Shown here piece by piece: positions 1 through 46,950 of a stretch of DNA of 46,950 nt. Under the pieces are notes generated by a model, which searched no databases, was not told where the DNA came from, and was given only the letters and a program-made list of their open reading frames with translations. The first letter of the stretch is position 1. Each line of letters opens with the position of its first letter. The position numbers and the translations under genes were made by a program. The stretch is from a virus, in IMG/VR virus record IMGVR_UViG_3300042090_001801, positions 1 to 46,950 of that record, one strand, 5' to 3'.

Positions 1-197
1 AGCTTGTGACGAAGCCGCTCGAGTTGAGCCTGATCACGGATAGAAAGGTGGATGTAAGACGGGTGATGGTCGTTGGGACGACCGAACTGGTAGGCGTGTT
101 CAATGGCTGCGTGAGCCGCTTGGATCGCCTGCTGCGCGAGTGGGATGTCGCGGCGAGCTATTGCGTAGAGATACGTTTTGGAAACCTACGACTTCAT
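1..197 (-). CDS. Peptidyl-tRNA hydrolase (PTH2-like), partial, with in-frame amber codon 4
   Basis: The frame carries a PTH2-like N-terminal segment (KTYLYAIARRDIPLAQQAIQ, then AAHAAIEHA). PTH2 enzymes free tRNA from stalled peptidyl-tRNA. The only start with a ribosome site is ATG at 195-197 (GAGG five bases upstream), but its fourth codon is TAG at 186-188, followed directly by the conserved frame, and no start codon lies between the TAG and the domain. An amber-suppressor tRNA lies just upstream on the same strand, so the TAG may be read through. Other options are a sequencing error, a non-standard start or a pseudogene. The gene runs off the left edge. Confidence 0.6.
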
Positions 198-302
198 GTC
201 AACCTCAGTTAAAAGTTGGTCCGGTTACTGGCGGGTGGACTTTACCCGTTCATCTACGCCCAGTCACGTTTGCCCAGTGGCGGTACTACCATAAGTGTAT
301 TT

Positions 303-331
303 ATTGTAGCTCTTTGTTCAGAGCTTGTAAA
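303..331 (-). promoter_or_regulatory. Sigma70-like promoter (TTTACA-17-TACAAT)
   Basis: The -35 TTTACA is at 326-331 and the -10 TACAAT at 303-308, with a 17-base spacer. It points at the PTH2-like gene and overlaps the end of the suppressor tRNA by its -35. Confidence 0.6.
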
Positions 332-332
332 C

Positions 333-408
333 TGGCTCTCCCGGTCGGATTCGAACCGACGACGCAGGGATTTAGAGTCCCCCGCTCTTACCGCTGAGCT
401 ACAGGAGA
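333..408 (-). tRNA. tRNA-Sup(CTA), amber suppressor
   Basis: Full cloverleaf: acceptor TCTCCTG/CGGGAGA, D stem GCTC/GAGC, anticodon stem GGGGA/TCCCT around loop CTCTAAA (T33, anticodon CTA), T arm GTCGG-TTCGAAT-CCGAC, discriminator G and encoded CCA. CTA reads UAG. T1-A72, G10, U35 and G73 match known glutaminyl-tRNA synthetase identity positions, so glutamine charging is a reasonable inference. Confidence 0.92.
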
Positions 409-414
409 AAATTC

Positions 415-639
415 TTACCGGTCTATCGGCCCACCACGCTCTTGAGCGACGATCGTAGGAAGGTGAACCGCGGCCTCGACGGTAACTCCCGTCAGGTCAT
501 AGGAATTGCCGAAGCGGTCATCAGTGCATCCCACGTTGAAGTAGACCTTCGAGTCCTCGGGAAGGTTGAAGTGGGCGCGGAGGATGCCCTTCACGTCATC
601 GGGGGTCAGCTTGATTTCGGTCTTGTAGATCTTCTTCAT
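415..639 (-). CDS. Hypothetical protein, 74 aa
   Basis: Not recognised. It starts MKKIYKTEIKLTPDDVKGIL and has a mixed alpha/beta composition. The ATG at 637-639 overlaps the stop of the upstream gene (TGATG), which suggests translational coupling. An in-frame TTG one codon earlier is less likely. No membrane segment or cysteine cluster is visible. It ends six bases before the suppressor tRNA. Confidence 0.75.
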   Translation of the reverse strand: MKKIYKTEIKLTPDDVKGILRAHFNLPEDSKVYFNVGCTDDRFGNSYDLTGVTVEAAVHLPTIVAQERGGPIDR

Positions 640-896
640 CAAATCACCTTCAGTCCTTCGGAGGGGTGGGCGAGAATGAAATTTTGAACCGATTTGGCAA
701 GGTCCAGCGGTGAACGCGCCTTCATTACGAAGGCGTGAACCTTCTGCACATTTTCCGGCTTCACTGTGGGGTGCGCCCTGGTGAACTCATCGACGATGTT
801 GTCGACGTAGCTCCGCGCCTGTGAGAGGGTGGAACACGTCATTAGGTGATGAACGTGTTCCTGCTTGAAGAAACCGGGCGAGATTTGACGGGCCAT
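639..896 (-). CDS. Hypothetical protein, 85 aa
   Basis: Not recognised. It is predicted to be mainly helical, with no membrane segment. It sits between a 225-aa unknown gene and a 74-aa gene whose start overlaps its stop, so all three probably share one transcript from the promoter at 1603-1631. Confidence 0.75.
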   Translation of the reverse strand: MARQISPGFFKQEHVHHLMTCSTLSQARSYVDNIVDEFTRAHPTVKPENVQKVHAFVMKARSPLDLAKSVQNFILAHPSEGLKVI

Positions 897-902
897 GTTA
901 CC

Positions 903-1580
903 TCACAGATCGAGAAGTTTGCGAACCTTTTCCTCGGCGGCGGTTACCGCCCGCTCAGATTCGTCATACGCGACATTCGCGTTGGCGAGATCGTTTGCGG
1001 CTTTGTCGTACACCGCGTGCGCGGCGTCGTACTTCTCCTTCAGTTCCCCGGCGTTCTTGCGAGCGCGGTAGAGAGCCTCGATGGCTTCGCCGTAGACGCG
1101 TTTCTTGGTTTCGATCGCCGCCTTGACGAGATCAGCTTCCTTGAGGTCCGCCTTGTGAAACACGGGAACCTTCGGGGGATCATCGGGGATGGTGCGCTCA
1201 GCGCCGAGTCCCTCGACTTGAACGGCGGTGCCGAAAAGATCCTTGACTGGCGGCAGCGTTTTGAGCGATTGCTTTGTCTTGCTGTAGAGCGCGAACTTGA
1301 CGTTCGCTTGGGTGCGAAGCAGATCGGCGGTTTCGTTGGTGAGGTAGTAGCGGTCCTCGTACTTCACGCAGAAGCGGGTGTAGAGGCCCTTGCGACGACC
1401 CGCGTCATAAAGGGACGACGTCCACATTCCAGCCCGGCGCTTGGAGTCCCATTCCTTGCCTTGGGAAGCGACGATGAACTTTTCGACGTCCACGTTGCGA
1501 ACTCCGACGTGGGCTCCGATGAACTTCAGGATTTCGAGGGAGCGGCTGCCGGCCTTGGGAAGAGTCAATTTGGTGGTCAT
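903..1580 (-). CDS. Hypothetical protein, 225 aa, helical N-terminal domain plus coiled coil
   Basis: ATG at 1578-1580 has GGAG five bases upstream, which favours it over an upstream in-frame start. Residues 1-100 (RRAGMWTSSLYDAGRRKGLY, then YEDRYYLT) look like a winged-helix-type fold; residues about 145-225 are Ala/Glu/Lys-rich and read as a coiled coil. This might be a DNA-associated protein, but the call is inference only. It is the first gene after the promoter at 1603-1631. Confidence 0.8.
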   Translation of the reverse strand: MTTKLTLPKAGSRSLEILKFIGAHVGVRNVDVEKFIVASQGKEWDSKRRAGMWTSSLYDAGRRKGLYTRFCVKYEDRYYLTNETADLLRTQANVKFALYSKTKQSLKTLPPVKDLFGTAVQVEGLGAERTIPDDPPKVPVFHKADLKEADLVKAAIETKKRVYGEAIEALYRARKNAGELKEKYDAAHAVYDKAANDLANANVAYDESERAVTAAEEKVRKLLDL

Positions 1581-1602
1581 GTGATCTCCATTCAGATGAA
1601 GC

Positions 1603-1631
1603 ATTGTATCATGCAACCTGATGAAAGTAAA
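1603..1631 (-). promoter_or_regulatory. Sigma70-like promoter (TTTACT-17-TACAAT)
   Basis: The -35 TTTACT is at 1626-1631 and the -10 TACAAT at 1603-1608, with a 17-base spacer. It lies just upstream of the 225-aa gene. Confidence 0.7.
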
Positions 1632-2153
1632 CTACCTGCTTGACCGAGCGTCCAGAAGGTTGACTACTTTCTTGAAGTTCTCGTAGGAGAAACCGTTCTC
1701 CATCGTGGTCAGAACGAAGTTCTTCTTCTGGGACTCGAGCATGTCGATACTGTCGTCGATGATCACGTAGTGGGTAACCTCGGGGTGCGCGTCAAGCCAC
1801 TGCTGGATCTCATCGCCACGCGGGTTGTTCGGGAGGTATGGTGTGATGCCGATGATGCGCTCGGCATCGATGCCGAGATCAAGGAAGTACTTCTTGATCC
1901 GATCAAGCGAGACCTCGTTCTGGAAGAAGAGGCGGTGGCTTGACGAGATGACGAACTTAGCGTCAGCTCGTTCTGCGCAGAAGTTGATAAGCTCGACGGC
2001 GATAGGATCGATGGAAGCCTTCGTCAGCGCTGAGAGGTAGTCGTCATCACCTGGCATGAAAAGAGCAAACTGCTTTTCACGAGCGCGCTTGCAAGCGTTG
2101 TGCGAGCGCGATGAGTTGATGACGCCGTCGACGTCGAGAAAGATAATCTTCAT
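1632..2153 (-). CDS. HAD-superfamily phosphatase
   Basis: The N terminus MKIIFLDVDGVI carries the HAD motif I (D7 nucleophile, D9). Motif II is probably in FVISSSHR (about residue 95) and motif III in YVIIDDS (about 130). The length, 173 aa, fits a compact HAD domain like those in phage polynucleotide phosphatases and RNA-repair HADs; the substrate is unknown. The ATG comes two bases after the encoded CCA of tRNA-Arg and has no ribosome site, so the mRNA 5' end may be made by tRNA 3' processing. Confidence 0.85.
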   Translation of the reverse strand: MKIIFLDVDGVINSSRSHNACKRAREKQFALFMPGDDDYLSALTKASIDPIAVELINFCAERADAKFVISSSHRLFFQNEVSLDRIKKYFLDLGIDAERIIGITPYLPNNPRGDEIQQWLDAHPEVTHYVIIDDSIDMLESQKKNFVLTTMENGFSYENFKKVVNLLDARSSR

Positions 2154-2155
2154 GA

Positions 2156-2230
2156 TGGTCCCGCCTGTAGGAGTCGAACCTACGTCTAAAGTTTAGGAAA
2201 CTCTCATCCTGTCCGTTGAACGAAGGCGGG
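2156..2230 (-). tRNA. tRNA-Arg(CCT)
   Basis: Acceptor CCCGCCT/AGGCGGG, anticodon stem AGAGT/ACTTT with loop TTCCTAA (CCT), T arm GTAGG-TTCGACT-CCTAC, discriminator A, encoded CCA. Its 3' end lies two bases before the HAD gene start. Confidence 0.9.
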
Positions 2231-2235
2231 AAATC

Positions 2236-3159
2236 TTAGACGATTCCCGCATCCCTGAGCTGCTTGTGAGAAGCGGACTTCTTGGAGGCGTGGTACATGC
2301 CCCGTGGGTAGGTAGTGCCGTTGTAGGAATACCACCACTTTCCGTTTTCACGCAGCCGTCCCTTGTCCTTCATCACGGTGGCGCCGGTAAACACGTCGTA
2401 GGCGGTGTTACCCTCGATCTTAGAGGTGCCGAACTGCGCCTTCTCATGGTCACTCAGTTGGTCCCAGTTCTTCCACTTGGGAGCCCAGTTGGGATACTTG
2501 GCGTTGATGTTGAAACGATCTGCGCCGGCTGGCGGGGTGAAGACAACGCGGCCCTCGGGGATCGGAAGCAGCGTGAAGAAGTACCACTGCTCATCCTCGA
2601 GCTTGCGAAGAACACCGCCTTCGACGAAGCGCTCCTTGGAGAGGATCTCCTTTTGGCGCTCAGCGGCCTTCTGCTTCTTGAGAACGTGGTTCTTGTCGAG
2701 CCACTTGTTGCGACGAAGAATACCGTCACGGGGATCGACGTAGAACTCGACGCCGCTGTCCTTGAGCAGCACATCACCACGGCTGTATTGACGGCGAACC
2801 CAGATGAAGCCATCCTCACCAACGTAGAGTTCCTTCTCGACGTACCACTCGAGGTGCTGAAGGATGTGCTTGTTAATGACCGACGACATGTCGAAGGTCT
2901 GGCAGAGCTCGCTGTAGAACTTGTTCCACGGGCGACCAACTGCCTTGCGAACAGCACCGTAGAGGGGGTTGAGGTTCTCGTTGAATGACTTGCGACCCCA
3001 GCCGAGGTTGTGGCGCTCGGTCATGCTCTCGTGGCTGGACAGCAGCTCGCCTTCCTCACCAACGGTGTTGAAGGCTTTTACCCGACGGGCGCTCTTGAAC
3101 TTGTTCTTGCTGCCGCGGCGCTCACGCTCGCAGAGCTGCTTGTTGAGATCGTCTCTCAT
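2236..3159 (-). CDS. Hypothetical phage protein, 307 aa
   Basis: Not recognised. It is soluble, basic at the N terminus and rich in Trp/Tyr near the C terminus (WWYSYNGTTYPRGMYHASKK). A strong site GGAGGAAAG precedes the ATG, and a late-promoter-like ATAAATA lies 40 bases upstream. The leader holds a perfect GTTGGGC/GCCCAAC hairpin (3170-3186). A structural or late role is only suggested by the promoter. Confidence 0.85.
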   Translation of the reverse strand: MRDDLNKQLCERERRGSKNKFKSARRVKAFNTVGEEGELLSSHESMTERHNLGWGRKSFNENLNPLYGAVRKAVGRPWNKFYSELCQTFDMSSVINKHILQHLEWYVEKELYVGEDGFIWVRRQYSRGDVLLKDSGVEFYVDPRDGILRRNKWLDKNHVLKKQKAAERQKEILSKERFVEGGVLRKLEDEQWYFFTLLPIPEGRVVFTPPAGADRFNINAKYPNWAPKWKNWDQLSDHEKAQFGTSKIEGNTAYDVFTGATVMKDKGRLRENGKWWYSYNGTTYPRGMYHASKKSASHKQLRDAGIV

Positions 3160-3198
3160 CTTTCCTCCGGTTGGGCGTTGCCCAACAACATGACCTGT

Positions 3199-3205
3199 TA
3201 TTTAT
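3199..3205 (-). promoter_or_regulatory. T4-like late promoter motif ATAAATA
   Basis: The minus strand reads GCGATAAATAACAGG, 40 bases before the 307-aa gene. It resembles the T4 late consensus TATAAATA. Confidence 0.5.
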
Positions 3206-3219
3206 CGCGTTTCTGCGAT

Positions 3220-3241
3220 CACCGGAGGGTCGCTCCGGGTG
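3220..3241 (-). terminator. Stem-loop just after the 79-aa gene
   Basis: A CACCCGGAG/CTCCGGTG hairpin with one bulge directly follows the stop at 3242. It has no T-tract, so it may be a processing or weak termination signal. Confidence 0.35.
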
Positions 3242-3481
3242 TTACGCCGCGTCGGTAGACGCCTGGTCGGTTTCTTTCCGACCCTTGCCCTTCTTGTTCC
3301 CATTGATGAACTGGGAATACGTCCCCTTCTGCCACCAAGCGTTCGTCTTCTTGGTGGTGCCGGTCTTGGCGGACCGGCCGTCGGTGGACGTCAGGTGCTC
3401 GGCACCCTTCGGGGTATTCTTGGCGCGCTTGCGATCGCGCGCTTCACGGTGCTGGCGGGCATTCTTGCTGTTGCGTGACAT
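3242..3481 (-). CDS. Hypothetical basic protein, 79 aa
   Basis: Not recognised. It is very rich in Arg/Lys/Gln/Ser (MSRNSKNARQHREARDRKRA) with a WWQKGTYSQFING core, so it could bind nucleic acid. The gene starts four bases after the stop of the 59-aa gene, so the two are probably co-transcribed. Confidence 0.75.
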   Translation of the reverse strand: MSRNSKNARQHREARDRKRAKNTPKGAEHLTSTDGRSAKTGTTKKTNAWWQKGTYSQFINGNKKGKGRKETDQASTDAA

Positions 3482-3484
3482 GAC

Positions 3485-3664
3485 TTACTCCTCGGACTTG
3501 GACTTGATCAGCGGCTTGAGCTCGTTGTCGAATTTCGAGTCATTGGCGCGAACACCGACCCGATAACGAGCGTCCTCCATGTCGTCAAAGCGTTGGCTGT
3601 GCGACTTAGCGTACTCGAGGTTTCGTTCAACCGCTTCGCTGTACTTTTGGTCTTTCGACTTCAT
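3485..3664 (-). CDS. Hypothetical protein, 59 aa
   Basis: A short complete frame from ATG 3662-3664 to TAA 3485-3487: MKSKDQKYSEAVERNLEYAK, then SHSQRFDDMEDARYRVG. It is charged and probably helical. It lies 26 bases downstream of a TTTACT-17-TAAAAT promoter and GGAG precedes the ATG (GGAGTACACATG). Confidence 0.7.
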   Translation of the reverse strand: MKSKDQKYSEAVERNLEYAKSHSQRFDDMEDARYRVGVRANDSKFDNELKPLIKSKSEE

Positions 3665-3690
3665 GTGTACTCCACGTTGATTATTCTGGT

Positions 3691-3719
3691 ATTTTACTTT
3701 GCTTCCCAGGACCAGTAAA
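3691..3719 (-). promoter_or_regulatory. Sigma70-like promoter (TTTACT-17-TAAAAT)
   Basis: The -35 TTTACT is at 3714-3719 and the -10 TAAAAT at 3691-3696. It feeds the 59-aa and 79-aa genes. Confidence 0.65.
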
Positions 3720-3724
3720 CTGGG

Positions 3725-4642
3725 CTACTTGATCTCGTCAGACGGGAACTCCGTGTTGAAGAGGGTATCTTGCTCCGCGTTTAGATCTTGGATCACCAGG
3801 GGTGTGACCTCCTTGAACTCGCGTTCGTTCACCAGCCAGAAGCGATCTGTCTCTGGCTCGGTTACCGTCAAACCCATCCACGCGCTCGGGTGGGTCATGT
3901 AGCTTCCATAGGCGCACGTGTCCAGGTTCGTTTGACCGAAAAAGCGGACTGGACGCTGGATGATCGTGTGCCCTGAGTAGATGGGTGACAGGTTTTCGTT
4001 GAAGGTCGCGTTCAGCTTCTTTAGCATCGCCGTGCGCTTGATCTTCCGGACCATCGTGTCGCTCAGCTGCTGGTTGAACATCTGGTAGAAGATGTGGCGG
4101 GACCAAATGATCGACATCTCTCCGCTGTCGCGGTTGTAGGAGAGCAGCTTTTCAAACTCATCATCGTTCGCGAGCTGCTCGTCGGTAACCTTACCAGCTT
4201 GGTGCGGCAGCTCAGCGTGGAGAACGTGAAAGAGGGAACCATCCTTCTTCTCTACCGTAATGATGAAGGGCAGTTCAGTAACCACGTCACGAACGACGCT
4301 GATGACCTTCTGGCTCAGCTCGTCATAACCGTGAACGTACTTGAAGGCCCACTGCCCGCCATTCCAGCTCCACACCTCACCATCGCCGTGAAGGAAGTAC
4401 TCCTCCATTAGCTGCTCGTGGTTACCCTTCGCGCAGATGAACCACGGCTGGTTCAGCAGGAACAGGCACTCGACGCTTTGGGGACCGCGGTCAACGATGT
4501 CGCCAGCGCAGATAAGGCGGTCGACATCCTTGTTGAACTTCACTTCCATCATGAAGCGGGCGACGCACGAGAAACTCCCGTGGATGTCTCCGCAGACGAA
4601 GTCGCGACCCTTAAGGTTGGGTCCTAGACAGCGAATTTTCAT
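3725..4642 (-). CDS. Serine/threonine-type metallophosphatase (PPP family)
   Basis: The metal-binding motifs of the PPP family appear in order: GDIHG (about 18-22), GDIVDRG (about 47-53), GNHE (about 74-77), and later histidines in HVLHAELPH and YSGHT. At 305 aa it is longer than lambda phosphatase (221 aa), with an added C-terminal region. Such enzymes remove phosphate from proteins or nucleotides; the phage target is not known. Its ATG overlaps the stop of the 87-aa gene. Confidence 0.93.
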   Translation of the reverse strand: MKIRCLGPNLKGRDFVCGDIHGSFSCVARFMMEVKFNKDVDRLICAGDIVDRGPQSVECLFLLNQPWFICAKGNHEQLMEEYFLHGDGEVWSWNGGQWAFKYVHGYDELSQKVISVVRDVVTELPFIITVEKKDGSLFHVLHAELPHQAGKVTDEQLANDDEFEKLLSYNRDSGEMSIIWSRHIFYQMFNQQLSDTMVRKIKRTAMLKKLNATFNENLSPIYSGHTIIQRPVRFFGQTNLDTCAYGSYMTHPSAWMGLTVTEPETDRFWLVNEREFKEVTPLVIQDLNAEQDTLFNTEFPSDEIK

Positions 4643-4905
4643 TACCAGCTTGCGTAGTCCGTGACGTCAAGCTCATCACCGCTGGGATGCTTGACCTTGA
4701 TGACGGTGCCGAGGGAGGTTGGGAAGAAGCAGTACTCGAGCTCTCCGCCGGTAGCACCGGTGTAAGGAGCCACGTGACCGTTGATGGTCACTTGCCAGCC
4801 CTCGAATTCCGTGCCGCGCTGCTTTTCGACTTCGCGGGGCCAGATAACCTCGTAAAGCCACTTGTCGATCTTTGCTTGCTCTTCGGGAGAGATGTAGAAA
4901 TTCAC
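4642..4905 (-). CDS. Hypothetical protein, 87 aa
   Basis: Not recognised. It starts with GTG at 4903-4905, overlapping the stop of the 59-aa gene upstream (GTGA), and its stop overlaps the phosphatase start (TAATG). The protein (MNFYISPEEQAKIDKWLYEV, later GGELEYCFFPTSLG) looks like a small alpha+beta domain. Confidence 0.75.
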   Translation of the reverse strand: MNFYISPEEQAKIDKWLYEVIWPREVEKQRGTEFEGWQVTINGHVAPYTGATGGELEYCFFPTSLGTVIKVKHPSGDELDVTDYASW

Positions 4906-5081
4906 TTAGCTTCCTTCTTGGCGCGCGGTTTGCGGGGCTTGCGCTCTTTCACCGGCTCGGGAGCGGGTGTCGGTTCTGGCTTCTTCTTACCGAAGATGCG
5001 GTCCCATCCATCGCGATAGGAGTCGCTGGCAGCACCGGTGATCAGGAAGTCACCTGTGACAGGATTGCGTGTTGGTTTCAT
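4902..5081 (-). CDS. Hypothetical protein, 59 aa, with basic Pro-rich tail
   Basis: A complete short frame from ATG 5079-5081 to TGA 4902-4904: MKPTRNPVTGDFLITGAASD at the start and a KPEPTPAPEPVKERKPRKPR tail. The tail suggests nucleic-acid or surface binding. The -10 of a TTTAAA-17-TACAAT promoter ends six bases before the ATG. Confidence 0.7.
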   Translation of the reverse strand: MKPTRNPVTGDFLITGAASDSYRDGWDRIFGKKKPEPTPAPEPVKERKPRKPRAKKEAK

Positions 5082-5087
5082 TGCTCT

Positions 5088-5116
5088 ATTGTAACCTACA
5101 GAAGCGTCAGTTTAAA
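5088..5116 (-). promoter_or_regulatory. Sigma70-like promoter (TTTAAA-17-TACAAT)
   Basis: The -35 TTTAAA is at 5111-5116 and the -10 TACAAT at 5088-5093. It overlaps the stop of the 328-aa gene and reads toward the 59-aa gene, 87-aa gene and phosphatase. Confidence 0.6.
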
Positions 5117-6098
5117 CTGAGTCTTTCTTATCAACCCGGCGGGTTGGGAACTGGTTGAACAGCCGATCGTATTTACTGCGGTTGATGATCATCTTGGCGT
5201 TCCAAACCTGCTTCTCACCGTCCTTAGTGACGACGGTGAGAATGGCGCCAGTCCACGGGCTACCGTGCATCTCGGCTGACTGGACAGCCTTGCCAATCTT
5301 CTCGATCATCTTGCGAACCCAGGCGAGGTAGGCGTTCTTGGCACCAGTTTCTGCTTCCTCGATCCATGCCTTCTTGCGGGCGGGAGATGCCTTACGGATG
5401 CTGCCCTTGTCTTCCTCGGTAAGATCAGTGAGATAGGCGCGCAGCCGCTTCGCCATCAGGTAGTCCTCACGATCCATGCGCGAGTTTGGCTGAGGTGCAG
5501 CTTTGTCGAGGTCAAAGCCCTTCTTAGCGAAGCGAGCGATCTCTTCATCATACTGCGCGGCAGCCATTTCACCAGCACGCTTGATGTAAGCCTCAAGGTG
5601 TTGCTTGAGAACTTCCACGAGTGACGCGCTGTCGGTAAACTTCTTTTGGTATTCCTTCTCTTCTTTTTCCTTCTTCTCAACCCGCTTTTCAGTGGTCGTC
5701 TTAACCATGCCCTTGAGATGCTTGAGCTTTTCGGCTATACCCTTGTGCTGGTTGTAAAACGCGCTCAGCGCCTTGTAAAGAGGATGACCTGTGGACTTTG
5801 TCTTGGCGAGCTTGTTCTTGAGGGAGAGGACCTCATTGGCGTTGTGCGGGACAGAGTAGGAAAGATCCATCAAGCCCGGATCATCCTTTGATTGGTCAAC
5901 CATTTCCATGCCCTTGCCGTGCGTGTGCTCACGCGAGACAACGTCACCGAGCTTTTCAAGAGCGCGATCAATCTGATACTTTAGCGTAGAAAACTCTGGA
6001 CGAACGATTTCACCGGCCTTGATGTAGCGGTCAACCTCATGCTCGAGGTTGTCAAGGTTGTCCGTTGCTTCAGTGAGGAACTGCTTGAACGTGATCAT
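5112..6098 (-). CDS. Putative internal capsid protein with capsid-targeting peptide, 328 aa
   Basis: The N terminus MITFKQFLTEATDN resembles the capsid-targeting peptides of T4 internal head proteins (for example MKTYQEFIAEA), with a possible prohead-protease site L-x-E after residue 10. The rest is charged and helical with coiled-coil stretches. ITFKQF recurs at the N terminus of the plus-strand protein at 33284. Its start overlaps the stop of the 406-aa gene. Delivery with the DNA is inferred from the peptide only. Confidence 0.8.
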   Translation of the reverse strand: MITFKQFLTEATDNLDNLEHEVDRYIKAGEIVRPEFSTLKYQIDRALEKLGDVVSREHTHGKGMEMVDQSKDDPGLMDLSYSVPHNANEVLSLKNKLAKTKSTGHPLYKALSAFYNQHKGIAEKLKHLKGMVKTTTEKRVEKKEKEEKEYQKKFTDSASLVEVLKQHLEAYIKRAGEMAAAQYDEEIARFAKKGFDLDKAAPQPNSRMDREDYLMAKRLRAYLTDLTEEDKGSIRKASPARKKAWIEEAETGAKNAYLAWVRKMIEKIGKAVQSAEMHGSPWTGAILTVVTKDGEKQVWNAKMIINRSKYDRLFNQFPTRRVDKKDSV

Positions 6099-7315
6099 TT
6101 CTTCTTGGCGATCTCGCGAGCCTTTTCAGCTGCGGCCTTGTACTTGCCACCCTCGAACTTATCCCATGAGGTATCGATGGTGTGAAAGTGGGTTCCAGCT
6201 GGGCTGCCGCTGACCATGATCGGCCACGCCTTGTGAAGGATGCCGACGCGACCCTTACCAAGGTCAAGAACATCACCATCCTTGATGGCGTCGTTCGTCT
6301 GAGTTTCATCGTACGCCTCACGACCCTCGAGGTGGCTAAGGTCGTGCACCTTGAAGGACTCGGTGAGACCTTCCTTGACGCTTGCGTACTTACCCAGCTT
6401 TTCCTTCTGGGCGATCTTGTCGCGCTGACGATCCGCCTCGTACTCAGCGCTCGAGCGGGTCAGACCATTCATTATGGAGCGCCCATCCACGAATACGTTG
6501 TACTGGTACCCGTCATCACCATCTACTTGTCGGATTTTCACGCGCTGGTATGTTCCCTTGCCCCACTTGGCTGCAGCAGCGTCCATGCGCTTCTTCTGCT
6601 GGATGGCGCTGTACTTTGCAGCTTCCTTCTTGCGCTCAGGAGCTGCCGCCTTGTGCTTGGCTTCCTGCTTCTTGCCGTTCATAAAAGCCTTGGAGCACAG
6701 CGCGATGCTATCATCGATAGCTTCCTTAGCGCCCTTGACTATAAGCCCATTAGACTTGAAGTTGTAAGGGTCGATCTTTCCGCCAGATTTTGAAGTAAGC
6801 GTGAAGGTGCGGGTTTTACCGTGCATGTACCACGCGATCTTCTTAAGCAGCGCAACTGGGTCGCCGGCTGTTCCATCAACAGAAAGCTTGTAGGAGTCAT
6901 CACCGACCTTCTCGACCTTGACAGCAGGGGCAACTTCATCTACGCCTTCATTAAGCTTCTTGGCGCGGATGTTGACCATCAGCCAGTTCTTCTCGCCAAA
7001 GTCTACCTCAAAGTCAAAGCCGGGATAAAGTTTTTCAGCGCTTGCTCGAAGCTTGCTTGCAGCATCCCGCGTCTTTTCAGTTGGGACTTCCCAATCGTAG
7101 TCGCCGTCATCTTCCACACCCTCTGGCATCTGCCATTGACCCCAGTCGCGGAACTCAAACATCATTCCGTTATCCCACATCGCACCTTCTGTGCTCGGAG
7201 GATGGCGTTGGTGAGCGTGACTTGCCATTGGGGAGTTGCGAAAGGCGGCGTATGTAGCGTTTGCCACGTCCTCGAGCGAGGGTGCTTTTGCCTCAAAGAG
7301 TTCAGATACCTTCAT
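6095..7315 (-). CDS. Putative internal capsid protein, 406 aa
   Basis: It starts MKVSELFEAKAP, almost the same as its upstream neighbour (MRVSELFEAVKG), with a potential L-F-E cleavage site at residues 6-8. The middle is Lys/Ala-rich (KKQEAKHKAAAPERKKEAAK). The C-terminal 80 residues (DLGKGRVGILHKAWPIMVSG, then PAGTHFHTIDTSWDKFEGGK) look like a small beta domain. It is part of a three-gene run with overlapping or abutting ends. Confidence 0.8.
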   Translation of the reverse strand: MKVSELFEAKAPSLEDVANATYAAFRNSPMASHAHQRHPPSTEGAMWDNGMMFEFRDWGQWQMPEGVEDDGDYDWEVPTEKTRDAASKLRASAEKLYPGFDFEVDFGEKNWLMVNIRAKKLNEGVDEVAPAVKVEKVGDDSYKLSVDGTAGDPVALLKKIAWYMHGKTRTFTLTSKSGGKIDPYNFKSNGLIVKGAKEAIDDSIALCSKAFMNGKKQEAKHKAAAPERKKEAAKYSAIQQKKRMDAAAAKWGKGTYQRVKIRQVDGDDGYQYNVFVDGRSIMNGLTRSSAEYEADRQRDKIAQKEKLGKYASVKEGLTESFKVHDLSHLEGREAYDETQTNDAIKDGDVLDLGKGRVGILHKAWPIMVSGSPAGTHFHTIDTSWDKFEGGKYKAAAEKAREIAKKK

Positions 7316-7318
7316 GGC

Positions 7319-7903
7319 TTACTTCCAAGGATTTGGATTTGGGATGATCTTGCCGTTGTCATCCGTGTGGTACGCCCAGTGGTGAGCGTGAACGTGTCCG
7401 TTCTTCGCGTCATGGATGGCGTCCTTGGCGTGCTCTTCCCACATGCGGGCTTGGTAGCCGTAGAAGTCAGTCTTCTCGTACTTCTTGAAGGCGGCGTTGG
7501 CATCATCCATCGTGTAGCCGTTTTTCTTCAGCCACGGATGAAAGGAGTCGATAGGATCGCCGTCAGGGAAGGAGTTGCCGATGAAGCCGAGACCCTTGTG
7601 GTGGATCTTGATCAACTCTTCTGGGGTAAGCTTGCGTGGCTTGTTAGCGCGGGCTTCTTCACGATCAAGCTTCTGCATCTCGCGCTCGTGCTTCTTGAGC
7701 TCGCGCTCAGCCTTCTTTGCATTCTCTACCCAGTGGCGACCGTCCCACACTTGGGAAGCGTCACCACGGTTGCGCATCCACGCTTTTGCCTCTTCGCTGT
7801 CAAGGTGGCCCTGATCATTTGCCTTGAATGTCTTGATGGCACCGCTAAGATTGGCGACCTTCCAAGAACCCTTGACGGCTTCAAACAGTTCACTAACGCG
7901 CAT
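7319..7903 (-). CDS. Putative internal capsid protein, 194 aa
   Basis: ATG 7901-7903 gives MRVSELFEAVKGSWKVANLS, sharing the targeting-like N terminus with the next gene; an ATG nine bases upstream is in frame but has AGG directly against it. The body is charged and helical, ending in a His-rich stretch (NGHVHAHHWAYHTDD). A late-promoter-like ATAAATA is 32 bases upstream, fitting expression with head proteins. Confidence 0.8.
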   Translation of the reverse strand: MRVSELFEAVKGSWKVANLSGAIKTFKANDQGHLDSEEAKAWMRNRGDASQVWDGRHWVENAKKAERELKKHEREMQKLDREEARANKPRKLTPEELIKIHHKGLGFIGNSFPDGDPIDSFHPWLKKNGYTMDDANAAFKKYEKTDFYGYQARMWEEHAKDAIHDAKNGHVHAHHWAYHTDDNGKIIPNPNPWK

Positions 7904-7934
7904 GGCAGACATCCTGAGGATAGATTCTAACCTC

Positions 7935-7941
7935 TATTTAT
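7935..7941 (-). promoter_or_regulatory. T4-like late promoter motif ATAAATA
   Basis: The minus strand reads GCAGATAAATAGAGG, upstream of the three-gene run with capsid-targeting N termini. Confidence 0.5.
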
Positions 7942-7957
7942 CTGCAGCGAGGCGGTT

Positions 7958-8185
7958 TCAGTCTCTCGGCCTTGCCCAACCTGACAGCGCAGGTAGGATG
8001 TCCGCGTAGCACTTGATCGGCTTCTCTGGTGTGTACTCGAAAGAAAGCTTCGTTCTCATCGTTCCTTCGTAGATAACGATGCTTTCAGGAGTGATCTCAC
8101 CGACCTCTAACACCGCCCCTGGGTTGCGGGCGGTGTAGAGACCGATAAAGTGCTGTACGAGTTCCTTCAGTTGTGATTTGTCCAA
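7958..8185 (-). CDS. Hypothetical protein, 75 aa
   Basis: Not recognised. MDKSQLKELVQHFIGLYTAR is followed by a beta-rich segment (VLEVGEITPESIVIYEGTMR). It lies nine bases downstream of the vWA gene and is probably on the same transcript. No signal peptide or membrane segment is seen. Confidence 0.7.
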   Translation of the reverse strand: MDKSQLKELVQHFIGLYTARNPGAVLEVGEITPESIVIYEGTMRTKLSFEYTPEKPIKCYADILPALSGWARPRD

Positions 8186-8194
8186 AAATGCTCC

Positions 8195-9424
8195 TTAGCG
8201 TGAGGACGGACCTTCTTTGTACTTGACGCCGACGTTCGGCCAGTAGACCACGTTCGTGCCTTTGTTCATCTTGCGGTTCACCGAGGTGGACTGGATGAAG
8301 AGGTCGAAGTTGCCGTGGGTTCCAGGGGCCAGTCGAATCGTGCCGTAGGTCGGGAGTCCCAGCATCTTGCGAGCTGCGGCACCCTCGTAGACGGCGTTCG
8401 TCGTGCGATCACGGATGATGATGCGCTTGTGATCCTGAACTTCCGGCTCAGTCTTAACGAGCTGGTAGAACGCAGCACCCTTCAGCAGGGGTTGACCCTT
8501 CAGGCGCTCTTCAACGAAGTCGCGGATCGCCTTGCCGTCGTCCTTGGAGGAAACAGGCCAGAGGGAGACTTCAGACGAGATGTCCGTCATCGCGACTTCC
8601 ACGTCCTTGCTCGTGACACCGTCAAGGTTCGCGTAGAACTTGCTGGTGGAGCGGGCACCCAACGAGCGAGCCGTGTAGTAGCCGTCGAAGGCGGCGGCGG
8701 TCTGCTTGGACACGACTTGCACGCCCTGCTCGGTCTGATCCCACTCGACGATGTTACCAGCCGGGATTCCCAGACGGATGAGGTTGTTCGAGTAGCCGCG
8801 CGGCACGCGGAAGACGAAGGTCCAGCGGTCGGTGGCCTGCAGCGCGCGGATCTTCTCGGACAGGCGGCGGGAGTCGTAGCGACGTGAAGCGTTCTCCTCG
8901 CCGTCAGTCGTCGCCATGATCAGGAACGAGGCTGCGGGATTTGCGTAGTGCGGTGAGCGCTCGAACTGCTCGATGAGGCTGCCGACGGCATCGAACAGCG
9001 GCGTGTTGCCGTAGGTGTTCCAATACGTTGCCGGCGCGATCGAGCTTACGGGCTTGTCGGCGAAGACGGTCTCGATGCCGTTCATCGTACCGAAGTCGAC
9101 CAACGAAACGCGAGTTTCTTGACCAGAGGTGCGCGACGCTGTCTGCATGCCGGAGATCGTGTTGTTGTAGTCACGAGCGGCGGCGCTTGCAACCGAACGC
9201 ATGGAGCCGGAGTGGTCATTCGCGAAGCCGAAGATGTTGATCTGCGGACCAGCGGAGGGAGAAAATACGGGAGTGGAAGTCTGGCCGGGAAGAAGTGCTT
9301 GGAGCCCCGCGATGCGCTTGAGAGCTTCGGCCCTGGTGCCTGAAAACCGCTTGATCGTTGCTTTGCCGAGTTGAGTGGCGAGCGCGTTGTATTCAGCGGT
9401 CAGTTCTTGGAGAGTCTTGTTCAT
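8195..9424 (-). CDS. von Willebrand factor A (vWA) domain protein, 409 aa
   Basis: ATG 9422-9424 has GGAC six bases upstream and is preferred over an upstream frame extension. Residues 1-50 are helical; a vWA domain follows, with the MIDAS motif D-x-S-G-S in NDHSGSM (about 75), a second metal threonine probably in YGNTPLFDAV and an acidic residue in MATTDGEEN. The C-terminal part is unassigned. vWA domains bind partner proteins through a divalent metal. Both a late-like motif and a sigma70-like promoter lie upstream. Confidence 0.85.
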   Translation of the reverse strand: MNKTLQELTAEYNALATQLGKATIKRFSGTRAEALKRIAGLQALLPGQTSTPVFSPSAGPQINIFGFANDHSGSMRSVASAAARDYNNTISGMQTASRTSGQETRVSLVDFGTMNGIETVFADKPVSSIAPATYWNTYGNTPLFDAVGSLIEQFERSPHYANPAASFLIMATTDGEENASRRYDSRRLSEKIRALQATDRWTFVFRVPRGYSNNLIRLGIPAGNIVEWDQTEQGVQVVSKQTAAAFDGYYTARSLGARSTSKFYANLDGVTSKDVEVAMTDISSEVSLWPVSSKDDGKAIRDFVEERLKGQPLLKGAAFYQLVKTEPEVQDHKRIIIRDRTTNAVYEGAAARKMLGLPTYGTIRLAPGTHGNFDLFIQSTSVNRKMNKGTNVVYWPNVGVKYKEGPSSR

Positions 9425-9478
9425 GTAAAGTCCTTTCAAAGCGAAAATGGTAAAGTGTAAAGGTTCAAACTGCAGGAC

Positions 9479-9485
9479 TATTTAA
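9479..9485 (-). promoter_or_regulatory. Late-promoter-like motif TTAAATA
   Basis: The motif lies 55 bases before the vWA gene on the minus strand. It is a one-base variant of ATAAATA, so it is weak evidence alone. Confidence 0.35.
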
Positions 9486-9525
9486 TCAGGCACCAACCTG
9501 AAGCGCTGCCTCAATCAACAGGGCC

Positions 9526-9554
9526 ATTTTAGCACATCAGGGGACTTCCTGAAA
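9526..9554 (-). promoter_or_regulatory. Sigma70-like promoter (TTTCAG-17-TAAAAT)
   Basis: The -35 TTTCAG is at 9549-9554 and the -10 TAAAAT at 9526-9531. It overlaps the end of the NADAR gene and reads toward the vWA gene. Confidence 0.55.
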
Positions 9555-9965
9555 CTCTGTCCTGATTTTCATGAGAAGGTTGCCCAGGTGATTTTCACCC
9601 TTCCCATTGCAGACTCCCCAGAAGTCATCACCCCACGTATTCGTTTCCTCGAGGTGCGAGAGACCAGTGGCGAGAAGCTTTTCCTTGAACTCGGGCTTGT
9701 TGAACTTCTGGCGAAGAAGATACTCCATCACTTGAAGGCGAAGGTCATCCCAGTCCTTGCGCTTGTGAAGCACCTTGCTGAGGGCCTTGACGTGGGAGGG
9801 AGATGGGAGCTGGCGTATGCGCTCACGTTCCCAAAGCTCGTCGGTCTTGGCGGCTTGGTAAGCGTGTTCGACGGTAGCGTACAGATCTCCGTCGAGCTCT
9901 ACTTCACAGGGCCAAAAGTTGGAGAGCCAGCGATGCTCTCCGAAGAAACCGTGGATGTCACTCAT
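9537..9965 (-). CDS. NADAR family protein (YbiA-like)
   Basis: The 142-aa product has the NADAR/YbiA pattern: FFGEHRWLSNFWPCEVELDG near the start, ATVEHAYQAAKT, and GDDFWGVCNGKGENHLGNLL near the end. Family members cleave ADP-ribose linkages, and some are antitoxins that remove ADP-ribose from guanine in DNA. In a phage this could undo ADP-ribosylation by host defence systems (inference). The ATG overlaps the stop of an ORF that reads through tRNA-Ser and sits five bases after that tRNA's CCA; no ribosome site is present. Confidence 0.93.
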   Translation of the reverse strand: MSDIHGFFGEHRWLSNFWPCEVELDGDLYATVEHAYQAAKTDELWERERIRQLPSPSHVKALSKVLHKRKDWDDLRLQVMEYLLRQKFNKPEFKEKLLATGLSHLEETNTWGDDFWGVCNGKGENHLGNLLMKIRTEFQEVP

Positions 9966-10477
9966 TGTTTTGGAGGAGAGGGCGGGATTCGAACCCGCGG
10001 CCCCTTTCGGAGCTCCGCCTTTCCAAGACGGTGCGATCGGCCACTCTGCCACCTCTCCTTATCCTGTTCGTGCTGCCACTTTCTAAACTCGGTGTCGAAG
10101 GCTCTCTTTGCCTTTCGTTCCTTCAGCGCTTCTTCTCGCGCCGCTTTTCGTACGTTGGCCTCGAATATCCGGTTGGCCTTCTCGATGTCACGATTCTCCT
10201 TGGCGAAGATCTTCGCTCCGGCTTTCATCGAGTGCAGCTCGCGCTTGATCTCTTTCAACTGCGCCGAGTAGTCTCGGTAGTCGTCGATGACCTTCTGCTT
10301 CGCGGCCAACTTCGCTTTGTATTCCGCGTCCATCTTGACGGCCGCATCAGGCGCCTTGAGCTCCTTCGCGGGAAGCTCTACCACTACATCTGAGGTGGTG
10401 TAGAGCTCGTAGCCGTTCCACGCTGCCAGAAGAGCGAAGCCACCAGTGGCCAACACGAGAAACAACCTGTAGTTCAT
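9962..10477 (-). CDS. Membrane-anchored helical protein, 171 aa, reading through a tRNA gene
   Basis: The N terminus MNYRLFLVLATGGFALLAAW is a membrane anchor or signal sequence. Residues 50-140 are Lys/Glu/Ala-rich and look like a coiled coil. The frame has no stop before the tRNA-Ser(GGA) gene: it runs through the whole tRNA, whose translation forms the last 30 or so residues, and stops at 9962-9964 in an ATGA overlap with the NADAR start. Either the tRNA is nested in the coding region or the original stop was lost. A start further left is not possible because of the anchor. Confidence 0.7.
   Translation of the reverse strand: MNYRLFLVLATGGFALLAAWNGYELYTTSDVVVELPAKELKAPDAAVKMDAEYKAKLAAKQKVIDDYRDYSAQLKEIKRELHSMKAGAKIFAKENRDIEKANRIFEANVRKAAREEALKERKAKRAFDTEFRKWQHEQDKERWQSGRSHRLGKAELRKGPRVRIPPSPPKQ
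9971..10058 (-). tRNA. tRNA-Ser(GGA)
   Basis: Acceptor GGAGAGG/CCTCTCC, anticodon loop TTGGAAA (GGA), long variable arm, T arm GCGGG-TTCGAAT-CCCGC, encoded CCA. It lies entirely inside the 171-aa reading frame. Confidence 0.92.
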
Positions 10478-10506
10478 TCAACGTTCCGTAGCCGGGGTTC
10501 TGTTTG

Positions 10507-10535
10507 ATTCTATCATTCGTCTACGGCTTAGTAAA
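10507..10535 (-). promoter_or_regulatory. Sigma70-like promoter (TTTACT-17-TAGAAT)
   Basis: The -35 TTTACT is at 10530-10535 and the -10 TAGAAT at 10507-10512, 30 bases before the 171-aa membrane-anchored gene. Confidence 0.7.
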
Positions 10536-10739
10536 CCGTCCTCGCCAGGTTTCAATCTGGGTCATAGGTGCACCAACCCGAACCAATAAGCAAGGGATTC
10601 CCTGGTTCTGTTTGGCTTGCTGGCTGTATCTTGGTGGTTAGGCGACCGAGGTCTCCCACACGTCCCTTGCGCCAGTCCCGAACTTCCTCGAGCTTGCGCC
10701 CGCGATAGATCGAACGTTGAAATTTTATTGGGCTTGGTC
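10536..10739. other. Unexplained stretch upstream of the 171-aa gene
   Basis: No tRNA and no convincing gene is seen here. A minus frame (about 10560-10700, LEEVRDWRKGRVGDLGRL) stays open but has no ATG or ribosome site, so I do not call it. Confidence 0.4.
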
Positions 10740-10839
10740 TGCGTGGCGCACGAGTCGAACGTGCATACCTTTCCACGTAAAGGCTTCGCCCGTTGCAACG
10801 AGCTCTTCCCGATCGGCCGATCTAACCCGTCACCCCCGC
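10740..10839 (-). pseudogene. tRNA-like element, possibly degenerate tRNA-Cys
   Basis: A good T arm (GCACG-TTCGACT-CGTGC), an 18-base variable hairpin and an arm GCTCG-TTGCAA-CGGGC (GCA, but only six loop bases) are present. The 3' acceptor half GCCACGC has only a poorly matching 5' partner (GCGGGGG) and no CCA follows. An adjacent strong hairpin GTCACCCC/GGGGTGAC precedes it. It could be a decayed tRNA or another structured RNA. Confidence 0.45.
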
Positions 10840-10859
10840 TAAGGGGTGACACCCAATCT

Positions 10860-10944
10860 TGGTGCGTCTGGAGAGATTCGAACTCTCAATCCTTTCGGCG
10901 CTGGCTTCTAAAACCAGAGTGTATTCCAGTTCCACCACAGACGC
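10860..10944 (-). tRNA. tRNA-Leu(TAG)
   Basis: Acceptor GCGTCTG/CAGACGC, anticodon stem CTGGT/GCCAG with loop TTTAGAA (TAG), variable arm, T loop TTCGAAT, encoded CCA. Confidence 0.9.
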
Positions 10945-10949
10945 ATATC

Positions 10950-11039
10950 TGGAGGAAGCGGTGGGATTTGAACCCACGGGCCGCCAAGGCGACCTCCTGC
11001 TTTCGAAACAGGTGCAATAAGCCTCTCTACCACGCTTCC
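10950..11039 (-). tRNA. tRNA-Ser(CGA)
   Basis: Acceptor GGAAGCG/CGCTTCC, anticodon loop TTCGAAA (CGA), long variable arm, T arm GTGGG-TTCAAAT-CCCAC, encoded CCA. Confidence 0.9.
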
Positions 11040-11040
11040 A

Positions 11041-11205
11041 TTATTCTGTAGGACTATGCAGCTCCTTGCGGAGGGCGCGCTCCTTGAGCGTCTTGATCTT
11101 AGAAGATCCGGGTTGGCAGAACCAACAGTCACAGGCGTGTTTGTGCTGTGAGCTTTGCTGAAGCTGCTTCTTTCTACCGTGATCTCGTTTCTTTCGATCG
11201 CTCAT
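11041..11205 (-). CDS. Small Cys/His-rich protein, 54 aa
   Basis: MSDRKKRDHGRKKQLQQSSQ is followed by HKHACDCWFCQPG, a C-x-C-x-x-C cluster that may bind zinc. The ATG is five bases after the encoded CCA of tRNA-Ser(GCT) and lacks a ribosome site; the stop directly abuts tRNA-Ser(CGA). The frame stays open upstream only through the tRNA. It is short, so the call is moderate. Confidence 0.6.
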   Translation of the reverse strand: MSDRKKRDHGRKKQLQQSSQHKHACDCWFCQPGSSKIKTLKERALRKELHSPTE

Positions 11206-11210
11206 GATGT

Positions 11211-11303
11211 TGGCGGAGACGGTGGGATTCGAACCCACGGAGCCACTTGACGTAACTCTGCAGTTTAGCAAACTGCTGCAATAAGCCACTCTACCACGTC
11301 TCC
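11211..11303 (-). tRNA. tRNA-Ser(GCT)
   Basis: Acceptor GGAGACG/CGTCTCC, anticodon stem GCAGT/ACTGC with loop TTGCTAA (GCT), long variable arm, T arm GTGGG-TTCGAAT-CCCAC, discriminator G and encoded CCA. Confidence 0.92.
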
Positions 11304-11304
11304 A

Positions 11305-11820
11305 TTATTCCTTGTAGAGCTCCCACAGCCGATCCTCGTCGCCGAAGAACTGCGGGTAGCGCTCACGTAAAAATTCTTCTGTCTTGCGGTTGGCGAACTC
11401 GTGGATGCCATCGCGGCCGCCATGCTCATTCCAGATCTGCATGATCGCATCAGCCAGATCCTTCTGCGTGCCCTCGCCCACGCGCTCGATGACGATGTCA
11501 CAGCGGCCAAGAAGCCAGTCAAAGCGGGGACGGGTAATGTTGAACTCATCCATGAAGTCGTGATCACGGGCTTGACCCATGGTGACGTAGATGAGATGGT
11601 GAACGAGATTTGGTTCCAGCCGATCAATGCGCTGGCAGTTCACGTAGACGCGGAGCGTCTTGCGAAGGCGCTTAGCTGCTTCGAGGGCGGCCTTCACCTG
11701 CAGTTCAGCTTGGTCGTGGTTGATGCAGCCGACTTGAAGTAGTCCGGCGCGGACGTGTTCTCGGTCACCAACACCGATTCGCCGCGAAACTTTCCAGCCG
11801 CCTTTCTCGATCGAGATCAT
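11305..11820 (-). CDS. Hypothetical protein, 171 aa
   Basis: Not recognised. ATG 11818-11820 follows GAGGACGTGG, a good ribosome site; the four-codon extension would need TTG. It begins MISIEKGGWKVSRRIGVGDR and contains TLRVYVNCQRIDRLEPNLVH and DFMDEFNITRPRFDWLL. The pattern resembles a nucleotide-binding or mixed alpha/beta fold, but no motif is decisive. It ends just before tRNA-Ser(GCT). Confidence 0.8.
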   Translation of the reverse strand: MISIEKGGWKVSRRIGVGDREHVRAGLLQVGCINHDQAELQVKAALEAAKRLRKTLRVYVNCQRIDRLEPNLVHHLIYVTMGQARDHDFMDEFNITRPRFDWLLGRCDIVIERVGEGTQKDLADAIMQIWNEHGGRDGIHEFANRKTEEFLRERYPQFFGDEDRLWELYKE

Positions 11821-11832
11821 CCACGTCCTCAA

Positions 11833-12060
11833 TAGGTCGTCAAGAGGGGTCGCTACTCCCAGTTGGTCAGTTTTCCTGCACCGCCGCTCTGGCCGCTAGT
11901 GTGTGGCAATCCCGATTGTCCAGCCACACGGCAGGTTTGGTCAACGCTCGGTCACGTTGCTGACTTCATCCCCTTCAGGGAGCCGTTCGGGTCCAGTTCA
12001 CCCACCACTCGGCTTATTGTCCTCCCCGGTATCTCACCGGGTTCCTAACGCTCGTGCTTG
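11833..12060. other. Structured, apparently non-coding segment
   Basis: No gene or normal tRNA fits. Several hairpins are visible: GTGTGGC/GCCACAC around 11900-11930 (with an inner CAAT/ATTG pairing), CAACG/CGTTG near 11945-11965, and CCCGGT/ACCGGG near 12030. It could be a small RNA of unknown type; the strand is uncertain. Confidence 0.4.
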
Positions 12061-12062
12061 AC

Positions 12063-12107
12063 GAAAACAAAAGCCCAGCAGGGACCTTTCGGCCAAGTCC
12101 ACTGGGC
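12063..12107 (-). terminator. Rho-independent terminator
   Basis: On the minus strand GCCCAG...CTGGGC forms a stem, with an inner GGAC/GTCC pairing, followed by TTTTGTTTTCG. It lies directly downstream of the 56-aa gene. Confidence 0.85.
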
Positions 12108-12113
12108 GGCTAA

Positions 12114-12284
12114 TTAGCAGTAACCGTCTTCACCACCGCGCTCACAGAACCACGTGAACTCAGCGAGAAGCAGCTTTTCGATCTCTTCCTCGTACGTCTG
12201 GATAAACAGGCGCTTCATGCGCTCGCGCATATCCTCAGACACGTGACGGTGAGCGTACTTTTCTTTCCATTCTTTGAAGTGCAT
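12114..12284 (-). CDS. Hypothetical protein, 56 aa
   Basis: A complete short frame from ATG 12282-12284 to TAA 12114-12116, with GGAC seven bases before the ATG. The protein is helical and charged (MHFKEWKEKYAHRHVSEDMR, then LLAEFTWFCERGGEDGYC) with two cysteines near the end. It starts 11 bases after the CCA of tRNA-Gly and is followed by a clear terminator, so it is probably a real expressed gene. Confidence 0.75.
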   Translation of the reverse strand: MHFKEWKEKYAHRHVSEDMRERMKRLFIQTYEEEIEKLLLAEFTWFCERGGEDGYC

Positions 12285-12295
12285 TTTGCGTCCTT

Positions 12296-12369
12296 TGGAG
12301 CGGGATGCGGGAATCGAACCCGCGCATCAACCTTGGCAAGGTCGTAGGCTACCATTACATCAATCCCGC
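12296..12369 (-). tRNA. tRNA-Gly(GCC)
   Basis: Acceptor GCGGGAT/ATCCCGC, anticodon stem CGACC/GGTTG with loop TTGCCAA (GCC), T arm GCGGG-TTCGATT-CCCGC, discriminator T and encoded CCA. Confidence 0.92.
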
Positions 12370-12374
12370 AAGTA

Positions 12375-12836
12375 TCAGAAGTGGAGCGCGAAGTGCGCGC
12401 CAACAAAATCCTTGCTCGTGTTTGGGTGGTAGCACAGGTTTGAATAGTGCCGCCAAACCACCCCTACTTCGGACGTCTTCGAAAGCTTGAAGCCAGCACC
12501 GACTCTATTTGAGAAGGTCCATTGCGTTTCACTCTTCTGAACGTCCCAGTCTTTCTTGGTCCAGATTGCCAAACCTGTACCGACGTCCAGATATTTATTG
12601 CCCCAGGTGCTCCTATGCGTGACAACCCCATCCAGGGATTCCACGTTTCCACCGAAGTTGTGGTACTCGATGAAGGAAACACCGGTATCGAGGGACCAAT
12701 GATCAGAGAGCTTGAAGTCTGGTCCGACTCGCAGCTGCTGCTCACCCGCGTGGCCCTTGTTAAGCTCAGCAGTTAGGTCGTAACCATAAGCCGAGAGGGA
12801 GAATAGCACGAGGAGAGCTGCGAGGAGAGACTTCAT
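12375..12836 (-). CDS. PagL-like outer-membrane lipid A deacylase family protein
   Basis: A signal peptide (MKSLLAALLVLFSLSAYG) is followed by a short beta-rich chain ending in aromatic Phe, as in small outer-membrane barrels. The segment VVWRHYSNLCYHPN matches the His-Tyr-Ser-Asn active-site region of PagL, which removes the 3-O acyl chain from lipid A. The usual acidic triad residue downstream is not obvious (TSKDF follows). In a phage it could alter lipopolysaccharide during infection (inference). It could also be another small barrel. Confidence 0.72.
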   Translation of the reverse strand: MKSLLAALLVLFSLSAYGYDLTAELNKGHAGEQQLRVGPDFKLSDHWSLDTGVSFIEYHNFGGNVESLDGVVTHRSTWGNKYLDVGTGLAIWTKKDWDVQKSETQWTFSNRVGAGFKLSKTSEVGVVWRHYSNLCYHPNTSKDFVGAHFALHF

Positions 12837-12852
12837 TGGACCTCCGATGTGA

Positions 12853-12928
12853 TGGTAGCGGGTGTAGGAATCGAACCTACCGCCTTAGGCTTATGAGACC
12901 CAAATGCAACCCAGTACACCTACCCGCA
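12853..12928 (-). tRNA. tRNA-Met(CAT)
   Basis: Loop CTCATAA (CAT) in stem TGGGT/GCCTA, T arm GTAGG-TTCGATT-CCTAC, discriminator A and encoded CCA. Position 1-72 is a T-T mismatch, like the unpaired end of initiator tRNAs, but the G-C run of initiators is incomplete. An Ile(CAT) tRNA with modified C34 is also possible. Confidence 0.82.
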
Positions 12929-12944
12929 ATCTGTAGACAAACAA

Positions 12945-13147
12945 AAGATGAAGTCGATGTTTAGACCGGGAGTCGAACCCTGTATTCCGTCCCCACTGGA
13001 CTGGCCCTTCAGTTTTGGCGAAGATAACCAACTTCGGTCGGTTTGTCAAACTTGTAGAAGCTTGGTGACCGGTGGGGTATCAGCTACCGCATCCTAGCGT
13101 AGCATCCCATCCTCCGTTCGCTTGTCTTGTCGACCCTGCTTCAATCT
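12945..13147. other. Structured non-coding segment with a partial tRNA-like T arm
   Basis: The minus strand contains GGG-TTCGACT-CCC, followed by TCTAAAC whose only partner is a weak GTTTGAC upstream. Hairpins CCGAC/GTTGG, CTTC/GAAG and GTCC/GGAC follow one another. No standard tRNA or ORF fits; it may be a decayed tRNA or a novel RNA. Confidence 0.35.
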
Positions 13148-13224
13148 TGGTCGGAGATAAGGGATTCGAACTCTTGACTTCCTGCTCCCAAAGCAGGCGC
13201 TCTACCTGGCTGAGCTAATCTCCG
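13148..13224 (-). tRNA. tRNA-Pro(TGG)
   Basis: Acceptor CGGAGAT/ATCTCCG (C1-G72 as in proline tRNAs), anticodon stem CCTGC/GCAGG with loop TTTGGGA (TGG), one mismatch in the T stem, discriminator A, encoded CCA. Confidence 0.9.
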
Positions 13225-13229
13225 AAATT

Positions 13230-13625
13230 TTACTCGACTATCGTCAAATGACCATTAGCCGAAATTTCTGCCCAAACAATCTTACGTAATTCTGCATTTT
13301 TACCGTGCGTGACTTCAACACGATATTTTGGGTTTGCAGCTTCGATTACTTTCCCCATGAAAGAAGATTTCCAGTCCTCATTTGTGGTTATACCGTCTAT
13401 CGCAACGGTGTTCCCAACGCAGAGAATAGGAGCCGAACTTAGTTCACTTTCATAAGCAGCAATATCTACGCTACCTCCCGATTTCACAAGATATGGAGGG
13501 CGGATGCTTTCTTCTGCAGAGACAACCTTTACTCTCCGCCATTGCGTTCGAGATGGCTGTCCATCTGGAGTTGCTTGCAGGGCTTCCTGGATCCACACGA
13601 AATCACCCACAGAAAACTTCAGCAT
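13230..13625 (-). CDS. Hypothetical protein, 131 aa
   Basis: ATG 13623-13625 with GGAG five to six bases upstream is preferred to an in-frame GTG two codons earlier. The chain is beta-rich: MLKFSVGDFVWIQEALQATP, TQWRRVKVVSAEES, CVGNTVAIDGITTNEDWK. The VGDFVW and VGNTVAI segments suggest SH3-like or KOW-like barrels, but this is weak. Its start overlaps the stop of the coiled-coil gene upstream. Confidence 0.75.
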   Translation of the reverse strand: MLKFSVGDFVWIQEALQATPDGQPSRTQWRRVKVVSAEESIRPPYLVKSGGSVDIAAYESELSSAPILCVGNTVAIDGITTNEDWKSSFMGKVIEAANPKYRVEVTHGKNAELRKIVWAEISANGHLTIVE

Positions 13626-13942
13626 GTCCACTCCCTACGCGCCTTGATAATCTCTTTTCGATCCTCGTCGAGTGAGGCGTTCAGTTCGGTGACCACACTG
13701 AAAGGAACCGGATCTACTCGACCGGTGTCGCGAGCCTGCTCGTATACGCGTAGGCAGTTTTGATCTGCCATCAATTGGTACCGAGATTCCGTGAGAGCTG
13801 AATTATGCTTCACGATAGCCGCACTGATCGACACTGGGGTATTCAGGACGTCGATTTGAATATCGTCCTCAAGACGCTTGACGAGGTCCATATCTTCCTG
13901 GACCTTCGCGCGCATCGCAGCGATCTGTTCGTCTAACGTCAT
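13619..13942 (-). CDS. Hypothetical coiled-coil protein, 107 aa
   Basis: ATG 13940-13942 overlaps the stop of the GIY-YIG gene (ATGA), with AAAGG seven bases upstream. Heptad-like segments (MTLDEQIAAMRAKVQEDMDL, then VKRLEDDIQ; ELNASLDEDRKEIIKARREW) indicate an elongated helical protein. No function is suggested by motifs. Confidence 0.75.
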   Translation of the reverse strand: MTLDEQIAAMRAKVQEDMDLVKRLEDDIQIDVLNTPVSISAAIVKHNSALTESRYQLMADQNCLRVYEQARDTGRVDPVPFSVVTELNASLDEDRKEIIKARREWTC

Positions 13943-14556
13943 TTTCTGCCTTTCTTGTATCCCCTCGCGATATAATCGTCGAGGTGTTCCTTCTTGATCT
14001 TGATGGGCTTTCCATTGGTTACCCACACCGTTCCGAACTGGGAGTTGCTTGCACCCTGTTGGTGCTTGATATCAGCGAGTGTTGCGATGCGCTTCGCGTT
14101 AGCTTCTGGCGCCATTGCCGCCTCTGTCATCATTCGCGCTTGCCCAGCGAGGTGAGCTGCAAACCATTCTGGTCTCGCGTACTTCGCCGCTTGCATCTTC
14201 AGCTGGTTCTTGGGACCAGAGGTTCGACCTCCTACCCTACCGCCAGCAGCTGCGCACTTGAGTTGATGCTCTTCATCAATGAAGCCACCTCCGCCACCAG
14301 GCGCGATGTTCATGCACATCGGGTCATTGCGCATATCCTCAGTGATCATCTCTGCTTCCCGCGCCTTTAGCGCTTCACGAGAAGGCAGATACTCGAGGAT
14401 TTCTTTCTTATGCTTTTCCTTACCGTGCTTCTCAATAGAAGCTACGATGATTTTCCCGCTTCCGAAATACCCATCATTGGGGTTGTCCGTGGAGTGCATT
14501 CCTACGTAGTAGTGCCCATCGTCACGGGTGATCTTATAGATGTAGTGTTTTCGCAT
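13939..14556 (-). CDS. GIY-YIG homing endonuclease (Seg-like)
   Basis: Residues 1-90 hold a GIY-YIG nuclease domain (YIYKITRDDGHYYVGMHS, with GSGK and a catalytic-type EAEM/ITE region). A Gly-rich stretch and a C-terminal domain (NSQFGTVWVTNG, PIKIKKEHL) follow; the latter is shared with the second endonuclease at 19021. T4 Seg proteins are of this type and often lie near tRNA genes. The ATG is three bases after the encoded CCA of tRNA-Ala and has no ribosome site. Confidence 0.92.
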   Translation of the reverse strand: MRKHYIYKITRDDGHYYVGMHSTDNPNDGYFGSGKIIVASIEKHGKEKHKKEILEYLPSREALKAREAEMITEDMRNDPMCMNIAPGGGGGFIDEEHQLKCAAAGGRVGGRTSGPKNQLKMQAAKYARPEWFAAHLAGQARMMTEAAMAPEANAKRIATLADIKHQQGASNSQFGTVWVTNGKPIKIKKEHLDDYIARGYKKGRK

Positions 14557-14559
14557 ACG

Positions 14560-14635
14560 TGGTGGACCGTGCAGGACTCGAACCCGCTACCTCCTGCGTG
14601 CAAAGCAGGCGTTCTCCCAGCTGAACTAACGGCCC
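14560..14635 (-). tRNA. tRNA-Ala(TGC)
   Basis: Acceptor GGGCCGT/ACGGTCC with G-T pair, anticodon stem CCTGC/GCAGG with loop TTTGCAC (TGC), T arm GCGGG-TTCGAGT-CCTGC, discriminator A and encoded CCA. A 21-codon frame with AAGGA before its ATG (about 14629-14694) ends inside this tRNA and may be chance. Confidence 0.92.
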
Positions 14636-14709
14636 AAAATCTTTTTCATGGATGTTCCGAGCTCTTCAATTGCGGTATGGATCGGATCCATGTTCTTCCT
14701 TGATGTGTT

Positions 14710-14797
14710 TGGCGGAAGTGGTAGGATTCGAACCCACGGAGCCTTTCGACCCTTCCGCTTTCAAGGCGGATGCAATAGACCACTCTGCCACACTTCC
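14710..14797 (-). tRNA. tRNA-Ser(TGA)
   Basis: Acceptor GGAAGTG/CACTTCC, anticodon stem TCCGC/GCGGA with loop CTTGAAA (TGA), long variable arm, T loop TTCGAAT, encoded CCA. Confidence 0.92.
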
Positions 14798-14803
14798 AAA
14801 TTC

Positions 14804-14875
14804 TGGTGCCCTCGGATGGAGTTAAACCACCGTCCCCCGCATTGACGCGAGACTCTGACGTTGAGCTACAAGGGC
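14804..14875 (-). tRNA. Anomalous tRNA with six-base anticodon loop
   Basis: The acceptor GCCCTTG/CGAGGGC, D stem GCTC/GAGT, T arm GGTGG-TTTAACT-CCATC, discriminator A and CCA are sound. The anticodon arm reads CTCGC-GTCAAT-GCGGG, one base short of normal, and position 26 seems absent. The anticodon could be GTC (Asp-like) or CAA; I cannot decide. It is either decayed or an adapted variant. Confidence 0.6.
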
Positions 14876-14879
14876 AAAT

Positions 14880-15166
14880 CTGGTGGGGTCGGTAGGTTGT
14901 CAAGCCTACATCTTTCATCCACGTCGGCGTTACTGTGCGACACTCCTCGGAGGCTGGCCAAGCACTCGTCAATAGAGCGGGGAATTTCACCCGAGGGCTA
15001 CGGCTGCGTGACCATAGTGTGTTACCGCCCAACCAACTTGCACCGCCGCTGCAATCTACGCACGGTGTTCGTTGTGCACTACGCCAATCGTGACCTACTT
15101 GAGCCTCGAGCATTGCATCCCGAGCACCTTCTCCCCCGCAACAAGGGCATTATCAGTCACGACCCC
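14880..15166 (-). ncRNA. Candidate 287-nt RNA with tRNA-like acceptor ends
   Basis: The 5' end GGGGTCG (15160-15166) pairs perfectly with CGACCCC near the 3' end, followed by A and CCA, exactly as a tRNA acceptor. Just inside lies a T-arm-like stem GTAGG/CCTAC with an eight-base loop CTTGACAA. The roughly 240 bases between hold no cloverleaf and no tag frame that I recognise. It may be an intron-bearing tRNA, a tmRNA-like RNA or a new family. A promoter at 15340-15368 reads into it. Confidence 0.5.
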
Positions 15167-15170
15167 AAAA

Positions 15171-15314
15171 CTTTCAAAGAGCATTGTTCAACAAAAACGG
15201 TATCGGAGATTTGCCCCCTGCGCCAGCATGGCATAGCCGAATCGAACGGCCGGGTGTTTTCACCAAGAAAGTTAGATAACCGACATCCAACGGTTGAGCA
15301 ATGTTCTTTGAAAG
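15171..15314 (-). repeat. 22-bp inverted repeat enclosing a structured segment
   Basis: Arms at 15171-15192 and 15293-15314 are complementary over 22 bases with two mismatches. The enclosed 100 bases contain a tRNA-like T arm (GGCCG-TTCGATT-CGGCT). It looks like a long processing stem in the leader of the 287-nt RNA. Confidence 0.6.
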
Positions 15315-15323
15315 CTGTGCATC

Positions 15324-15330
15324 TATTTAG
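15324..15330 (-). promoter_or_regulatory. Late-promoter-like motif CTAAATA
   Basis: A one-base variant of ATAAATA, located just downstream of the transglycosylase stop and reading toward the 287-nt RNA. Confidence 0.3.
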
Positions 15331-15339
15331 TGAAGTCTC

Positions 15340-15368
15340 ATTCTAATTGTCCGAGACTGGTTTGTAAA
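15340..15368 (-). promoter_or_regulatory. Sigma70-like promoter (TTTACA-17-TAGAAT)
   Basis: The -35 TTTACA is at 15363-15368 and the -10 TAGAAT at 15340-15345. It overlaps the last codons and TAG stop of the transglycosylase gene and should transcribe the structured RNA segment and tRNAs downstream. Confidence 0.65.
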
Positions 15369-16401
15369 CTTCAGGAGTTTCCTCAGGACTGGGAACCTCC
15401 ACGGTGCTGGCAACCATCTGGTCGTGCACCTCCTTCACCTTCGCTCCGAGGATGAAAATCGACATCACGTAGTTGTCGCTCGGGTTGTAGTGGCGGATGG
15501 TGAAGTAATTCGGGAGCTTCTTGAACACCCGCGCCTTAGGTCCAGGGAGTGACCAGGACACGAAGGTCTTCTTGCCGTTCCGCGCCTTCGTTTCCTCGGC
15601 GATGGAACCATCTCGCTGCCAGCCCGCATCCACCAGGAAGTGCGCCGCTGAAGCGATCGCGTCTGCCTTGCTCTGGATGATGTCCGGCTTTCCACAGCCA
15701 TCAAAGTCGATGCCTTGATCTTGAACGTGGCTCGGCATAAACTGCGGGATGCCGATGGCGCCGGCGACCGATCCCTTGAGGGTGTCGATGTCCCAACCCA
15801 TCGTGCGGGTGACGAGGAAGAGCTGTTCAAGCTCATTCTTGAAGTAGTCGACGCGGTGGTTTCCATAGAAGCTTAGCGTCGTAAGCGCCTCGAGAGCTGT
15901 GTGCCGCCCGAGGAACTGCCCGAAGGAGGTCTCGATGCCGATGAGACCTACAACTACTTCAGGCTGGATCCCGTACTGCTCGTGGATCTTGTTGAGCGTG
16001 GCGTCATTCTCGATCCAGAACTTTACGCCGTCGTTGACTCGCATCTGCGCGAGCAGCTTGAGCGCGTTGATCTCGTCTTGAGTCATCGCACCCTTCTTGC
16101 TCTTCTTTTTCCGCGGGCGGTAGAAGTCAAGTACGTCTTGCGCCGGCTGGATGAACGTGAGCCGATCGAGAATGTCTGCCTTGTCGAACCCATAGTCAAC
16201 GGACATGTGGGTAGCGAAGCGCTCCATCTGCGTCATTACCGCCTTAGGAACCTTGCGGTGCGCGGTCACCACGATGGGAGCCAGCGTTTGTTCTTGAGCT
16301 GCGAGAGGCGGCTCTTGCGCGTGGGCGGCGAAGCTAAGCGCGAAGTAGGTGATGGCGCAGCAGAGGATAGTCCACGCCAGGCAACGGATAGTTGTCATCA
16401 T
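15343..16401 (-). CDS. MltB-like lytic murein transglycosylase with TonB-box-like N terminus
   Basis: A signal sequence (about residues 1-28, ending SFAAHAQ) is followed by LAPIVVTAHRK, which resembles a TonB box. The rest matches MltB/SltB enzymes: catalytic Glu in GIETSFGQFLGRHTALEAL and GAIGIPQFMPSHV. These enzymes cleave peptidoglycan glycan strands with 1,6-anhydro product formation. A TonB-box-like sequence is unusual here; the phage's own receptor at 21576 has DPIVITSSR at a similar place. The first ATG overlaps the upstream gene's stop; a second ATG follows at once. Confidence 0.93.
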   Translation of the reverse strand: MMTTIRCLAWTILCCAITYFALSFAAHAQEPPLAAQEQTLAPIVVTAHRKVPKAVMTQMERFATHMSVDYGFDKADILDRLTFIQPAQDVLDFYRPRKKKSKKGAMTQDEINALKLLAQMRVNDGVKFWIENDATLNKIHEQYGIQPEVVVGLIGIETSFGQFLGRHTALEALTTLSFYGNHRVDYFKNELEQLFLVTRTMGWDIDTLKGSVAGAIGIPQFMPSHVQDQGIDFDGCGKPDIIQSKADAIASAAHFLVDAGWQRDGSIAEETKARNGKKTFVSWSLPGPKARVFKKLPNYFTIRHYNPSDNYVMSIFILGAKVKEVHDQMVASTVEVPSPEETPEVYKPVSDN

Positions 16402-16679
16402 GTTCCCTTGTTGTCGCGGTTTCTACCGATGTGGTAGCCATCGCAATGTAAGCACTTGTAGTTGGAAAACCAAGTGCCGCGCTTCTTCGTCATCGCCAGC
16501 GCGGACTTTTCCGCCGTCGCCTTTGTGTTGTACATCACCTTGGGCTTTCCCGTACCCGCGTTCACGTGCGAGTTGATGTGAAACAGTCCCCACGCGTTCC
16601 TCGTCACTAAGAAGTTCCGGAAGAACCGCTTCAACGGAAGTTGATCGAGGAACACAAGGTAGATGTTTCGCAGCTTCAT
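16398..16679 (-). CDS. Hypothetical protein, 93 aa, with C-x2-C motif
   Basis: Not recognised. MKLRNIYLVFLDQLPLKRFF is followed by a basic segment and KCLHCDGYHIGRN, a C-x2-C-x3-H arrangement that could bind zinc. The start is eight bases after the CCA of the next tRNA upstream, with GAGA before the ATG. The stop overlaps the transglycosylase start. Confidence 0.75.
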   Translation of the reverse strand: MKLRNIYLVFLDQLPLKRFFRNFLVTRNAWGLFHINSHVNAGTGKPKVMYNTKATAEKSALAMTKKRGTWFSNYKCLHCDGYHIGRNRDNKGT

Positions 16680-16687
16680 ATTTTCTC

Positions 16688-16763
16688 TGGTCTGGGTACC
16701 TGGATTTGAACCAGGGCTTCCTGGCTCCGGACCAGGACGACTACCAGGCTATCATATACCCAG
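16688..16763 (-). tRNA. tRNA-Pro-like, anticodon CGG if counted normally
   Basis: Acceptor CTGGGTA/TACCCAG (C1-G72, A73 as in proline tRNAs), D stem TGAT/GTCG, anticodon stem CCTGG/CCAGG, T arm CCTGG-TTCAAAT-CCAGG, encoded CCA. The loop TCCGGAG has C instead of the universal T33. Counted normally the anticodon is CGG (Pro); CCG (Arg) would need a shifted loop. Confidence 0.7.
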
Positions 16764-16779
16764 ATGGTCAGGTTGTAAA
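16751..16779 (-). promoter_or_regulatory. Sigma70-like promoter (TTTACA-17-TATGAT)
   Basis: The -35 TTTACA is at 16774-16779 and the -10 TATGAT at 16751-16756, overlapping the 5' end of the Pro-like tRNA. The overlap makes it less certain. Confidence 0.35.
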
Positions 16780-16780
16780 C

Positions 16781-16871
16781 TGGTGGGGATACTCGGATTC
16801 GAACCGAGACAGGTGCCGCAGCCCACTCCACGTTCTCACCGTGGCGACTTTACCAGTTTGTCCATATCCCC
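16781..16871 (-). tRNA. tRNA-Leu(GAG)
   Basis: Acceptor GGGGATA/TATCCCC, anticodon stem CCACG/CGTGG with loop GTGAGAA (GAG), long variable arm, T arm CTCGG-TTCGAAT-CCGAG, encoded CCA. Confidence 0.9.
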
Positions 16872-16877
16872 AAATTT

Positions 16878-16954
16878 TGGTGGAACATGTGGGAGTCGAA
16901 CCCACGGACCATACCCCTCCAGTGGGGGCTATGCACCGACGCATAAGATGTCCC
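16878..16954 (-). tRNA. Anomalous tRNA, possibly Gln(CTG)
   Basis: Acceptor GGGACAT/ATGTTCC, D stem TATG/CATA, T arm GTGGG-TTCGACT-CCCAC, discriminator A and CCA are sound. The anticodon arm is best drawn GCCCC-CACTGGA-GGGGT, with A at position 33 and anticodon CTG; a six-base loop ACTGGA is the alternative. Neither is a normal loop. Confidence 0.6.
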
Positions 16955-16959
16955 ATGTT

Positions 16960-17048
16960 TGGTGGGCCTACTCGGATTCGAACCGAGAATACGCTTACGC
17001 GGCTCCTCCTTCTGAGGGAGGCGACTATACCTATTTGTCCATAGGCCC
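16960..17048 (-). tRNA. tRNA-Leu(CAG)
   Basis: Acceptor GGGCCTA/TAGGCCC, anticodon stem CCTCC/GGAGG with loop CTCAGAA (CAG), long variable arm, T arm CTCGG-TTCGAAT-CCGAG, encoded CCA. Confidence 0.92.
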
Positions 17049-17075
17049 ATGATAATGATGTCAAACAAAAGCGAG

Positions 17076-17156
17076 GTTGGAGAGTGGGACTTGAACCCAC
17101 AAGCCTTTCGGCGTCGATTGATTAGATCGATGTGTTTACATTTCACGATAACCAAC
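17076..17156 (-). pseudogene. Degenerate class II tRNA (Leu-like)
   Basis: It has T arm GTGGG-TTCAAGT-CCCAC, a variable hairpin GCCGAAAGGC and an anticodon arm TCGAT-CTAATCA-ATCGA (AAT by count). The acceptor halves GTTGGTT/CTCCAAC mismatch at two positions, the D arm lacks the GG motif and no CCA is encoded. Confidence 0.5.
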
Positions 17157-17176
17157 GTTCAACGGTTTGACAATTT

Positions 17177-17262
17177 TGGTGCCAGAGGGTGGAGTCAAAC
17201 CACCGACAACCTTCGACGCCCGTGGGCTCCGGTCTGCTTTATACGAGTTAAGCTACTCTGAC
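17177..17262 (-). tRNA. Anomalous tRNA, anticodon unclear
   Basis: Acceptor GTCAGAG/CTCTGGC, D stem GCTT/AAGC, T arm GGTGG-TTTGACT-CCACC, discriminator A and CCA are intact. The 31 bases between D and T arms do not give a normal anticodon arm; the best is a CCG/CGG stem around GAGCCCA. Confidence 0.5.
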
Positions 17263-17267
17263 AATTT

Positions 17268-17345
17268 TGGTGCCCCAAGTCGGATTCGGACCGACACTTA
17301 CCCATCTTTTGAGGATGGTGCGTTTACCACTTTCGCCATTGGGGC
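17268..17345 (-). tRNA. tRNA-Leu(CAA) with short variable arm
   Basis: Acceptor GCCCCAA/TTGGGGC, Leu-type D arm, anticodon stem CCATC/GATGG with loop CTCAAAA (CAA), encoded CCA. The variable region is only about six bases rather than a long arm, and the T loop is TCCGAAT, with C in place of T55. Confidence 0.82.
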
Positions 17346-17355
17346 AAATTCTTTT

Positions 17356-17432
17356 TGGTGCCCGATGAGAGGAATCGAACCCTCGACCCCTCGCTTACAA
17401 GGCGAGAGCTCTTCCAACTGAGCTACTTCTCC
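17356..17432 (-). tRNA. tRNA-Thr(TGT)-like with unpaired acceptor
   Basis: D stem GCTC/GAGC, anticodon stem CTCGC/GCGAG with loop CTTGTAA (TGT) and encoded CCA are good, but the 5' end GGAGAAG cannot pair with the 3' end ATCGGGC. It may be a chimera or pseudogene; a better Thr(TGT) lies at 17556. Confidence 0.55.
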
Positions 17433-17440
17433 ACGTAAAG

Positions 17441-17542
17441 CGTATTGTCAGGAGTAGAGGATTCGAACCTCTGAGATCCCTTCGGGCCTCCCGCTTCCAA
17501 AACGGGCGCTCTGACCAGACTGAGCTAACTCCTGACGATACG
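17441..17542. repeat. 15-bp inverted repeat around a tRNA-like gene
   Basis: Arms 17441-17455 and 17528-17542 are complementary with one mismatch and include the acceptor stem of the tRNA at 17448, extending it by several pairs on both sides. Confidence 0.6.
17448..17534 (-). tRNA. Pro(TGG)-like tRNA with long variable arm, no CCA
   Basis: Acceptor CAGGAGT/ACTCCTG (C1-G72), D stem GCTC/GAGC, anticodon stem CCCGT/GCGGG with loop TTTGGAA (TGG), T arm AGAGG-TTCGAAT-CCTCT. The 17-base variable region is of class II size, unusual for proline, and CCA is not encoded. Confidence 0.65.
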
Positions 17543-17555
17543 CTCTACAAAACTT

Positions 17556-17629
17556 TGGTGCTCCTCCCCGGAATCGAACCGAAAACTGCTACTTACAAGG
17601 AAGCTGTTATGCCATTTAACTAGAGGAGC
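17556..17629 (-). tRNA. tRNA-Thr(TGT)
   Basis: Acceptor GCTCCTC/GAGGAGC, anticodon stem GCTTC/GTAGC with one T-T mismatch and loop CTTGTAA (TGT), T loop TTCGATT, encoded CCA. Confidence 0.85.
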
Positions 17630-17634
17630 AAACT

Positions 17635-17712
17635 TGGTGCGCGTGGAAGGACTCGGACCTTCACTTTCCCCACTTTTAAGGCGGGAGCGTTTGCCTGTTT
17701 CGCCACACGCGC
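17635..17712 (-). tRNA. tRNA-Leu(TAA) with short variable arm
   Basis: Acceptor GCGCGTG/CACGCGC, Leu-type D arm, anticodon stem CCCGC/GTGGG with loop CTTAAAA (TAA), encoded CCA. Like the Leu(CAA) tRNA it has a short variable region and a TCCGAGT T loop. Confidence 0.83.
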
Positions 17713-17719
17713 AAATCCT

Positions 17720-17815
17720 TGGTGGTAGGTGAGGGAGATCGAACCCTCCCGTTGCAGCCCATCTGGCCGCTCTCCCGGGTTTATAAGGCCCAGCCGCACA
17801 CCCGTGCTACCTACC
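17720..17815 (-). tRNA. Unusual class II tRNA, SelC-like, anticodon TAT by count
   Basis: Acceptor GGTAGGT/ACCTACC with A73 and CCA, D stem GCAC-GGGT-GTGC with a four-base loop, stem CTGGG/CCCGG around a nine-base loop containing TTATAA, a very long variable arm and an eight-base T loop. Small D loop, long variable arm and the GCGGCTGG...GCGGCC order resemble bacterial tRNA-Sec, but the anticodon is not TCA. The stop codon of the gene at 17807 lies in its 5' end. Confidence 0.6.
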
Positions 17816-18070
17816 GTCTTTGAATATCGAATCAAGCCACCAGTGCGGGAAAGATCCATCCTCGTAGAGCTCCTTCTTGAAGAGGCAGCCCTTCCGGATA
17901 TCTTCCTTCCACATGGTGACGTGGAGGTTAAGCTGTTGCTTGCCAACGGAAAATCCGTTGTTGTGGGAGATGGGTAAACCGAACGTCTCATGGTTGTAGA
18001 ACTCCACGAGGGCGTCATCGCTGAAGTCGAGGTCCCAATGCCGCCCAAAATAGCGGAACATCTCAGACAT
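17807..18070 (-). CDS. Hypothetical protein, 87 aa
   Basis: Not recognised. MSEMFRYFGRHWDLDFSDDA is followed by FYNHETFGLPISHNNG and PHWWLDSIFKDGR. ATG 18068-18070 has AAGAGA upstream; an in-frame GTG at 18115 would add 15 residues that include a basic KRSVNGLSGRYKR stretch. A separate 13-codon frame with a strong AGGAGG site starts at about 18143. The TAG stop lies in the acceptor of the next tRNA. Confidence 0.6.
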   Translation of the reverse strand: MSEMFRYFGRHWDLDFSDDALVEFYNHETFGLPISHNNGFSVGKQQLNLHVTMWKEDIRKGCLFKKELYEDGSFPHWWLDSIFKDGR

Positions 18071-18119
18071 TCTCTTGTAGCGACCGCTCAATCCATTTAC
18101 CGAGCGCTTGGGCACTCCT

Positions 18120-18255
18120 GTGCGTTTAGCGATGTCATAGCATCCTCCTGAATTGGGACGGGCAGTTTGAAGGATGCCCAGCCTATATCGAACTGGAGCC
18201 GCTGGTTTCGGTTAGGAACCTCGCTCACAAGGCGCCTCGTGAGTTCAGCCCAGCG
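18120..18255. other. Structured non-coding segment
   Basis: On the minus strand GTCGCTGG pairs with CCAGCGGC, enclosing a hairpin CTCAC/GTGAG with AGGCGCCT; a TTCGAT element follows. It precedes the strong AGGAGG site of a 13-codon frame (MTSLNAQECPSAR), so a leader regulatory role is possible. Confidence 0.4.
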
Positions 18256-18263
18256 ACATTGTT

Positions 18264-18335
18264 TGGTGGACCGCCGGGGAGTTGAACCCCGCGGGAGTGC
18301 ATTGCAAGTGCTCTCTGTACCCCGGTACGCAGCCC
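18264..18335 (-). tRNA. tRNA-Ala(TGC), second copy, with compact D arm
   Basis: Acceptor GGGCTGC/GCGGTCC, T arm CGGGG-TTCAACT-CCCCG, loop CTTGCAA (TGC) in a stem with one A-A mismatch, discriminator A and encoded CCA. The D arm GTAC-CGGG-GTAC has only a four-base loop and leaves almost no linker. Confidence 0.7.
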
Positions 18336-18336
18336 A

Positions 18337-18762
18337 TTAAATCTTTGAAGTGATAAGCTTGATCGACGCGGTGTTGCGCTCGACTTGCTCCTTGTACGCC
18401 GCAATTGTCTCTTCCAGCCCCTTCACTACTCCAGTGATCTGCTCGAGGTGGCTGAAGCTGTCATTTCCGTCGGCGCCAAGCTCAGTCATCGACTCATTCA
18501 TCAAGATGCTTTCGATCATGGCGATAGCTGGTTCGCTGCCCTTTTGATCCTTAAGCATTGCAATGGCGTCAAGGTAGTGCTGCTGGTTTGCCTCGCGCTC
18601 ATCAAGATCCGCTTGAAGCTTCTTCTGGATCATCTTCTTTTCATCGAGCTGGCTTTGCAGCGCCGAAATTTTGTGCGCGTATTGATTGTTGGCGTGCTGC
18701 AGTGACTTAAGCGTGTAAAGCAGAACTTCTGCCGCGTTTTCAAACGCGTTGTTGTTATCCAT
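18337..18762 (-). CDS. Coiled-coil protein, 141 aa
   Basis: A strong AGGAGACACC site precedes ATG 18760-18762. Long heptad-rich segments (residues about 15-75 and 105-141, for example HKISALQSQLDEKKMIQKKL) indicate a parallel coiled coil. No enzyme motif is seen. A CTAAATA motif lies 45 bases upstream. Confidence 0.8.
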   Translation of the reverse strand: MDNNNAFENAAEVLLYTLKSLQHANNQYAHKISALQSQLDEKKMIQKKLQADLDEREANQQHYLDAIAMLKDQKGSEPAIAMIESILMNESMTELGADGNDSFSHLEQITGVVKGLEETIAAYKEQVERNTASIKLITSKI

Positions 18763-18806
18763 GGTGTCTCCTTGATGTGACGCGTCAAAAGTAACGCGCT
18801 GATCGA

Positions 18807-18813
18807 TATTTAG
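18807..18813 (-). promoter_or_regulatory. Late-promoter-like motif CTAAATA
   Basis: A one-base variant of ATAAATA, located 45 bases upstream of the coiled-coil gene. Confidence 0.35.
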
Positions 18814-18828
18814 GAAACACTGTCAACC

Positions 18829-18913
18829 TGGTGCGGACGAGAGGACTCGAACCTCCAAGCCTTTCGGCGTCACGACCTCAACGTGGTGCGGTTACCAATT
18901 TCGCCACGTCCGC
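18829..18913 (-). tRNA. tRNA-Leu(GAG), second copy
   Basis: Acceptor GCGGACG/CGTCCGC, anticodon stem CCACG/CGTGA (one mismatch) with loop TTGAGGT (GAG), variable arm GCCGAAAGGC, T loop TTCGAGT, encoded CCA. Confidence 0.87.
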
Positions 18914-18916
18914 ATG

Positions 18917-18986
18917 AGCGGCCACGGGGATTCGAACCCCGTCCAGCAGCTTGGAAGGCTGCGTCCTATCCCAGTAGATTAGCCGC
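18917..18986 (-). tRNA. tRNA-Gly(TCC)
   Basis: Acceptor GCGGCTA/TGGCCGC, anticodon stem GCAGC/GCTGC with loop CTTCCAA (TCC), T arm ACGGGG-TTCGAAT-CCCCGT. CCA is not encoded; the gene is three bases from the preceding tRNA. Confidence 0.85.
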
Positions 18987-19020
18987 GTGTAAGGTTGCAA
19001 ACAAAGAGGTCGACACGGGG

Positions 19021-19707
19021 TTATTTTTCCGATAACCGTGTCTGGGCGGTTTGCAAATTTCTTCCTCTCGAGTATCCTCGCAAGAGGTACTCGTAGAGCT
19101 GATCTTTTTCTATCTTGATGGGTTTCTTCCCATCAGTTACCCAGCACGTTCCGAACTGGGAATTCTTTTCACCTTGCTGATGACCACGTTCTGCGAACGT
19201 AGCGACCCTTTTCTTTGACTTGGCAGCCGCCTTGGTCATTATCCTTTGTCGCTTTGCATAAGCCTCAGGATTTTCAAGAACATTTTTCAATATCGCTTCG
19301 CTTTGCGTGTGTCGAAGCGCTGCGTCAAATTCAGCTGATGCCTTTCTTTTTTCAGATAGGCTCTCACCACCTTTACTTGCTCCGGCTTTGGAACATTTGA
19401 GCTGGTGCTCGGCGTCCTTGAACTTTCCACCACCCTCACCACCGTTCTTTAGGTTTAGACAAAGTGGATCTGCCAAAAGCTCTTCATTGACCAGTTCTGC
19501 TTCGCGCAACTTCAGCGCTTCAACAGTGGGTAGTTGCTCCAAGATTTCCTTGTTGAAGCTTTCCCTGCCGTATTTTCGGACTTCTGCTTTTATGCGCTTG
19601 CCACTACCGAGATACCCATCATTCTCGTTGAATGTGGAGTGCATCCCAATGTAGAAGCGGTTATTCAACAAGTTGGTGACGCGATAGATGAGGTGAAGTT
19701 GTTCCAT
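19021..19707 (-). CDS. GIY-YIG homing endonuclease, second copy
   Basis: The 228-aa product has the GIY-YIG domain (LIYRVTNLLNNRFYIGMHS, GSGK) and shares the C-terminal domain NSQFGTCWVTDG-PIKI with the protein at 13939. The two are clearly related. An ATAAATA motif sits five bases before the ATG, so the transcript would be nearly leaderless. It lies between tRNA-Gly and tRNA-Tyr. Confidence 0.92.
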   Translation of the reverse strand: MEQLHLIYRVTNLLNNRFYIGMHSTFNENDGYLGSGKRIKAEVRKYGRESFNKEILEQLPTVEALKLREAELVNEELLADPLCLNLKNGGEGGGKFKDAEHQLKCSKAGASKGGESLSEKRKASAEFDAALRHTQSEAILKNVLENPEAYAKRQRIMTKAAAKSKKRVATFAERGHQQGEKNSQFGTCWVTDGKKPIKIEKDQLYEYLLRGYSRGRNLQTAQTRLSEK

Positions 19708-19711
19708 CCTC

Positions 19712-19718
19712 TATTTAT
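19712..19718 (-). promoter_or_regulatory. T4-like late promoter motif ATAAATA
   Basis: The minus strand reads CGCGATAAATAGAGG, immediately before the second GIY-YIG gene; CGCGATAAATA also occurs before the 307-aa gene. Confidence 0.45.
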
Positions 19719-19733
19719 CGCGTGACAACCTGG

Positions 19734-19821
19734 TGGTGGGCACGGTAGGATTCGAACCTACTAAGGCGCAAGGCCGACGCGTTTACAGCGCGCTGAAGCT
19801 CTCCAACTCCCCCGCGTACCC
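19734..19821 (-). tRNA. tRNA-Tyr(GTA)
   Basis: Acceptor GGGTACG/CGTGCCC, anticodon stem GCGCG/CGCGT with loop CTGTAAA (GTA), long variable arm, T arm GTAGG-TTCGAAT-CCTAC, discriminator A and encoded CCA. Confidence 0.92.
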
Positions 19822-19828
19822 GAATTTC

Positions 19829-19896
19829 CATTTCAAAGCTCACTCGACTTCACATTACGACGCTTGGAAGGCGCCCTTTGAATGAGCTTTGAGATG
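19829..19896. repeat. 14-bp inverted repeat between tRNA-Tyr and tRNA-Val
   Basis: Arms 19829-19842 and 19883-19896 pair over 14 bases with one mismatch. The right arm overlaps the CCA of tRNA-Val, suggesting a processing stem. Confidence 0.55.
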
Positions 19897-19969
19897 GTAC
19901 GTCCTGTAGGAGTCGAACCTACCGCCTTCGCCTTGTAAGGGCGTTGCTCTACCGATGAGCTGAGGACGT
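19895..19969 (-). tRNA. tRNA-Val(TAC)
   Basis: Acceptor ACGTCCT/AGGACGT, D stem GCTC/GAGC, loop CTTACAA (TAC), T arm GTAGG-TTCGACT-CCTAC, discriminator A and encoded CCA. One A-A pair at the base of the anticodon stem. Confidence 0.9.
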
Positions 19970-20090
19970 ACAATGGCCCTGTCTCGCGCATATCCCCGTC
20001 TACTGCAGAGTGTCATCGACGGTCTTATAGCGGTTGGGTTTTGTTAGCTCGGTACTCCTAACCGAGGATCATCGCTTCCCAGCGACGGGT
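19970..20090. other. Structured non-coding segment
   Basis: No gene or tRNA fits. Hairpins CTCGGT/ACCGAG and CGTCGC/GCGATG and a CCGTC/GACGG pairing are visible on the minus strand, downstream of the terminator at 20091. Confidence 0.35.
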
Positions 20091-20119
20091 AAAACAAAGG
20101 GGATCCATTTGGATCCCCT
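20091..20119 (-). terminator. Rho-independent terminator
   Basis: A perfect GGGGATCC-AAAT-GGATCCCC hairpin on the minus strand is followed by TTTGTTTT. It closes the 30-codon transcription unit. Confidence 0.9.
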
Positions 20120-20142
20120 CGTGTGCTGAACATTTTCTTCAG

Positions 20143-20235
20143 TTACACGAGGGTGCTACCTCCAGGAAGCGAGGCGCTACCGGCCACTACTGCTGGCAGA
20201 TATGAACTCAACGCTGTGGTTATGGAAGCTTGCAC
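20143..20235 (-). CDS. Small protein, 30 aa
   Basis: A GTG start (20233-20235) with GGAG eight bases upstream opens a frame ending at TAA 20143-20145: MQASITTALSSYLPAVVAGS, then ASLPGGSTLV. It is mildly hydrophobic. A perfect TATAAATA lies about 32 bases upstream and a strong terminator 24 bases downstream, making a compact late unit with nothing else in it. The transcript could also act as an RNA. Confidence 0.5.
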   Translation of the reverse strand: MQASITTALSSYLPAVVAGSASLPGGSTLV

Positions 20236-20266
20236 TTGGTACTCCGAAAAAGTTTGTGTTGCCGTT

Positions 20267-20274
20267 TATTTATA
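20267..20274 (-). promoter_or_regulatory. Perfect T4-type late promoter TATAAATA
   Basis: The exact T4 late octamer on the minus strand, in front of the 30-codon ORF. Confidence 0.65.
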
Positions 20275-20310
20275 TCGGGTCCCATTTCGGTGGGATCAGA
20301 CAGTAAGGCT

Positions 20311-20338
20311 ATTCTACCATGGAACCCGAGAAAGTAAA
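20311..20338 (-). promoter_or_regulatory. Sigma70-like promoter (TTTACT-16-TAGAAT)
   Basis: The -35 TTTACT is at 20333-20338 and the -10 TAGAAT at 20311-20316 with a 16-base spacer, just past the stop of the 110-aa gene. Confidence 0.55.
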
Positions 20339-20671
20339 CTATCTCGTGAAGTCGGTAATCGTCTCGAAACCGAACTGCTTCATGTGAGCCACGTGCAGCT
20401 TCAACAGGGCTTTCGTGACCTCGGCGTCGAAGTTGTTCTCGACGAAGAGCCACTTGGAAAAGCGGCGGTTAAGAGTCGGAGTTCCCCACTCGTAATCAAC
20501 GACCTTGCAGATCAGCGGAGCCAGGCGGGCCAGCGTGACGATCGGCATTTCTTTCTTCGGCTCGGCCTCGAATTGCTGAACCTTCACCGGGGTGGCCGCG
20601 ATGTCCATCGCTCCGGTTCGAAGCTTGGGAGCGGCATCTACCATTTCGGCACTGATTGTCGGAAAGTTCAT
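20339..20671 (-). CDS. Hypothetical protein, 110 aa
   Basis: Not recognised. The N-terminal third is Ala/Pro-rich; the C-terminal part (LNRRFSKWLFVENNFDAEVT) is helical. Its ATG overlaps the stop of the PP-loop-like gene (ATGA). It ends in TAG. Confidence 0.75.
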   Translation of the reverse strand: MNFPTISAEMVDAAPKLRTGAMDIAATPVKVQQFEAEPKKEMPIVTLARLAPLICKVVDYEWGTPTLNRRFSKWLFVENNFDAEVTKALLKLHVAHMKQFGFETITDFTR

Positions 20672-21513
20672 GTCGTCACCTCAAAGTTCTTGACGGTGTG
20701 AAGGCATTCGATGTCCATGTCCTGCTCAGCGAGCAGCGTTTCCGCTACAAAGGCGGCCTTGGCGTCGCTCCACTTCCGCGCCTCAGGAATGATCAGCTCG
20801 GGGTAGTGCTTGATGAAGCCGTGGTAGTTGAACTCCTCCACCTGCCCTAGGAACGCCATCATCTGCTCGGGAGTGTAGCGGAAGAAGGAAGGAATCGTCG
20901 CGTAGTTCTTGGCGCGGGCCACGCGGCTGACGATGAGGGAGCGGCGACTGTCTGCCAAAACTTGGCGGGCGCCAGGGTAGTTGTTCCGCTCAAGCCCTAT
21001 TTCGCCCGTCGGAAACACCATGATGAAAGGGCTCTCTCGGAGCGCGAAGAGCTTGACGAGCTCGATGGGGTCGATCGTGTCGTATTTCTTCGAAAGGCGC
21101 GGTGCCACGGTCTGCCAGAACTCGGGACTGTCCTCGATGGCGCGCGAGGTGAACACCTGGGGAAGCTTGCCGGCGTCCTTGAACGCGCGTAGCATTACCT
21201 GCGCCGAGTAGGACCCATCGTAGTAGAGCATGAGGTCGCTGCCGTACTTCATCGTGAGCTGCTTGGCGGCCAGGGCGTTCTCCACCCGCCACGTGCGAAC
21301 AACCCGAGAGACCGGAGGCGGCAGCTTGTACATCGTCTGCCAACGTCCGCCGATTTTGCCGAAGAAGAAGTAGTTCAGGTAGAAGTGCTCGAACTGCTCG
21401 GTTGGGTCGCGCGCTCCCTCCTGGACAACAATGCCAGGGACCAGCTCTTCACGCTTGGGTACGTGACCCAGATTGAAGATGCGGCGTTCGAGGAGGATGT
21501 TTTCAGCAGTCAT
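20668..21513 (-). CDS. Possible PP-loop ATPase-like protein, 281 aa
   Basis: The segment SDLMLYYDGSYSAQVMLRAF (about residues 92-111) resembles a degenerate PP-loop (normally SGGxDS) followed by a helix, as in QueC, asparagine synthetase or PAPS reductase folds; the serine-glycine pair is altered, so activity is uncertain. The gene follows a TTTACT-17-TATAAT promoter whose -10 ends five bases before the ATG, so the mRNA would be leaderless. No ribosome site is seen. Confidence 0.75.
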   Translation of the reverse strand: MTAENILLERRIFNLGHVPKREELVPGIVVQEGARDPTEQFEHFYLNYFFFGKIGGRWQTMYKLPPPVSRVVRTWRVENALAAKQLTMKYGSDLMLYYDGSYSAQVMLRAFKDAGKLPQVFTSRAIEDSPEFWQTVAPRLSKKYDTIDPIELVKLFALRESPFIMVFPTGEIGLERNNYPGARQVLADSRRSLIVSRVARAKNYATIPSFFRYTPEQMMAFLGQVEEFNYHGFIKHYPELIIPEARKWSDAKAAFVAETLLAEQDMDIECLHTVKNFEVTT

Positions 21514-21518
21514 AGAGA

Positions 21519-21547
21519 ATTATATCCTGTCATTGACCAGAAGTAAA
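21519..21547 (-). promoter_or_regulatory. Sigma70-like promoter (TTTACT-17-TATAAT)
   Basis: The -35 TTTACT is at 21542-21547 and a consensus -10 TATAAT at 21519-21524. The start codon of the PP-loop-like gene is five bases downstream. Confidence 0.75.
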
Positions 21548-21575
21548 CAGCTCAAATTGTAACGGTTGTTACACT

Positions 21576-23774
21576 CTAGAAGCGATAGACCGTTCTGACT
21601 CCGACTGTTCTTGGTCGAGCGAAGGCCACTTCATCTCCGGGTTGTGAACCAAGAACATCGGGAAGGATCATCGTCACTTGGGAAGTGTTCAGCAGGTTCC
21701 TGGCGAAGAGTCCTATTTCCCAGCTGTTTTGTGTCAGGGTTGCCGCAAGGTTCACGTTTGAGTAGGAAGGAAGGCTTCGAAACTCAGGGTCTGACGGGTT
21801 AAAGCGGGTTCCGCTAGAGCCGTGATACTGGTACTCCGCGGTGTAGCGCATCTTGCCTAAGTGGTAATCGGCGTTGAGGCTGCCGAGGTAGTGGGGAACG
21901 TAAGGGGTCTGCTCTCCACTTTGCGCACCGATGTTTGGGATAGGGCCATTTGAGACAGCGTGGGTGTACGAACCATTCGCGCTGACGGTCAGGGCGTGAG
22001 TAACCTTGTAGGCGGCCTCAAGCTCGTAGCCGGTGCTCTGCACTTGACCTGCATTTTCGGTAAAGGCGTAGGAACAAATGGGAAGGTAGTGCTCAGTCTG
22101 TACGTTGCTCCACTTTATCAGGAAAGCGGTCGCGTTGAAGTGGATGCGATCCTCGGCGAAGGAAGACTTTTCACCAAGCGAGTAGCTCCACAGGCTGTCG
22201 GGACCGTAGTTGACGGGAGCACCATTTGGAAAGCCAGAGCTTACAAGATCGTTGTGACAGAGCGGAGGCGGACCGTTAGGAACGGGTTGGTTTACACCAC
22301 CGTAGCGGAAGCCCTTCGCGGCCTCAGCGAAGATCATCGTGGTGTCACTTAGCTCATAGCGTACATTCAGCTTAGGATCAACGCCATTCGCATTTGCTGA
22401 TTGCGCAAGGGTTGAGGGAGCGCCGTTTACGTCACCTCCCATCCCAGCAAAGTAGACACCGAAGGTCTGATGCCAATCGAAGTAGCGAGCGCCGCCCGTA
22501 ACGCGGAGACGATTGGTGATGTCCCACGTAGTTTCGCCGAAGAGACCAAAGTCGTGCTCCCAGATGTCCTCGTTCCCAGAGAAGATGCTGTTAGGACGGA
22601 AAGCACCGAGCTGAACCGAATTGACCCCCTCAATGCTATCAAAACCCGGTGAGTTATCGTCTTGGTAGTTATGACGCACGAGGTGGTTAAAGAAGCTTCC
22701 CAAGGTCCACTTGATCGCTCGATCTTGCATTGACACAAATCTGATTTCCTGAGAGAACTGCGTCACCGCGTTTTGGTTCGCGTAGGTCGCGGGAGATGGG
22801 TTGGGCATCGACGGGTAGAAAGCTGACGTGAAGTACTGCCCGCTGTCGTTGAAGCCGGTAGCGCGGTTTACCAGTGACGTTGATGAGATGAAGCGACCTA
22901 CACCCGAGAGGTACTCACCGGTGAAGTTGTAGATTCTCATATCGTCGTTGATGGGAGTGGGCGTCAAGCTGGCAAACTGATTCTTGGGAAGTCCCGAGAA
23001 GGTGTAGTTGGCGGCACCGGTGGAAAGCTTTTCCAGCAGGGCGGAAGCGTCGAGGGTAAGCTCGTGCGTTGGCTGAAAGCGAAGCGCAAAGCGGGCTTGG
23101 TCTGGTCTGTCCCAGTTGGAGTGCGTCTGGCCATCCTGGGCGTTGTTGATCCAGCCGGAATCACGGCCTGTATAGCCCGTGACAAGCATCGCCGCCTTGC
23201 TTCCCAAAGGAACATTCAGATCAGTCCGAACCCCGTAGTTTAGCCCTCCGCCCTGGGTATCCGAGACTACAACTTCCTCAGAACCGAATACGCTGACAAG
23301 GTCTGGCTTGCGCGTGATGTAGCGAACCGTGCCGCCCATCGAACTCGCGCCGTAGAGCGTTCCTTGAGGTCCACGAAGCACTTCGACCCGTTCAATGTCG
23401 AGCACGTTGAGGTTAGGATTGAATCCCTGCATCGCCATTGGAGTGTCGTCGATGTAGACGCCAACGAGAGGCCGATCCTCGAGGTTGTTAAGGATGTCCG
23501 CGGCTCCGGTGGTGACACCGCGAATATCGATCTTTCCGAGACCTGGACCACCTTGCTCGAGGCTAAGCGATGGAACGTAGGGCGCGATGTCTTGCAGAGA
23601 CGTACCACCAGCCCGGTCTATGGTTTCCGGACTTACCACAGTCACCGCAGTCGGCGCTAGCTGGATGTTTTGATCTGCTTGACGCGATGAAGTGATAACT
23701 ATCGGGTCAAGCGTATCATCGGCGTGGGCTGCTCCCAGAAGAAGCAGGGCTATTAGAGCGTATCGATTATCCAT
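21576..23774 (-). CDS. TonB-dependent outer-membrane receptor
   Basis: Signal peptide (residues 1-18), TonB box DPIVITSSR (about 23-31), a plug domain with RGPQGTLYG and GGTVRYITRKP, then a beta barrel ending in RTVYRF with the typical C-terminal aromatic. At 732 aa it has full length and no frame break. Such receptors bring scarce ligands across the outer membrane using TonB energy, and also serve phages as receptors. It overlaps nadR by 22 bases and is the last gene of the NAD operon, so a pyridine ligand is likely (inference); another ligand or a superinfection role is possible. Confidence 0.97.
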   Translation of the reverse strand: MDNRYALIALLLLGAAHADDTLDPIVITSSRQADQNIQLAPTAVTVVSPETIDRAGGTSLQDIAPYVPSLSLEQGGPGLGKIDIRGVTTGAADILNNLEDRPLVGVYIDDTPMAMQGFNPNLNVLDIERVEVLRGPQGTLYGASSMGGTVRYITRKPDLVSVFGSEEVVVSDTQGGGLNYGVRTDLNVPLGSKAAMLVTGYTGRDSGWINNAQDGQTHSNWDRPDQARFALRFQPTHELTLDASALLEKLSTGAANYTFSGLPKNQFASLTPTPINDDMRIYNFTGEYLSGVGRFISSTSLVNRATGFNDSGQYFTSAFYPSMPNPSPATYANQNAVTQFSQEIRFVSMQDRAIKWTLGSFFNHLVRHNYQDDNSPGFDSIEGVNSVQLGAFRPNSIFSGNEDIWEHDFGLFGETTWDITNRLRVTGGARYFDWHQTFGVYFAGMGGDVNGAPSTLAQSANANGVDPKLNVRYELSDTTMIFAEAAKGFRYGGVNQPVPNGPPPLCHNDLVSSGFPNGAPVNYGPDSLWSYSLGEKSSFAEDRIHFNATAFLIKWSNVQTEHYLPICSYAFTENAGQVQSTGYELEAAYKVTHALTVSANGSYTHAVSNGPIPNIGAQSGEQTPYVPHYLGSLNADYHLGKMRYTAEYQYHGSSGTRFNPSDPEFRSLPSYSNVNLAATLTQNSWEIGLFARNLLNTSQVTMILPDVLGSQPGDEVAFARPRTVGVRTVYRF

Positions 23775-24751
23775 TCCGTCACCTTGTCAATGCGTTCAAC
23801 GAGACTTCCTTTTGCTTCAAAAACCGGCCCTTTAAACTCCTTCAGCTTGTCACGGTACCAGGCATCCTGCTCAGCGCGGAAAGCGGCATCTCGACGGCTA
23901 CCATCATCCTCAAAGGGAATGTCGGGGGCGCAGAGAATAACCGCATCATAGTGAGTTATCGCTGAAAGTAAAACTAACTGCGGCAGCTTCTTTCCGAACA
24001 TCCACTCCGAGTATCCCAGCGTCGTAAGAGGCGAGGTATCGCAGAAGAGATAGCGGTTGGAGGTGAGGGCTGCTTTTTTCTCCATTGCCACCTGCGCCCA
24101 GCCAATCTCTACCAGGTCCTTTTCGTCGAGCACTCCGCCCTTCTCCTCATGCAGTTGGCGACCATACTCGTGAACCCAATTGGTGTTAAAGACCCCTGCG
24201 AGGATGCGGGCCAGAGTCGTTTTTCCACTGCTCTCACCACCAAGGAAAACGATCTTCTTGATGAAGGAAGCCGCCACGACGTCAGACATGTAGTTGCGGT
24301 AGCGGTCTGGGTCGCTGCGGATCATCGTAGCGCTGATGGGAACGCGCGCTCGCTCGATGTCGATTATCTCAGCTTCCACCGGGTAGCCGAGAAGTCGTGA
24401 AAGGGTTTCAGCGCACGGCTTGCCCCAGGGCTCACTGCAAAAGATGACGTCTGGTTTGCACGAGAGAACCGCCAGCACCCACGCCAGGTATTCCTGCTGC
24501 TCGATGTCGCTTGCATCGTTCTTTGGCATCTCCCTCCAAGGAAAAAAGTTGGGATCCAAAACATGACAGTCGACACCCGGAAAGAGCTTAGTGATCCACT
24601 CTTGACGAGCAAGAGCGTGGCACCCTGCAAACTCTGGGTTGGAATAGCTGATGATGGTGAGATGATCACAGCGCTTCAGCGACTCCTCGATGAGGAACTC
24701 ATGGCCCTTGTGAAGGGGTGAGAACTTTCCAACAACTAAACCTTTGCGCAT
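23753..24751 (-). CDS. nadR: NadR-like NMN adenylyltransferase / ribosylnicotinamide kinase
   Basis: The N-terminal nucleotidyltransferase domain has H-x-G-H in KFSPLHKGHEF (about 9-19) and ISATMIR (about 147). The C-terminal kinase domain has Walker A GGESSGKTT (about 177-185). Together they would phosphorylate nicotinamide riboside and adenylate NMN to NAD+. The repressor helix-turn-helix of enterobacterial NadR is absent. ATG 24749-24751 overlaps the end of pnuC; the longer upstream frame is rejected because it starts inside pnuC. Confidence 0.95.
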   Translation of the reverse strand: MRKGLVVGKFSPLHKGHEFLIEESLKRCDHLTIISYSNPEFAGCHALARQEWITKLFPGVDCHVLDPNFFPWREMPKNDASDIEQQEYLAWVLAVLSCKPDVIFCSEPWGKPCAETLSRLLGYPVEAEIIDIERARVPISATMIRSDPDRYRNYMSDVVAASFIKKIVFLGGESSGKTTLARILAGVFNTNWVHEYGRQLHEEKGGVLDEKDLVEIGWAQVAMEKKAALTSNRYLFCDTSPLTTLGYSEWMFGKKLPQLVLLSAITHYDAVILCAPDIPFEDDGSRRDAAFRAEQDAWYRDKLKEFKGPVFEAKGSLVERIDKVTEWIIDTL

Positions 24752-25284
24752 AGCGACCTCCAGCGGTACCAACCGTACCAAGCGTTAAACCAGTAAGCAG
24801 CGTAGAGAAACGCCGTGATGTTCATCCCTCGAGAGATGTAGAGCCCAACTGAAAGCGAGTTAACCGCTATCCAGAAGGGCCAACTTTCTACCTTGCGCTG
24901 CATCAGCAAGCACTGCGCGATCACGCTCAGGATGAGAACCGACGCGTCCACGAAGGGCATGAAGTCATCGGTCAGCTTTAACAGCAGCCACCCATACCCA
25001 GCAGTTACCGCGAGGGCGACCAGCGCTATGACGCCTATCGTCGGGAAGGAAGACTTCGTTACTGGCCTATCTCCATCTGTCCCATGCTTCCACTGCCACC
25101 ACCCAACCAAGCTTGACGCGACGAAGAAAACCTGAAGGGTCGCGTCGGCGTAAAGCTGCTTCTCGTAGAAGAGCACCATGAACAGCAGGCACCCAACTAT
25201 CCCTGTCGTCCATGTGTGGACGTGGTTGCGGACCGCCAACCAGATGGAGAGGGTGGTGACTGCGTTCGCGGCGAGCTCAAGCAC
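24736..25284 (-). CDS. pnuC: PnuC-like nicotinamide riboside transporter
   Basis: A 182-aa protein with about seven membrane segments and PnuC landmarks: LYADATLQVFFVASSLVGWW and a C-terminal AAYWFNAWYGWYRW. PnuC moves nicotinamide riboside across the inner membrane by facilitated diffusion, trapped by a kinase such as NadR. It starts with GTG 25282-25284, three bases after the previous gene, and overlaps nadR by 16 bases. Confidence 0.95.
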   Translation of the reverse strand: MLELAANAVTTLSIWLAVRNHVHTWTTGIVGCLLFMVLFYEKQLYADATLQVFFVASSLVGWWQWKHGTDGDRPVTKSSFPTIGVIALVALAVTAGYGWLLLKLTDDFMPFVDASVLILSVIAQCLLMQRKVESWPFWIAVNSLSVGLYISRGMNITAFLYAAYWFNAWYGWYRWRSLCAKV

Positions 25285-25287
25285 GAC

Positions 25288-25614
25288 TTACTTTCGCCAG
25301 AACTTGAACGTAGGTTCGTAGTTCTCATTGTAGGCGGGTTTGTCGTGGTAGACCTTCCAGCCCACCTTTTCAAACAGCGCCTCAAAGTCCAGCCAGTGCT
25401 TGTCGAAGAAGTCATCGCGCTTGTGCTCAATGCCAGCGATGGTTAACCGCATGGACGCCCGCTCCATCACTTCCGTCTGCGTCAGCGTGATATAGCCGCC
25501 ATTTCGCCACCTTGACGCTAGCAGCTCGTTTACCGCCTCGATCACTTGATCGGGGATGACCGCGGGCATCGCCTCAAGGGCTTCATCGGGTGAAAAAGGT
25601 TTTACTGCCATCAT
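25288..25614 (-). CDS. Conserved phage-type hypothetical protein, 108 aa
   Basis: It begins MMAVKPFSPDEALEAMPAVI, followed by PDQVIEAVNELLA, and has a C-terminal WLDFEALFEKVGWKVYHDKP. The pattern is like small conserved proteins of T4-type phages, of unknown function. AGGAG lies before two adjacent ATGs; the second (25609-25611) has better spacing. Its place between Nampt and pnuC suggests a link to this operon or simple insertion. Confidence 0.85.
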   Translation of the reverse strand: MMAVKPFSPDEALEAMPAVIPDQVIEAVNELLASRWRNGGYITLTQTEVMERASMRLTIAGIEHKRDDFFDKHWLDFEALFEKVGWKVYHDKPAYNENYEPTFKFWRK

Positions 25615-25621
25615 CGTCTCC

Positions 25622-27007
25622 TTAGGACATCGCGCGGGCGCGAATTTCAGCGAGGGTGGTGCGGTTGAAGAGCTTTCCGTTTTCGTACACGGTGACCATC
25701 ACCTCTTCCCACTCAGAGTCCAGCGGAGCTCCGGTTTCTTCGAAGGTCATGTACTCACCGGTCATCTTGCTGCGAACCAGGTGTAGGCGACCAGCCTTGG
25801 ACTTCTTGCCCGGATCGGTGATCGGATCCTTGAACACCGAAACCCACTTGCTACCGATGCGAATGGCGGTGGTCTTCTGCGCGAACTTGTACGTGTCGCG
25901 GTTGACCTTCTGCAGGAGGGCACCACCAGAGCCGAAGACGATGTTCGACGCGCTGTAGCCCATCTCAGTAACCTTCTCGAGGATCTTGACCATCGCCTCG
26001 AGGTCCACGCCGTCACCCTGGATGATGCCGACATTGTTGATCACCTTGTAGCCCTTGGTGTTCACCTTGTGTCCGAAGGCCATGTCCTGCATCTTCAGCA
26101 GGCGCGGGATGACTTCCAGTGGATCCCCACTGTCGGGACGGAAGACGATGCGGGCGCCAGAGGCGATGATCTTGTCCTTGAGCTCGCAGAGGGTCTGCGC
26201 CTCACGGTAGACGTCGTAGCCGTCGATCACTATCGATACGATGGCGCCCGGCTTTGCAGCCTTCTCGATGACGGTCTCGAGGTACTCGCGTTGGCGGGTC
26301 GGACCGTAGGAGCACTGGATGCTGTGCTCGGTGGCGATGACAGAAAACGCCGCCATATCCTCATCGTAGTAGTGGTTCGCGGCGCGGATTCCTTCGACAG
26401 TATCCGAACCCATGAAGTGCACCAGGTGAGCGAAGCCGCCAATCTGCGCGGACTCATGCGAGGAAACGCCGCGACCGCCGAAGTCGTGAAGCGTGAACGG
26501 CACCAAGCTCTCGTCATCCGAGCTTTCACGTGCAAAGCGGCGAATGGCTCTCCACGCCTTGTGATCGTTTGAAGCGATCGTCGTCGGATACCAGATGCCG
26601 CGCTGGATGACCGTTTCGATCCAGCTAACCAGCCACGCGAGCTCAGGGTCGGTGCTTTCCACCGAGTAGAGGATGTTGCCGCTAGGAACGGGCGTTCCTT
26701 CCGGAACCACCTTGATCTTCAGAGGCAGCAGCCCCTTGTGGGTGTCCAGCACCCGGAGCCAGCCGGCCTTGTCAAAGGGCTCACCGTGGGCGGTGAGGAA
26801 GCGCTCTGCTTCCATGATATTGTCGAGCGTGATCGGCGTGGTGAAGTATTCCTCCAGCAGCATCTGCATGCCGACAGGAACGATGATCTCGCCCTTGATG
26901 CGGGCTTCGCCGTAGGCGAACATTCCCGTCATTCCGGCGGTGTAGAGGGGACCATGGCTGTACTTGTAGCTGTCAGCCATGAGGATTAGGTTTCTGCGTA
27001 GCATCAT
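25622..27007 (-). CDS. nadV: Nicotinamide phosphoribosyltransferase (Nampt/NadV)
   Basis: A full-length 461-aa Nampt: NLILMADSYKYSH near the start, DFGGRGVSSHESAQIGGFAH (about 172), VIATEHS (about 215), FRPDSGDP and FGSGGALLQKVNRDT. The enzyme makes NMN from nicotinamide and PRPP. AGGAG lies six bases before ATG 27005-27007. With the adenylyltransferase upstream it forms the two-step route called NARP2, shown in other phages to rebuild NAD+ after NAD-depleting defences. Confidence 0.97.
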   Translation of the reverse strand: MMLRRNLILMADSYKYSHGPLYTAGMTGMFAYGEARIKGEIIVPVGMQMLLEEYFTTPITLDNIMEAERFLTAHGEPFDKAGWLRVLDTHKGLLPLKIKVVPEGTPVPSGNILYSVESTDPELAWLVSWIETVIQRGIWYPTTIASNDHKAWRAIRRFARESSDDESLVPFTLHDFGGRGVSSHESAQIGGFAHLVHFMGSDTVEGIRAANHYYDEDMAAFSVIATEHSIQCSYGPTRQREYLETVIEKAAKPGAIVSIVIDGYDVYREAQTLCELKDKIIASGARIVFRPDSGDPLEVIPRLLKMQDMAFGHKVNTKGYKVINNVGIIQGDGVDLEAMVKILEKVTEMGYSASNIVFGSGGALLQKVNRDTYKFAQKTTAIRIGSKWVSVFKDPITDPGKKSKAGRLHLVRSKMTGEYMTFEETGAPLDSEWEEVMVTVYENGKLFNRTTLAEIRARAMS

Positions 27008-27041
27008 GATAAGCTCCTTATCATAGGATTCCCTGTGTCGT

Positions 27042-28124
27042 TCACAGGGCGGTTAACCGTCCATACATCGTGGACAGCATGGGGTGGTGATCCTCGAACC
27101 ACATCTCGGTTCGGCGGAGCGCCTCATTGATGGGCACCCACATCACCTTCTTGACCTCTCCCTTTTGCGGCTTGGTGCGGGGAAGAGGTTTACTATCGTC
27201 AAGCTTGAAGAGGTAGCACACGGTAAGGGTTCGACCACGAAGGCTGCGATCTGGGTGGTCGAAGATTTCCTTGCTCTTTATCGAACCGTACAGCTGCGCC
27301 TTTGACAGCTCGATGCGGGTTTCCTCGAGCAGCTCACGGACGGCACCATCGATGAGGCGCTCACCTTGCTCAAGAAAGCCACCAGGGAGAGCCCACAGAC
27401 CCTTACCCGGGAAGTTGTCGCGAACGTTGACGAGCACGTGACCGGACTGGATCACGCACGCGTCGACGGTGTTGAAGGTGGGCGCGTATGGCGCAGCTTG
27501 CCAGTCCTTCTTGTACTTCTCGATGTACTCGTACTCCTTGCACAGCGGTATGTACGCGTCCTCGAAGGACTGGAAGTCGATGAGAAATTCCAGCGTTGTG
27601 GGAGGAACCATATCACGCATCGAGTCTTGCGGCTCTTTTGGACTGAACAGCAGATCGCGAACCTTGGTGGCGCTGAGGTCCAGATCGTGGTCGTTGTTCG
27701 TCACCAGATCTGGGGTGAAGAGATCGCCAAAGGCGTGCAGGTACCAAGTCGACTTGTCGCGATCTGCACCGGTGAGGTGCACCTTCGGATTCAGACCCAA
27801 CGTGTCGACCATGTCGCTCTTGGCATGGTCGACGGCGTCTTGGACCTCGCGCATCCAGGCGTGATCGTTGTAGGGGTGGTCGTGAAGGGGTTTCACGACG
27901 AGATGATCGTACTCGGGAAGGGTCTGAGCGTACGCGTGGATCATCTTGCGTCGCTCTTCGAAGGAGAAGGGATTCTTGGTGGTCCGCGCCTGGCCAGAAG
28001 AGCCGACGAGCACGAGAACAGCCTTGGACGTTCGGAGCGCTCTGCTAAGAACTGCCGCGTGGCCGTTGTGGAAAGGTGAGAACCTGCCGATAAAGACCGT
28101 GAGGTCTTTGAGATTGCTTGCCAT
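27042..28124 (-). CDS. Bifunctional NMN adenylyltransferase / Nudix hydrolase
   Basis: The N-terminal domain has FSPFHNGH (residues 15-22) and LSATKVR for nucleotidyl transfer; the C-terminal domain has the Nudix box GGFLEQGERLIDGAVRELLE-ET (about 240-262). The domain order matches NadM-Nudix proteins of bacteria and phage KVP40. It would make NAD+ from NMN and hydrolyse ADP-ribose-type compounds. ATG 28122-28124 has GGAG six bases upstream. It is the first gene after the promoter at 28179. Confidence 0.96.
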   Translation of the reverse strand: MASNLKDLTVFIGRFSPFHNGHAAVLSRALRTSKAVLVLVGSSGQARTTKNPFSFEERRKMIHAYAQTLPEYDHLVVKPLHDHPYNDHAWMREVQDAVDHAKSDMVDTLGLNPKVHLTGADRDKSTWYLHAFGDLFTPDLVTNNDHDLDLSATKVRDLLFSPKEPQDSMRDMVPPTTLEFLIDFQSFEDAYIPLCKEYEYIEKYKKDWQAAPYAPTFNTVDACVIQSGHVLVNVRDNFPGKGLWALPGGFLEQGERLIDGAVRELLEETRIELSKAQLYGSIKSKEIFDHPDRSLRGRTLTVCYLFKLDDSKPLPRTKPQKGEVKKVMWVPINEALRRTEMWFEDHHPMLSTMYGRLTAL

Positions 28125-28178
28125 ACGAGCTCCCCGTACGTTTATGAATGTCAAGGATCGTTTCCTTGACTTACTGCT

Positions 28179-28207
28179 ATTGTACCACGGTGTCCGCGGT
28201 ACGTAAA
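28179..28207 (-). promoter_or_regulatory. Sigma70-like promoter of the NAD operon (TTTACG-17-TACAAT)
   Basis: The -35 TTTACG is at 28202-28207 and the -10 TACAAT at 28179-28184. It precedes six co-directional genes to 21576; the spacer holds a GTACCGCGG/CCGTGGTAC inverted repeat that could be an operator. Confidence 0.7.
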
Positions 28208-28212
28208 CTTAT

Positions 28213-28566
28213 TTACTTGCTGCTACTGATTCGCGTGCCTGGTGCCACCATCTGGATTGGAGAGGTGATCTTTCTGAACTCGTTGACCGTATCTTCTGAG
28301 GGGTCAAACGGCTCGACCAACAGCGCCTCGCGCGGCAGGTCGAGAGTAACCAGATCCTGGTTAGAAAGCATCCATGGAACCATCACCAAGCCCATGCGAC
28401 CTGACTTTGTCGGCCCAACCGAGATGACGTGCGGCTTGCGGAGCACGTAACCCGGTGGGTTTGGGACGATGCCGGGAACTACCTCAACGAGCATTTCACC
28501 GTTCGTGACCTCGGCGACAATTTCCTCGCCGGACTTCAGCTTGAATGACTTGATTGGGTTTGCCAT
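28213..28566 (-). CDS. Hypothetical protein, 117 aa, Sm-like start
   Basis: MANPIKSFKLKSGEEIVAEV resembles the beta start of Sm/LSm-like domains found in small phage proteins, though this is weak. GGAGGAAAC precedes the ATG. A GTAAATA motif with GGG/CCC flanks lies 18 bases upstream. Confidence 0.8.
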   Translation of the reverse strand: MANPIKSFKLKSGEEIVAEVTNGEMLVEVVPGIVPNPPGYVLRKPHVISVGPTKSGRMGLVMVPWMLSNQDLVTLDLPREALLVEPFDPSEDTVNEFRKITSPIQMVAPGTRISSSK

Positions 28567-28583
28567 GTTTCCTCCATTGTGGG

Positions 28584-28590
28584 TATTTAC
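28584..28590 (-). promoter_or_regulatory. Late-promoter-like motif GTAAATA
   Basis: The minus strand reads CCGGGTAAATACCC, 18 bases before the 117-aa gene. The GTAAATA form recurs at 32330 and 33216. Confidence 0.4.
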
Positions 28591-28618
28591 CCGGCGGAGG
28601 ATCAGACCTTCCGCAGGA

Positions 28619-28867
28619 TCAGTGCCTGCATGTACTCGCCCAGCATACCAGGGCTATCGAGAAAAACTCCGCCTTGCGGCTCCCAGCCCTTTTTACCTCC
28701 GCTACTGGCGCATCCTGCTCTGCACTCGCGGCAGCACGGTCGGCAAGGATGGTGGCGCGGGCGTAGGCTTCGGAGTAGTCCTCGACGATGCTTCGGCGGT
28801 TGTCATCTTCCGGCTGCAATGTCGCAAAAAAGTGGGGCGGCAGATTGATCGGTGCGTCTTTGGTCAT
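28619..28867 (-). CDS. Hypothetical protein, 82 aa
   Basis: Not recognised. MTKDAPINLPPHFFATLQPE, Ala-rich in the middle, Cys near the end. Its ATG overlaps the stop of the repeat protein (ATGA), and both are richer in G+C at third positions than neighbours, suggesting recent acquisition as a pair. Confidence 0.7.
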   Translation of the reverse strand: MTKDAPINLPPHFFATLQPEDDNRRSIVEDYSEAYARATILADRAAASAEQDAPVAEVKRAGSRKAEFFSIALVCWASTCRH

Positions 28868-29427
28868 GCTGCCTCCATGACGCGCTTGGGCATCGCGTCC
28901 AGCAATATCTGCGCGGCGGCATTTTCGTTTGGGGCGCTGACGACGCGCAGGAACATGACTTGTTGTGCGCCCCTGTCAGGGGCATCAGCAGCGTCCCCGG
29001 CAGCGGTCCAGGCAGCGGTTCCGGCAGCGGTCCAGGCATCGCCCCAGGCAGCGGTCCCGGCAGCGGTCCCGGCAGCGGTCCCGGCAGCGGTCCTGGCAGC
29101 GGTCCAGGCGCGCTTTAATGCGTCGCGCGTGGCCAGCCCGCTTGCATAGTCCTGCGCCACATCCAATGCCGCAATCGACCGCGCATCCGTCATCAGATGC
29201 TGAACTTGCCGAGCGCACCAGACCGCGTACAGGCGCCACACTCGGTCATAGTCCACGGATCTGCAGCACCAAAGTGCGTCATCAATGTCGTTGGATTCAA
29301 CGATGACCGCAAACGGCAGCAATTCGTCGTCCGCCTTGGTCTTCCCAAGGTGTCGCAACAGTTTTGTCCAGCCCGATTCGCACGGGCCATGAGCGCGGAT
29401 GCGGTTGAGAGTTGTGCAGCAAGTCAT
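28864..29427 (-). CDS. Ala/Trp-repeat protein, 187 aa
   Basis: The N-terminal part (DDALWCCRSVDYDRVWRLYA, then DARSIAALDVAQDYASGLAT) matches a type of small protein common in proteobacterial genomes and phages, followed by A-A-W/G-T repeats coded by a 12-bp tandem repeat. No function is known to me. AGGAG lies six bases before the ATG. Base composition differs from flanking genes, which suggests transfer. Confidence 0.85.
   Translation of the reverse strand: MTCCTTLNRIRAHGPCESGWTKLLRHLGKTKADDELLPFAVIVESNDIDDALWCCRSVDYDRVWRLYAVWCARQVQHLMTDARSIAALDVAQDYASGLATRDALKRAWTAARTAAGTAAGTAAGTAAWGDAWTAAGTAAWTAAGDAADAPDRGAQQVMFLRVVSAPNENAAAQILLDAMPKRVMEAA
28993..29109. repeat. 12-bp tandem repeat inside the Ala/Trp-repeat gene
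   Basis: About ten copies of a GGCAGCGGTCCC-type unit follow one another with small changes, all in phase with the reading frame. Copy number is likely to vary. Confidence 0.85.
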
Positions 29428-29449
29428 GTTTTACTCCTGTGCGTTCGCA

Positions 29450-29962
29450 TCATCCCTCCAGGGTGTCGATGTTTATCAACCGGATTCTGAGGTTCAGATC
29501 CGGAAACTCGATGTTCTCGTTGCGCACGTCGTCATCAAGAAGGATCGCCTCGATCTCGTTTCCATCTTCCTTCGCGTTCTTGAACACGTGAAGGCAGTTC
29601 AAGCGAAATGCACCTTCCTTTCCCCAGAAGGCGCTCATCTCTTGGAAGTCAACGGTCTCACAGGCGATTTTACGAACGTTCGTGCAGACAGGGATGATGT
29701 CGTCATCCACCGTGGGTATGCTGGCTAAGCGGATGCTGAGGGCATCCTCGATCATCTTCCGGGTAAGGGAGGTTTCGAAGAGCCCGAGTTGACGGAGGTC
29801 CCAGATCGCAAAGGAAAAGATATGGATCTGGTGGGGCTTGACTTCGGAGATGACGCGCCGGACCTTCTCTACGTTCTTCAGGCGAGTGTTGTGCCACCCG
29901 TCGGTGACGGGCTCGATGATCGTATCCTCGAGGTCGAGGAAAAGGTGGGTTCGCTTAGCCAT
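29450..29962 (-). CDS. HAD-like phage protein, 170 aa
   Basis: MAKRTHLFLDLEDTIIEPVT has a HAD-like motif I in the variant D-L-E-D-T (second Asp changed to Glu). Near the end EAILLDDDVRNENI fits motif IV. The fold is likely HAD but catalysis is uncertain. A TTTCAG-17-TACAAT promoter ends seven bases before the ATG, implying a leaderless mRNA. Confidence 0.8.
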   Translation of the reverse strand: MAKRTHLFLDLEDTIIEPVTDGWHNTRLKNVEKVRRVISEVKPHQIHIFSFAIWDLRQLGLFETSLTRKMIEDALSIRLASIPTVDDDIIPVCTNVRKIACETVDFQEMSAFWGKEGAFRLNCLHVFKNAKEDGNEIEAILLDDDVRNENIEFPDLNLRIRLINIDTLEG

Positions 29963-29968
29963 AGCGTG

Positions 29969-29997
29969 ATTGTATCACGCTATCAGGATTACTGAAA
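29969..29997 (-). promoter_or_regulatory. Sigma70-like promoter (TTTCAG-17-TACAAT)
   Basis: The -35 TTTCAG is at 29992-29997 and the -10 TACAAT at 29969-29974, overlapping the end of the 182-aa gene. A short AGCGTGAT/ATCACGCT inverted repeat surrounds the -10. Confidence 0.55.
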
Positions 29998-30537
29998 CTT
30001 GGCTTCGATGGCGCTTGGGTCGACGGTCTTGCCAGACTTCCACTTTTTTGCATCAGGACGAGGAGCTGGGATTTCTTCTTCCTCAAAGCTCTTACCAGAA
30101 GTGCCAGCGCACATCGCCAGAAGAGCGATGCCAGGACCAAGGTCGGTAATGTGTTCAGCAGGACCAGTTCCCTTCCTGTCACCAAGAAGGTCCATGAGGG
30201 GAGTGAACCCACGCTGCTCGAGAACATCGAGCTTCATGTCGGTGCAGTCCATTTGAACATGGGAGAGGATGGTGGTTCCGACAACGCCGGTGGAACCGTG
30301 GAACGGCTTCGGCGAGTCCTCGCGGATCCACGTGTCAAGCTTACCGTCCTTCATTTGAAGATCGGACATGTCGACTTGAACTGAGGAAATGTCGCTCGTA
30401 ACGAGCTCCGCCCACGTGGCTTGGGGGACAGGGTAGTTCAACCAATAGTTGACGTAAAGCTGTGAGGTGCCGATTCCTACGACTAACGACAGAGCTATCG
30501 CGAGGGCCGCGAGTCTCTTTGAGACCTCAAGCTTCAT
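29989..30537 (-). CDS. Membrane-anchored or exported protein, 182 aa
   Basis: MKLEVSKRLAALAIALSLVV is an N-terminal anchor or uncleaved signal. The periplasmic-type remainder has three Cys (two possible for a disulphide) and a Lys/Pro-rich C terminus. Not recognised. A TTAAATA motif lies 30 bases upstream. Confidence 0.78.
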   Translation of the reverse strand: MKLEVSKRLAALAIALSLVVGIGTSQLYVNYWLNYPVPQATWAELVTSDISSVQVDMSDLQMKDGKLDTWIREDSPKPFHGSTGVVGTTILSHVQMDCTDMKLDVLEQRGFTPLMDLLGDRKGTGPAEHITDLGPGIALLAMCAGTSGKSFEEEEIPAPRPDAKKWKSGKTVDPSAIEAKFQ

Positions 30538-30566
30538 TGTACTGCCCCTACAACGGTGTGTGAAGG

Positions 30567-30573
30567 TATTTAA
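30567..30573 (-). promoter_or_regulatory. Late-promoter-like motif TTAAATA
   Basis: Located 30 bases before the 182-aa gene, overlapping the stop of the 76-aa gene. Confidence 0.35.
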
Positions 30574-30800
30574 GGGGTGGCAGCTTTACCCATAATTTCT
30601 CGAGTGTCTGGCACCATCTTTTGGTCCATCAACAGATCGATGTGCTCTTGCTGAATGGTGAAGGGCACGTCGGGTATCCAAACACCAAACTTCTTTAGCG
30701 CATAGAGGCGGGCTTGCTGCATATCCACCCGCCCAAACTCGTCAGCGAATAGGTAGAAAATTCCCAGCAGTTCCAGCTCAGTGCGTGTTACGTGATCCAT
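30570..30800 (-). CDS. Hypothetical protein, 76 aa
   Basis: Not recognised. A helical protein, MDHVTRTELELLGIFYLFAD, with a likely winged-helix-like size. AGGG precedes the ATG. It lies after the tmRNA terminator hairpin. Confidence 0.7.
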   Translation of the reverse strand: MDHVTRTELELLGIFYLFADEFGRVDMQQARLYALKKFGVWIPDVPFTIQQEHIDLLMDQKMVPDTREIMGKAATP

Positions 30801-30831
30801 GCTGCCCTTGTAGTTGTAGTTGGCAGAAAGC

Positions 30832-30853
30832 GGGGAGAGCCGAAGCCCTCCCC
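30832..30853 (-). terminator. Hairpin at the 3' end of the tmRNA gene
   Basis: A nine-base-pair stem GGGGAGGGC/GCTCTCCCC closes a TTCG loop on the minus strand. There is only a short T-rich tail, so it could be a terminator or a processing end. Confidence 0.6.
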
Positions 30854-31187
30854 TAACCGTTCTTTGACAAGGTGGTTTAGACCTCGTGCATGGCCGGGTG
30901 TTTAGGCCGCCATTGCAAAAACGCTGTCATTTGCGTTTATGGTTTTGCTTCGCTTAGGGCGAACGCCTATCCTGTCGCGTGCCTTCGTTCACATACCCCG
31001 TCGAAACCAGGACAGGCCCATCAGAAGCACTCTCAACCATTGCCCTATCGAGGGTTTAGACAATGTCCCTGCTGCGACAAGGAGAGCACTTTTGGTGGAC
31101 CTGAGGGGAATCGAACCCCTGTCCGAAGCAGATCCAGTTAGCCCGAATATACGACAATACTTTTGGTGAGAGCGAACTCTCACGCTC
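30854..31187 (-). ncRNA. ssrA: Circularly permuted two-piece tmRNA
   Basis: On the minus strand the acceptor piece comes first: T arm AGGGG-TTCGATT-CCCCT, then CAGGTCC, A and CCA ending at 31093. After a 73-base spacer the coding piece begins at 31019 with GGGCCTG (all seven pairs with CAGGTCC) and the tmRNA signature CTGGTTTCGACGGGG. The tag frame 30902-30934 reads ANDSVFAMAA then TAA. CGAAGGCA and TGCTTCG can form helix P2. tmRNA rescues stalled ribosomes and tags the product for degradation. The outer ends are approximate; a promoter at 31194 fits. Confidence 0.92.
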
Positions 31188-31193
31188 AAGACC

Positions 31194-31222
31194 ATTCTAT
31201 CAAAAATCCCAAAACCTGTAAA
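31194..31222 (-). promoter_or_regulatory. Sigma70-like promoter of the tmRNA (TTTACA-17-TAGAAT)
   Basis: The -35 TTTACA is at 31217-31222 and the -10 TAGAAT at 31194-31199, placing a start near 31187, just before the acceptor piece. Confidence 0.7.
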
Positions 31223-31223
31223 C

Positions 31224-31436
31224 TCAGTCGTGTCCGACTGGGGGCACCGTGGTGTCAACGCCATCTGATGCGTAAGTGTAAACTGTTTCCGTTATTCCAC
31301 CATTCGTTTCAGAATAGTAGACCGCCCAACCTGCTGGAGTTGCAGGCGGCGTTGCCGCGGCAGAGTATCCAGCCAGCTTGCCAGTGTAGAGATCTTGCCA
31401 GAGGGCAAGCTTGTCGGCGAAGTTGAAGTTGTTCAT
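31224..31436 (-). CDS. Hypothetical protein, 70 aa
   Basis: MNNFNFADKLALWQDLYTGK is followed by an Ala/Pro linker and a Tyr/Thr-rich beta segment (WAVYYSETNGGITETVYTYA). It may be a small structural protein. The start lies 18 bases after the 130-aa gene, with a weak ribosome site. Confidence 0.65.
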   Translation of the reverse strand: MNNFNFADKLALWQDLYTGKLAGYSAAATPPATPAGWAVYYSETNGGITETVYTYASDGVDTTVPPVGHD

Positions 31437-31454
31437 GTTTCGTGAACGACTCGA

Positions 31455-31847
31455 TTACTTGAACACGTAGAGAGGCAGAGCCTTATCGATACCGTTCTTG
31501 TTTTCCGCGTTCCAGTCGGACTCTTCCTTGCCACCATTCTTGTAGTGGATAACGTTGATAACCGTGAGCGGGCCGATGTTAGCCCAGCTTTGATCGTGGT
31601 GAGCGTCGTGGCGGGTTCCAAGCGGGTAGTCCATCTTTCCCGCTGAGCTTAGGAAAAGCATGCTCTCCGCGCTGCCCTTAGCGCACACGAGAACGGTTCC
31701 TTCTTTCCACTCCTTCATGATGTCCTGCAGCTTCACCTTGTTCTTACTGAAGACCGCACGACCGGCTGGAAGAATAGACCATGAGCGCTTTAGGCGCTCC
31801 ATGCGGGCGCCTTCGTTAAGCTGAGTAAGTTCCTTGATCAGGTCCAT
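31455..31847 (-). CDS. Putative capsid-targeted protein, 130 aa
   Basis: MDLIKELTQLNEGARMERLK has an L-x-E site (LNE) at residues 10-12, like T4 internal proteins. The remaining beta-rich domain (KLQDIMKEWKEGTVLVCAKG, later INVIHYKNGG) is not recognised. Its start overlaps the stop of the 154-aa gene. Confidence 0.78.
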   Translation of the reverse strand: MDLIKELTQLNEGARMERLKRSWSILPAGRAVFSKNKVKLQDIMKEWKEGTVLVCAKGSAESMLFLSSAGKMDYPLGTRHDAHHDQSWANIGPLTVINVIHYKNGGKEESDWNAENKNGIDKALPLYVFK

Positions 31848-32311
31848 TAGTCGTCCTCTCGATCGTCGCCGTAGTCATTCTCGCGGGAGCCAGCGAAGTC
31901 ATCTTCGCGGTCGCGCTTGCCCTTGTCATACTCACGCTGCCACGCGGCGGCCTGAGGAGTTCCAGGAGTATGCGGGTTCTGTGGGTGCGGCTTGTTATCC
32001 CACTCACGCTTGAAGTGACCGTGACCCAGCATGTAGGGATCCGTCTCTTCCTTTTCTTGAACGCTCTCAAGCCAGCAGTCACGAGCATCTTCAACGGTGT
32101 CATTTTGACCGCCGATGTAACCACCAGAAAAGCCCTCGTGGTCCTTGTGCAGGTGCAGCATCACACGACCATTTTGGACCGTGATCTTCTTGATTTTTCC
32201 AGCCTGTTCTACGTCAGACTTAAAGTGCACCCAGTCGCCGACCTTGACGGTCTTTCCATCAACTGTGGCTGCCATTTCCTTCACTACCTGCTTGATTTCA
32301 TTGAGTCTCAT
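31847..32311 (-). CDS. Putative capsid-associated protein, 154 aa
   Basis: MRLNEIKQVVKEMAATVDGK starts with a helical targeting-like peptide. Residues about 19-70 look like an SH3/KOW-type barrel (VKVGDWVHFKSDVEQAGKIK, then VMLHLHKDHEG). The C terminus is Arg/Asp-rich. GGAGGAG and a GTAAATA motif precede the ATG. Confidence 0.78.
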   Translation of the reverse strand: MRLNEIKQVVKEMAATVDGKTVKVGDWVHFKSDVEQAGKIKKITVQNGRVMLHLHKDHEGFSGGYIGGQNDTVEDARDCWLESVQEKEETDPYMLGHGHFKREWDNKPHPQNPHTPGTPQAAAWQREYDKGKRDREDDFAGSRENDYGDDREDD

Positions 32312-32324
32312 GAGCGCTCCTCCA

Positions 32325-33161
32325 TCAGCTATTTACGCCGTTTACCTCAAGGGTGAGGCACTTGCAAGCGCCGCCAGACTTTAGAAACTCACTCATGTCA
32401 ACCTGATGCACTGTAAAGCCGAGCTCAGAAAGCGTGCTTGAAAGTTCATCACTCACAAGCGGCATCACGATCGACTTGTCAACTGACACCGCGTTGCAGG
32501 CAAAGCGAACTGCATCATTCTCGGAGACCATGACCATCTTGCTGAAGTGGCGTTCGATCAATCCACGGGAAGCGGCATCGAACGCTTCCGGATACCAGAG
32601 CAGCGTACCATCATCAAGTGGGCAGAAGCATGTGTCAAGGTGGTACCACCGAGGATCAACAAGCTTAAGGAGATACCCATCGGCCCCAAGGTCAAGCATC
32701 TTCGTTCTCACGACCAGCTGTCCCGCCTCGGTGCTCCTAAAACCATGTCCGAGCCAGAGCGTCTTTCGCTTTTCACTGAAAAGGGCATCACCTGCCCCCT
32801 CAAAGGCTGAGACATCGCGCGGCCGCTTTGGCATCATATCGATCGAGAAACCATGAGCCCGGAACCAGTCGATGAAGTAGGGCTCTTCTGGGGAACGCTC
32901 GATGTTGCGGAAGTAGCTTGGGATAAACTGGTTGCCCAGGATAAGGCCCGCGTTAGCGGTAAACACTGCATCTGGGCAGTTTGGTGGGGAGGCTGGCATT
33001 ACGATCACGTCAGCGCCGACCTGAAGAAGGGCATTTCGAACGTTGCTCCACTGCTTCATGGCAAGCGGAACATCAACCTTTCCTTCATTACCAGTCATGT
33101 GAACGTTGATGTCATACTGAACGGCGAAGGACGCCGGACTGGTCATGATGATCTGCTTCAA
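32325..33161 (-). CDS. Amidinotransferase / dimethylarginine dimethylaminohydrolase-family enzyme
   Basis: The 278-aa protein follows the pentein pattern: DAVFTANAGL (about 64), FEGAGDALF (about 118), WYHLDTCFCPL (catalytic His, about 178) and a C-terminal SGGACKCLTLEV with the probable nucleophile Cys. DDAH-like enzymes hydrolyse methylated arginines; relatives act on arginine. The start is TTG 33159-33161 with AGGA about seven bases upstream; the internal ATG at 33146 would cut off the first strand. The role in a phage is unknown. Confidence 0.92.
   Translation of the reverse strand: MKQIIMTSPASFAVQYDINVHMTGNEGKVDVPLAMKQWSNVRNALLQVGADVIVMPASPPNCPDAVFTANAGLILGNQFIPSYFRNIERSPEEPYFIDWFRAHGFSIDMMPKRPRDVSAFEGAGDALFSEKRKTLWLGHGFRSTEAGQLVVRTKMLDLGADGYLLKLVDPRWYHLDTCFCPLDDGTLLWYPEAFDAASRGLIERHFSKMVMVSENDAVRFACNAVSVDKSIVMPLVSDELSSTLSELGFTVHQVDMSEFLKSGGACKCLTLEVNGVNS
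32330..32336 (-). promoter_or_regulatory. Late-promoter-like motif GTAAATA
   Basis: Found 18 bases before the 154-aa gene and inside the last codons of the amidinotransferase gene. Confidence 0.4.
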
Positions 33162-33215
33162 TTCGTATCCTTCACGCTGAAGTTAACCTGAAAACCTGCG
33201 GCATTTGTCGCGCGG

Positions 33216-33222
33216 TATTTAC
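33216..33222 (-). promoter_or_regulatory. Late-promoter-like motif GTAAATA (divergent pair, minus)
   Basis: Located 54 bases before the amidinotransferase start and back to back with the plus-strand motif at 33244. Confidence 0.45.
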
Positions 33223-33243
33223 CTCAGTCCCGGTCAGGACCCC

Positions 33244-33250
33244 ATAAATA
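33244..33250 (+). promoter_or_regulatory. T4-like late promoter motif ATAAATA (plus strand)
   Basis: The plus strand reads CCCATAAATACCAC, 34 bases before the only plus-strand gene, supporting ATAAATA as a real promoter element. Confidence 0.6.
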
Positions 33251-33283
33251 CCACATCTGCCCGAGTACCTTTTGGAATCCGCC

Positions 33284-33595
33284 ATGGCGATTACCTTCAA
33301 GCAATTCAGCACTCTCGTCGACCTTCCTGAACAGGAAGTTTCGGAAGAACAGCTGTCCGAGATTTTTGGTGCTTTCGCGACTGACCCAAAGACGCAAGAA
33401 GCAATTAAGAAGACTGACGCTATCAAGAGCAAGCTCAAGGACGCCGTCATGAAGAAGGCAGCCGAAAGAGCCCGCGCCGAAGACGAAAAGAAGCTACTCA
33501 CCCGCAAGAACCCAACTCCTCTGACGAATGTTTCCCCACAGGGCATGAAGGCCGGCCAGTCAAAAACAGTTGACCGCGATCCGTTTGGAGCCTAA
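33284..33595 (+). CDS. Capsid-targeting-like protein, 103 aa, only plus-strand gene
   Basis: MAITFKQFSTLVDLPEQEVS shares ITFKQF with the 328-aa protein at 5112. The rest is Lys/Ala-rich and helical (KKTDAIKSKLKDAVMKKAAE). ATG 33284-33286 follows GGAATCCGCC; an in-frame TTG four codons earlier is less likely. It has its own late-like promoter and ends at a strong terminator. Confidence 0.85.
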   Translation: MAITFKQFSTLVDLPEQEVSEEQLSEIFGAFATDPKTQEAIKKTDAIKSKLKDAVMKKAAERARAEDEKKLLTRKNPTPLTNVSPQGMKAGQSKTVDRDPFGA

Positions 33596-33610
33596 CAGTT
33601 TCGTTTTGAG

Positions 33611-33638
33611 AAAAAGGGAAGCCAAGGCTTCCCTTTTT
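33611..33638. terminator. Bidirectional rho-independent terminator
   Basis: AAAAAGGGAAGCC pairs with GGCTTCCCTTTTT, giving a T-tract on both strands. It lies between two convergent genes. Confidence 0.9.
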
Positions 33639-33657
33639 CATTCCCCTGCCTCGCTCG

Positions 33658-34515
33658 TTATACTTTAAGCTGGAAAAACCGGCTGTGGTCTGATGCGAAC
33701 AGCTTGAACCCAAACTTGACAGCGTTAATGCACGTGGCGTGCTGATCTTCCGGCGTGTACTCAAGCGCCTTTTGGATTGAGCGAAGCGCGAGGGCGAAGT
33801 GGGCTTGCTCTACCGCTGAGCCATGGCCGCTGTGAACTCGGATCCAGTGGTACGCGTCCAGTTCCTTGTCGGTGATCTTCACCATGTTCTTGTAGAGCTT
33901 GGAAAAAAGATCTGGCATCTGCGTCTTGATCGTGTTGTCCAGCGCGGTAAATTCAGCATCCGCAAAAATTTCCGAACTTGCGTGGTATCCCATACCAGCG
34001 AAGACCTTCTCCTGCGATGGCGCAGCAGCGAAAAACCGTTGACCGAGGTATCCCGTGATAACGTCCTTGTTCAGGTACTTCAGCTCGGTGGTTTCCTTGA
34101 AGTAATGGTTAAGATCAAAGCGCTCACCGTAGATCTCACCGAGACGAAGCATCAACGCCTGTGAGAGCGTGCGATGAGGTGCGCGTTGAGGAAGATTGCT
34201 GTCGTTGAACTCATCGCGCGCGGCGTCAAAGACGAAGGAGGCGACGTAGTTGCTGCGGTCCGCCGCGCAGTCAAGGTGGATCGACAGTTCACGATCCCTG
34301 AAAAGGTCACGCTCGACGCCGATTGCCGTGGTCAGCGCCGTAACTCCTAAGGCAAAGTAGCCGTTCCACGAGACGTAGTTGTTCATGAACTTCAGGAAGG
34401 GAAGCGGATTTCCTGAGTTGTACTCATTCGCGAGAAGGCTCAGGCGCTCCTGAACGTCACGGTCATACTTGTCAAAATCGACAAGCTCACGAAACTCAGC
34501 TTCATTGATCTTCAT
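33658..34515 (-). CDS. Possible haem-oxygenase-fold (TenA/CADD-like) protein, 285 aa
   Basis: The chain is almost all helical. Segments GMGYHASSEIFADAEF (about 174) and VHSGHGSAVEQAHFALAL (about 225) resemble the Glu/His helices of haem-oxygenase-like diiron oxidases or TenA relatives, but the exact ligand set is not clear. The ATG is eight bases after the ABC ATPase gene, so it belongs to that transcript. If it is a TenA relative, a thiamine-precursor role would fit the NMT1/THI5-type binding protein upstream; this is speculative. Confidence 0.72.
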   Translation of the reverse strand: MKINEAEFRELVDFDKYDRDVQERLSLLANEYNSGNPLPFLKFMNNYVSWNGYFALGVTALTTAIGVERDLFRDRELSIHLDCAADRSNYVASFVFDAARDEFNDSNLPQRAPHRTLSQALMLRLGEIYGERFDLNHYFKETTELKYLNKDVITGYLGQRFFAAAPSQEKVFAGMGYHASSEIFADAEFTALDNTIKTQMPDLFSKLYKNMVKITDKELDAYHWIRVHSGHGSAVEQAHFALALRSIQKALEYTPEDQHATCINAVKFGFKLFASDHSRFFQLKV

Positions 34516-34522
34516 TGTAGAC

Positions 34523-35290
34523 TCACTTGAGGGCGGCAGAGACGGCCGCGTGAACAGATGGGTTGTCCGGATTCAATCCCCGGCCTTGCTGAGGAGGGTT
34601 ACCAGCGTCGAACACCACGTGGGCGGGTGAGCCCGACAGAACGAGAATTCGGTCGCCAAGGGCTACGGCTTCCGAGACGTCGTGCGTAACCATGATGATC
34701 AAGCACGGGTACTTGTTCCAGATGTCAATGAGCAGCTTCTGCATCTCAAGCCGCAGCACGGGATCCAGAGCGCTGAACGGCTCGTCCATTAGCAGGATCT
34801 TCGGCTTCGTCACGAGGCCGCGGGCCAGCATGAGACGCTGGTTTTGACCACCGGAAAGCTGGCTGGGATACCGATCGGCCTTGTCAGCGAGACCTACCGC
34901 CTTGATGGCCGCCTCGACACGATCCTTTACTTCGAGCTTTGGGATCTTCTTGTAGAGCGCCAGCGAGAATGGGAAGGCCACGTTCTGGCGAACGGTAAGA
35001 TCGGGACGGTTGACGGGTTGCTGGAACACCGTGACCGCGTCGTTGTACTTGTCGACGATGGGCTTGCCGTCGATCGTGATCTCGCCAAGCGTAGGCGTCT
35101 TCACGTTCTGCGGACGGACACCACCGAGCATGCGCAGCAGCGTGGACTTGCCGCATCCGCTGCGGCCCATGATCATGTTGATCGACGGACCTTCAAAGGT
35201 GACGTTAACCGGATCAAGGATTCGGTTGACGCTCTTTCCCGTGGAGTCGGGATACTCCTGCACAACTCCCTTGATCGCGATGGTGGTCAT
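34523..35290 (-). CDS. ABC transporter ATP-binding protein (SsuB/TauB type)
   Basis: Walker A GRSGCGKSTLLRML (about 45), Q-loop TVFQQPVNRPD, signature LSGGQNQRLMLA (about 147) and Walker B ILLMDEPFSALD are all intact, with the H-loop in VTHD. The 255-aa length and sequence style fit nitrate/sulfonate/taurine/thiamine-precursor importers. ATG 35288-35290 has GGAG and overlaps the stop of the small membrane protein. It would energise the permease at 35469. Confidence 0.96.
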   Translation of the reverse strand: MTTIAIKGVVQEYPDSTGKSVNRILDPVNVTFEGPSINMIMGRSGCGKSTLLRMLGGVRPQNVKTPTLGEITIDGKPIVDKYNDAVTVFQQPVNRPDLTVRQNVAFPFSLALYKKIPKLEVKDRVEAAIKAVGLADKADRYPSQLSGGQNQRLMLARGLVTKPKILLMDEPFSALDPVLRLEMQKLLIDIWNKYPCLIIMVTHDVSEAVALGDRILVLSGSPAHVVFDAGNPPQQGRGLNPDNPSVHAAVSAALK

Positions 35291-35472
35291 TGTGAAGCTC
35301 CCAAAGCAATGGAGATAATCTCTGAAACTCCGATGATCACTAACGATCCGCCGCACAGGAACGTAATCAGGCCCATATTTTCTTGGTACTTAAAGGTCGT
35401 CATTGACAGCGTTACGAACGCCACTCCTGAGAAAATCAGCAGCAGAGCATCGATTGTAAGAAGCAAACTCAT
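35287..35472 (-). CDS. Small membrane protein, 61 aa
   Basis: Two hydrophobic helices (SLLLTIDALLLIFSGVAFVT and MGLITFLCGGSLVIIGVSEI) joined by a short loop. It overlaps the permease stop and the ATPase start by four bases each, so it is made together with the transporter and may be an accessory subunit. Confidence 0.8.
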   Translation of the reverse strand: MSLLLTIDALLLIFSGVAFVTLSMTTFKYQENMGLITFLCGGSLVIIGVSEIISIALGASQ

Positions 35473-36269
35473 CGTGAGACTCCATCCCAGAAGTAGACCT
35501 TGCGGCGAATGAAGGTAAGCAGCACCACCGTGATGAGCGCTAGGGCAATGATCACGATGATTCCAGCGAGAACTTGGTCCATCGCCGAGAAGCGACGAGC
35601 ATTTTGAATGACTTGACCGAGACCGCTGTCAGCGTTGACGTACTCAGCGACCGTGATGTACGTCCAGAGGATCGATGTTGCGACGATACAGGCATCGAAG
35701 ATGCGTGGTGCAGCAATCGGTAGAACTCCCTTGAGGATGCACTCAACGTGGGTGGCGCCGAGGTCTCGGGTGCCCTCCCAATACGTGTAGGGAACTCCCA
35801 GCATTGCATCTCGAACCAACGGGATTACGTAGACCACGGCACTAGTGAAGAGGAATGCGACCTTCATTTCCTCGCCGATACCAAGCCACATCACGAACAG
35901 CGGCAGAAGGGCTACGACGGGAGCGGAACGGAAGGGATCGATCAGCGGTGAGAAGAACGCGCTCAACTTAGGCGAGGCACCGAGGAGCACACCGAACGGA
36001 ACACCGATGAAGATGACGAAGAGAGCCGCAAGACCAATGCGCTGCATGCTCGCAAGGGTAGCGCTTAGAAGGATGCTGTGATCATCATTGTAGGCGAGGT
36101 AACCAAACGCCTTGATGACCGCGAGAGGCGAGGGAAGCTTGTTGGGATCAATGAAGTCAAGACCGGTGATGCCAGCCCAGACCAGAAGGACGAGGATGAA
36201 AGCGGAGATCCCAATCTCTTCACGTTCGGTAGTTCCGATCGGAGCGTAGGGGTTGAAAAAGTTCTTCAT
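35469..36269 (-). CDS. ABC transporter permease (SsuC/TauC type)
   Basis: About six membrane segments and the cytoplasmic coupling region (RDLGATHVECILKGVLPIAA, then PRIFDACIVATS) typical of BPD-type permeases for nitrate/sulfonate/taurine/pyrimidine importers. The 266-aa length is normal. The promoter at 36293-36321 lies just upstream. Confidence 0.95.
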   Translation of the reverse strand: MKNFFNPYAPIGTTEREEIGISAFILVLLVWAGITGLDFIDPNKLPSPLAVIKAFGYLAYNDDHSILLSATLASMQRIGLAALFVIFIGVPFGVLLGASPKLSAFFSPLIDPFRSAPVVALLPLFVMWLGIGEEMKVAFLFTSAVVYVIPLVRDAMLGVPYTYWEGTRDLGATHVECILKGVLPIAAPRIFDACIVATSILWTYITVAEYVNADSGLGQVIQNARRFSAMDQVLAGIIVIIALALITVVLLTFIRRKVYFWDGVSR

Positions 36270-36292
36270 CTTGTTCCTTCAGCGAGTGAGTG

Positions 36293-36321
36293 ATTTTATG
36301 CTACCTGAGGAGAGTAGTAAA
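36293..36321 (-). promoter_or_regulatory. Sigma70-like promoter (TTTACT-17-TAAAAT)
   Basis: The -35 TTTACT is at 36316-36321 and the -10 TAAAAT at 36293-36298. It serves the permease, small membrane protein, ATPase and 285-aa genes. Confidence 0.7.
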
Positions 36322-36357
36322 CTCTCCCCAGGATTTACGCGTACCACCTGATGATCT

Positions 36358-38001
36358 TTACCGCGTCAGCACCGCGATGCGGGTGGCTCGGTTGGCGGCG
36401 CGGCACTCCTCGAGCGACAGACCGTCATTCGTACCCGGTTCGACGCAGATCGGAGCGTTCGAACCGTTGCCGGTGACCTTGAAGCGGGCGGCCGGGATTT
36501 CCCATTCCTTGACCAGGTACTCAGCGACCACTTGTGCCCGGCGCTGGCTGAGCGCGAGGTTCGAGAGCGTCGAGCCCGTGCTATCCGTGTTACCGCTCAG
36601 CTCGACGTAGGCGGAGCCGTTGTCCTGGATGAAGGGCACCATCTCCTTGTCGATCTTCGCGCGGCTTGCGGCAGTCAGTTCAGCCGAACCGGTGGAGAAG
36701 TTGATAGCGACCGGCTTCGTCACCGCGGCGCGGGTGGCTTGGGCCAGACCAGCACCGGAGAAGTGCACCGTTTCTTGCTGGGCAGCAGCAGCCGCCGAGG
36801 AGTCCGATGCCAGCAGCGTCTTGACGAAGCTGTAGTCAAACGACTGGGCGGGATCGATCACGGGCGACTTCGGATTGGCCAGGGCTCCAGCTTCACGGTA
36901 GATTCCGTCGAACTCATGGTAGACCCGCTCGTAGTTGTTCGTGCCACCCGGCGTAAGGCCGAGGATGCGAGCGTTGTCGGCGAGATCAGTCCACAGGAGG
37001 TTCGAGAAGAGACCCTTGATGAACGGCTTGCCTTCCTTGTTGCCGAGGTCGCGGAACATGTCCTCGTTGTTCATCAGCGCGTCGACTGCGAGGTCTTGAT
37101 TCGCCTTGGCGGCCTTCACACCTTCGAGCCAACCAGCGACAAACTTCTGCACTGCGGCATGACCATCGGGCGAGTTCAGAACAGCTTGATCGCAGACCAT
37201 GACGTCATAGATCAGGTTCGTGGCTTGCTTCGTGGAGTAGACAACGTGACCGTGACCATTGCGAACGGCGAGCGAGAGGTCCGGATCCCACAGAACCGCT
37301 GCATCAACCTTGCCACTTTCGAAGGCGGCGCGAACACCACCGGTACCCTCGTCGGCGTTGATGAAGACCAGCTTGATCGATTCCTTCTTGCGGCCGCTCA
37401 GCGAGCTGTTGTTGATCGCGTTGATCAGGAGACCATGGCTCGGCGTGTACTGCAGCAGGGCCACCGACTTACCGGCCAGATCCTCAACCGACTTGATCGA
37501 CGGGTCCTTGGCGATGATAGCGTCACCACCTTGGGTGTTGTCGACGACCATGACCGCCTTGGCATCCAGACCAGAGTTCCGAAGGTTCGGCTGCTCTTGG
37601 GCCCAGAAGTCGGAGGTCCGCCAGGCGCACTGCGCCGTCTTGGCCGTGAAGATTTCCGTCAGCGTGGGAATGTTGTCCTGGATGATCAGGTTGGCATTCA
37701 GACCCAGCTTGCTGTAGATCGAACCCGGCTGCGTGGTCATCGAGTTGCCGTTGGCGACGATGGCCGGCGCGTAGCCGTGGAACGAGACCAGCGAAACCGT
37801 GAGGTCATGATCGCTTGCCTTTGCGGGGGCTGCGGGAGCCGAACCACCGCTCGGCGCGGTGAAGTTGCCGGCGGAGGCCGTGGTGGAGCCGGGAACATGG
37901 CCACCGATCTTGCCGGAGTGCCATGCCCAGTAGCCGGTGCCAACCACCGCTACCGTGCCCACAAGGGCTACGAACTTTTTGAAACCTGGCGTGAGAGACA
38001 T
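36358..38001 (-). CDS. ABC substrate-binding protein fused to OmpA peptidoglycan-binding domain
   Basis: Residues 1-30 hold a membrane anchor (FVALVGTVAVVGTGYWAWHS). After an Ala/Pro/Ser linker, residues about 65-330 match NMT1/THI5/SsuA-like periplasmic binding proteins (LVSFHGYAPAI, DAAVLWDPDL). Residues about 425-545 form an OmpA domain (INFSTGSAEL, ELSGNTDSTGS, LSQRRAQVVAEYLV) that binds peptidoglycan. The fusion would tie the receptor between inner membrane and cell wall. The ligand is unknown. It has its own promoter at 38046. Confidence 0.94.
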   Translation of the reverse strand: MSLTPGFKKFVALVGTVAVVGTGYWAWHSGKIGGHVPGSTTASAGNFTAPSGGSAPAAPAKASDHDLTVSLVSFHGYAPAIVANGNSMTTQPGSIYSKLGLNANLIIQDNIPTLTEIFTAKTAQCAWRTSDFWAQEQPNLRNSGLDAKAVMVVDNTQGGDAIIAKDPSIKSVEDLAGKSVALLQYTPSHGLLINAINNSSLSGRKKESIKLVFINADEGTGGVRAAFESGKVDAAVLWDPDLSLAVRNGHGHVVYSTKQATNLIYDVMVCDQAVLNSPDGHAAVQKFVAGWLEGVKAAKANQDLAVDALMNNEDMFRDLGNKEGKPFIKGLFSNLLWTDLADNARILGLTPGGTNNYERVYHEFDGIYREAGALANPKSPVIDPAQSFDYSFVKTLLASDSSAAAAAQQETVHFSGAGLAQATRAAVTKPVAINFSTGSAELTAASRAKIDKEMVPFIQDNGSAYVELSGNTDSTGSTLSNLALSQRRAQVVAEYLVKEWEIPAARFKVTGNGSNAPICVEPGTNDGLSLEECRAANRATRIAVLTR

Positions 38002-38045
38002 TGTAGATCCTTTCAGGGGTTCATCAGGGGTGAATCAACGTGGTA

Positions 38046-38074
38046 ATTCTACTTCTTAATCAGCGAGGAGTAAT
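38046..38074 (-). promoter_or_regulatory. Sigma70-like promoter (ATTACT-17-TAGAAT)
   Basis: The -35 ATTACT is at 38069-38074 and the -10 TAGAAT at 38046-38051, overlapping the stop of the coiled-coil gene and reading into the binding-protein gene. Confidence 0.5.
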
Positions 38075-39092
38075 CTGACGTTGCAGACACTCCCACCGGC
38101 ATCGAGGTCAGCGGAACAGAAGGAGCTGGGAGCGCGGTCGGAACAACCGTGGCTTCGACGATGTCGAGATTGCGGGAGTTCAGATCCTCGAGGATCTTGA
38201 GGCCTTTGTCCGAGTACATCGACTGCGTCAGCTCTGAGCCGTCGATAAAGCCCTTGGCATCTTCCATGTAGCTGTCGATCATGCCGAGCTTGTTGCTGTA
38301 GTCCTCGGCGATGAAGGCCATCGTGTCGGTGCGCAGGCTGTCGATCTCCTCGCTACCCTTGAAGGCGGCGGCGACGGCTTGCCAGGCGGCGGCTGAGGCG
38401 GAGATGGCCTTGTACTCACGCTCCGTCAGGCCAATCTGAAAGTTGATGTCGTCGTTCATGAGGTTCAGGGCCTTCAGCGCGCGGGAAAGCTGCGTGTAGA
38501 AGCCATTCACCTGCGTGTAGGACTTTGTCAGGCGCTCTTCAGCGTCGCGAAGCTTGCCAAGCTGAGCCGAGTACGTGCGAATTTCCGCTTCATTCTGCTG
38601 CGGTCCGCCGTGGGCAGGGTTCTGCAGGTACTGGATCTTGGCGATCAGCGCTTGCTCATCGTTCTTGAAGGAGGTGATCGTCGCTTCGATCTGACGCACT
38701 TGACCCTTGACGTTGGTGCGGCCATCGTCAACGCGCTTGATGCGCTCTTGGGCCTTCTTCTGCACCTCGCGCAGGACGCCGATCGGGTCGTAGCGGATGA
38801 TCGAGTACGTAAGGGCGCGCATCAGCATCTTGTACATCAGCCACGCGCGGCTGCGGAGGGTACCATCGATGACGAGCACGTAGAACAGCGTGATGCCGAC
38901 GATGCCAAGGCCGAAGGCGTACAGCGTGTTCTCGAGGAGGTTGACGACGAACGGCATGATCTTGTACGCCGCGTAGCCGATGCCCAGGAAGGCAAGCATG
39001 CCGACGACCATTCCGGTCGTGCCTTCCTTCGTATCCCAGAAGGACTTGACTTTCTGACCGACGGTGGTCGTGGTAGTGGTGAGGTCGTTCAC
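38049..39092 (-). CDS. Membrane-anchored coiled-coil protein, 347 aa
   Basis: Two membrane segments near the start (GMVVGMLAFLGIGYAAYKIM and TLYAFGLGIVGITLFYVLVI), then a cytoplasmic-type coiled coil (residues about 110-300) and a Pro/Val-rich tail. The shape recalls PspA-like or tethering proteins but I see no certain family. Its start is two bases after the next gene's stop, so the pair is coupled. Confidence 0.85.
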   Translation of the reverse strand: MNDLTTTTTTVGQKVKSFWDTKEGTTGMVVGMLAFLGIGYAAYKIMPFVVNLLENTLYAFGLGIVGITLFYVLVIDGTLRSRAWLMYKMLMRALTYSIIRYDPIGVLREVQKKAQERIKRVDDGRTNVKGQVRQIEATITSFKNDEQALIAKIQYLQNPAHGGPQQNEAEIRTYSAQLGKLRDAEERLTKSYTQVNGFYTQLSRALKALNLMNDDINFQIGLTEREYKAISASAAAWQAVAAAFKGSEEIDSLRTDTMAFIAEDYSNKLGMIDSYMEDAKGFIDGSELTQSMYSDKGLKILEDLNSRNLDIVEATVVPTALPAPSVPLTSMPVGVSATSDYSSLIKK

Positions 39093-39094
39093 GT

Positions 39095-39763
39095 TCAGGC
39101 TCCCAGGTATTGGTTCAGCTTGTTGGAAATGTCAGCGTAGCGGGCTTGCACCATCTGCGCGACCGAGTTGAAGTCGATCGACGCCTTTTGCATCTCGCCG
39201 GTCTTGTTCACGATCTCGTTCGCGAGGTCGGTTCGCTTCTGCGTCAGCACTTGAAGCTGCGCAGTCAGATCAGCGATGCTCTTTTCAGCGGCTTCCTTCT
39301 CGGCGGTCAGGTTTTGAATCGCGACCGTGGCGTTGCCGATGAAGGAGTTGTTGAAGTTCTGCGTTTCGCCGGTGATCGGACCCTTGACATCGACTGCCGC
39401 GAGCAGATCCGCCTTGAGCAGGCTCGAAGAAGCGGCGGCCGCCTTGTAGCGGGTAGCTTCATCTGGGATCACCGCGGCCAGCGAGGCGAGGACCTTTTGG
39501 AACTGCGCGTACGGCGCGAAGGAAGGTTGCGCTTGGATGACGGCCTCGATCTTGGCTTCAACGGCGGTCCGATCCAGAACGCTGTTCGCCGTGGCTACCG
39601 TACCCGCTGAGGGGGAGACGGGAGCGGCACCGTAGGCGGAGAGCGATGCGGTCGGGAAGCCACCGACAGGCGCTGCTGCCGGAGCAGCTTGCGGAGTGGA
39701 GGGCTTGACGGTCGGTTCATCTTCCTGGATGACCAGACCTTTGAGGCCGGAGAGGAGGCTCAT
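39095..39763 (-). CDS. Coiled-coil protein, 222 aa
   Basis: An N-terminal amphipathic helix (MSLLSGLKGLVIQEDE), an Ala/Pro-rich linker, a helical domain and a C-terminal coiled coil (EAAEKSIADLTAQLQVLTQK). No family recognised. It probably works with the membrane coiled-coil protein encoded next to it. Confidence 0.83.
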   Translation of the reverse strand: MSLLSGLKGLVIQEDEPTVKPSTPQAAPAAAPVGGFPTASLSAYGAAPVSPSAGTVATANSVLDRTAVEAKIEAVIQAQPSFAPYAQFQKVLASLAAVIPDEATRYKAAAASSSLLKADLLAAVDVKGPITGETQNFNNSFIGNATVAIQNLTAEKEAAEKSIADLTAQLQVLTQKRTDLANEIVNKTGEMQKASIDFNSVAQMVQARYADISNKLNQYLGA

Positions 39764-39772
39764 CTTGTGTCC

Positions 39773-40246
39773 TTACGCTTCGACGGTTTCAGGGGTGACG
39801 ATGTTGGCGACCGCCTTGCGAACGGTGGACTTCACCGCCTTCTTGGAGGTCGTCACGGTCGTTTCGGCGGGTTGCTTGCGGCCGCGGGGCAGCTTCGTGA
39901 TCGTGCCGCCGACTTCCTTCAGGCGAGCGCCGAGGATTTGGTTCAGCGAGATGAGCTGCTTCTTCAGCTGCTTCACGGTGATGTCGGGGTTGACGGTCTT
40001 GGCGGCGTTCATCAGCTTCTCTTCGGCCTTGCGGAAGAAGTCGGGGTTGACGAAGTTGTAGTTGCGCGGAACATCGAAGCCGCTCGCGCCAAGATCGGTG
40101 CCGACGACGATGTCAACGCCAATCCACGAGTCGGCGTGGTCGGCGGGGCGGGCGTTCTTCCAGAAGCCCGAACGGATTTCTTGAAGCAGGACGTCGGTCA
40201 GGACGGTCTTCTGCACGGGTGTTGCGACAATTAGAGTTTTGGACAT
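39773..40246 (-). CDS. Hypothetical protein, 157 aa
   Basis: MSKTLIVATPVQKTVLTDVL, then a helical domain (AEEKLMNAAKTVNPDITVKQ) and a basic tail (TKLPRGRKQPAETTVTTSKK). Not recognised. It is the first gene after the promoter at 40291 in the envelope cluster. Confidence 0.8.
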   Translation of the reverse strand: MSKTLIVATPVQKTVLTDVLLQEIRSGFWKNARPADHADSWIGVDIVVGTDLGASGFDVPRNYNFVNPDFFRKAEEKLMNAAKTVNPDITVKQLKKQLISLNQILGARLKEVGGTITKLPRGRKQPAETTVTTSKKAVKSTVRKAVANIVTPETVEA

Positions 40247-40290
40247 GTTGGTAAACCTCCCTCAAAATTGATCTTGCGATCACGTGATAG

Positions 40291-40319
40291 ATTCTAATTC
40301 CGGATGGTGTGAATGTAAA
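40291..40319 (-). promoter_or_regulatory. Sigma70-like promoter (TTTACA-17-TAGAAT)
   Basis: The -35 TTTACA is at 40314-40319 and the -10 TAGAAT at 40291-40296, ahead of the 157-aa gene. Confidence 0.7.
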
Positions 40320-40334
40320 CTGATCCGGGGCTGG

Positions 40335-40628
40335 TTAAAGCGAGTTCCACTTCTGATTCCACCACAGGTCTTGAAAGCGGTGGCAGTGTCGAGCGTAGCA
40401 CTCACGAACCAACTTCTTCGTCCAGCGCTCGAGCTCCTTGTCTTGCTCCCCAATTGCTAGGGTTTTTCCGGTTTGCTGATGGTAAAGCTCAGTCGATCTA
40501 ACGTCAAGCTCCCCGTCAACAGGAATCGTTCCTTCCTGTTCATAGTATTCCCAGTCGAGAATGATCATGCTCACGGTGATGTCATCGAGAGCCTCGACGT
40601 AGGTAATAGCTGGGTCTCTCAGCCCCAC
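40335..40628 (-). CDS. Hypothetical protein, 97 aa
   Basis: GTG 40626-40628 overlaps the stop of the 88-aa gene, with GAGGA nine bases upstream. The protein is helical and acidic then basic (VSMIILDWEYYEQEGTIPVD, ELERWTKKLVRECYARHCHR). Not recognised; the longer frame upstream is a shadow of the 88-aa gene. Confidence 0.68.
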   Translation of the reverse strand: MGLRDPAITYVEALDDITVSMIILDWEYYEQEGTIPVDGELDVRSTELYHQQTGKTLAIGEQDKELERWTKKLVRECYARHCHRFQDLWWNQKWNSL

Positions 40629-40885
40629 GTCGGATCTTCCTCGTTCATGATGAGGTGCGTGAAGTAAAGCTTCGCAAAGTAGCGATAGCACTCGAAGGCA
40701 AGTTGGCTCATCCACAACGAAACGTGAGTGTCAGTCTTGAACTCCTTCATCAGCGCTTCCGCCTGGATGCGGATGGGTTCATCGCCGACAGCACCAGTGA
40801 CGCTAAGCTTCTCGTAGCCATCGATGATCAACCGCTTCTCGCTGTCGGGAAGCTTCTTGACAAAAGTTTCGATTAAGTTTTCCAT
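40619..40885 (-). CDS. Hypothetical protein, 88 aa
   Basis: MENLIETFVKKLPDSEKRLI and a C-terminal ECYRYFAKLYFTHLIMNEED are helical. GAGGAACAG precedes the ATG. Its neighbour's product (97 aa) has a similar size, and both may be soluble partners of the membrane genes upstream. Confidence 0.75.
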   Translation of the reverse strand: MENLIETFVKKLPDSEKRLIIDGYEKLSVTGAVGDEPIRIQAEALMKEFKTDTHVSLWMSQLAFECYRYFAKLYFTHLIMNEEDPTWG

Positions 40886-40892
40886 CTGTTCC

Positions 40893-41054
40893 TCAGTGCT
40901 TGTAGGGTCCGGCCATCCACGCCATTACCATCGCGAAGACCCAAAGACCGATAAGGATCTTCAGGTCCCACAGTAGGGCGAAGATGAAGTGCAGCCCGTT
41001 GAGCAGCTTCGCCTTAAGGCTTGTTCCGGCGACTGGCTCAACGAGCTTCGACAT
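40893..41054 (-). CDS. Small membrane protein, 53 aa
   Basis: A complete short frame from ATG 41052-41054 to TGA 40893-40895: MSKLVEPVAGTSLKAKLLNG, then a single hydrophobic helix (LIGLWVFAMVMAWMAG). AAGGAAAG lies before the ATG. It sits between the LemA-like gene and the 88-aa gene. Confidence 0.72.
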   Translation of the reverse strand: MSKLVEPVAGTSLKAKLLNGLHFIFALLWDLKILIGLWVFAMVMAWMAGPYKH

Positions 41055-41063
41055 CTTCTTTCC

Positions 41064-41651
41064 TTACTGGCGGTTCAGGATCGGGCCGTCTTCACGGTGC
41101 GTTTGGAAGGCCTTGGCCGCGCGATCAGTCGTGACGATCTTGAAGTCATCGAGGTTGATCTTCGGATAACCAGCCATGTGGAGGAACGTACCCGTCCACA
41201 GGGTGCCCAGCGCGGTCTCATACTGCCGCTTCAGATCGATCTGGCGCGTTTGACCGTTTTGGAAGTCGTTGCGACCGGCTTCGATCACCTCTTGGATCTT
41301 CGCGTAGAGCTTGAAGTCCAGCGTCGGGTTCTGCTCCTTCAGGAACTGGAAGGTTGCCTTGGAACCATCGGCGCCGTACCGACCTTGAATCGCAGCGGTA
41401 ACCACCTTGACCAAGTCATCACGCGCCATCGCGGGAACCGACGCGATCTCGAGGACCTTCTGCCCGTAGTTCGCGTAGATGTTCTCGTTGTTCTCACGAG
41501 TTGCCTTGAGGTTCTGCTCCATCTGGTTGCCGTAGTTGTAGGCGGAGACGTAGGACATCGCGCCGATGCCGATCACCAACACCACGAACGCCAGGGCTGC
41601 CAGGGCGGCCACCAGACCCGTACTGATTTCACCACGTTGCTGCTTCATCAC
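41064..41651 (-). CDS. LemA family protein
   Basis: One N-terminal membrane segment (VAALAALAFVVLVIGIGAMS) then a helical domain with the LemA pattern (GNQMEQNLKATRENNENIYA, LYAKIQEVIEAGRNDFQNGQ, KRQYETALGTLWTG). At 195 aa it is a normal LemA length. LemA genes in bacteria often stand next to TPM-domain (YgcG-like) genes, and a TPM-like gene is directly upstream here. The function of LemA is unknown, probably at the membrane. Confidence 0.85.
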   Translation of the reverse strand: MMKQQRGEISTGLVAALAALAFVVLVIGIGAMSYVSAYNYGNQMEQNLKATRENNENIYANYGQKVLEIASVPAMARDDLVKVVTAAIQGRYGADGSKATFQFLKEQNPTLDFKLYAKIQEVIEAGRNDFQNGQTRQIDLKRQYETALGTLWTGTFLHMAGYPKINLDDFKIVTTDRAAKAFQTHREDGPILNRQ

Positions 41652-41660
41652 ATCTCCTTG

Positions 41661-42803
41661 TTAGCGATAACTACGACGATAGGGACTGCTGTTGAAATTC
41701 TTGAACACTAGGAACCAGCTGACCGCGTAGCCAATGACCACGAGGATACCGGTAAGCCACATCACCCAGTCCGGAGGATCGATCTCTCCGTCGAGGTAGG
41801 CGAAGTCGCGCATGCGCTTGCGTTGGAAGGTGCTGGTAGTTTCTTCGGTCAGCACCTTGATGACGTTGTCGACGGTCAGCTCGTCGAGAGCCTCGAGGTC
41901 ATCGCGCAGCTTCACCTGGAAGATGTCGTGCTGCGTCAGCGCCATGATGCGGACCCAGCTTGCCTTGTGCGGGAAGTCAGGGGCACCGATGACGACCACG
42001 ATGTCGTTCTTCTTGCCGTTCAGCCACGCATCTTGGAGGGCGAAGAAGTAGTTGGGATCGGAGTTCGCGGTGATCACGATGACCGCGTTCGCCTGCTTCA
42101 GGGGTCCCAGTGTCTTGAGGGCATCCGACAGCTTGTCGTTCCACTCACGGATGTTTGGGATGTTCACACCTACCGGGATCACACGATCGACCTTGTAGTA
42201 GTCGTAGATGTTGATCGGGTAAGGTGGGATCTGGTCCTTGTACTTTGCCTTCAGGTCCGAAGACGCTGGACGGAAGAGACTGTCGGGGACCGCCTTGATG
42301 TAGTTCGTGTAGTTGTGCGTTCGAGATACCGGGTCACCCTTCTGGATGATCGTGTAGCGCGCCGGATCGGGAAGAAGGTAGACGGCGCGGCTGGTCCAGT
42401 CGGCGCTGTCGATGCGGAAGCTTCCGATCGTTGAGTCACAGTCCCACTTTACGGTGTAGTGGTCTCGGTAGCAAGTGTCGCACTCCGTGTGCGAGCTACG
42501 GTTCTTGCCAGAACCAGAGTAGACCGTGTGGCAGTGGCACTGGTAGCTCTCGACGTAGGACCCGTGAACTCGCTCCTTTGACGTCACCTGTCCGTTCCAG
42601 ATCTCGGTGTCGGACGTTTTTGCTCCCTTACCCGCGTAGAAGGCCCCGGTAAGGATGAGCGCCGCCACGAGAGCGGCGGCAAGTGAGACCAGGGCGTTGT
42701 GCCCATAGGTCATCTCGCCCTTTGAGACGTAGTGGTAGATGAATACCGACGCGATCGAAAGGACGATCGGCAGAAGGAGCAGCCACAGCAGGGTAACGTT
42801 CAT
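41661..42803 (-). CDS. Membrane protein with Cys-rich loop and TPM-like domain, 380 aa
   Basis: Two N-terminal membrane segments and one near the C terminus (about 345-368). An external segment has a Cys/His cluster (YQCHCHTVYSG, HTECDTCYRDHY), possibly metal-binding. Residues about 225-330 (QDAWLNGKKNDIVVVIGAP, SWVRIMALTQHD) resemble a TPM domain. With the LemA-like gene next to it this looks like a LemA-TPM pair. The TPM call is by pattern only. Confidence 0.78.
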   Translation of the reverse strand: MNVTLLWLLLLPIVLSIASVFIYHYVSKGEMTYGHNALVSLAAALVAALILTGAFYAGKGAKTSDTEIWNGQVTSKERVHGSYVESYQCHCHTVYSGSGKNRSSHTECDTCYRDHYTVKWDCDSTIGSFRIDSADWTSRAVYLLPDPARYTIIQKGDPVSRTHNYTNYIKAVPDSLFRPASSDLKAKYKDQIPPYPINIYDYYKVDRVIPVGVNIPNIREWNDKLSDALKTLGPLKQANAVIVITANSDPNYFFALQDAWLNGKKNDIVVVIGAPDFPHKASWVRIMALTQHDIFQVKLRDDLEALDELTVDNVIKVLTEETTSTFQRKRMRDFAYLDGEIDPPDWVMWLTGILVVIGYAVSWFLVFKNFNSSPYRRSYR

Positions 42804-42825
42804 CGAGTCCTCCAGTTATAGAGGA

Positions 42826-42854
42826 ATTATACATCGAACCTGCGCAGGAGTAAA
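42826..42854 (-). promoter_or_regulatory. Sigma70-like promoter (TTTACT-17-TATAAT)
   Basis: The -35 TTTACT is at 42849-42854 and a consensus -10 TATAAT at 42826-42831. It precedes the TPM-like, LemA-like and following genes; the spacer contains CCTGCGCAGG, a perfect palindrome. Confidence 0.78.
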
Positions 42855-43160
42855 CTATTTCGCAGGTGCCTTGGTTCTGCGGTGGGGACGGAAGGGCTCC
42901 GAGACCGAGACGTGAACCCTGGCCAGATCGATGGTCAGCTCGACGACCATTTCGTCAGGGCGAAGCTTGATGTCGTACTTGTTGGAAAAGAGCTTGCCAT
43001 AGATCGGGTCTTTCACGAAGTTGGCTTTCTTTTGGACCGTGTCGAAGCCGGCGAAGTACTCGCCGCTTGCCGCACGAACCACGTAAAGAGAAACGACGGC
43101 GCTTTGGCGTGCATCCAGAGAACGTTCGACTGCTTCCCTCGCCAGATCATTCAAGCTCAT
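42855..43160 (-). CDS. Hypothetical protein, 101 aa
   Basis: Not recognised. Alpha helix then beta-rich (MSLNDLAREAVERSLDARQS, VVELTIDLARVHVSVSEPFR) with a basic tail. It ends in TAG at the -35 of the next promoter. Confidence 0.75.
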   Translation of the reverse strand: MSLNDLAREAVERSLDARQSAVVSLYVVRAASGEYFAGFDTVQKKANFVKDPIYGKLFSNKYDIKLRPDEMVVELTIDLARVHVSVSEPFRPHRRTKAPAK

Positions 43161-43182
43161 TTACTGCTCCCGTATTTTAGAG

Positions 43183-43632
43183 TTATCGACCAAGAGCCTT
43201 GAGGTGGAAGTCAAGGCTTAAGCACAAAAGAATGTTGAGCGCCCGAGCGTTTGCCTCGGATGCCATTTCCGGTGGAGTCGTAAAGACATCCTTACCCCGG
43301 TGAAACGCCGCCATCCAGCCGTAGGGATTAGCGGGCGTGCAGCCTGGGTAAAAAAGAGCGACTTTCATCTCGAGCTTCTGCTCGATGTTTGAGATAACGT
43401 TCAGATCGTTCACGTGGTCGCTGTCGGGCAAACCACGGGCGTACGATGGAATTTTGCTAACGATGAACTCGTTAAGCTGATTCTTGATGGCGCGTTCCTG
43501 CCACTCACCGAGAATATCCTCGGTTGTGTCTTGAAAGATTTCCTGGTCCGTGAGAGCTGCCCTGCGAGCCGGGATAGTTTCCTTCGGCTTCGTCTCAGGC
43601 GGCTTCTTGAACTCGAAGACCTTTGCGGTCAT
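43183..43632 (-). CDS. Hypothetical protein, 149 aa
   Basis: ATG 43630-43632 overlaps the stop of the 91-aa gene. The protein has a Pro/Lys-rich start and helical segments (EDILGEWQERAIKNQLNEFI) and ends in a hydrophobic helix (NILLCLSLDFHLKAL). Not recognised. Confidence 0.75.
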   Translation of the reverse strand: MTAKVFEFKKPPETKPKETIPARRAALTDQEIFQDTTEDILGEWQERAIKNQLNEFIVSKIPSYARGLPDSDHVNDLNVISNIEQKLEMKVALFYPGCTPANPYGWMAAFHRGKDVFTTPPEMASEANARALNILLCLSLDFHLKALGR

Positions 43633-43904
43633 AGCGGGTGCCACTCTTCAGAGACACCACCTTGTCCAGGAGTCTCACGAAACTCCACCGCGTCGAGGAT
43701 CCACTTGTCTCGGACCGCCCAGTGATTTGGGGGATCCTGGGCGAGATCCTCGCGTAGGACTTGCTGAAGCTGATGGATTTCTCGACGAAGAAAGTCAGGG
43801 CTCTTGGGACCCCAACCGTGCGAGTAGCTTACCGTAAAGCCACCTTGGTTCTCATGGATGGTTCCATCGGGAAGCTTGTAGTCGATGCGGATAGGAATGC
43901 TCAT
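43629..43904 (-). CDS. Hypothetical protein, 91 aa
   Basis: Not recognised. MSIPIRIDYKLPDGTIHENQ starts a small alpha+beta domain. It overlaps both neighbours by four bases (ATGA), so it is translated as part of one operon with the metallophosphoesterase. Confidence 0.75.
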   Translation of the reverse strand: MSIPIRIDYKLPDGTIHENQGGFTVSYSHGWGPKSPDFLRREIHQLQQVLREDLAQDPPNHWAVRDKWILDAVEFRETPGQGGVSEEWHPL

Positions 43905-44815
43905 TCTGGATCCTGGTTGACGTAGTCAGGGCTTGCATCCTCGCCGTCTTCATTCGAGGACTTTGTTCCTTCGATCTCATAGACGTCTGTTTGCCGGAAT
44001 GAACAGTTAGTGAAGCGGTTCTCACTGGGATAGCCAAGCGGATTGCAGATGAGCTTGGTTTTCCCGATGTCACCTATGAAGGAGGTATGCGTGTGTCCGA
44101 AAAACCAGTACTTTGGCTGGTGCTTGAGAATAAAGTCATCAAGGTCGGAGGTAAATGCGGCGTTTAGAATGCGCGTGGTGTCGTCGCTCATGTACATCGG
44201 GTGAACCGCGAGGTACGAGGGCATGTGGTGGGTGACGATCACGGTATCGCTGTTGTCGCGACCCTCCATCCACTCACCGAGGATCCTCACCGTCCAGTTG
44301 TGGATAGGCTGCAGATCACGTGGGTAGACCATGCTACCATCGTCCTTGGTGATCACCTTATGATCGGTGATGTAGGAGGCGATGATGTTGTTCTTGCCCT
44401 CATCCTTGCTGTAGGAGGTCCACAGCGTGGCGCAGAGAAAGCGAACGCCGCGGATGGTGATCATGACAGGCTCATTGCCGGCGATGGTCAGCTTGTCCAT
44501 GTTGATGCCGCTTGCGCGCAGAAAGCCGCTGATCTGATCCAGCGTTTGGCTCATTCGCCAGCCATAGTGCTCGTGATTTCCCAGGACATAGATGGTGTGC
44601 AGGAAGCGGGGGACAACCAGCTCCATGAACGTCGCGATGCGTCCAGCGCGCTTGGCCGTGGCAAGGTCTCCGGCTACGATGAGCACGGATTTTTTGTCAG
44701 TGGGAAGAGGAGGAATGAGCTTGAGGAGCTCTTCTCTGGCGCGACCTGCTGATTTATCGTACAGGTCGTAGTAGTGTTCGAGGTGCAGATCTGATACTTC
44801 GCGGATGCGCAGCAT
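43901..44815 (-). CDS. Calcineurin-like metallophosphoesterase, 304 aa
   Basis: The metal motifs appear in order: REVSDLHLEH (about 3-12), VAGDLA (about 48), VLGNHEHYG (about 78), VIVTHHMPS (about 196) and WFFGHTHTS (about 239). The substrate could be nucleic acid, nucleotides or phosphoproteins. ATG 44813-44815 has AGGA seven bases upstream. The promoter at 44841 precedes it. Confidence 0.94.
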   Translation of the reverse strand: MLRIREVSDLHLEHYYDLYDKSAGRAREELLKLIPPLPTDKKSVLIVAGDLATAKRAGRIATFMELVVPRFLHTIYVLGNHEHYGWRMSQTLDQISGFLRASGINMDKLTIAGNEPVMITIRGVRFLCATLWTSYSKDEGKNNIIASYITDHKVITKDDGSMVYPRDLQPIHNWTVRILGEWMEGRDNSDTVIVTHHMPSYLAVHPMYMSDDTTRILNAAFTSDLDDFILKHQPKYWFFGHTHTSFIGDIGKTKLICNPLGYPSENRFTNCSFRQTDVYEIEGTKSSNEDGEDASPDYVNQDPE

Positions 44816-44840
44816 GTGACTTTCCTTCATCGTATGGATG

Positions 44841-44869
44841 ATTGTACTTCATCCATTGTTACAAGAAAA
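44841..44869 (-). promoter_or_regulatory. Sigma70-like promoter (TTTTCT-17-TACAAT)
   Basis: The -35 TTTTCT is at 44864-44869 and the -10 TACAAT at 44841-44846. A short GGATGA repeat brackets the -10. Confidence 0.5.
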
Positions 44870-44875
44870 CTTCAT

Positions 44876-45028
44876 TCAACGATCATTTGCTTTTAACCAC
44901 TCCTTGAAGCACAGTTTCATTTCACGAACAGAACCAAGTTTGTTTTCCAGAGCAAGTTCACCCACGCGCCTTTCCAAATCTTCCACCACCTTGCGGTTTC
45001 GGTAGATCGATAGGTCATAGAGTTTCAT
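44876..45028 (-). CDS. Hypothetical protein, 50 aa
   Basis: A short complete frame from ATG 45026-45028 to TGA 44876-44878: MKLYDLSIYRNRKVVEDLER, then a helix (VGELALENKLGSVREMKLCF). AAAGGACGTGC precedes the ATG and an ATAAATA motif lies 23 bases upstream. Confidence 0.72.
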   Translation of the reverse strand: MKLYDLSIYRNRKVVEDLERRVGELALENKLGSVREMKLCFKEWLKANDR

Positions 45029-45051
45029 GCACGTCCTTTCACAGACGTGGG

Positions 45052-45058
45052 TATTTAT
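45052..45058 (-). promoter_or_regulatory. T4-like late promoter motif ATAAATA
   Basis: The minus strand reads GCGCGATAAATACCC, upstream of the 50-aa gene. Confidence 0.5.
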
Positions 45059-45089
45059 CGCGCCGAGACTTGTCCCATTGAAAACGACG

Positions 45090-45111
45090 AAGCGCTCCCG
45101 AAGGAGCGCTT
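45090..45111 (-). terminator. Terminator-like hairpin
   Basis: AAGCGCTCC-TTCG-GGAGCGCTT on the minus strand, followed within a few bases by GTTTTC. It ends the lipoprotein/YqhA transcript. Confidence 0.7.
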
Positions 45112-45128
45112 AGTGACGAAGTGTATTC

Positions 45129-45659
45129 CTATTCGCCACCACCTCCACCCCCGTCGCCTCCGCCTCCACCGCTGTCGGAAGAACCTGCGTCCGAACTTGC
45201 GCTCCCTGCATCGCCTGAACTTTCGCTCATGCTCGTGTCGTTGGGGCCATCACCCGCCATCTCGTTGTCGGTGGCCTCGGCCTGCTGCATATCAGCGTTT
45301 TGCTCTTGAGCCGGGACTTCCTCAGGCGGGAGTTCCTTCGACGCGTCAACTTCCTTCTCCACCTCGGGAGGGAGACCATTCTTCGACGAGGAAAACTGCA
45401 CGCTCGAGAAGTTGCTTACCGGCGTGGAGCTTCGGTAGTAGTACGTGGTGCTCGTCGAGTCATTGTAGAAGATGTACCAGTAGATCCACGAGTTGTCGGG
45501 CTGGGATTCCTGGTAGACGTGAACCGTTTCGGTGCTTTTCTTCTGGTGCTTGTAGTGGCGCTGCGACGGTTGTTCGTCGCACGAGGCCAGAAGCAGCGTG
45601 ATGCCGATCAGGGCAAGGATGCCCAGAACGATCTTAGTGAGTGTGGTCGTGATGCTCAT
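45129..45659 (-). CDS. Lipoprotein with Gly-rich C terminus, 176 aa
   Basis: ATG 45657-45659 with GGGAG gives a lipoprotein signal: hydrophobic LGILALIGITLLLASC, where LASC fits a lipobox. The mature part has a Tyr/Ser-rich segment (WIYWYIFYNDSTSTTYYYRS), an acidic middle and a low-complexity tail (GGGGGDGGGGGGE). The longer upstream frame is a shadow of the YqhA gene. Function unknown; probably at the envelope. Confidence 0.85.
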   Translation of the reverse strand: MSITTTLTKIVLGILALIGITLLLASCDEQPSQRHYKHQKKSTETVHVYQESQPDNSWIYWYIFYNDSTSTTYYYRSSTPVSNFSSVQFSSSKNGLPPEVEKEVDASKELPPEEVPAQEQNADMQQAEATDNEMAGDGPNDTSMSESSGDAGSASSDAGSSDSGGGGGDGGGGGGE

Positions 45660-46167
45660 CTTCTCCCTTTTCGATAGAGTGTTCGATCGCTTCACCCTTG
45701 ACGTGCCAGTACTCGATGATGCCCAGCACAAGGGAACCGGTAAGGAAGGCCGCGAAGTAGGCAAGCTCCCGGTGCATCGCCTCAGCTCCAGCGGACTCAT
45801 TACCCACGAAGGAGCGAAGCATGTGGATCATCGAGACGATGATGACGGACGTTGCGATCTTGATCTTCAGCAGGCCAGAGCTGCTGTTCTCGTTCTTGTA
45901 CCCGTGATCCTTCGCGATGAAAGAGTGGTAGGAACCGGTGATGATCATCTTGACGAGGTTCGCGATCATCACGATGTCGACCATGTCGAGGACGACGATC
46001 TTGAGGTCCTCAGTAGAGAGCGAGGTGACCTTCAGCACCGACGAGAACACCTCACGCGCGAAGGCAAAGGCGTACATGAACAGAATGACCACCAGTCCCA
46101 TGTAGAACAGTGGGAGAACCCACCGAACGTTGAAGATGACGTTCTCGACTAACTTCTTGGTTTTCAT
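45634..46167 (-). CDS. YqhA family (UPF0114) membrane protein
   Basis: The 177-aa product starting MKTKKLVENVIFNVRWVLPL has the YqhA pattern of four membrane segments (LPLFYMGLVVILFMYAFAFA, LVKMIITGSYHSFIAK, IKIATSVIIVSMIHMLRSF) and a His-rich C terminus (DEHHDHTH). YqhA proteins are common in bacteria, of unknown function. ATG 46165-46167 overlaps the previous stop (TAATG); the lipoprotein start overlaps its end by 26 bases. Confidence 0.9.
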   Translation of the reverse strand: MKTKKLVENVIFNVRWVLPLFYMGLVVILFMYAFAFAREVFSSVLKVTSLSTEDLKIVVLDMVDIVMIANLVKMIITGSYHSFIAKDHGYKNENSSSGLLKIKIATSVIIVSMIHMLRSFVGNESAGAEAMHRELAYFAAFLTGSLVLGIIEYWHVKGEAIEHSIEKGEDEHHDHTH

Positions 46168-46430
46168 TACATGGTCCAGAGTTGGGTTTGGGAAGTCCGT
46201 CCCCACTTGAGGGACAGATCGATGTGGATCTTCGCGTGGACGAGAGCTCCTCGCGGATGCCGGTACGAGGTTTCGTCGTAGCGCTTCTTTCCACCGAACT
46301 CGATGATCGCTTCGTACCGCCACTGCGGAGCGTTGTTCGAGCAGATCGTGATCTTGTGCCCACGGTAGCGGTAGACCCGCAGCGCCTTCAGCTGGCTGAT
46401 AAACCTTTGGGCTTTGGCGTTGAGGCGCAC
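46167..46430 (-). CDS. Hypothetical protein, 87 aa
   Basis: A GTG start (46428-46430) follows the 103-aa gene at once. MRLNAKAQRFISQLKALRVY and CSNNAPQWRYEAIIEFGGKK suggest a small basic alpha+beta domain. Not recognised. Confidence 0.72.
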   Translation of the reverse strand: MRLNAKAQRFISQLKALRVYRYRGHKITICSNNAPQWRYEAIIEFGGKKRYDETSYRHPRGALVHAKIHIDLSLKWGRTSQTQLWTM

Positions 46431-46431
46431 G

Positions 46432-46743
46432 TTAGATTCTCGTGTAGGTCAGACCGGTTTCTGTGGTGGCGGAGCGATGCCCGGGCTGCTTCAGCTCCGG
46501 GTAGATGCGGGTGACCGGGCGGAACTTCTCGAGGTAGTCCTGGGTCAGGTAGTGCCGAACTCCGTTGACCGAGATGTGGTAGCCAGGGCCGTACTGGACG
46601 GTGGAACCGTAGTAGCCCTTCTGCTTCGACAGGGCGCGCAGCTCGCCGCGCTTGACCGAGTAGAGCTTCTTGTCTATCGTGTTGAAGAGATATCCCGGAC
46701 GGACCAGGATGTATTGCGGCGGGAAGGTGACTCTTTCATCCAT
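46432..46743 (-). CDS. Hypothetical protein, 103 aa
   Basis: ATG 46741-46743 with GGAG seven bases upstream begins MDERVTFPPQYILVRPGYLF. The middle is basic and Tyr-rich (KQKGYYGSTVQYGPGYHISV). Not recognised. It follows the ligase gene by one base. Confidence 0.75.
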   Translation of the reverse strand: MDERVTFPPQYILVRPGYLFNTIDKKLYSVKRGELRALSKQKGYYGSTVQYGPGYHISVNGVRHYLTQDYLEKFRPVTRIYPELKQPGHRSATTETGLTYTRI

Positions 46744-46744
46744 T

Positions 46745-46950
46745 TCAGATCTCCACGACTTTGTCATCGCGATCCCGCTCGTACGTCGGGAACCGCAGGG
46801 AGGCAACATCCTTGCCCTTGGACTTCGAAACTTCTTGATACTTGATCACCACGGTCCGGCCCATCCAGCTCTTTTGGTTGGACCAGATCGCGTTGCGAAG
46901 CTCGTCGCTGAAGCCGGAACCGACGTTCGCTTCCACTCGGGTACCGTCCT
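46745..46950 (-). CDS. ATP-dependent DNA ligase, C-terminal part (partial)
   Basis: The visible C terminus has the OB-fold end of phage ATP-dependent ligases: VGSGFSDELRNAIW, GRTVVIKYQE and SLRFPTYERDRDDK. The gene runs off the right edge, so the adenylation domain is not seen. It is the most upstream gene of the run down to the lipoprotein. Confidence 0.85.
   Translation of the reverse strand, partial: DGTRVEANVGSGFSDELRNAIWSNQKSWMGRTVVIKYQEVSKSKGKDVASLRFPTYERDRDDKVVEI

Follow-up and report, generated by a model that had tools for sequence, protein, structure and literature searches.

A candidate phage operon for NAD+ salvage across two membranes, with a TonB-dependent receptor as its last gene

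The salvage of NAD+ is already known in phages, KVP40 and the NARP2 pathway included, as the preliminary description of the present locus had stated. NARP2 is core in the schizotequatroviruses (PMC12028318), and NARP pathways counter NAD-depleting defence (PMC12774641, PMC12300627, PMC12028318). In the NARP2-type systems of KVP40 and the schizotequatroviruses, Nampt and an NMN adenylyltransferase-Nudix protein are encoded side by side, and homologues of PnuC and NadR also occur in KVP40-like phages. Both of the latter are widespread, with NadR matched in 756 phage records and PnuC in 718. Adjacent PnuC and NadR genes are found in the Caulobacter bertelyviruses (CcrSC and CcrBL9) and in the jumbo phage Atu_ph07 (PMC6102473), which are large phages with alphaproteobacterial hosts. 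No TonB-dependent receptor (TBDR) was found in the bertelyvirus CcrSC, and none is mentioned for Atu_ph07. SusC-like TBDRs, proposed to raise nutrient uptake, are encoded by the marine megaphage Mar_Mega_1 and by LR745206 (PMC9723777).

The locus presented here is a variant of phage NAD+ salvage which includes a receptor, phage NAD salvage and phage TBDRs each being already known. It resembles the NARP2-type systems in its side-by-side Nampt and NMN adenylyltransferase-Nudix genes, and the bertelyviruses and Atu_ph07 in its adjacent PnuC and NadR, but its proteins are only 33-39% identical to those of the bertelyviruses. A receptor is present as well, and no close relative of it was found in any of the 50,697 phage records searched. 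The SusC-like receptors of Mar_Mega_1 and LR745206 differ in that they are proposed for carbohydrate and are not reported in a NAD operon. A phage SusC-like TBDR is the sole full fold match to this receptor among predicted viral proteins; the fold is the same (TM 0.71) but the identity is 12%.

The window, that is, the whole stretch of DNA which was analysed, is an IMG/VR viral fragment of 46,950 bp and encodes 25 tRNAs and a tmRNA. The span 28124-21576 of its minus strand consists of six ORFs, and an ORF check together with the Pfam matches bore out the six genes, their positions and their names as given in the preliminary description. Read from a promoter at 28207, they are ordered as NMN adenylyltransferase-Nudix, Nampt, a 108-aa protein, PnuC, NadR and TBDR. 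This promoter (TTTACG-N17-TACAAT, 28179..28207, minus strand) is sigma70-like with a TG before the -10 and belongs to a recurrent phage motif. The motif, TTTAC-N18-TANAAT, is matched 18 times in the window at one mismatch or fewer, against 0.75 expected; 11 of these matches are exact and 17 lie on the minus (coding) strand. Between 28207 and 21519 it is confined to the two ends of the operon, the second being an exact match just past the receptor gene (21519..21547, minus strand), taken as the next promoter of this class and the 3' limit of the unit. The motif scan of the window gave no phage-class promoter inside the six-gene unit, and no intrinsic terminator is predicted there on the coding strand. 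The genes are separated, in order, by 34, 7 and 3 bases and then overlap by 16 and 22 bases. Because the motif sits only at 28207 and 21547 and no internal terminator is predicted, the promoter evidence supports a single transcription unit, as had been claimed, short of proof of co-transcription.

The first gene (27042..28124, minus strand) encodes a bifunctional NMN adenylyltransferase / Nudix hydrolase of 360 aa (PF01467 and PF00293; CTP_transf_like, NUDIX), which matches PDB 2qjo with an E value of 1e-64. The second (25622..27007, minus strand) encodes Nampt/NadV, a nicotinamide phosphoribosyltransferase of 461 aa (PF18127 and PF04095; NAMPT_N, NAPRTase), which matches the bacterial Nampt structure 7yqo (E 7e-130) and passes the NCBIfam cut-off of the Nampt family. 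The adjacency of these two genes is the NARP2-type pairing. The pairing of NARP1, i.e., an Adps kinase beside Namat, is not seen, since there is no Adps-like gene among the six of the operon; also against NARP1, the transferase is closest to Nampt 7yqo and its neighbor is an NMN adenylyltransferase.

The third gene (25288..25614, minus strand) is an ORF for a 108-aa protein of no assigned function, with no significant match in Pfam, PHROG or NCBIfam. Its homologues occur at two other viral loci, just upstream of Nampt in one (L103) and in L114. PnuC, the nicotinamide riboside (NR) transporter, follows (24736..25284, minus strand; 182 aa), with scores well above the cut-offs of both PF04973 (NMN_transporter; 161 bits versus 27.3, E 3e-47) and TIGR01528 (80.4 bits versus 42.45) and a match to PDB 4qtn. 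The fifth gene (23753..24751, minus strand) encodes a NadR-like NMN adenylyltransferase and ribosylnicotinamide kinase of 332 aa (PF13521, AAA_28; phrog_3462), in which both domains are found, with the motifs GKFSPLHKGH and GGESSGKTT and matches to PDB 9x6f and 1lw7. Its start is most likely the ATG at 24751, which overlaps pnuC by 16 bases, rather than the TTG at 24781, because a GGAGG sits just upstream of the former. In the case of NadR and the adenylyltransferase-Nudix protein the names are used at the level of the family only, because the NCBIfam cut-offs are not reached (161.6 bits versus 341 for the TIGR01526 equivalog, and 321 versus 397 for NF003786, respectively).

The receptor gene (21576..23774, minus strand; 732 aa) starts with an ATG at 23774 and overlaps nadR, whose stop is at 23753, by the 22 bases reported previously. 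A signal peptide (MDNRY...AHA; MDNRYALIALLLLGAAHA, 23721..23774, minus strand), which aligns with that of a second phage (L086, see below), is followed by a TonB box region, LDPIVITSSR (23682..23711, minus strand), recognized by its sequence pattern and with LDEVVVTASR as its counterpart in L086. The plug domain occupies residues 40-149 (23328..23657, minus strand; PF07715, E 4e-20), and the TonB_dep_Rec barrel (PF00593) completes the Pfam architecture, at 116 bits versus a cut-off of 27. The AlphaFold model, built with 32 sequences, has 22 barrel strands (pTM 0.85, mean pLDDT 83.6), and the last residue is Phe. Judging from sequence and model, the gene is complete from the signal peptide to the terminal Phe, in agreement with the full receptor of the earlier account. 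The phage records yielded no TonB gene, so that the receptor would depend on the TonB of the host.

The structure prediction which had been proposed as a check thus gave a complete TBDR fold, and the fold match cannot tell the substrate. The best PDB match is FyuA (4epa, Foldseek TMt 0.89), followed by many other TBDRs; because all of the top matches are TBDRs with differing substrates, the fold search is uninformative in this respect. FyuA is a siderophore receptor, which favors an alternative that we hold to be unlikely, namely that the receptor imports another scarce nutrient of use to the infection (an iron chelate, an N-methylated compound, a peptide or cobalamin) and is merely co-transcribed with the NAD genes in one metabolic operon. 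Riboswitches, cobalamin ones included, were absent above the Rfam gathering scores from the window, from L086 and from nine loci of bacterial kin, and this absence near the kin argues against the alternative.

Single-protein scans of viral contigs with the TBDR or NadR gave no match, and a profile scan then found the second phage, i.e., the locus L086 in IMGVR_UViG_3300005537_000001 (368,054 bp). The search for homologous operons suggested in the preliminary description was in this way successful: local BLAST showed AT-Nudix, Nampt, PnuC, NadR and TBDR to be ordered and oriented as in the window, with identities of 62%, 50%, 60%, 50% and 55%, respectively. A 67-aa ORF with no recognisable relatedness to the 108-aa protein takes the place of the latter, and a promoter-like TTTACT, with a spacing one shorter, and TATAAC precede the first gene. 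The contig bears a T4-type gp23 capsid gene, and this TBDR is its only one; both carriers of the operon are large tailed phages. The last 47 residues of the L086 receptor are in another frame, owing to a frameshift near the last strands which is either an assembly error or real. Between the two receptors the differences per codon position are 0.35, 0.26 and 0.62. On the evidence of this comparison, the receptor shows itself to be an old phage gene, diverged long ago under purifying selection.

These results bear on the explanation that the receptor is no functional phage gene but an assembly chimera or recently captured host DNA. The contig is metagenomic, TBDRs are abundant in bacteria and the copy of the second phage is frameshifted near its end, all of which speak for it. 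It is nevertheless largely refuted, and extremely improbable, in view of the 22-base overlap with nadR, the phage promoters on both sides, the phage-like composition, the strong purifying selection, the distinct phage clade (support 100) and the recurrence of this gene order in an independent contig that bears a gp23 capsid gene. In detail, the base composition of the receptor gene resembles that of the neighboring genes, and its GC3, as that of NadR, is below the value of Nampt yet inside the range of the other genes of the window. The second phage, the composition and the selection led to the rejection of an assembly artefact.

A scan with the adenylyltransferase-Nudix alignment provided 80 viral loci, six of which (L100, L114, L168, L101, L103 and L107) have flanking genes in common with the window and contain no PnuC, NadR or TBDR. 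Flanking genes are also shared by the records G014 (358 kb), G027 and G044, the latter two being fragments, and each of these whole records is devoid of PnuC, NadR and any TBDR plug. Across the phages that share synteny with the window, the three genes are missing together, in a set of few records of which several are fragments. In the AT-Nudix tree, the two phages with the operon do not group as sisters; the PnuC-NadR-TBDR set is therefore, on tree evidence from small numbers and several fragmentary records, one that has been gained or lost at least twice. Among 45 related or NAD-gene-bearing viral records, PnuC is present in 20 and a TBDR plug in one, that of the second phage. No report of phage NAD salvage together with a TBDR was found in the open-access journal literature, and the view that an outer-membrane receptor in a NAD operon is unusual was upheld.

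Other phage TBDRs (L191, L204, L210, L196, L201 and others) are located in large phage contigs and form separate, distant branches of the tree. Only L210, in a contig of 111 kb, is near NAD genes, and its distance of about 4 kb from them could be due to chance. At L089, a 191-aa beta-barrel-like protein is encoded directly upstream of PnuC (single-sequence model, pLDDT 31; no Pfam match) and is at most a lead to a parallel case. Records named 'Acinetobacter phage MD-2021a' contain TBDR matches of 25-30% identity with bacterial gene names (cirA_2, btuB_1).

That most other phage TBDRs lie apart from NAD genes favors the import of another nutrient. Against it, the receptor lies directly 3' of nadR in both phages, and its presence or absence tracks that of PnuC and NadR. 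Receptor homologues apart from the NAD genes had been named beforehand as evidence against a pyridine role, and the only orthologous phage receptor found has the same operon position.

In the tree, the two phage receptors group with each other (support 100) and are joined, again with a support of 100, to 20 bacterial sequences mainly of Caulobacteraceae and Sphingomonadaceae (Caulobacterales/Sphingomonadales). These nearest relatives (L006-L036) have the same architecture and 37-43% identity but are unlinked to NAD genes, with neither PnuC nor NadR in the flanks examined (up to 8 kb). Their common neighbors are genes for a TPR-sulfotransferase, an S15 X-Pro peptidase, an MFS transporter and sarcosine oxidase alpha, and further PurU, DUF3089 and a Rieske oxygenase. 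Such neighborhoods point to other substrates and, like the siderophore receptor among the folds and the restriction of the combination to two phages, suggest a case against pyridine import; all of these genes except DUF3089 also speak for the import of another nutrient.

Both phage receptors lack two extracellular insertions seen in the bacterial clade, and residues that this clade keeps are switched in them. The loss of loops together with these switches argues against the import of another nutrient. The missing insertions would also suit a device for surface remodelling or competition, with no nutrient role, which blocks or decoys rival phages or colicin-like toxins (superinfection exclusion). 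TBDRs often serve as phage receptors, and FhuA-pb5 structures and the phage T5-type Llp which masks FhuA (8a60) are among the fold matches. Such a device is quite improbable: the conservation of signal peptide, TonB box and plug is what a working transporter would show, a displayed receptor more likely attracts than repels phages, and the position in a NAD operon would be left unexplained.

A bacterial TBDR-PnuC-NadR operon as the source of the phage genes was rejected, as none of 40 bacterial PnuC loci (39 of Caulobacterales-order or Sphingomonadaceae type and one of a gammaproteobacterium) shows a TBDR within the PnuC operon. In one of these loci (L292) a convergent TBDR adjoins NadR. PnuC exceeds the cut-off in 44 of 249 genomes of the order of Phenylobacterium, being absent from about four-fifths, and in 66 of 251 of the family of Sphingomonas, and usually adjoins NadR in both groups.

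The tmRNA of both phages is permuted and its tag starts with AND, a combination which we take to fit Alphaproteobacteria. Because the receptor groups with Caulobacterales/Sphingomonadales at a support of 100 and the tmRNA is of this form, the hosts are probably Alphaproteobacteria of that kind. Caulobacter crescentus has 67 TBDRs and is without OmpF/C-type porins, Tsx and LamB (PMC4659666). The likely hosts have neither general nor nucleoside porins, as is known for Caulobacter, which would call for an import step at the outer membrane; since they mostly lack PnuC too, a phage wanting NR from outside would need both import steps. On the other hand, nicotinamide and NR are small, and porin-bearing hosts may need no active transport.

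We lean slightly towards a phage NAD+ salvage operon that spans two membranes, in which the receptor brings NR, NMN or NAD+ through an outer membrane that is poor in porins. TBDRs use TonB-ExbBD, PnuC takes up NR, which NadR phosphorylates and adenylylates, Nampt converts nicotinamide to NMN and NMN adenylyltransferase leads on to NAD+. Once the sigma70-like promoter has driven its expression, the receptor would insert into the outer membrane of the host and, powered by host TonB-ExbBD, actively import NR, or else a pyridine nucleotide of larger size (NMN, NAD+), to the periplasm. Periplasmic NR, which host phosphatases could supply where necessary, would be taken up by PnuC and turned into NAD+ by NadR, while Nampt and NMN adenylyltransferase would lead from nicotinamide through NMN to NAD+. 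A high level of NAD+ would benefit the DNA metabolism of the phage and could, if the analogy with NARP pathways such as NARP2 holds, buffer NADase defences. The stronger form of this reading is somewhat less likely than not: the receptor would be a dedicated active transporter for a pyridine nucleoside or nucleotide, giving a complete route from outside to cofactor that rebuilds NAD+ during NAD-depleting immunity.

Pyridine nucleosides or nucleotides would in that case be a new class of TBDR substrates, of which no report was found in the literature. Phage NAD+ salvage is usually viewed as recycling inside a doomed cell. The presence of a conserved receptor in this operon points to a way for some phages to tap NAD sources beyond the cell; if this is true, their NAD+ supply would be independent of how fully a defence destroys the internal pool.

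Further phage-encoded TonB-dependent receptors are found in IMG/VR contigs (L191, L192, L193, L195, L196, L198, L201, L202, L204, and L210). They are distantly related to the window receptor, and most are located away from NAD genes. The gp23 capsid gene was confirmed in the records holding the L204 and L210 receptors. In the bacterial clade most closely related to the window receptor (L006–L036), the receptor gene recurrently adjoins genes for a TPR-sulfotransferase, an S15 peptidase, and sarcosine oxidase, forming a putative, uncharacterized uptake locus of Caulobacterales/Sphingomonadales. At another phage locus, L089, a 191-aa beta-barrel-like protein with a signal peptide (9209–9784) is encoded immediately upstream of PnuC-NadR and is possibly a second outer-membrane partner in NR import.

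Circularly permuted tmRNAs (Rfam RF04321) are located in the window (30811–31203, minus strand) and in L086, the phage locus with the homologous operon (3254–3658, plus strand), with the tag peptides ANDSVFAMAA and ANDAFFGEELRLAA. A phage-encoded tmRNA is unusual, and its presence in both phages hints at an alphaproteobacterial host.

The minus strand of the window also carries a dense array of about 24 tRNAs (2156–19969), interspersed with homing-endonuclease-like ORFs (13939–14556 and 19021–19707). On this strand there are, in addition, an ORF (28864–29427) with low-complexity AWTAAGTAAGTAAG-type repeats near 28950–29150, and a tRNA with a CUA (amber) anticodon (333–408), possibly a suppressor. 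A similar tRNA is found in phage contig L210 (13759–13833).

Across the whole window, the promoter TTTAC-N18-TANAAT recurs at 18 sites (0.75 expected), a motif which helps to delimit transcription units in this phage group.
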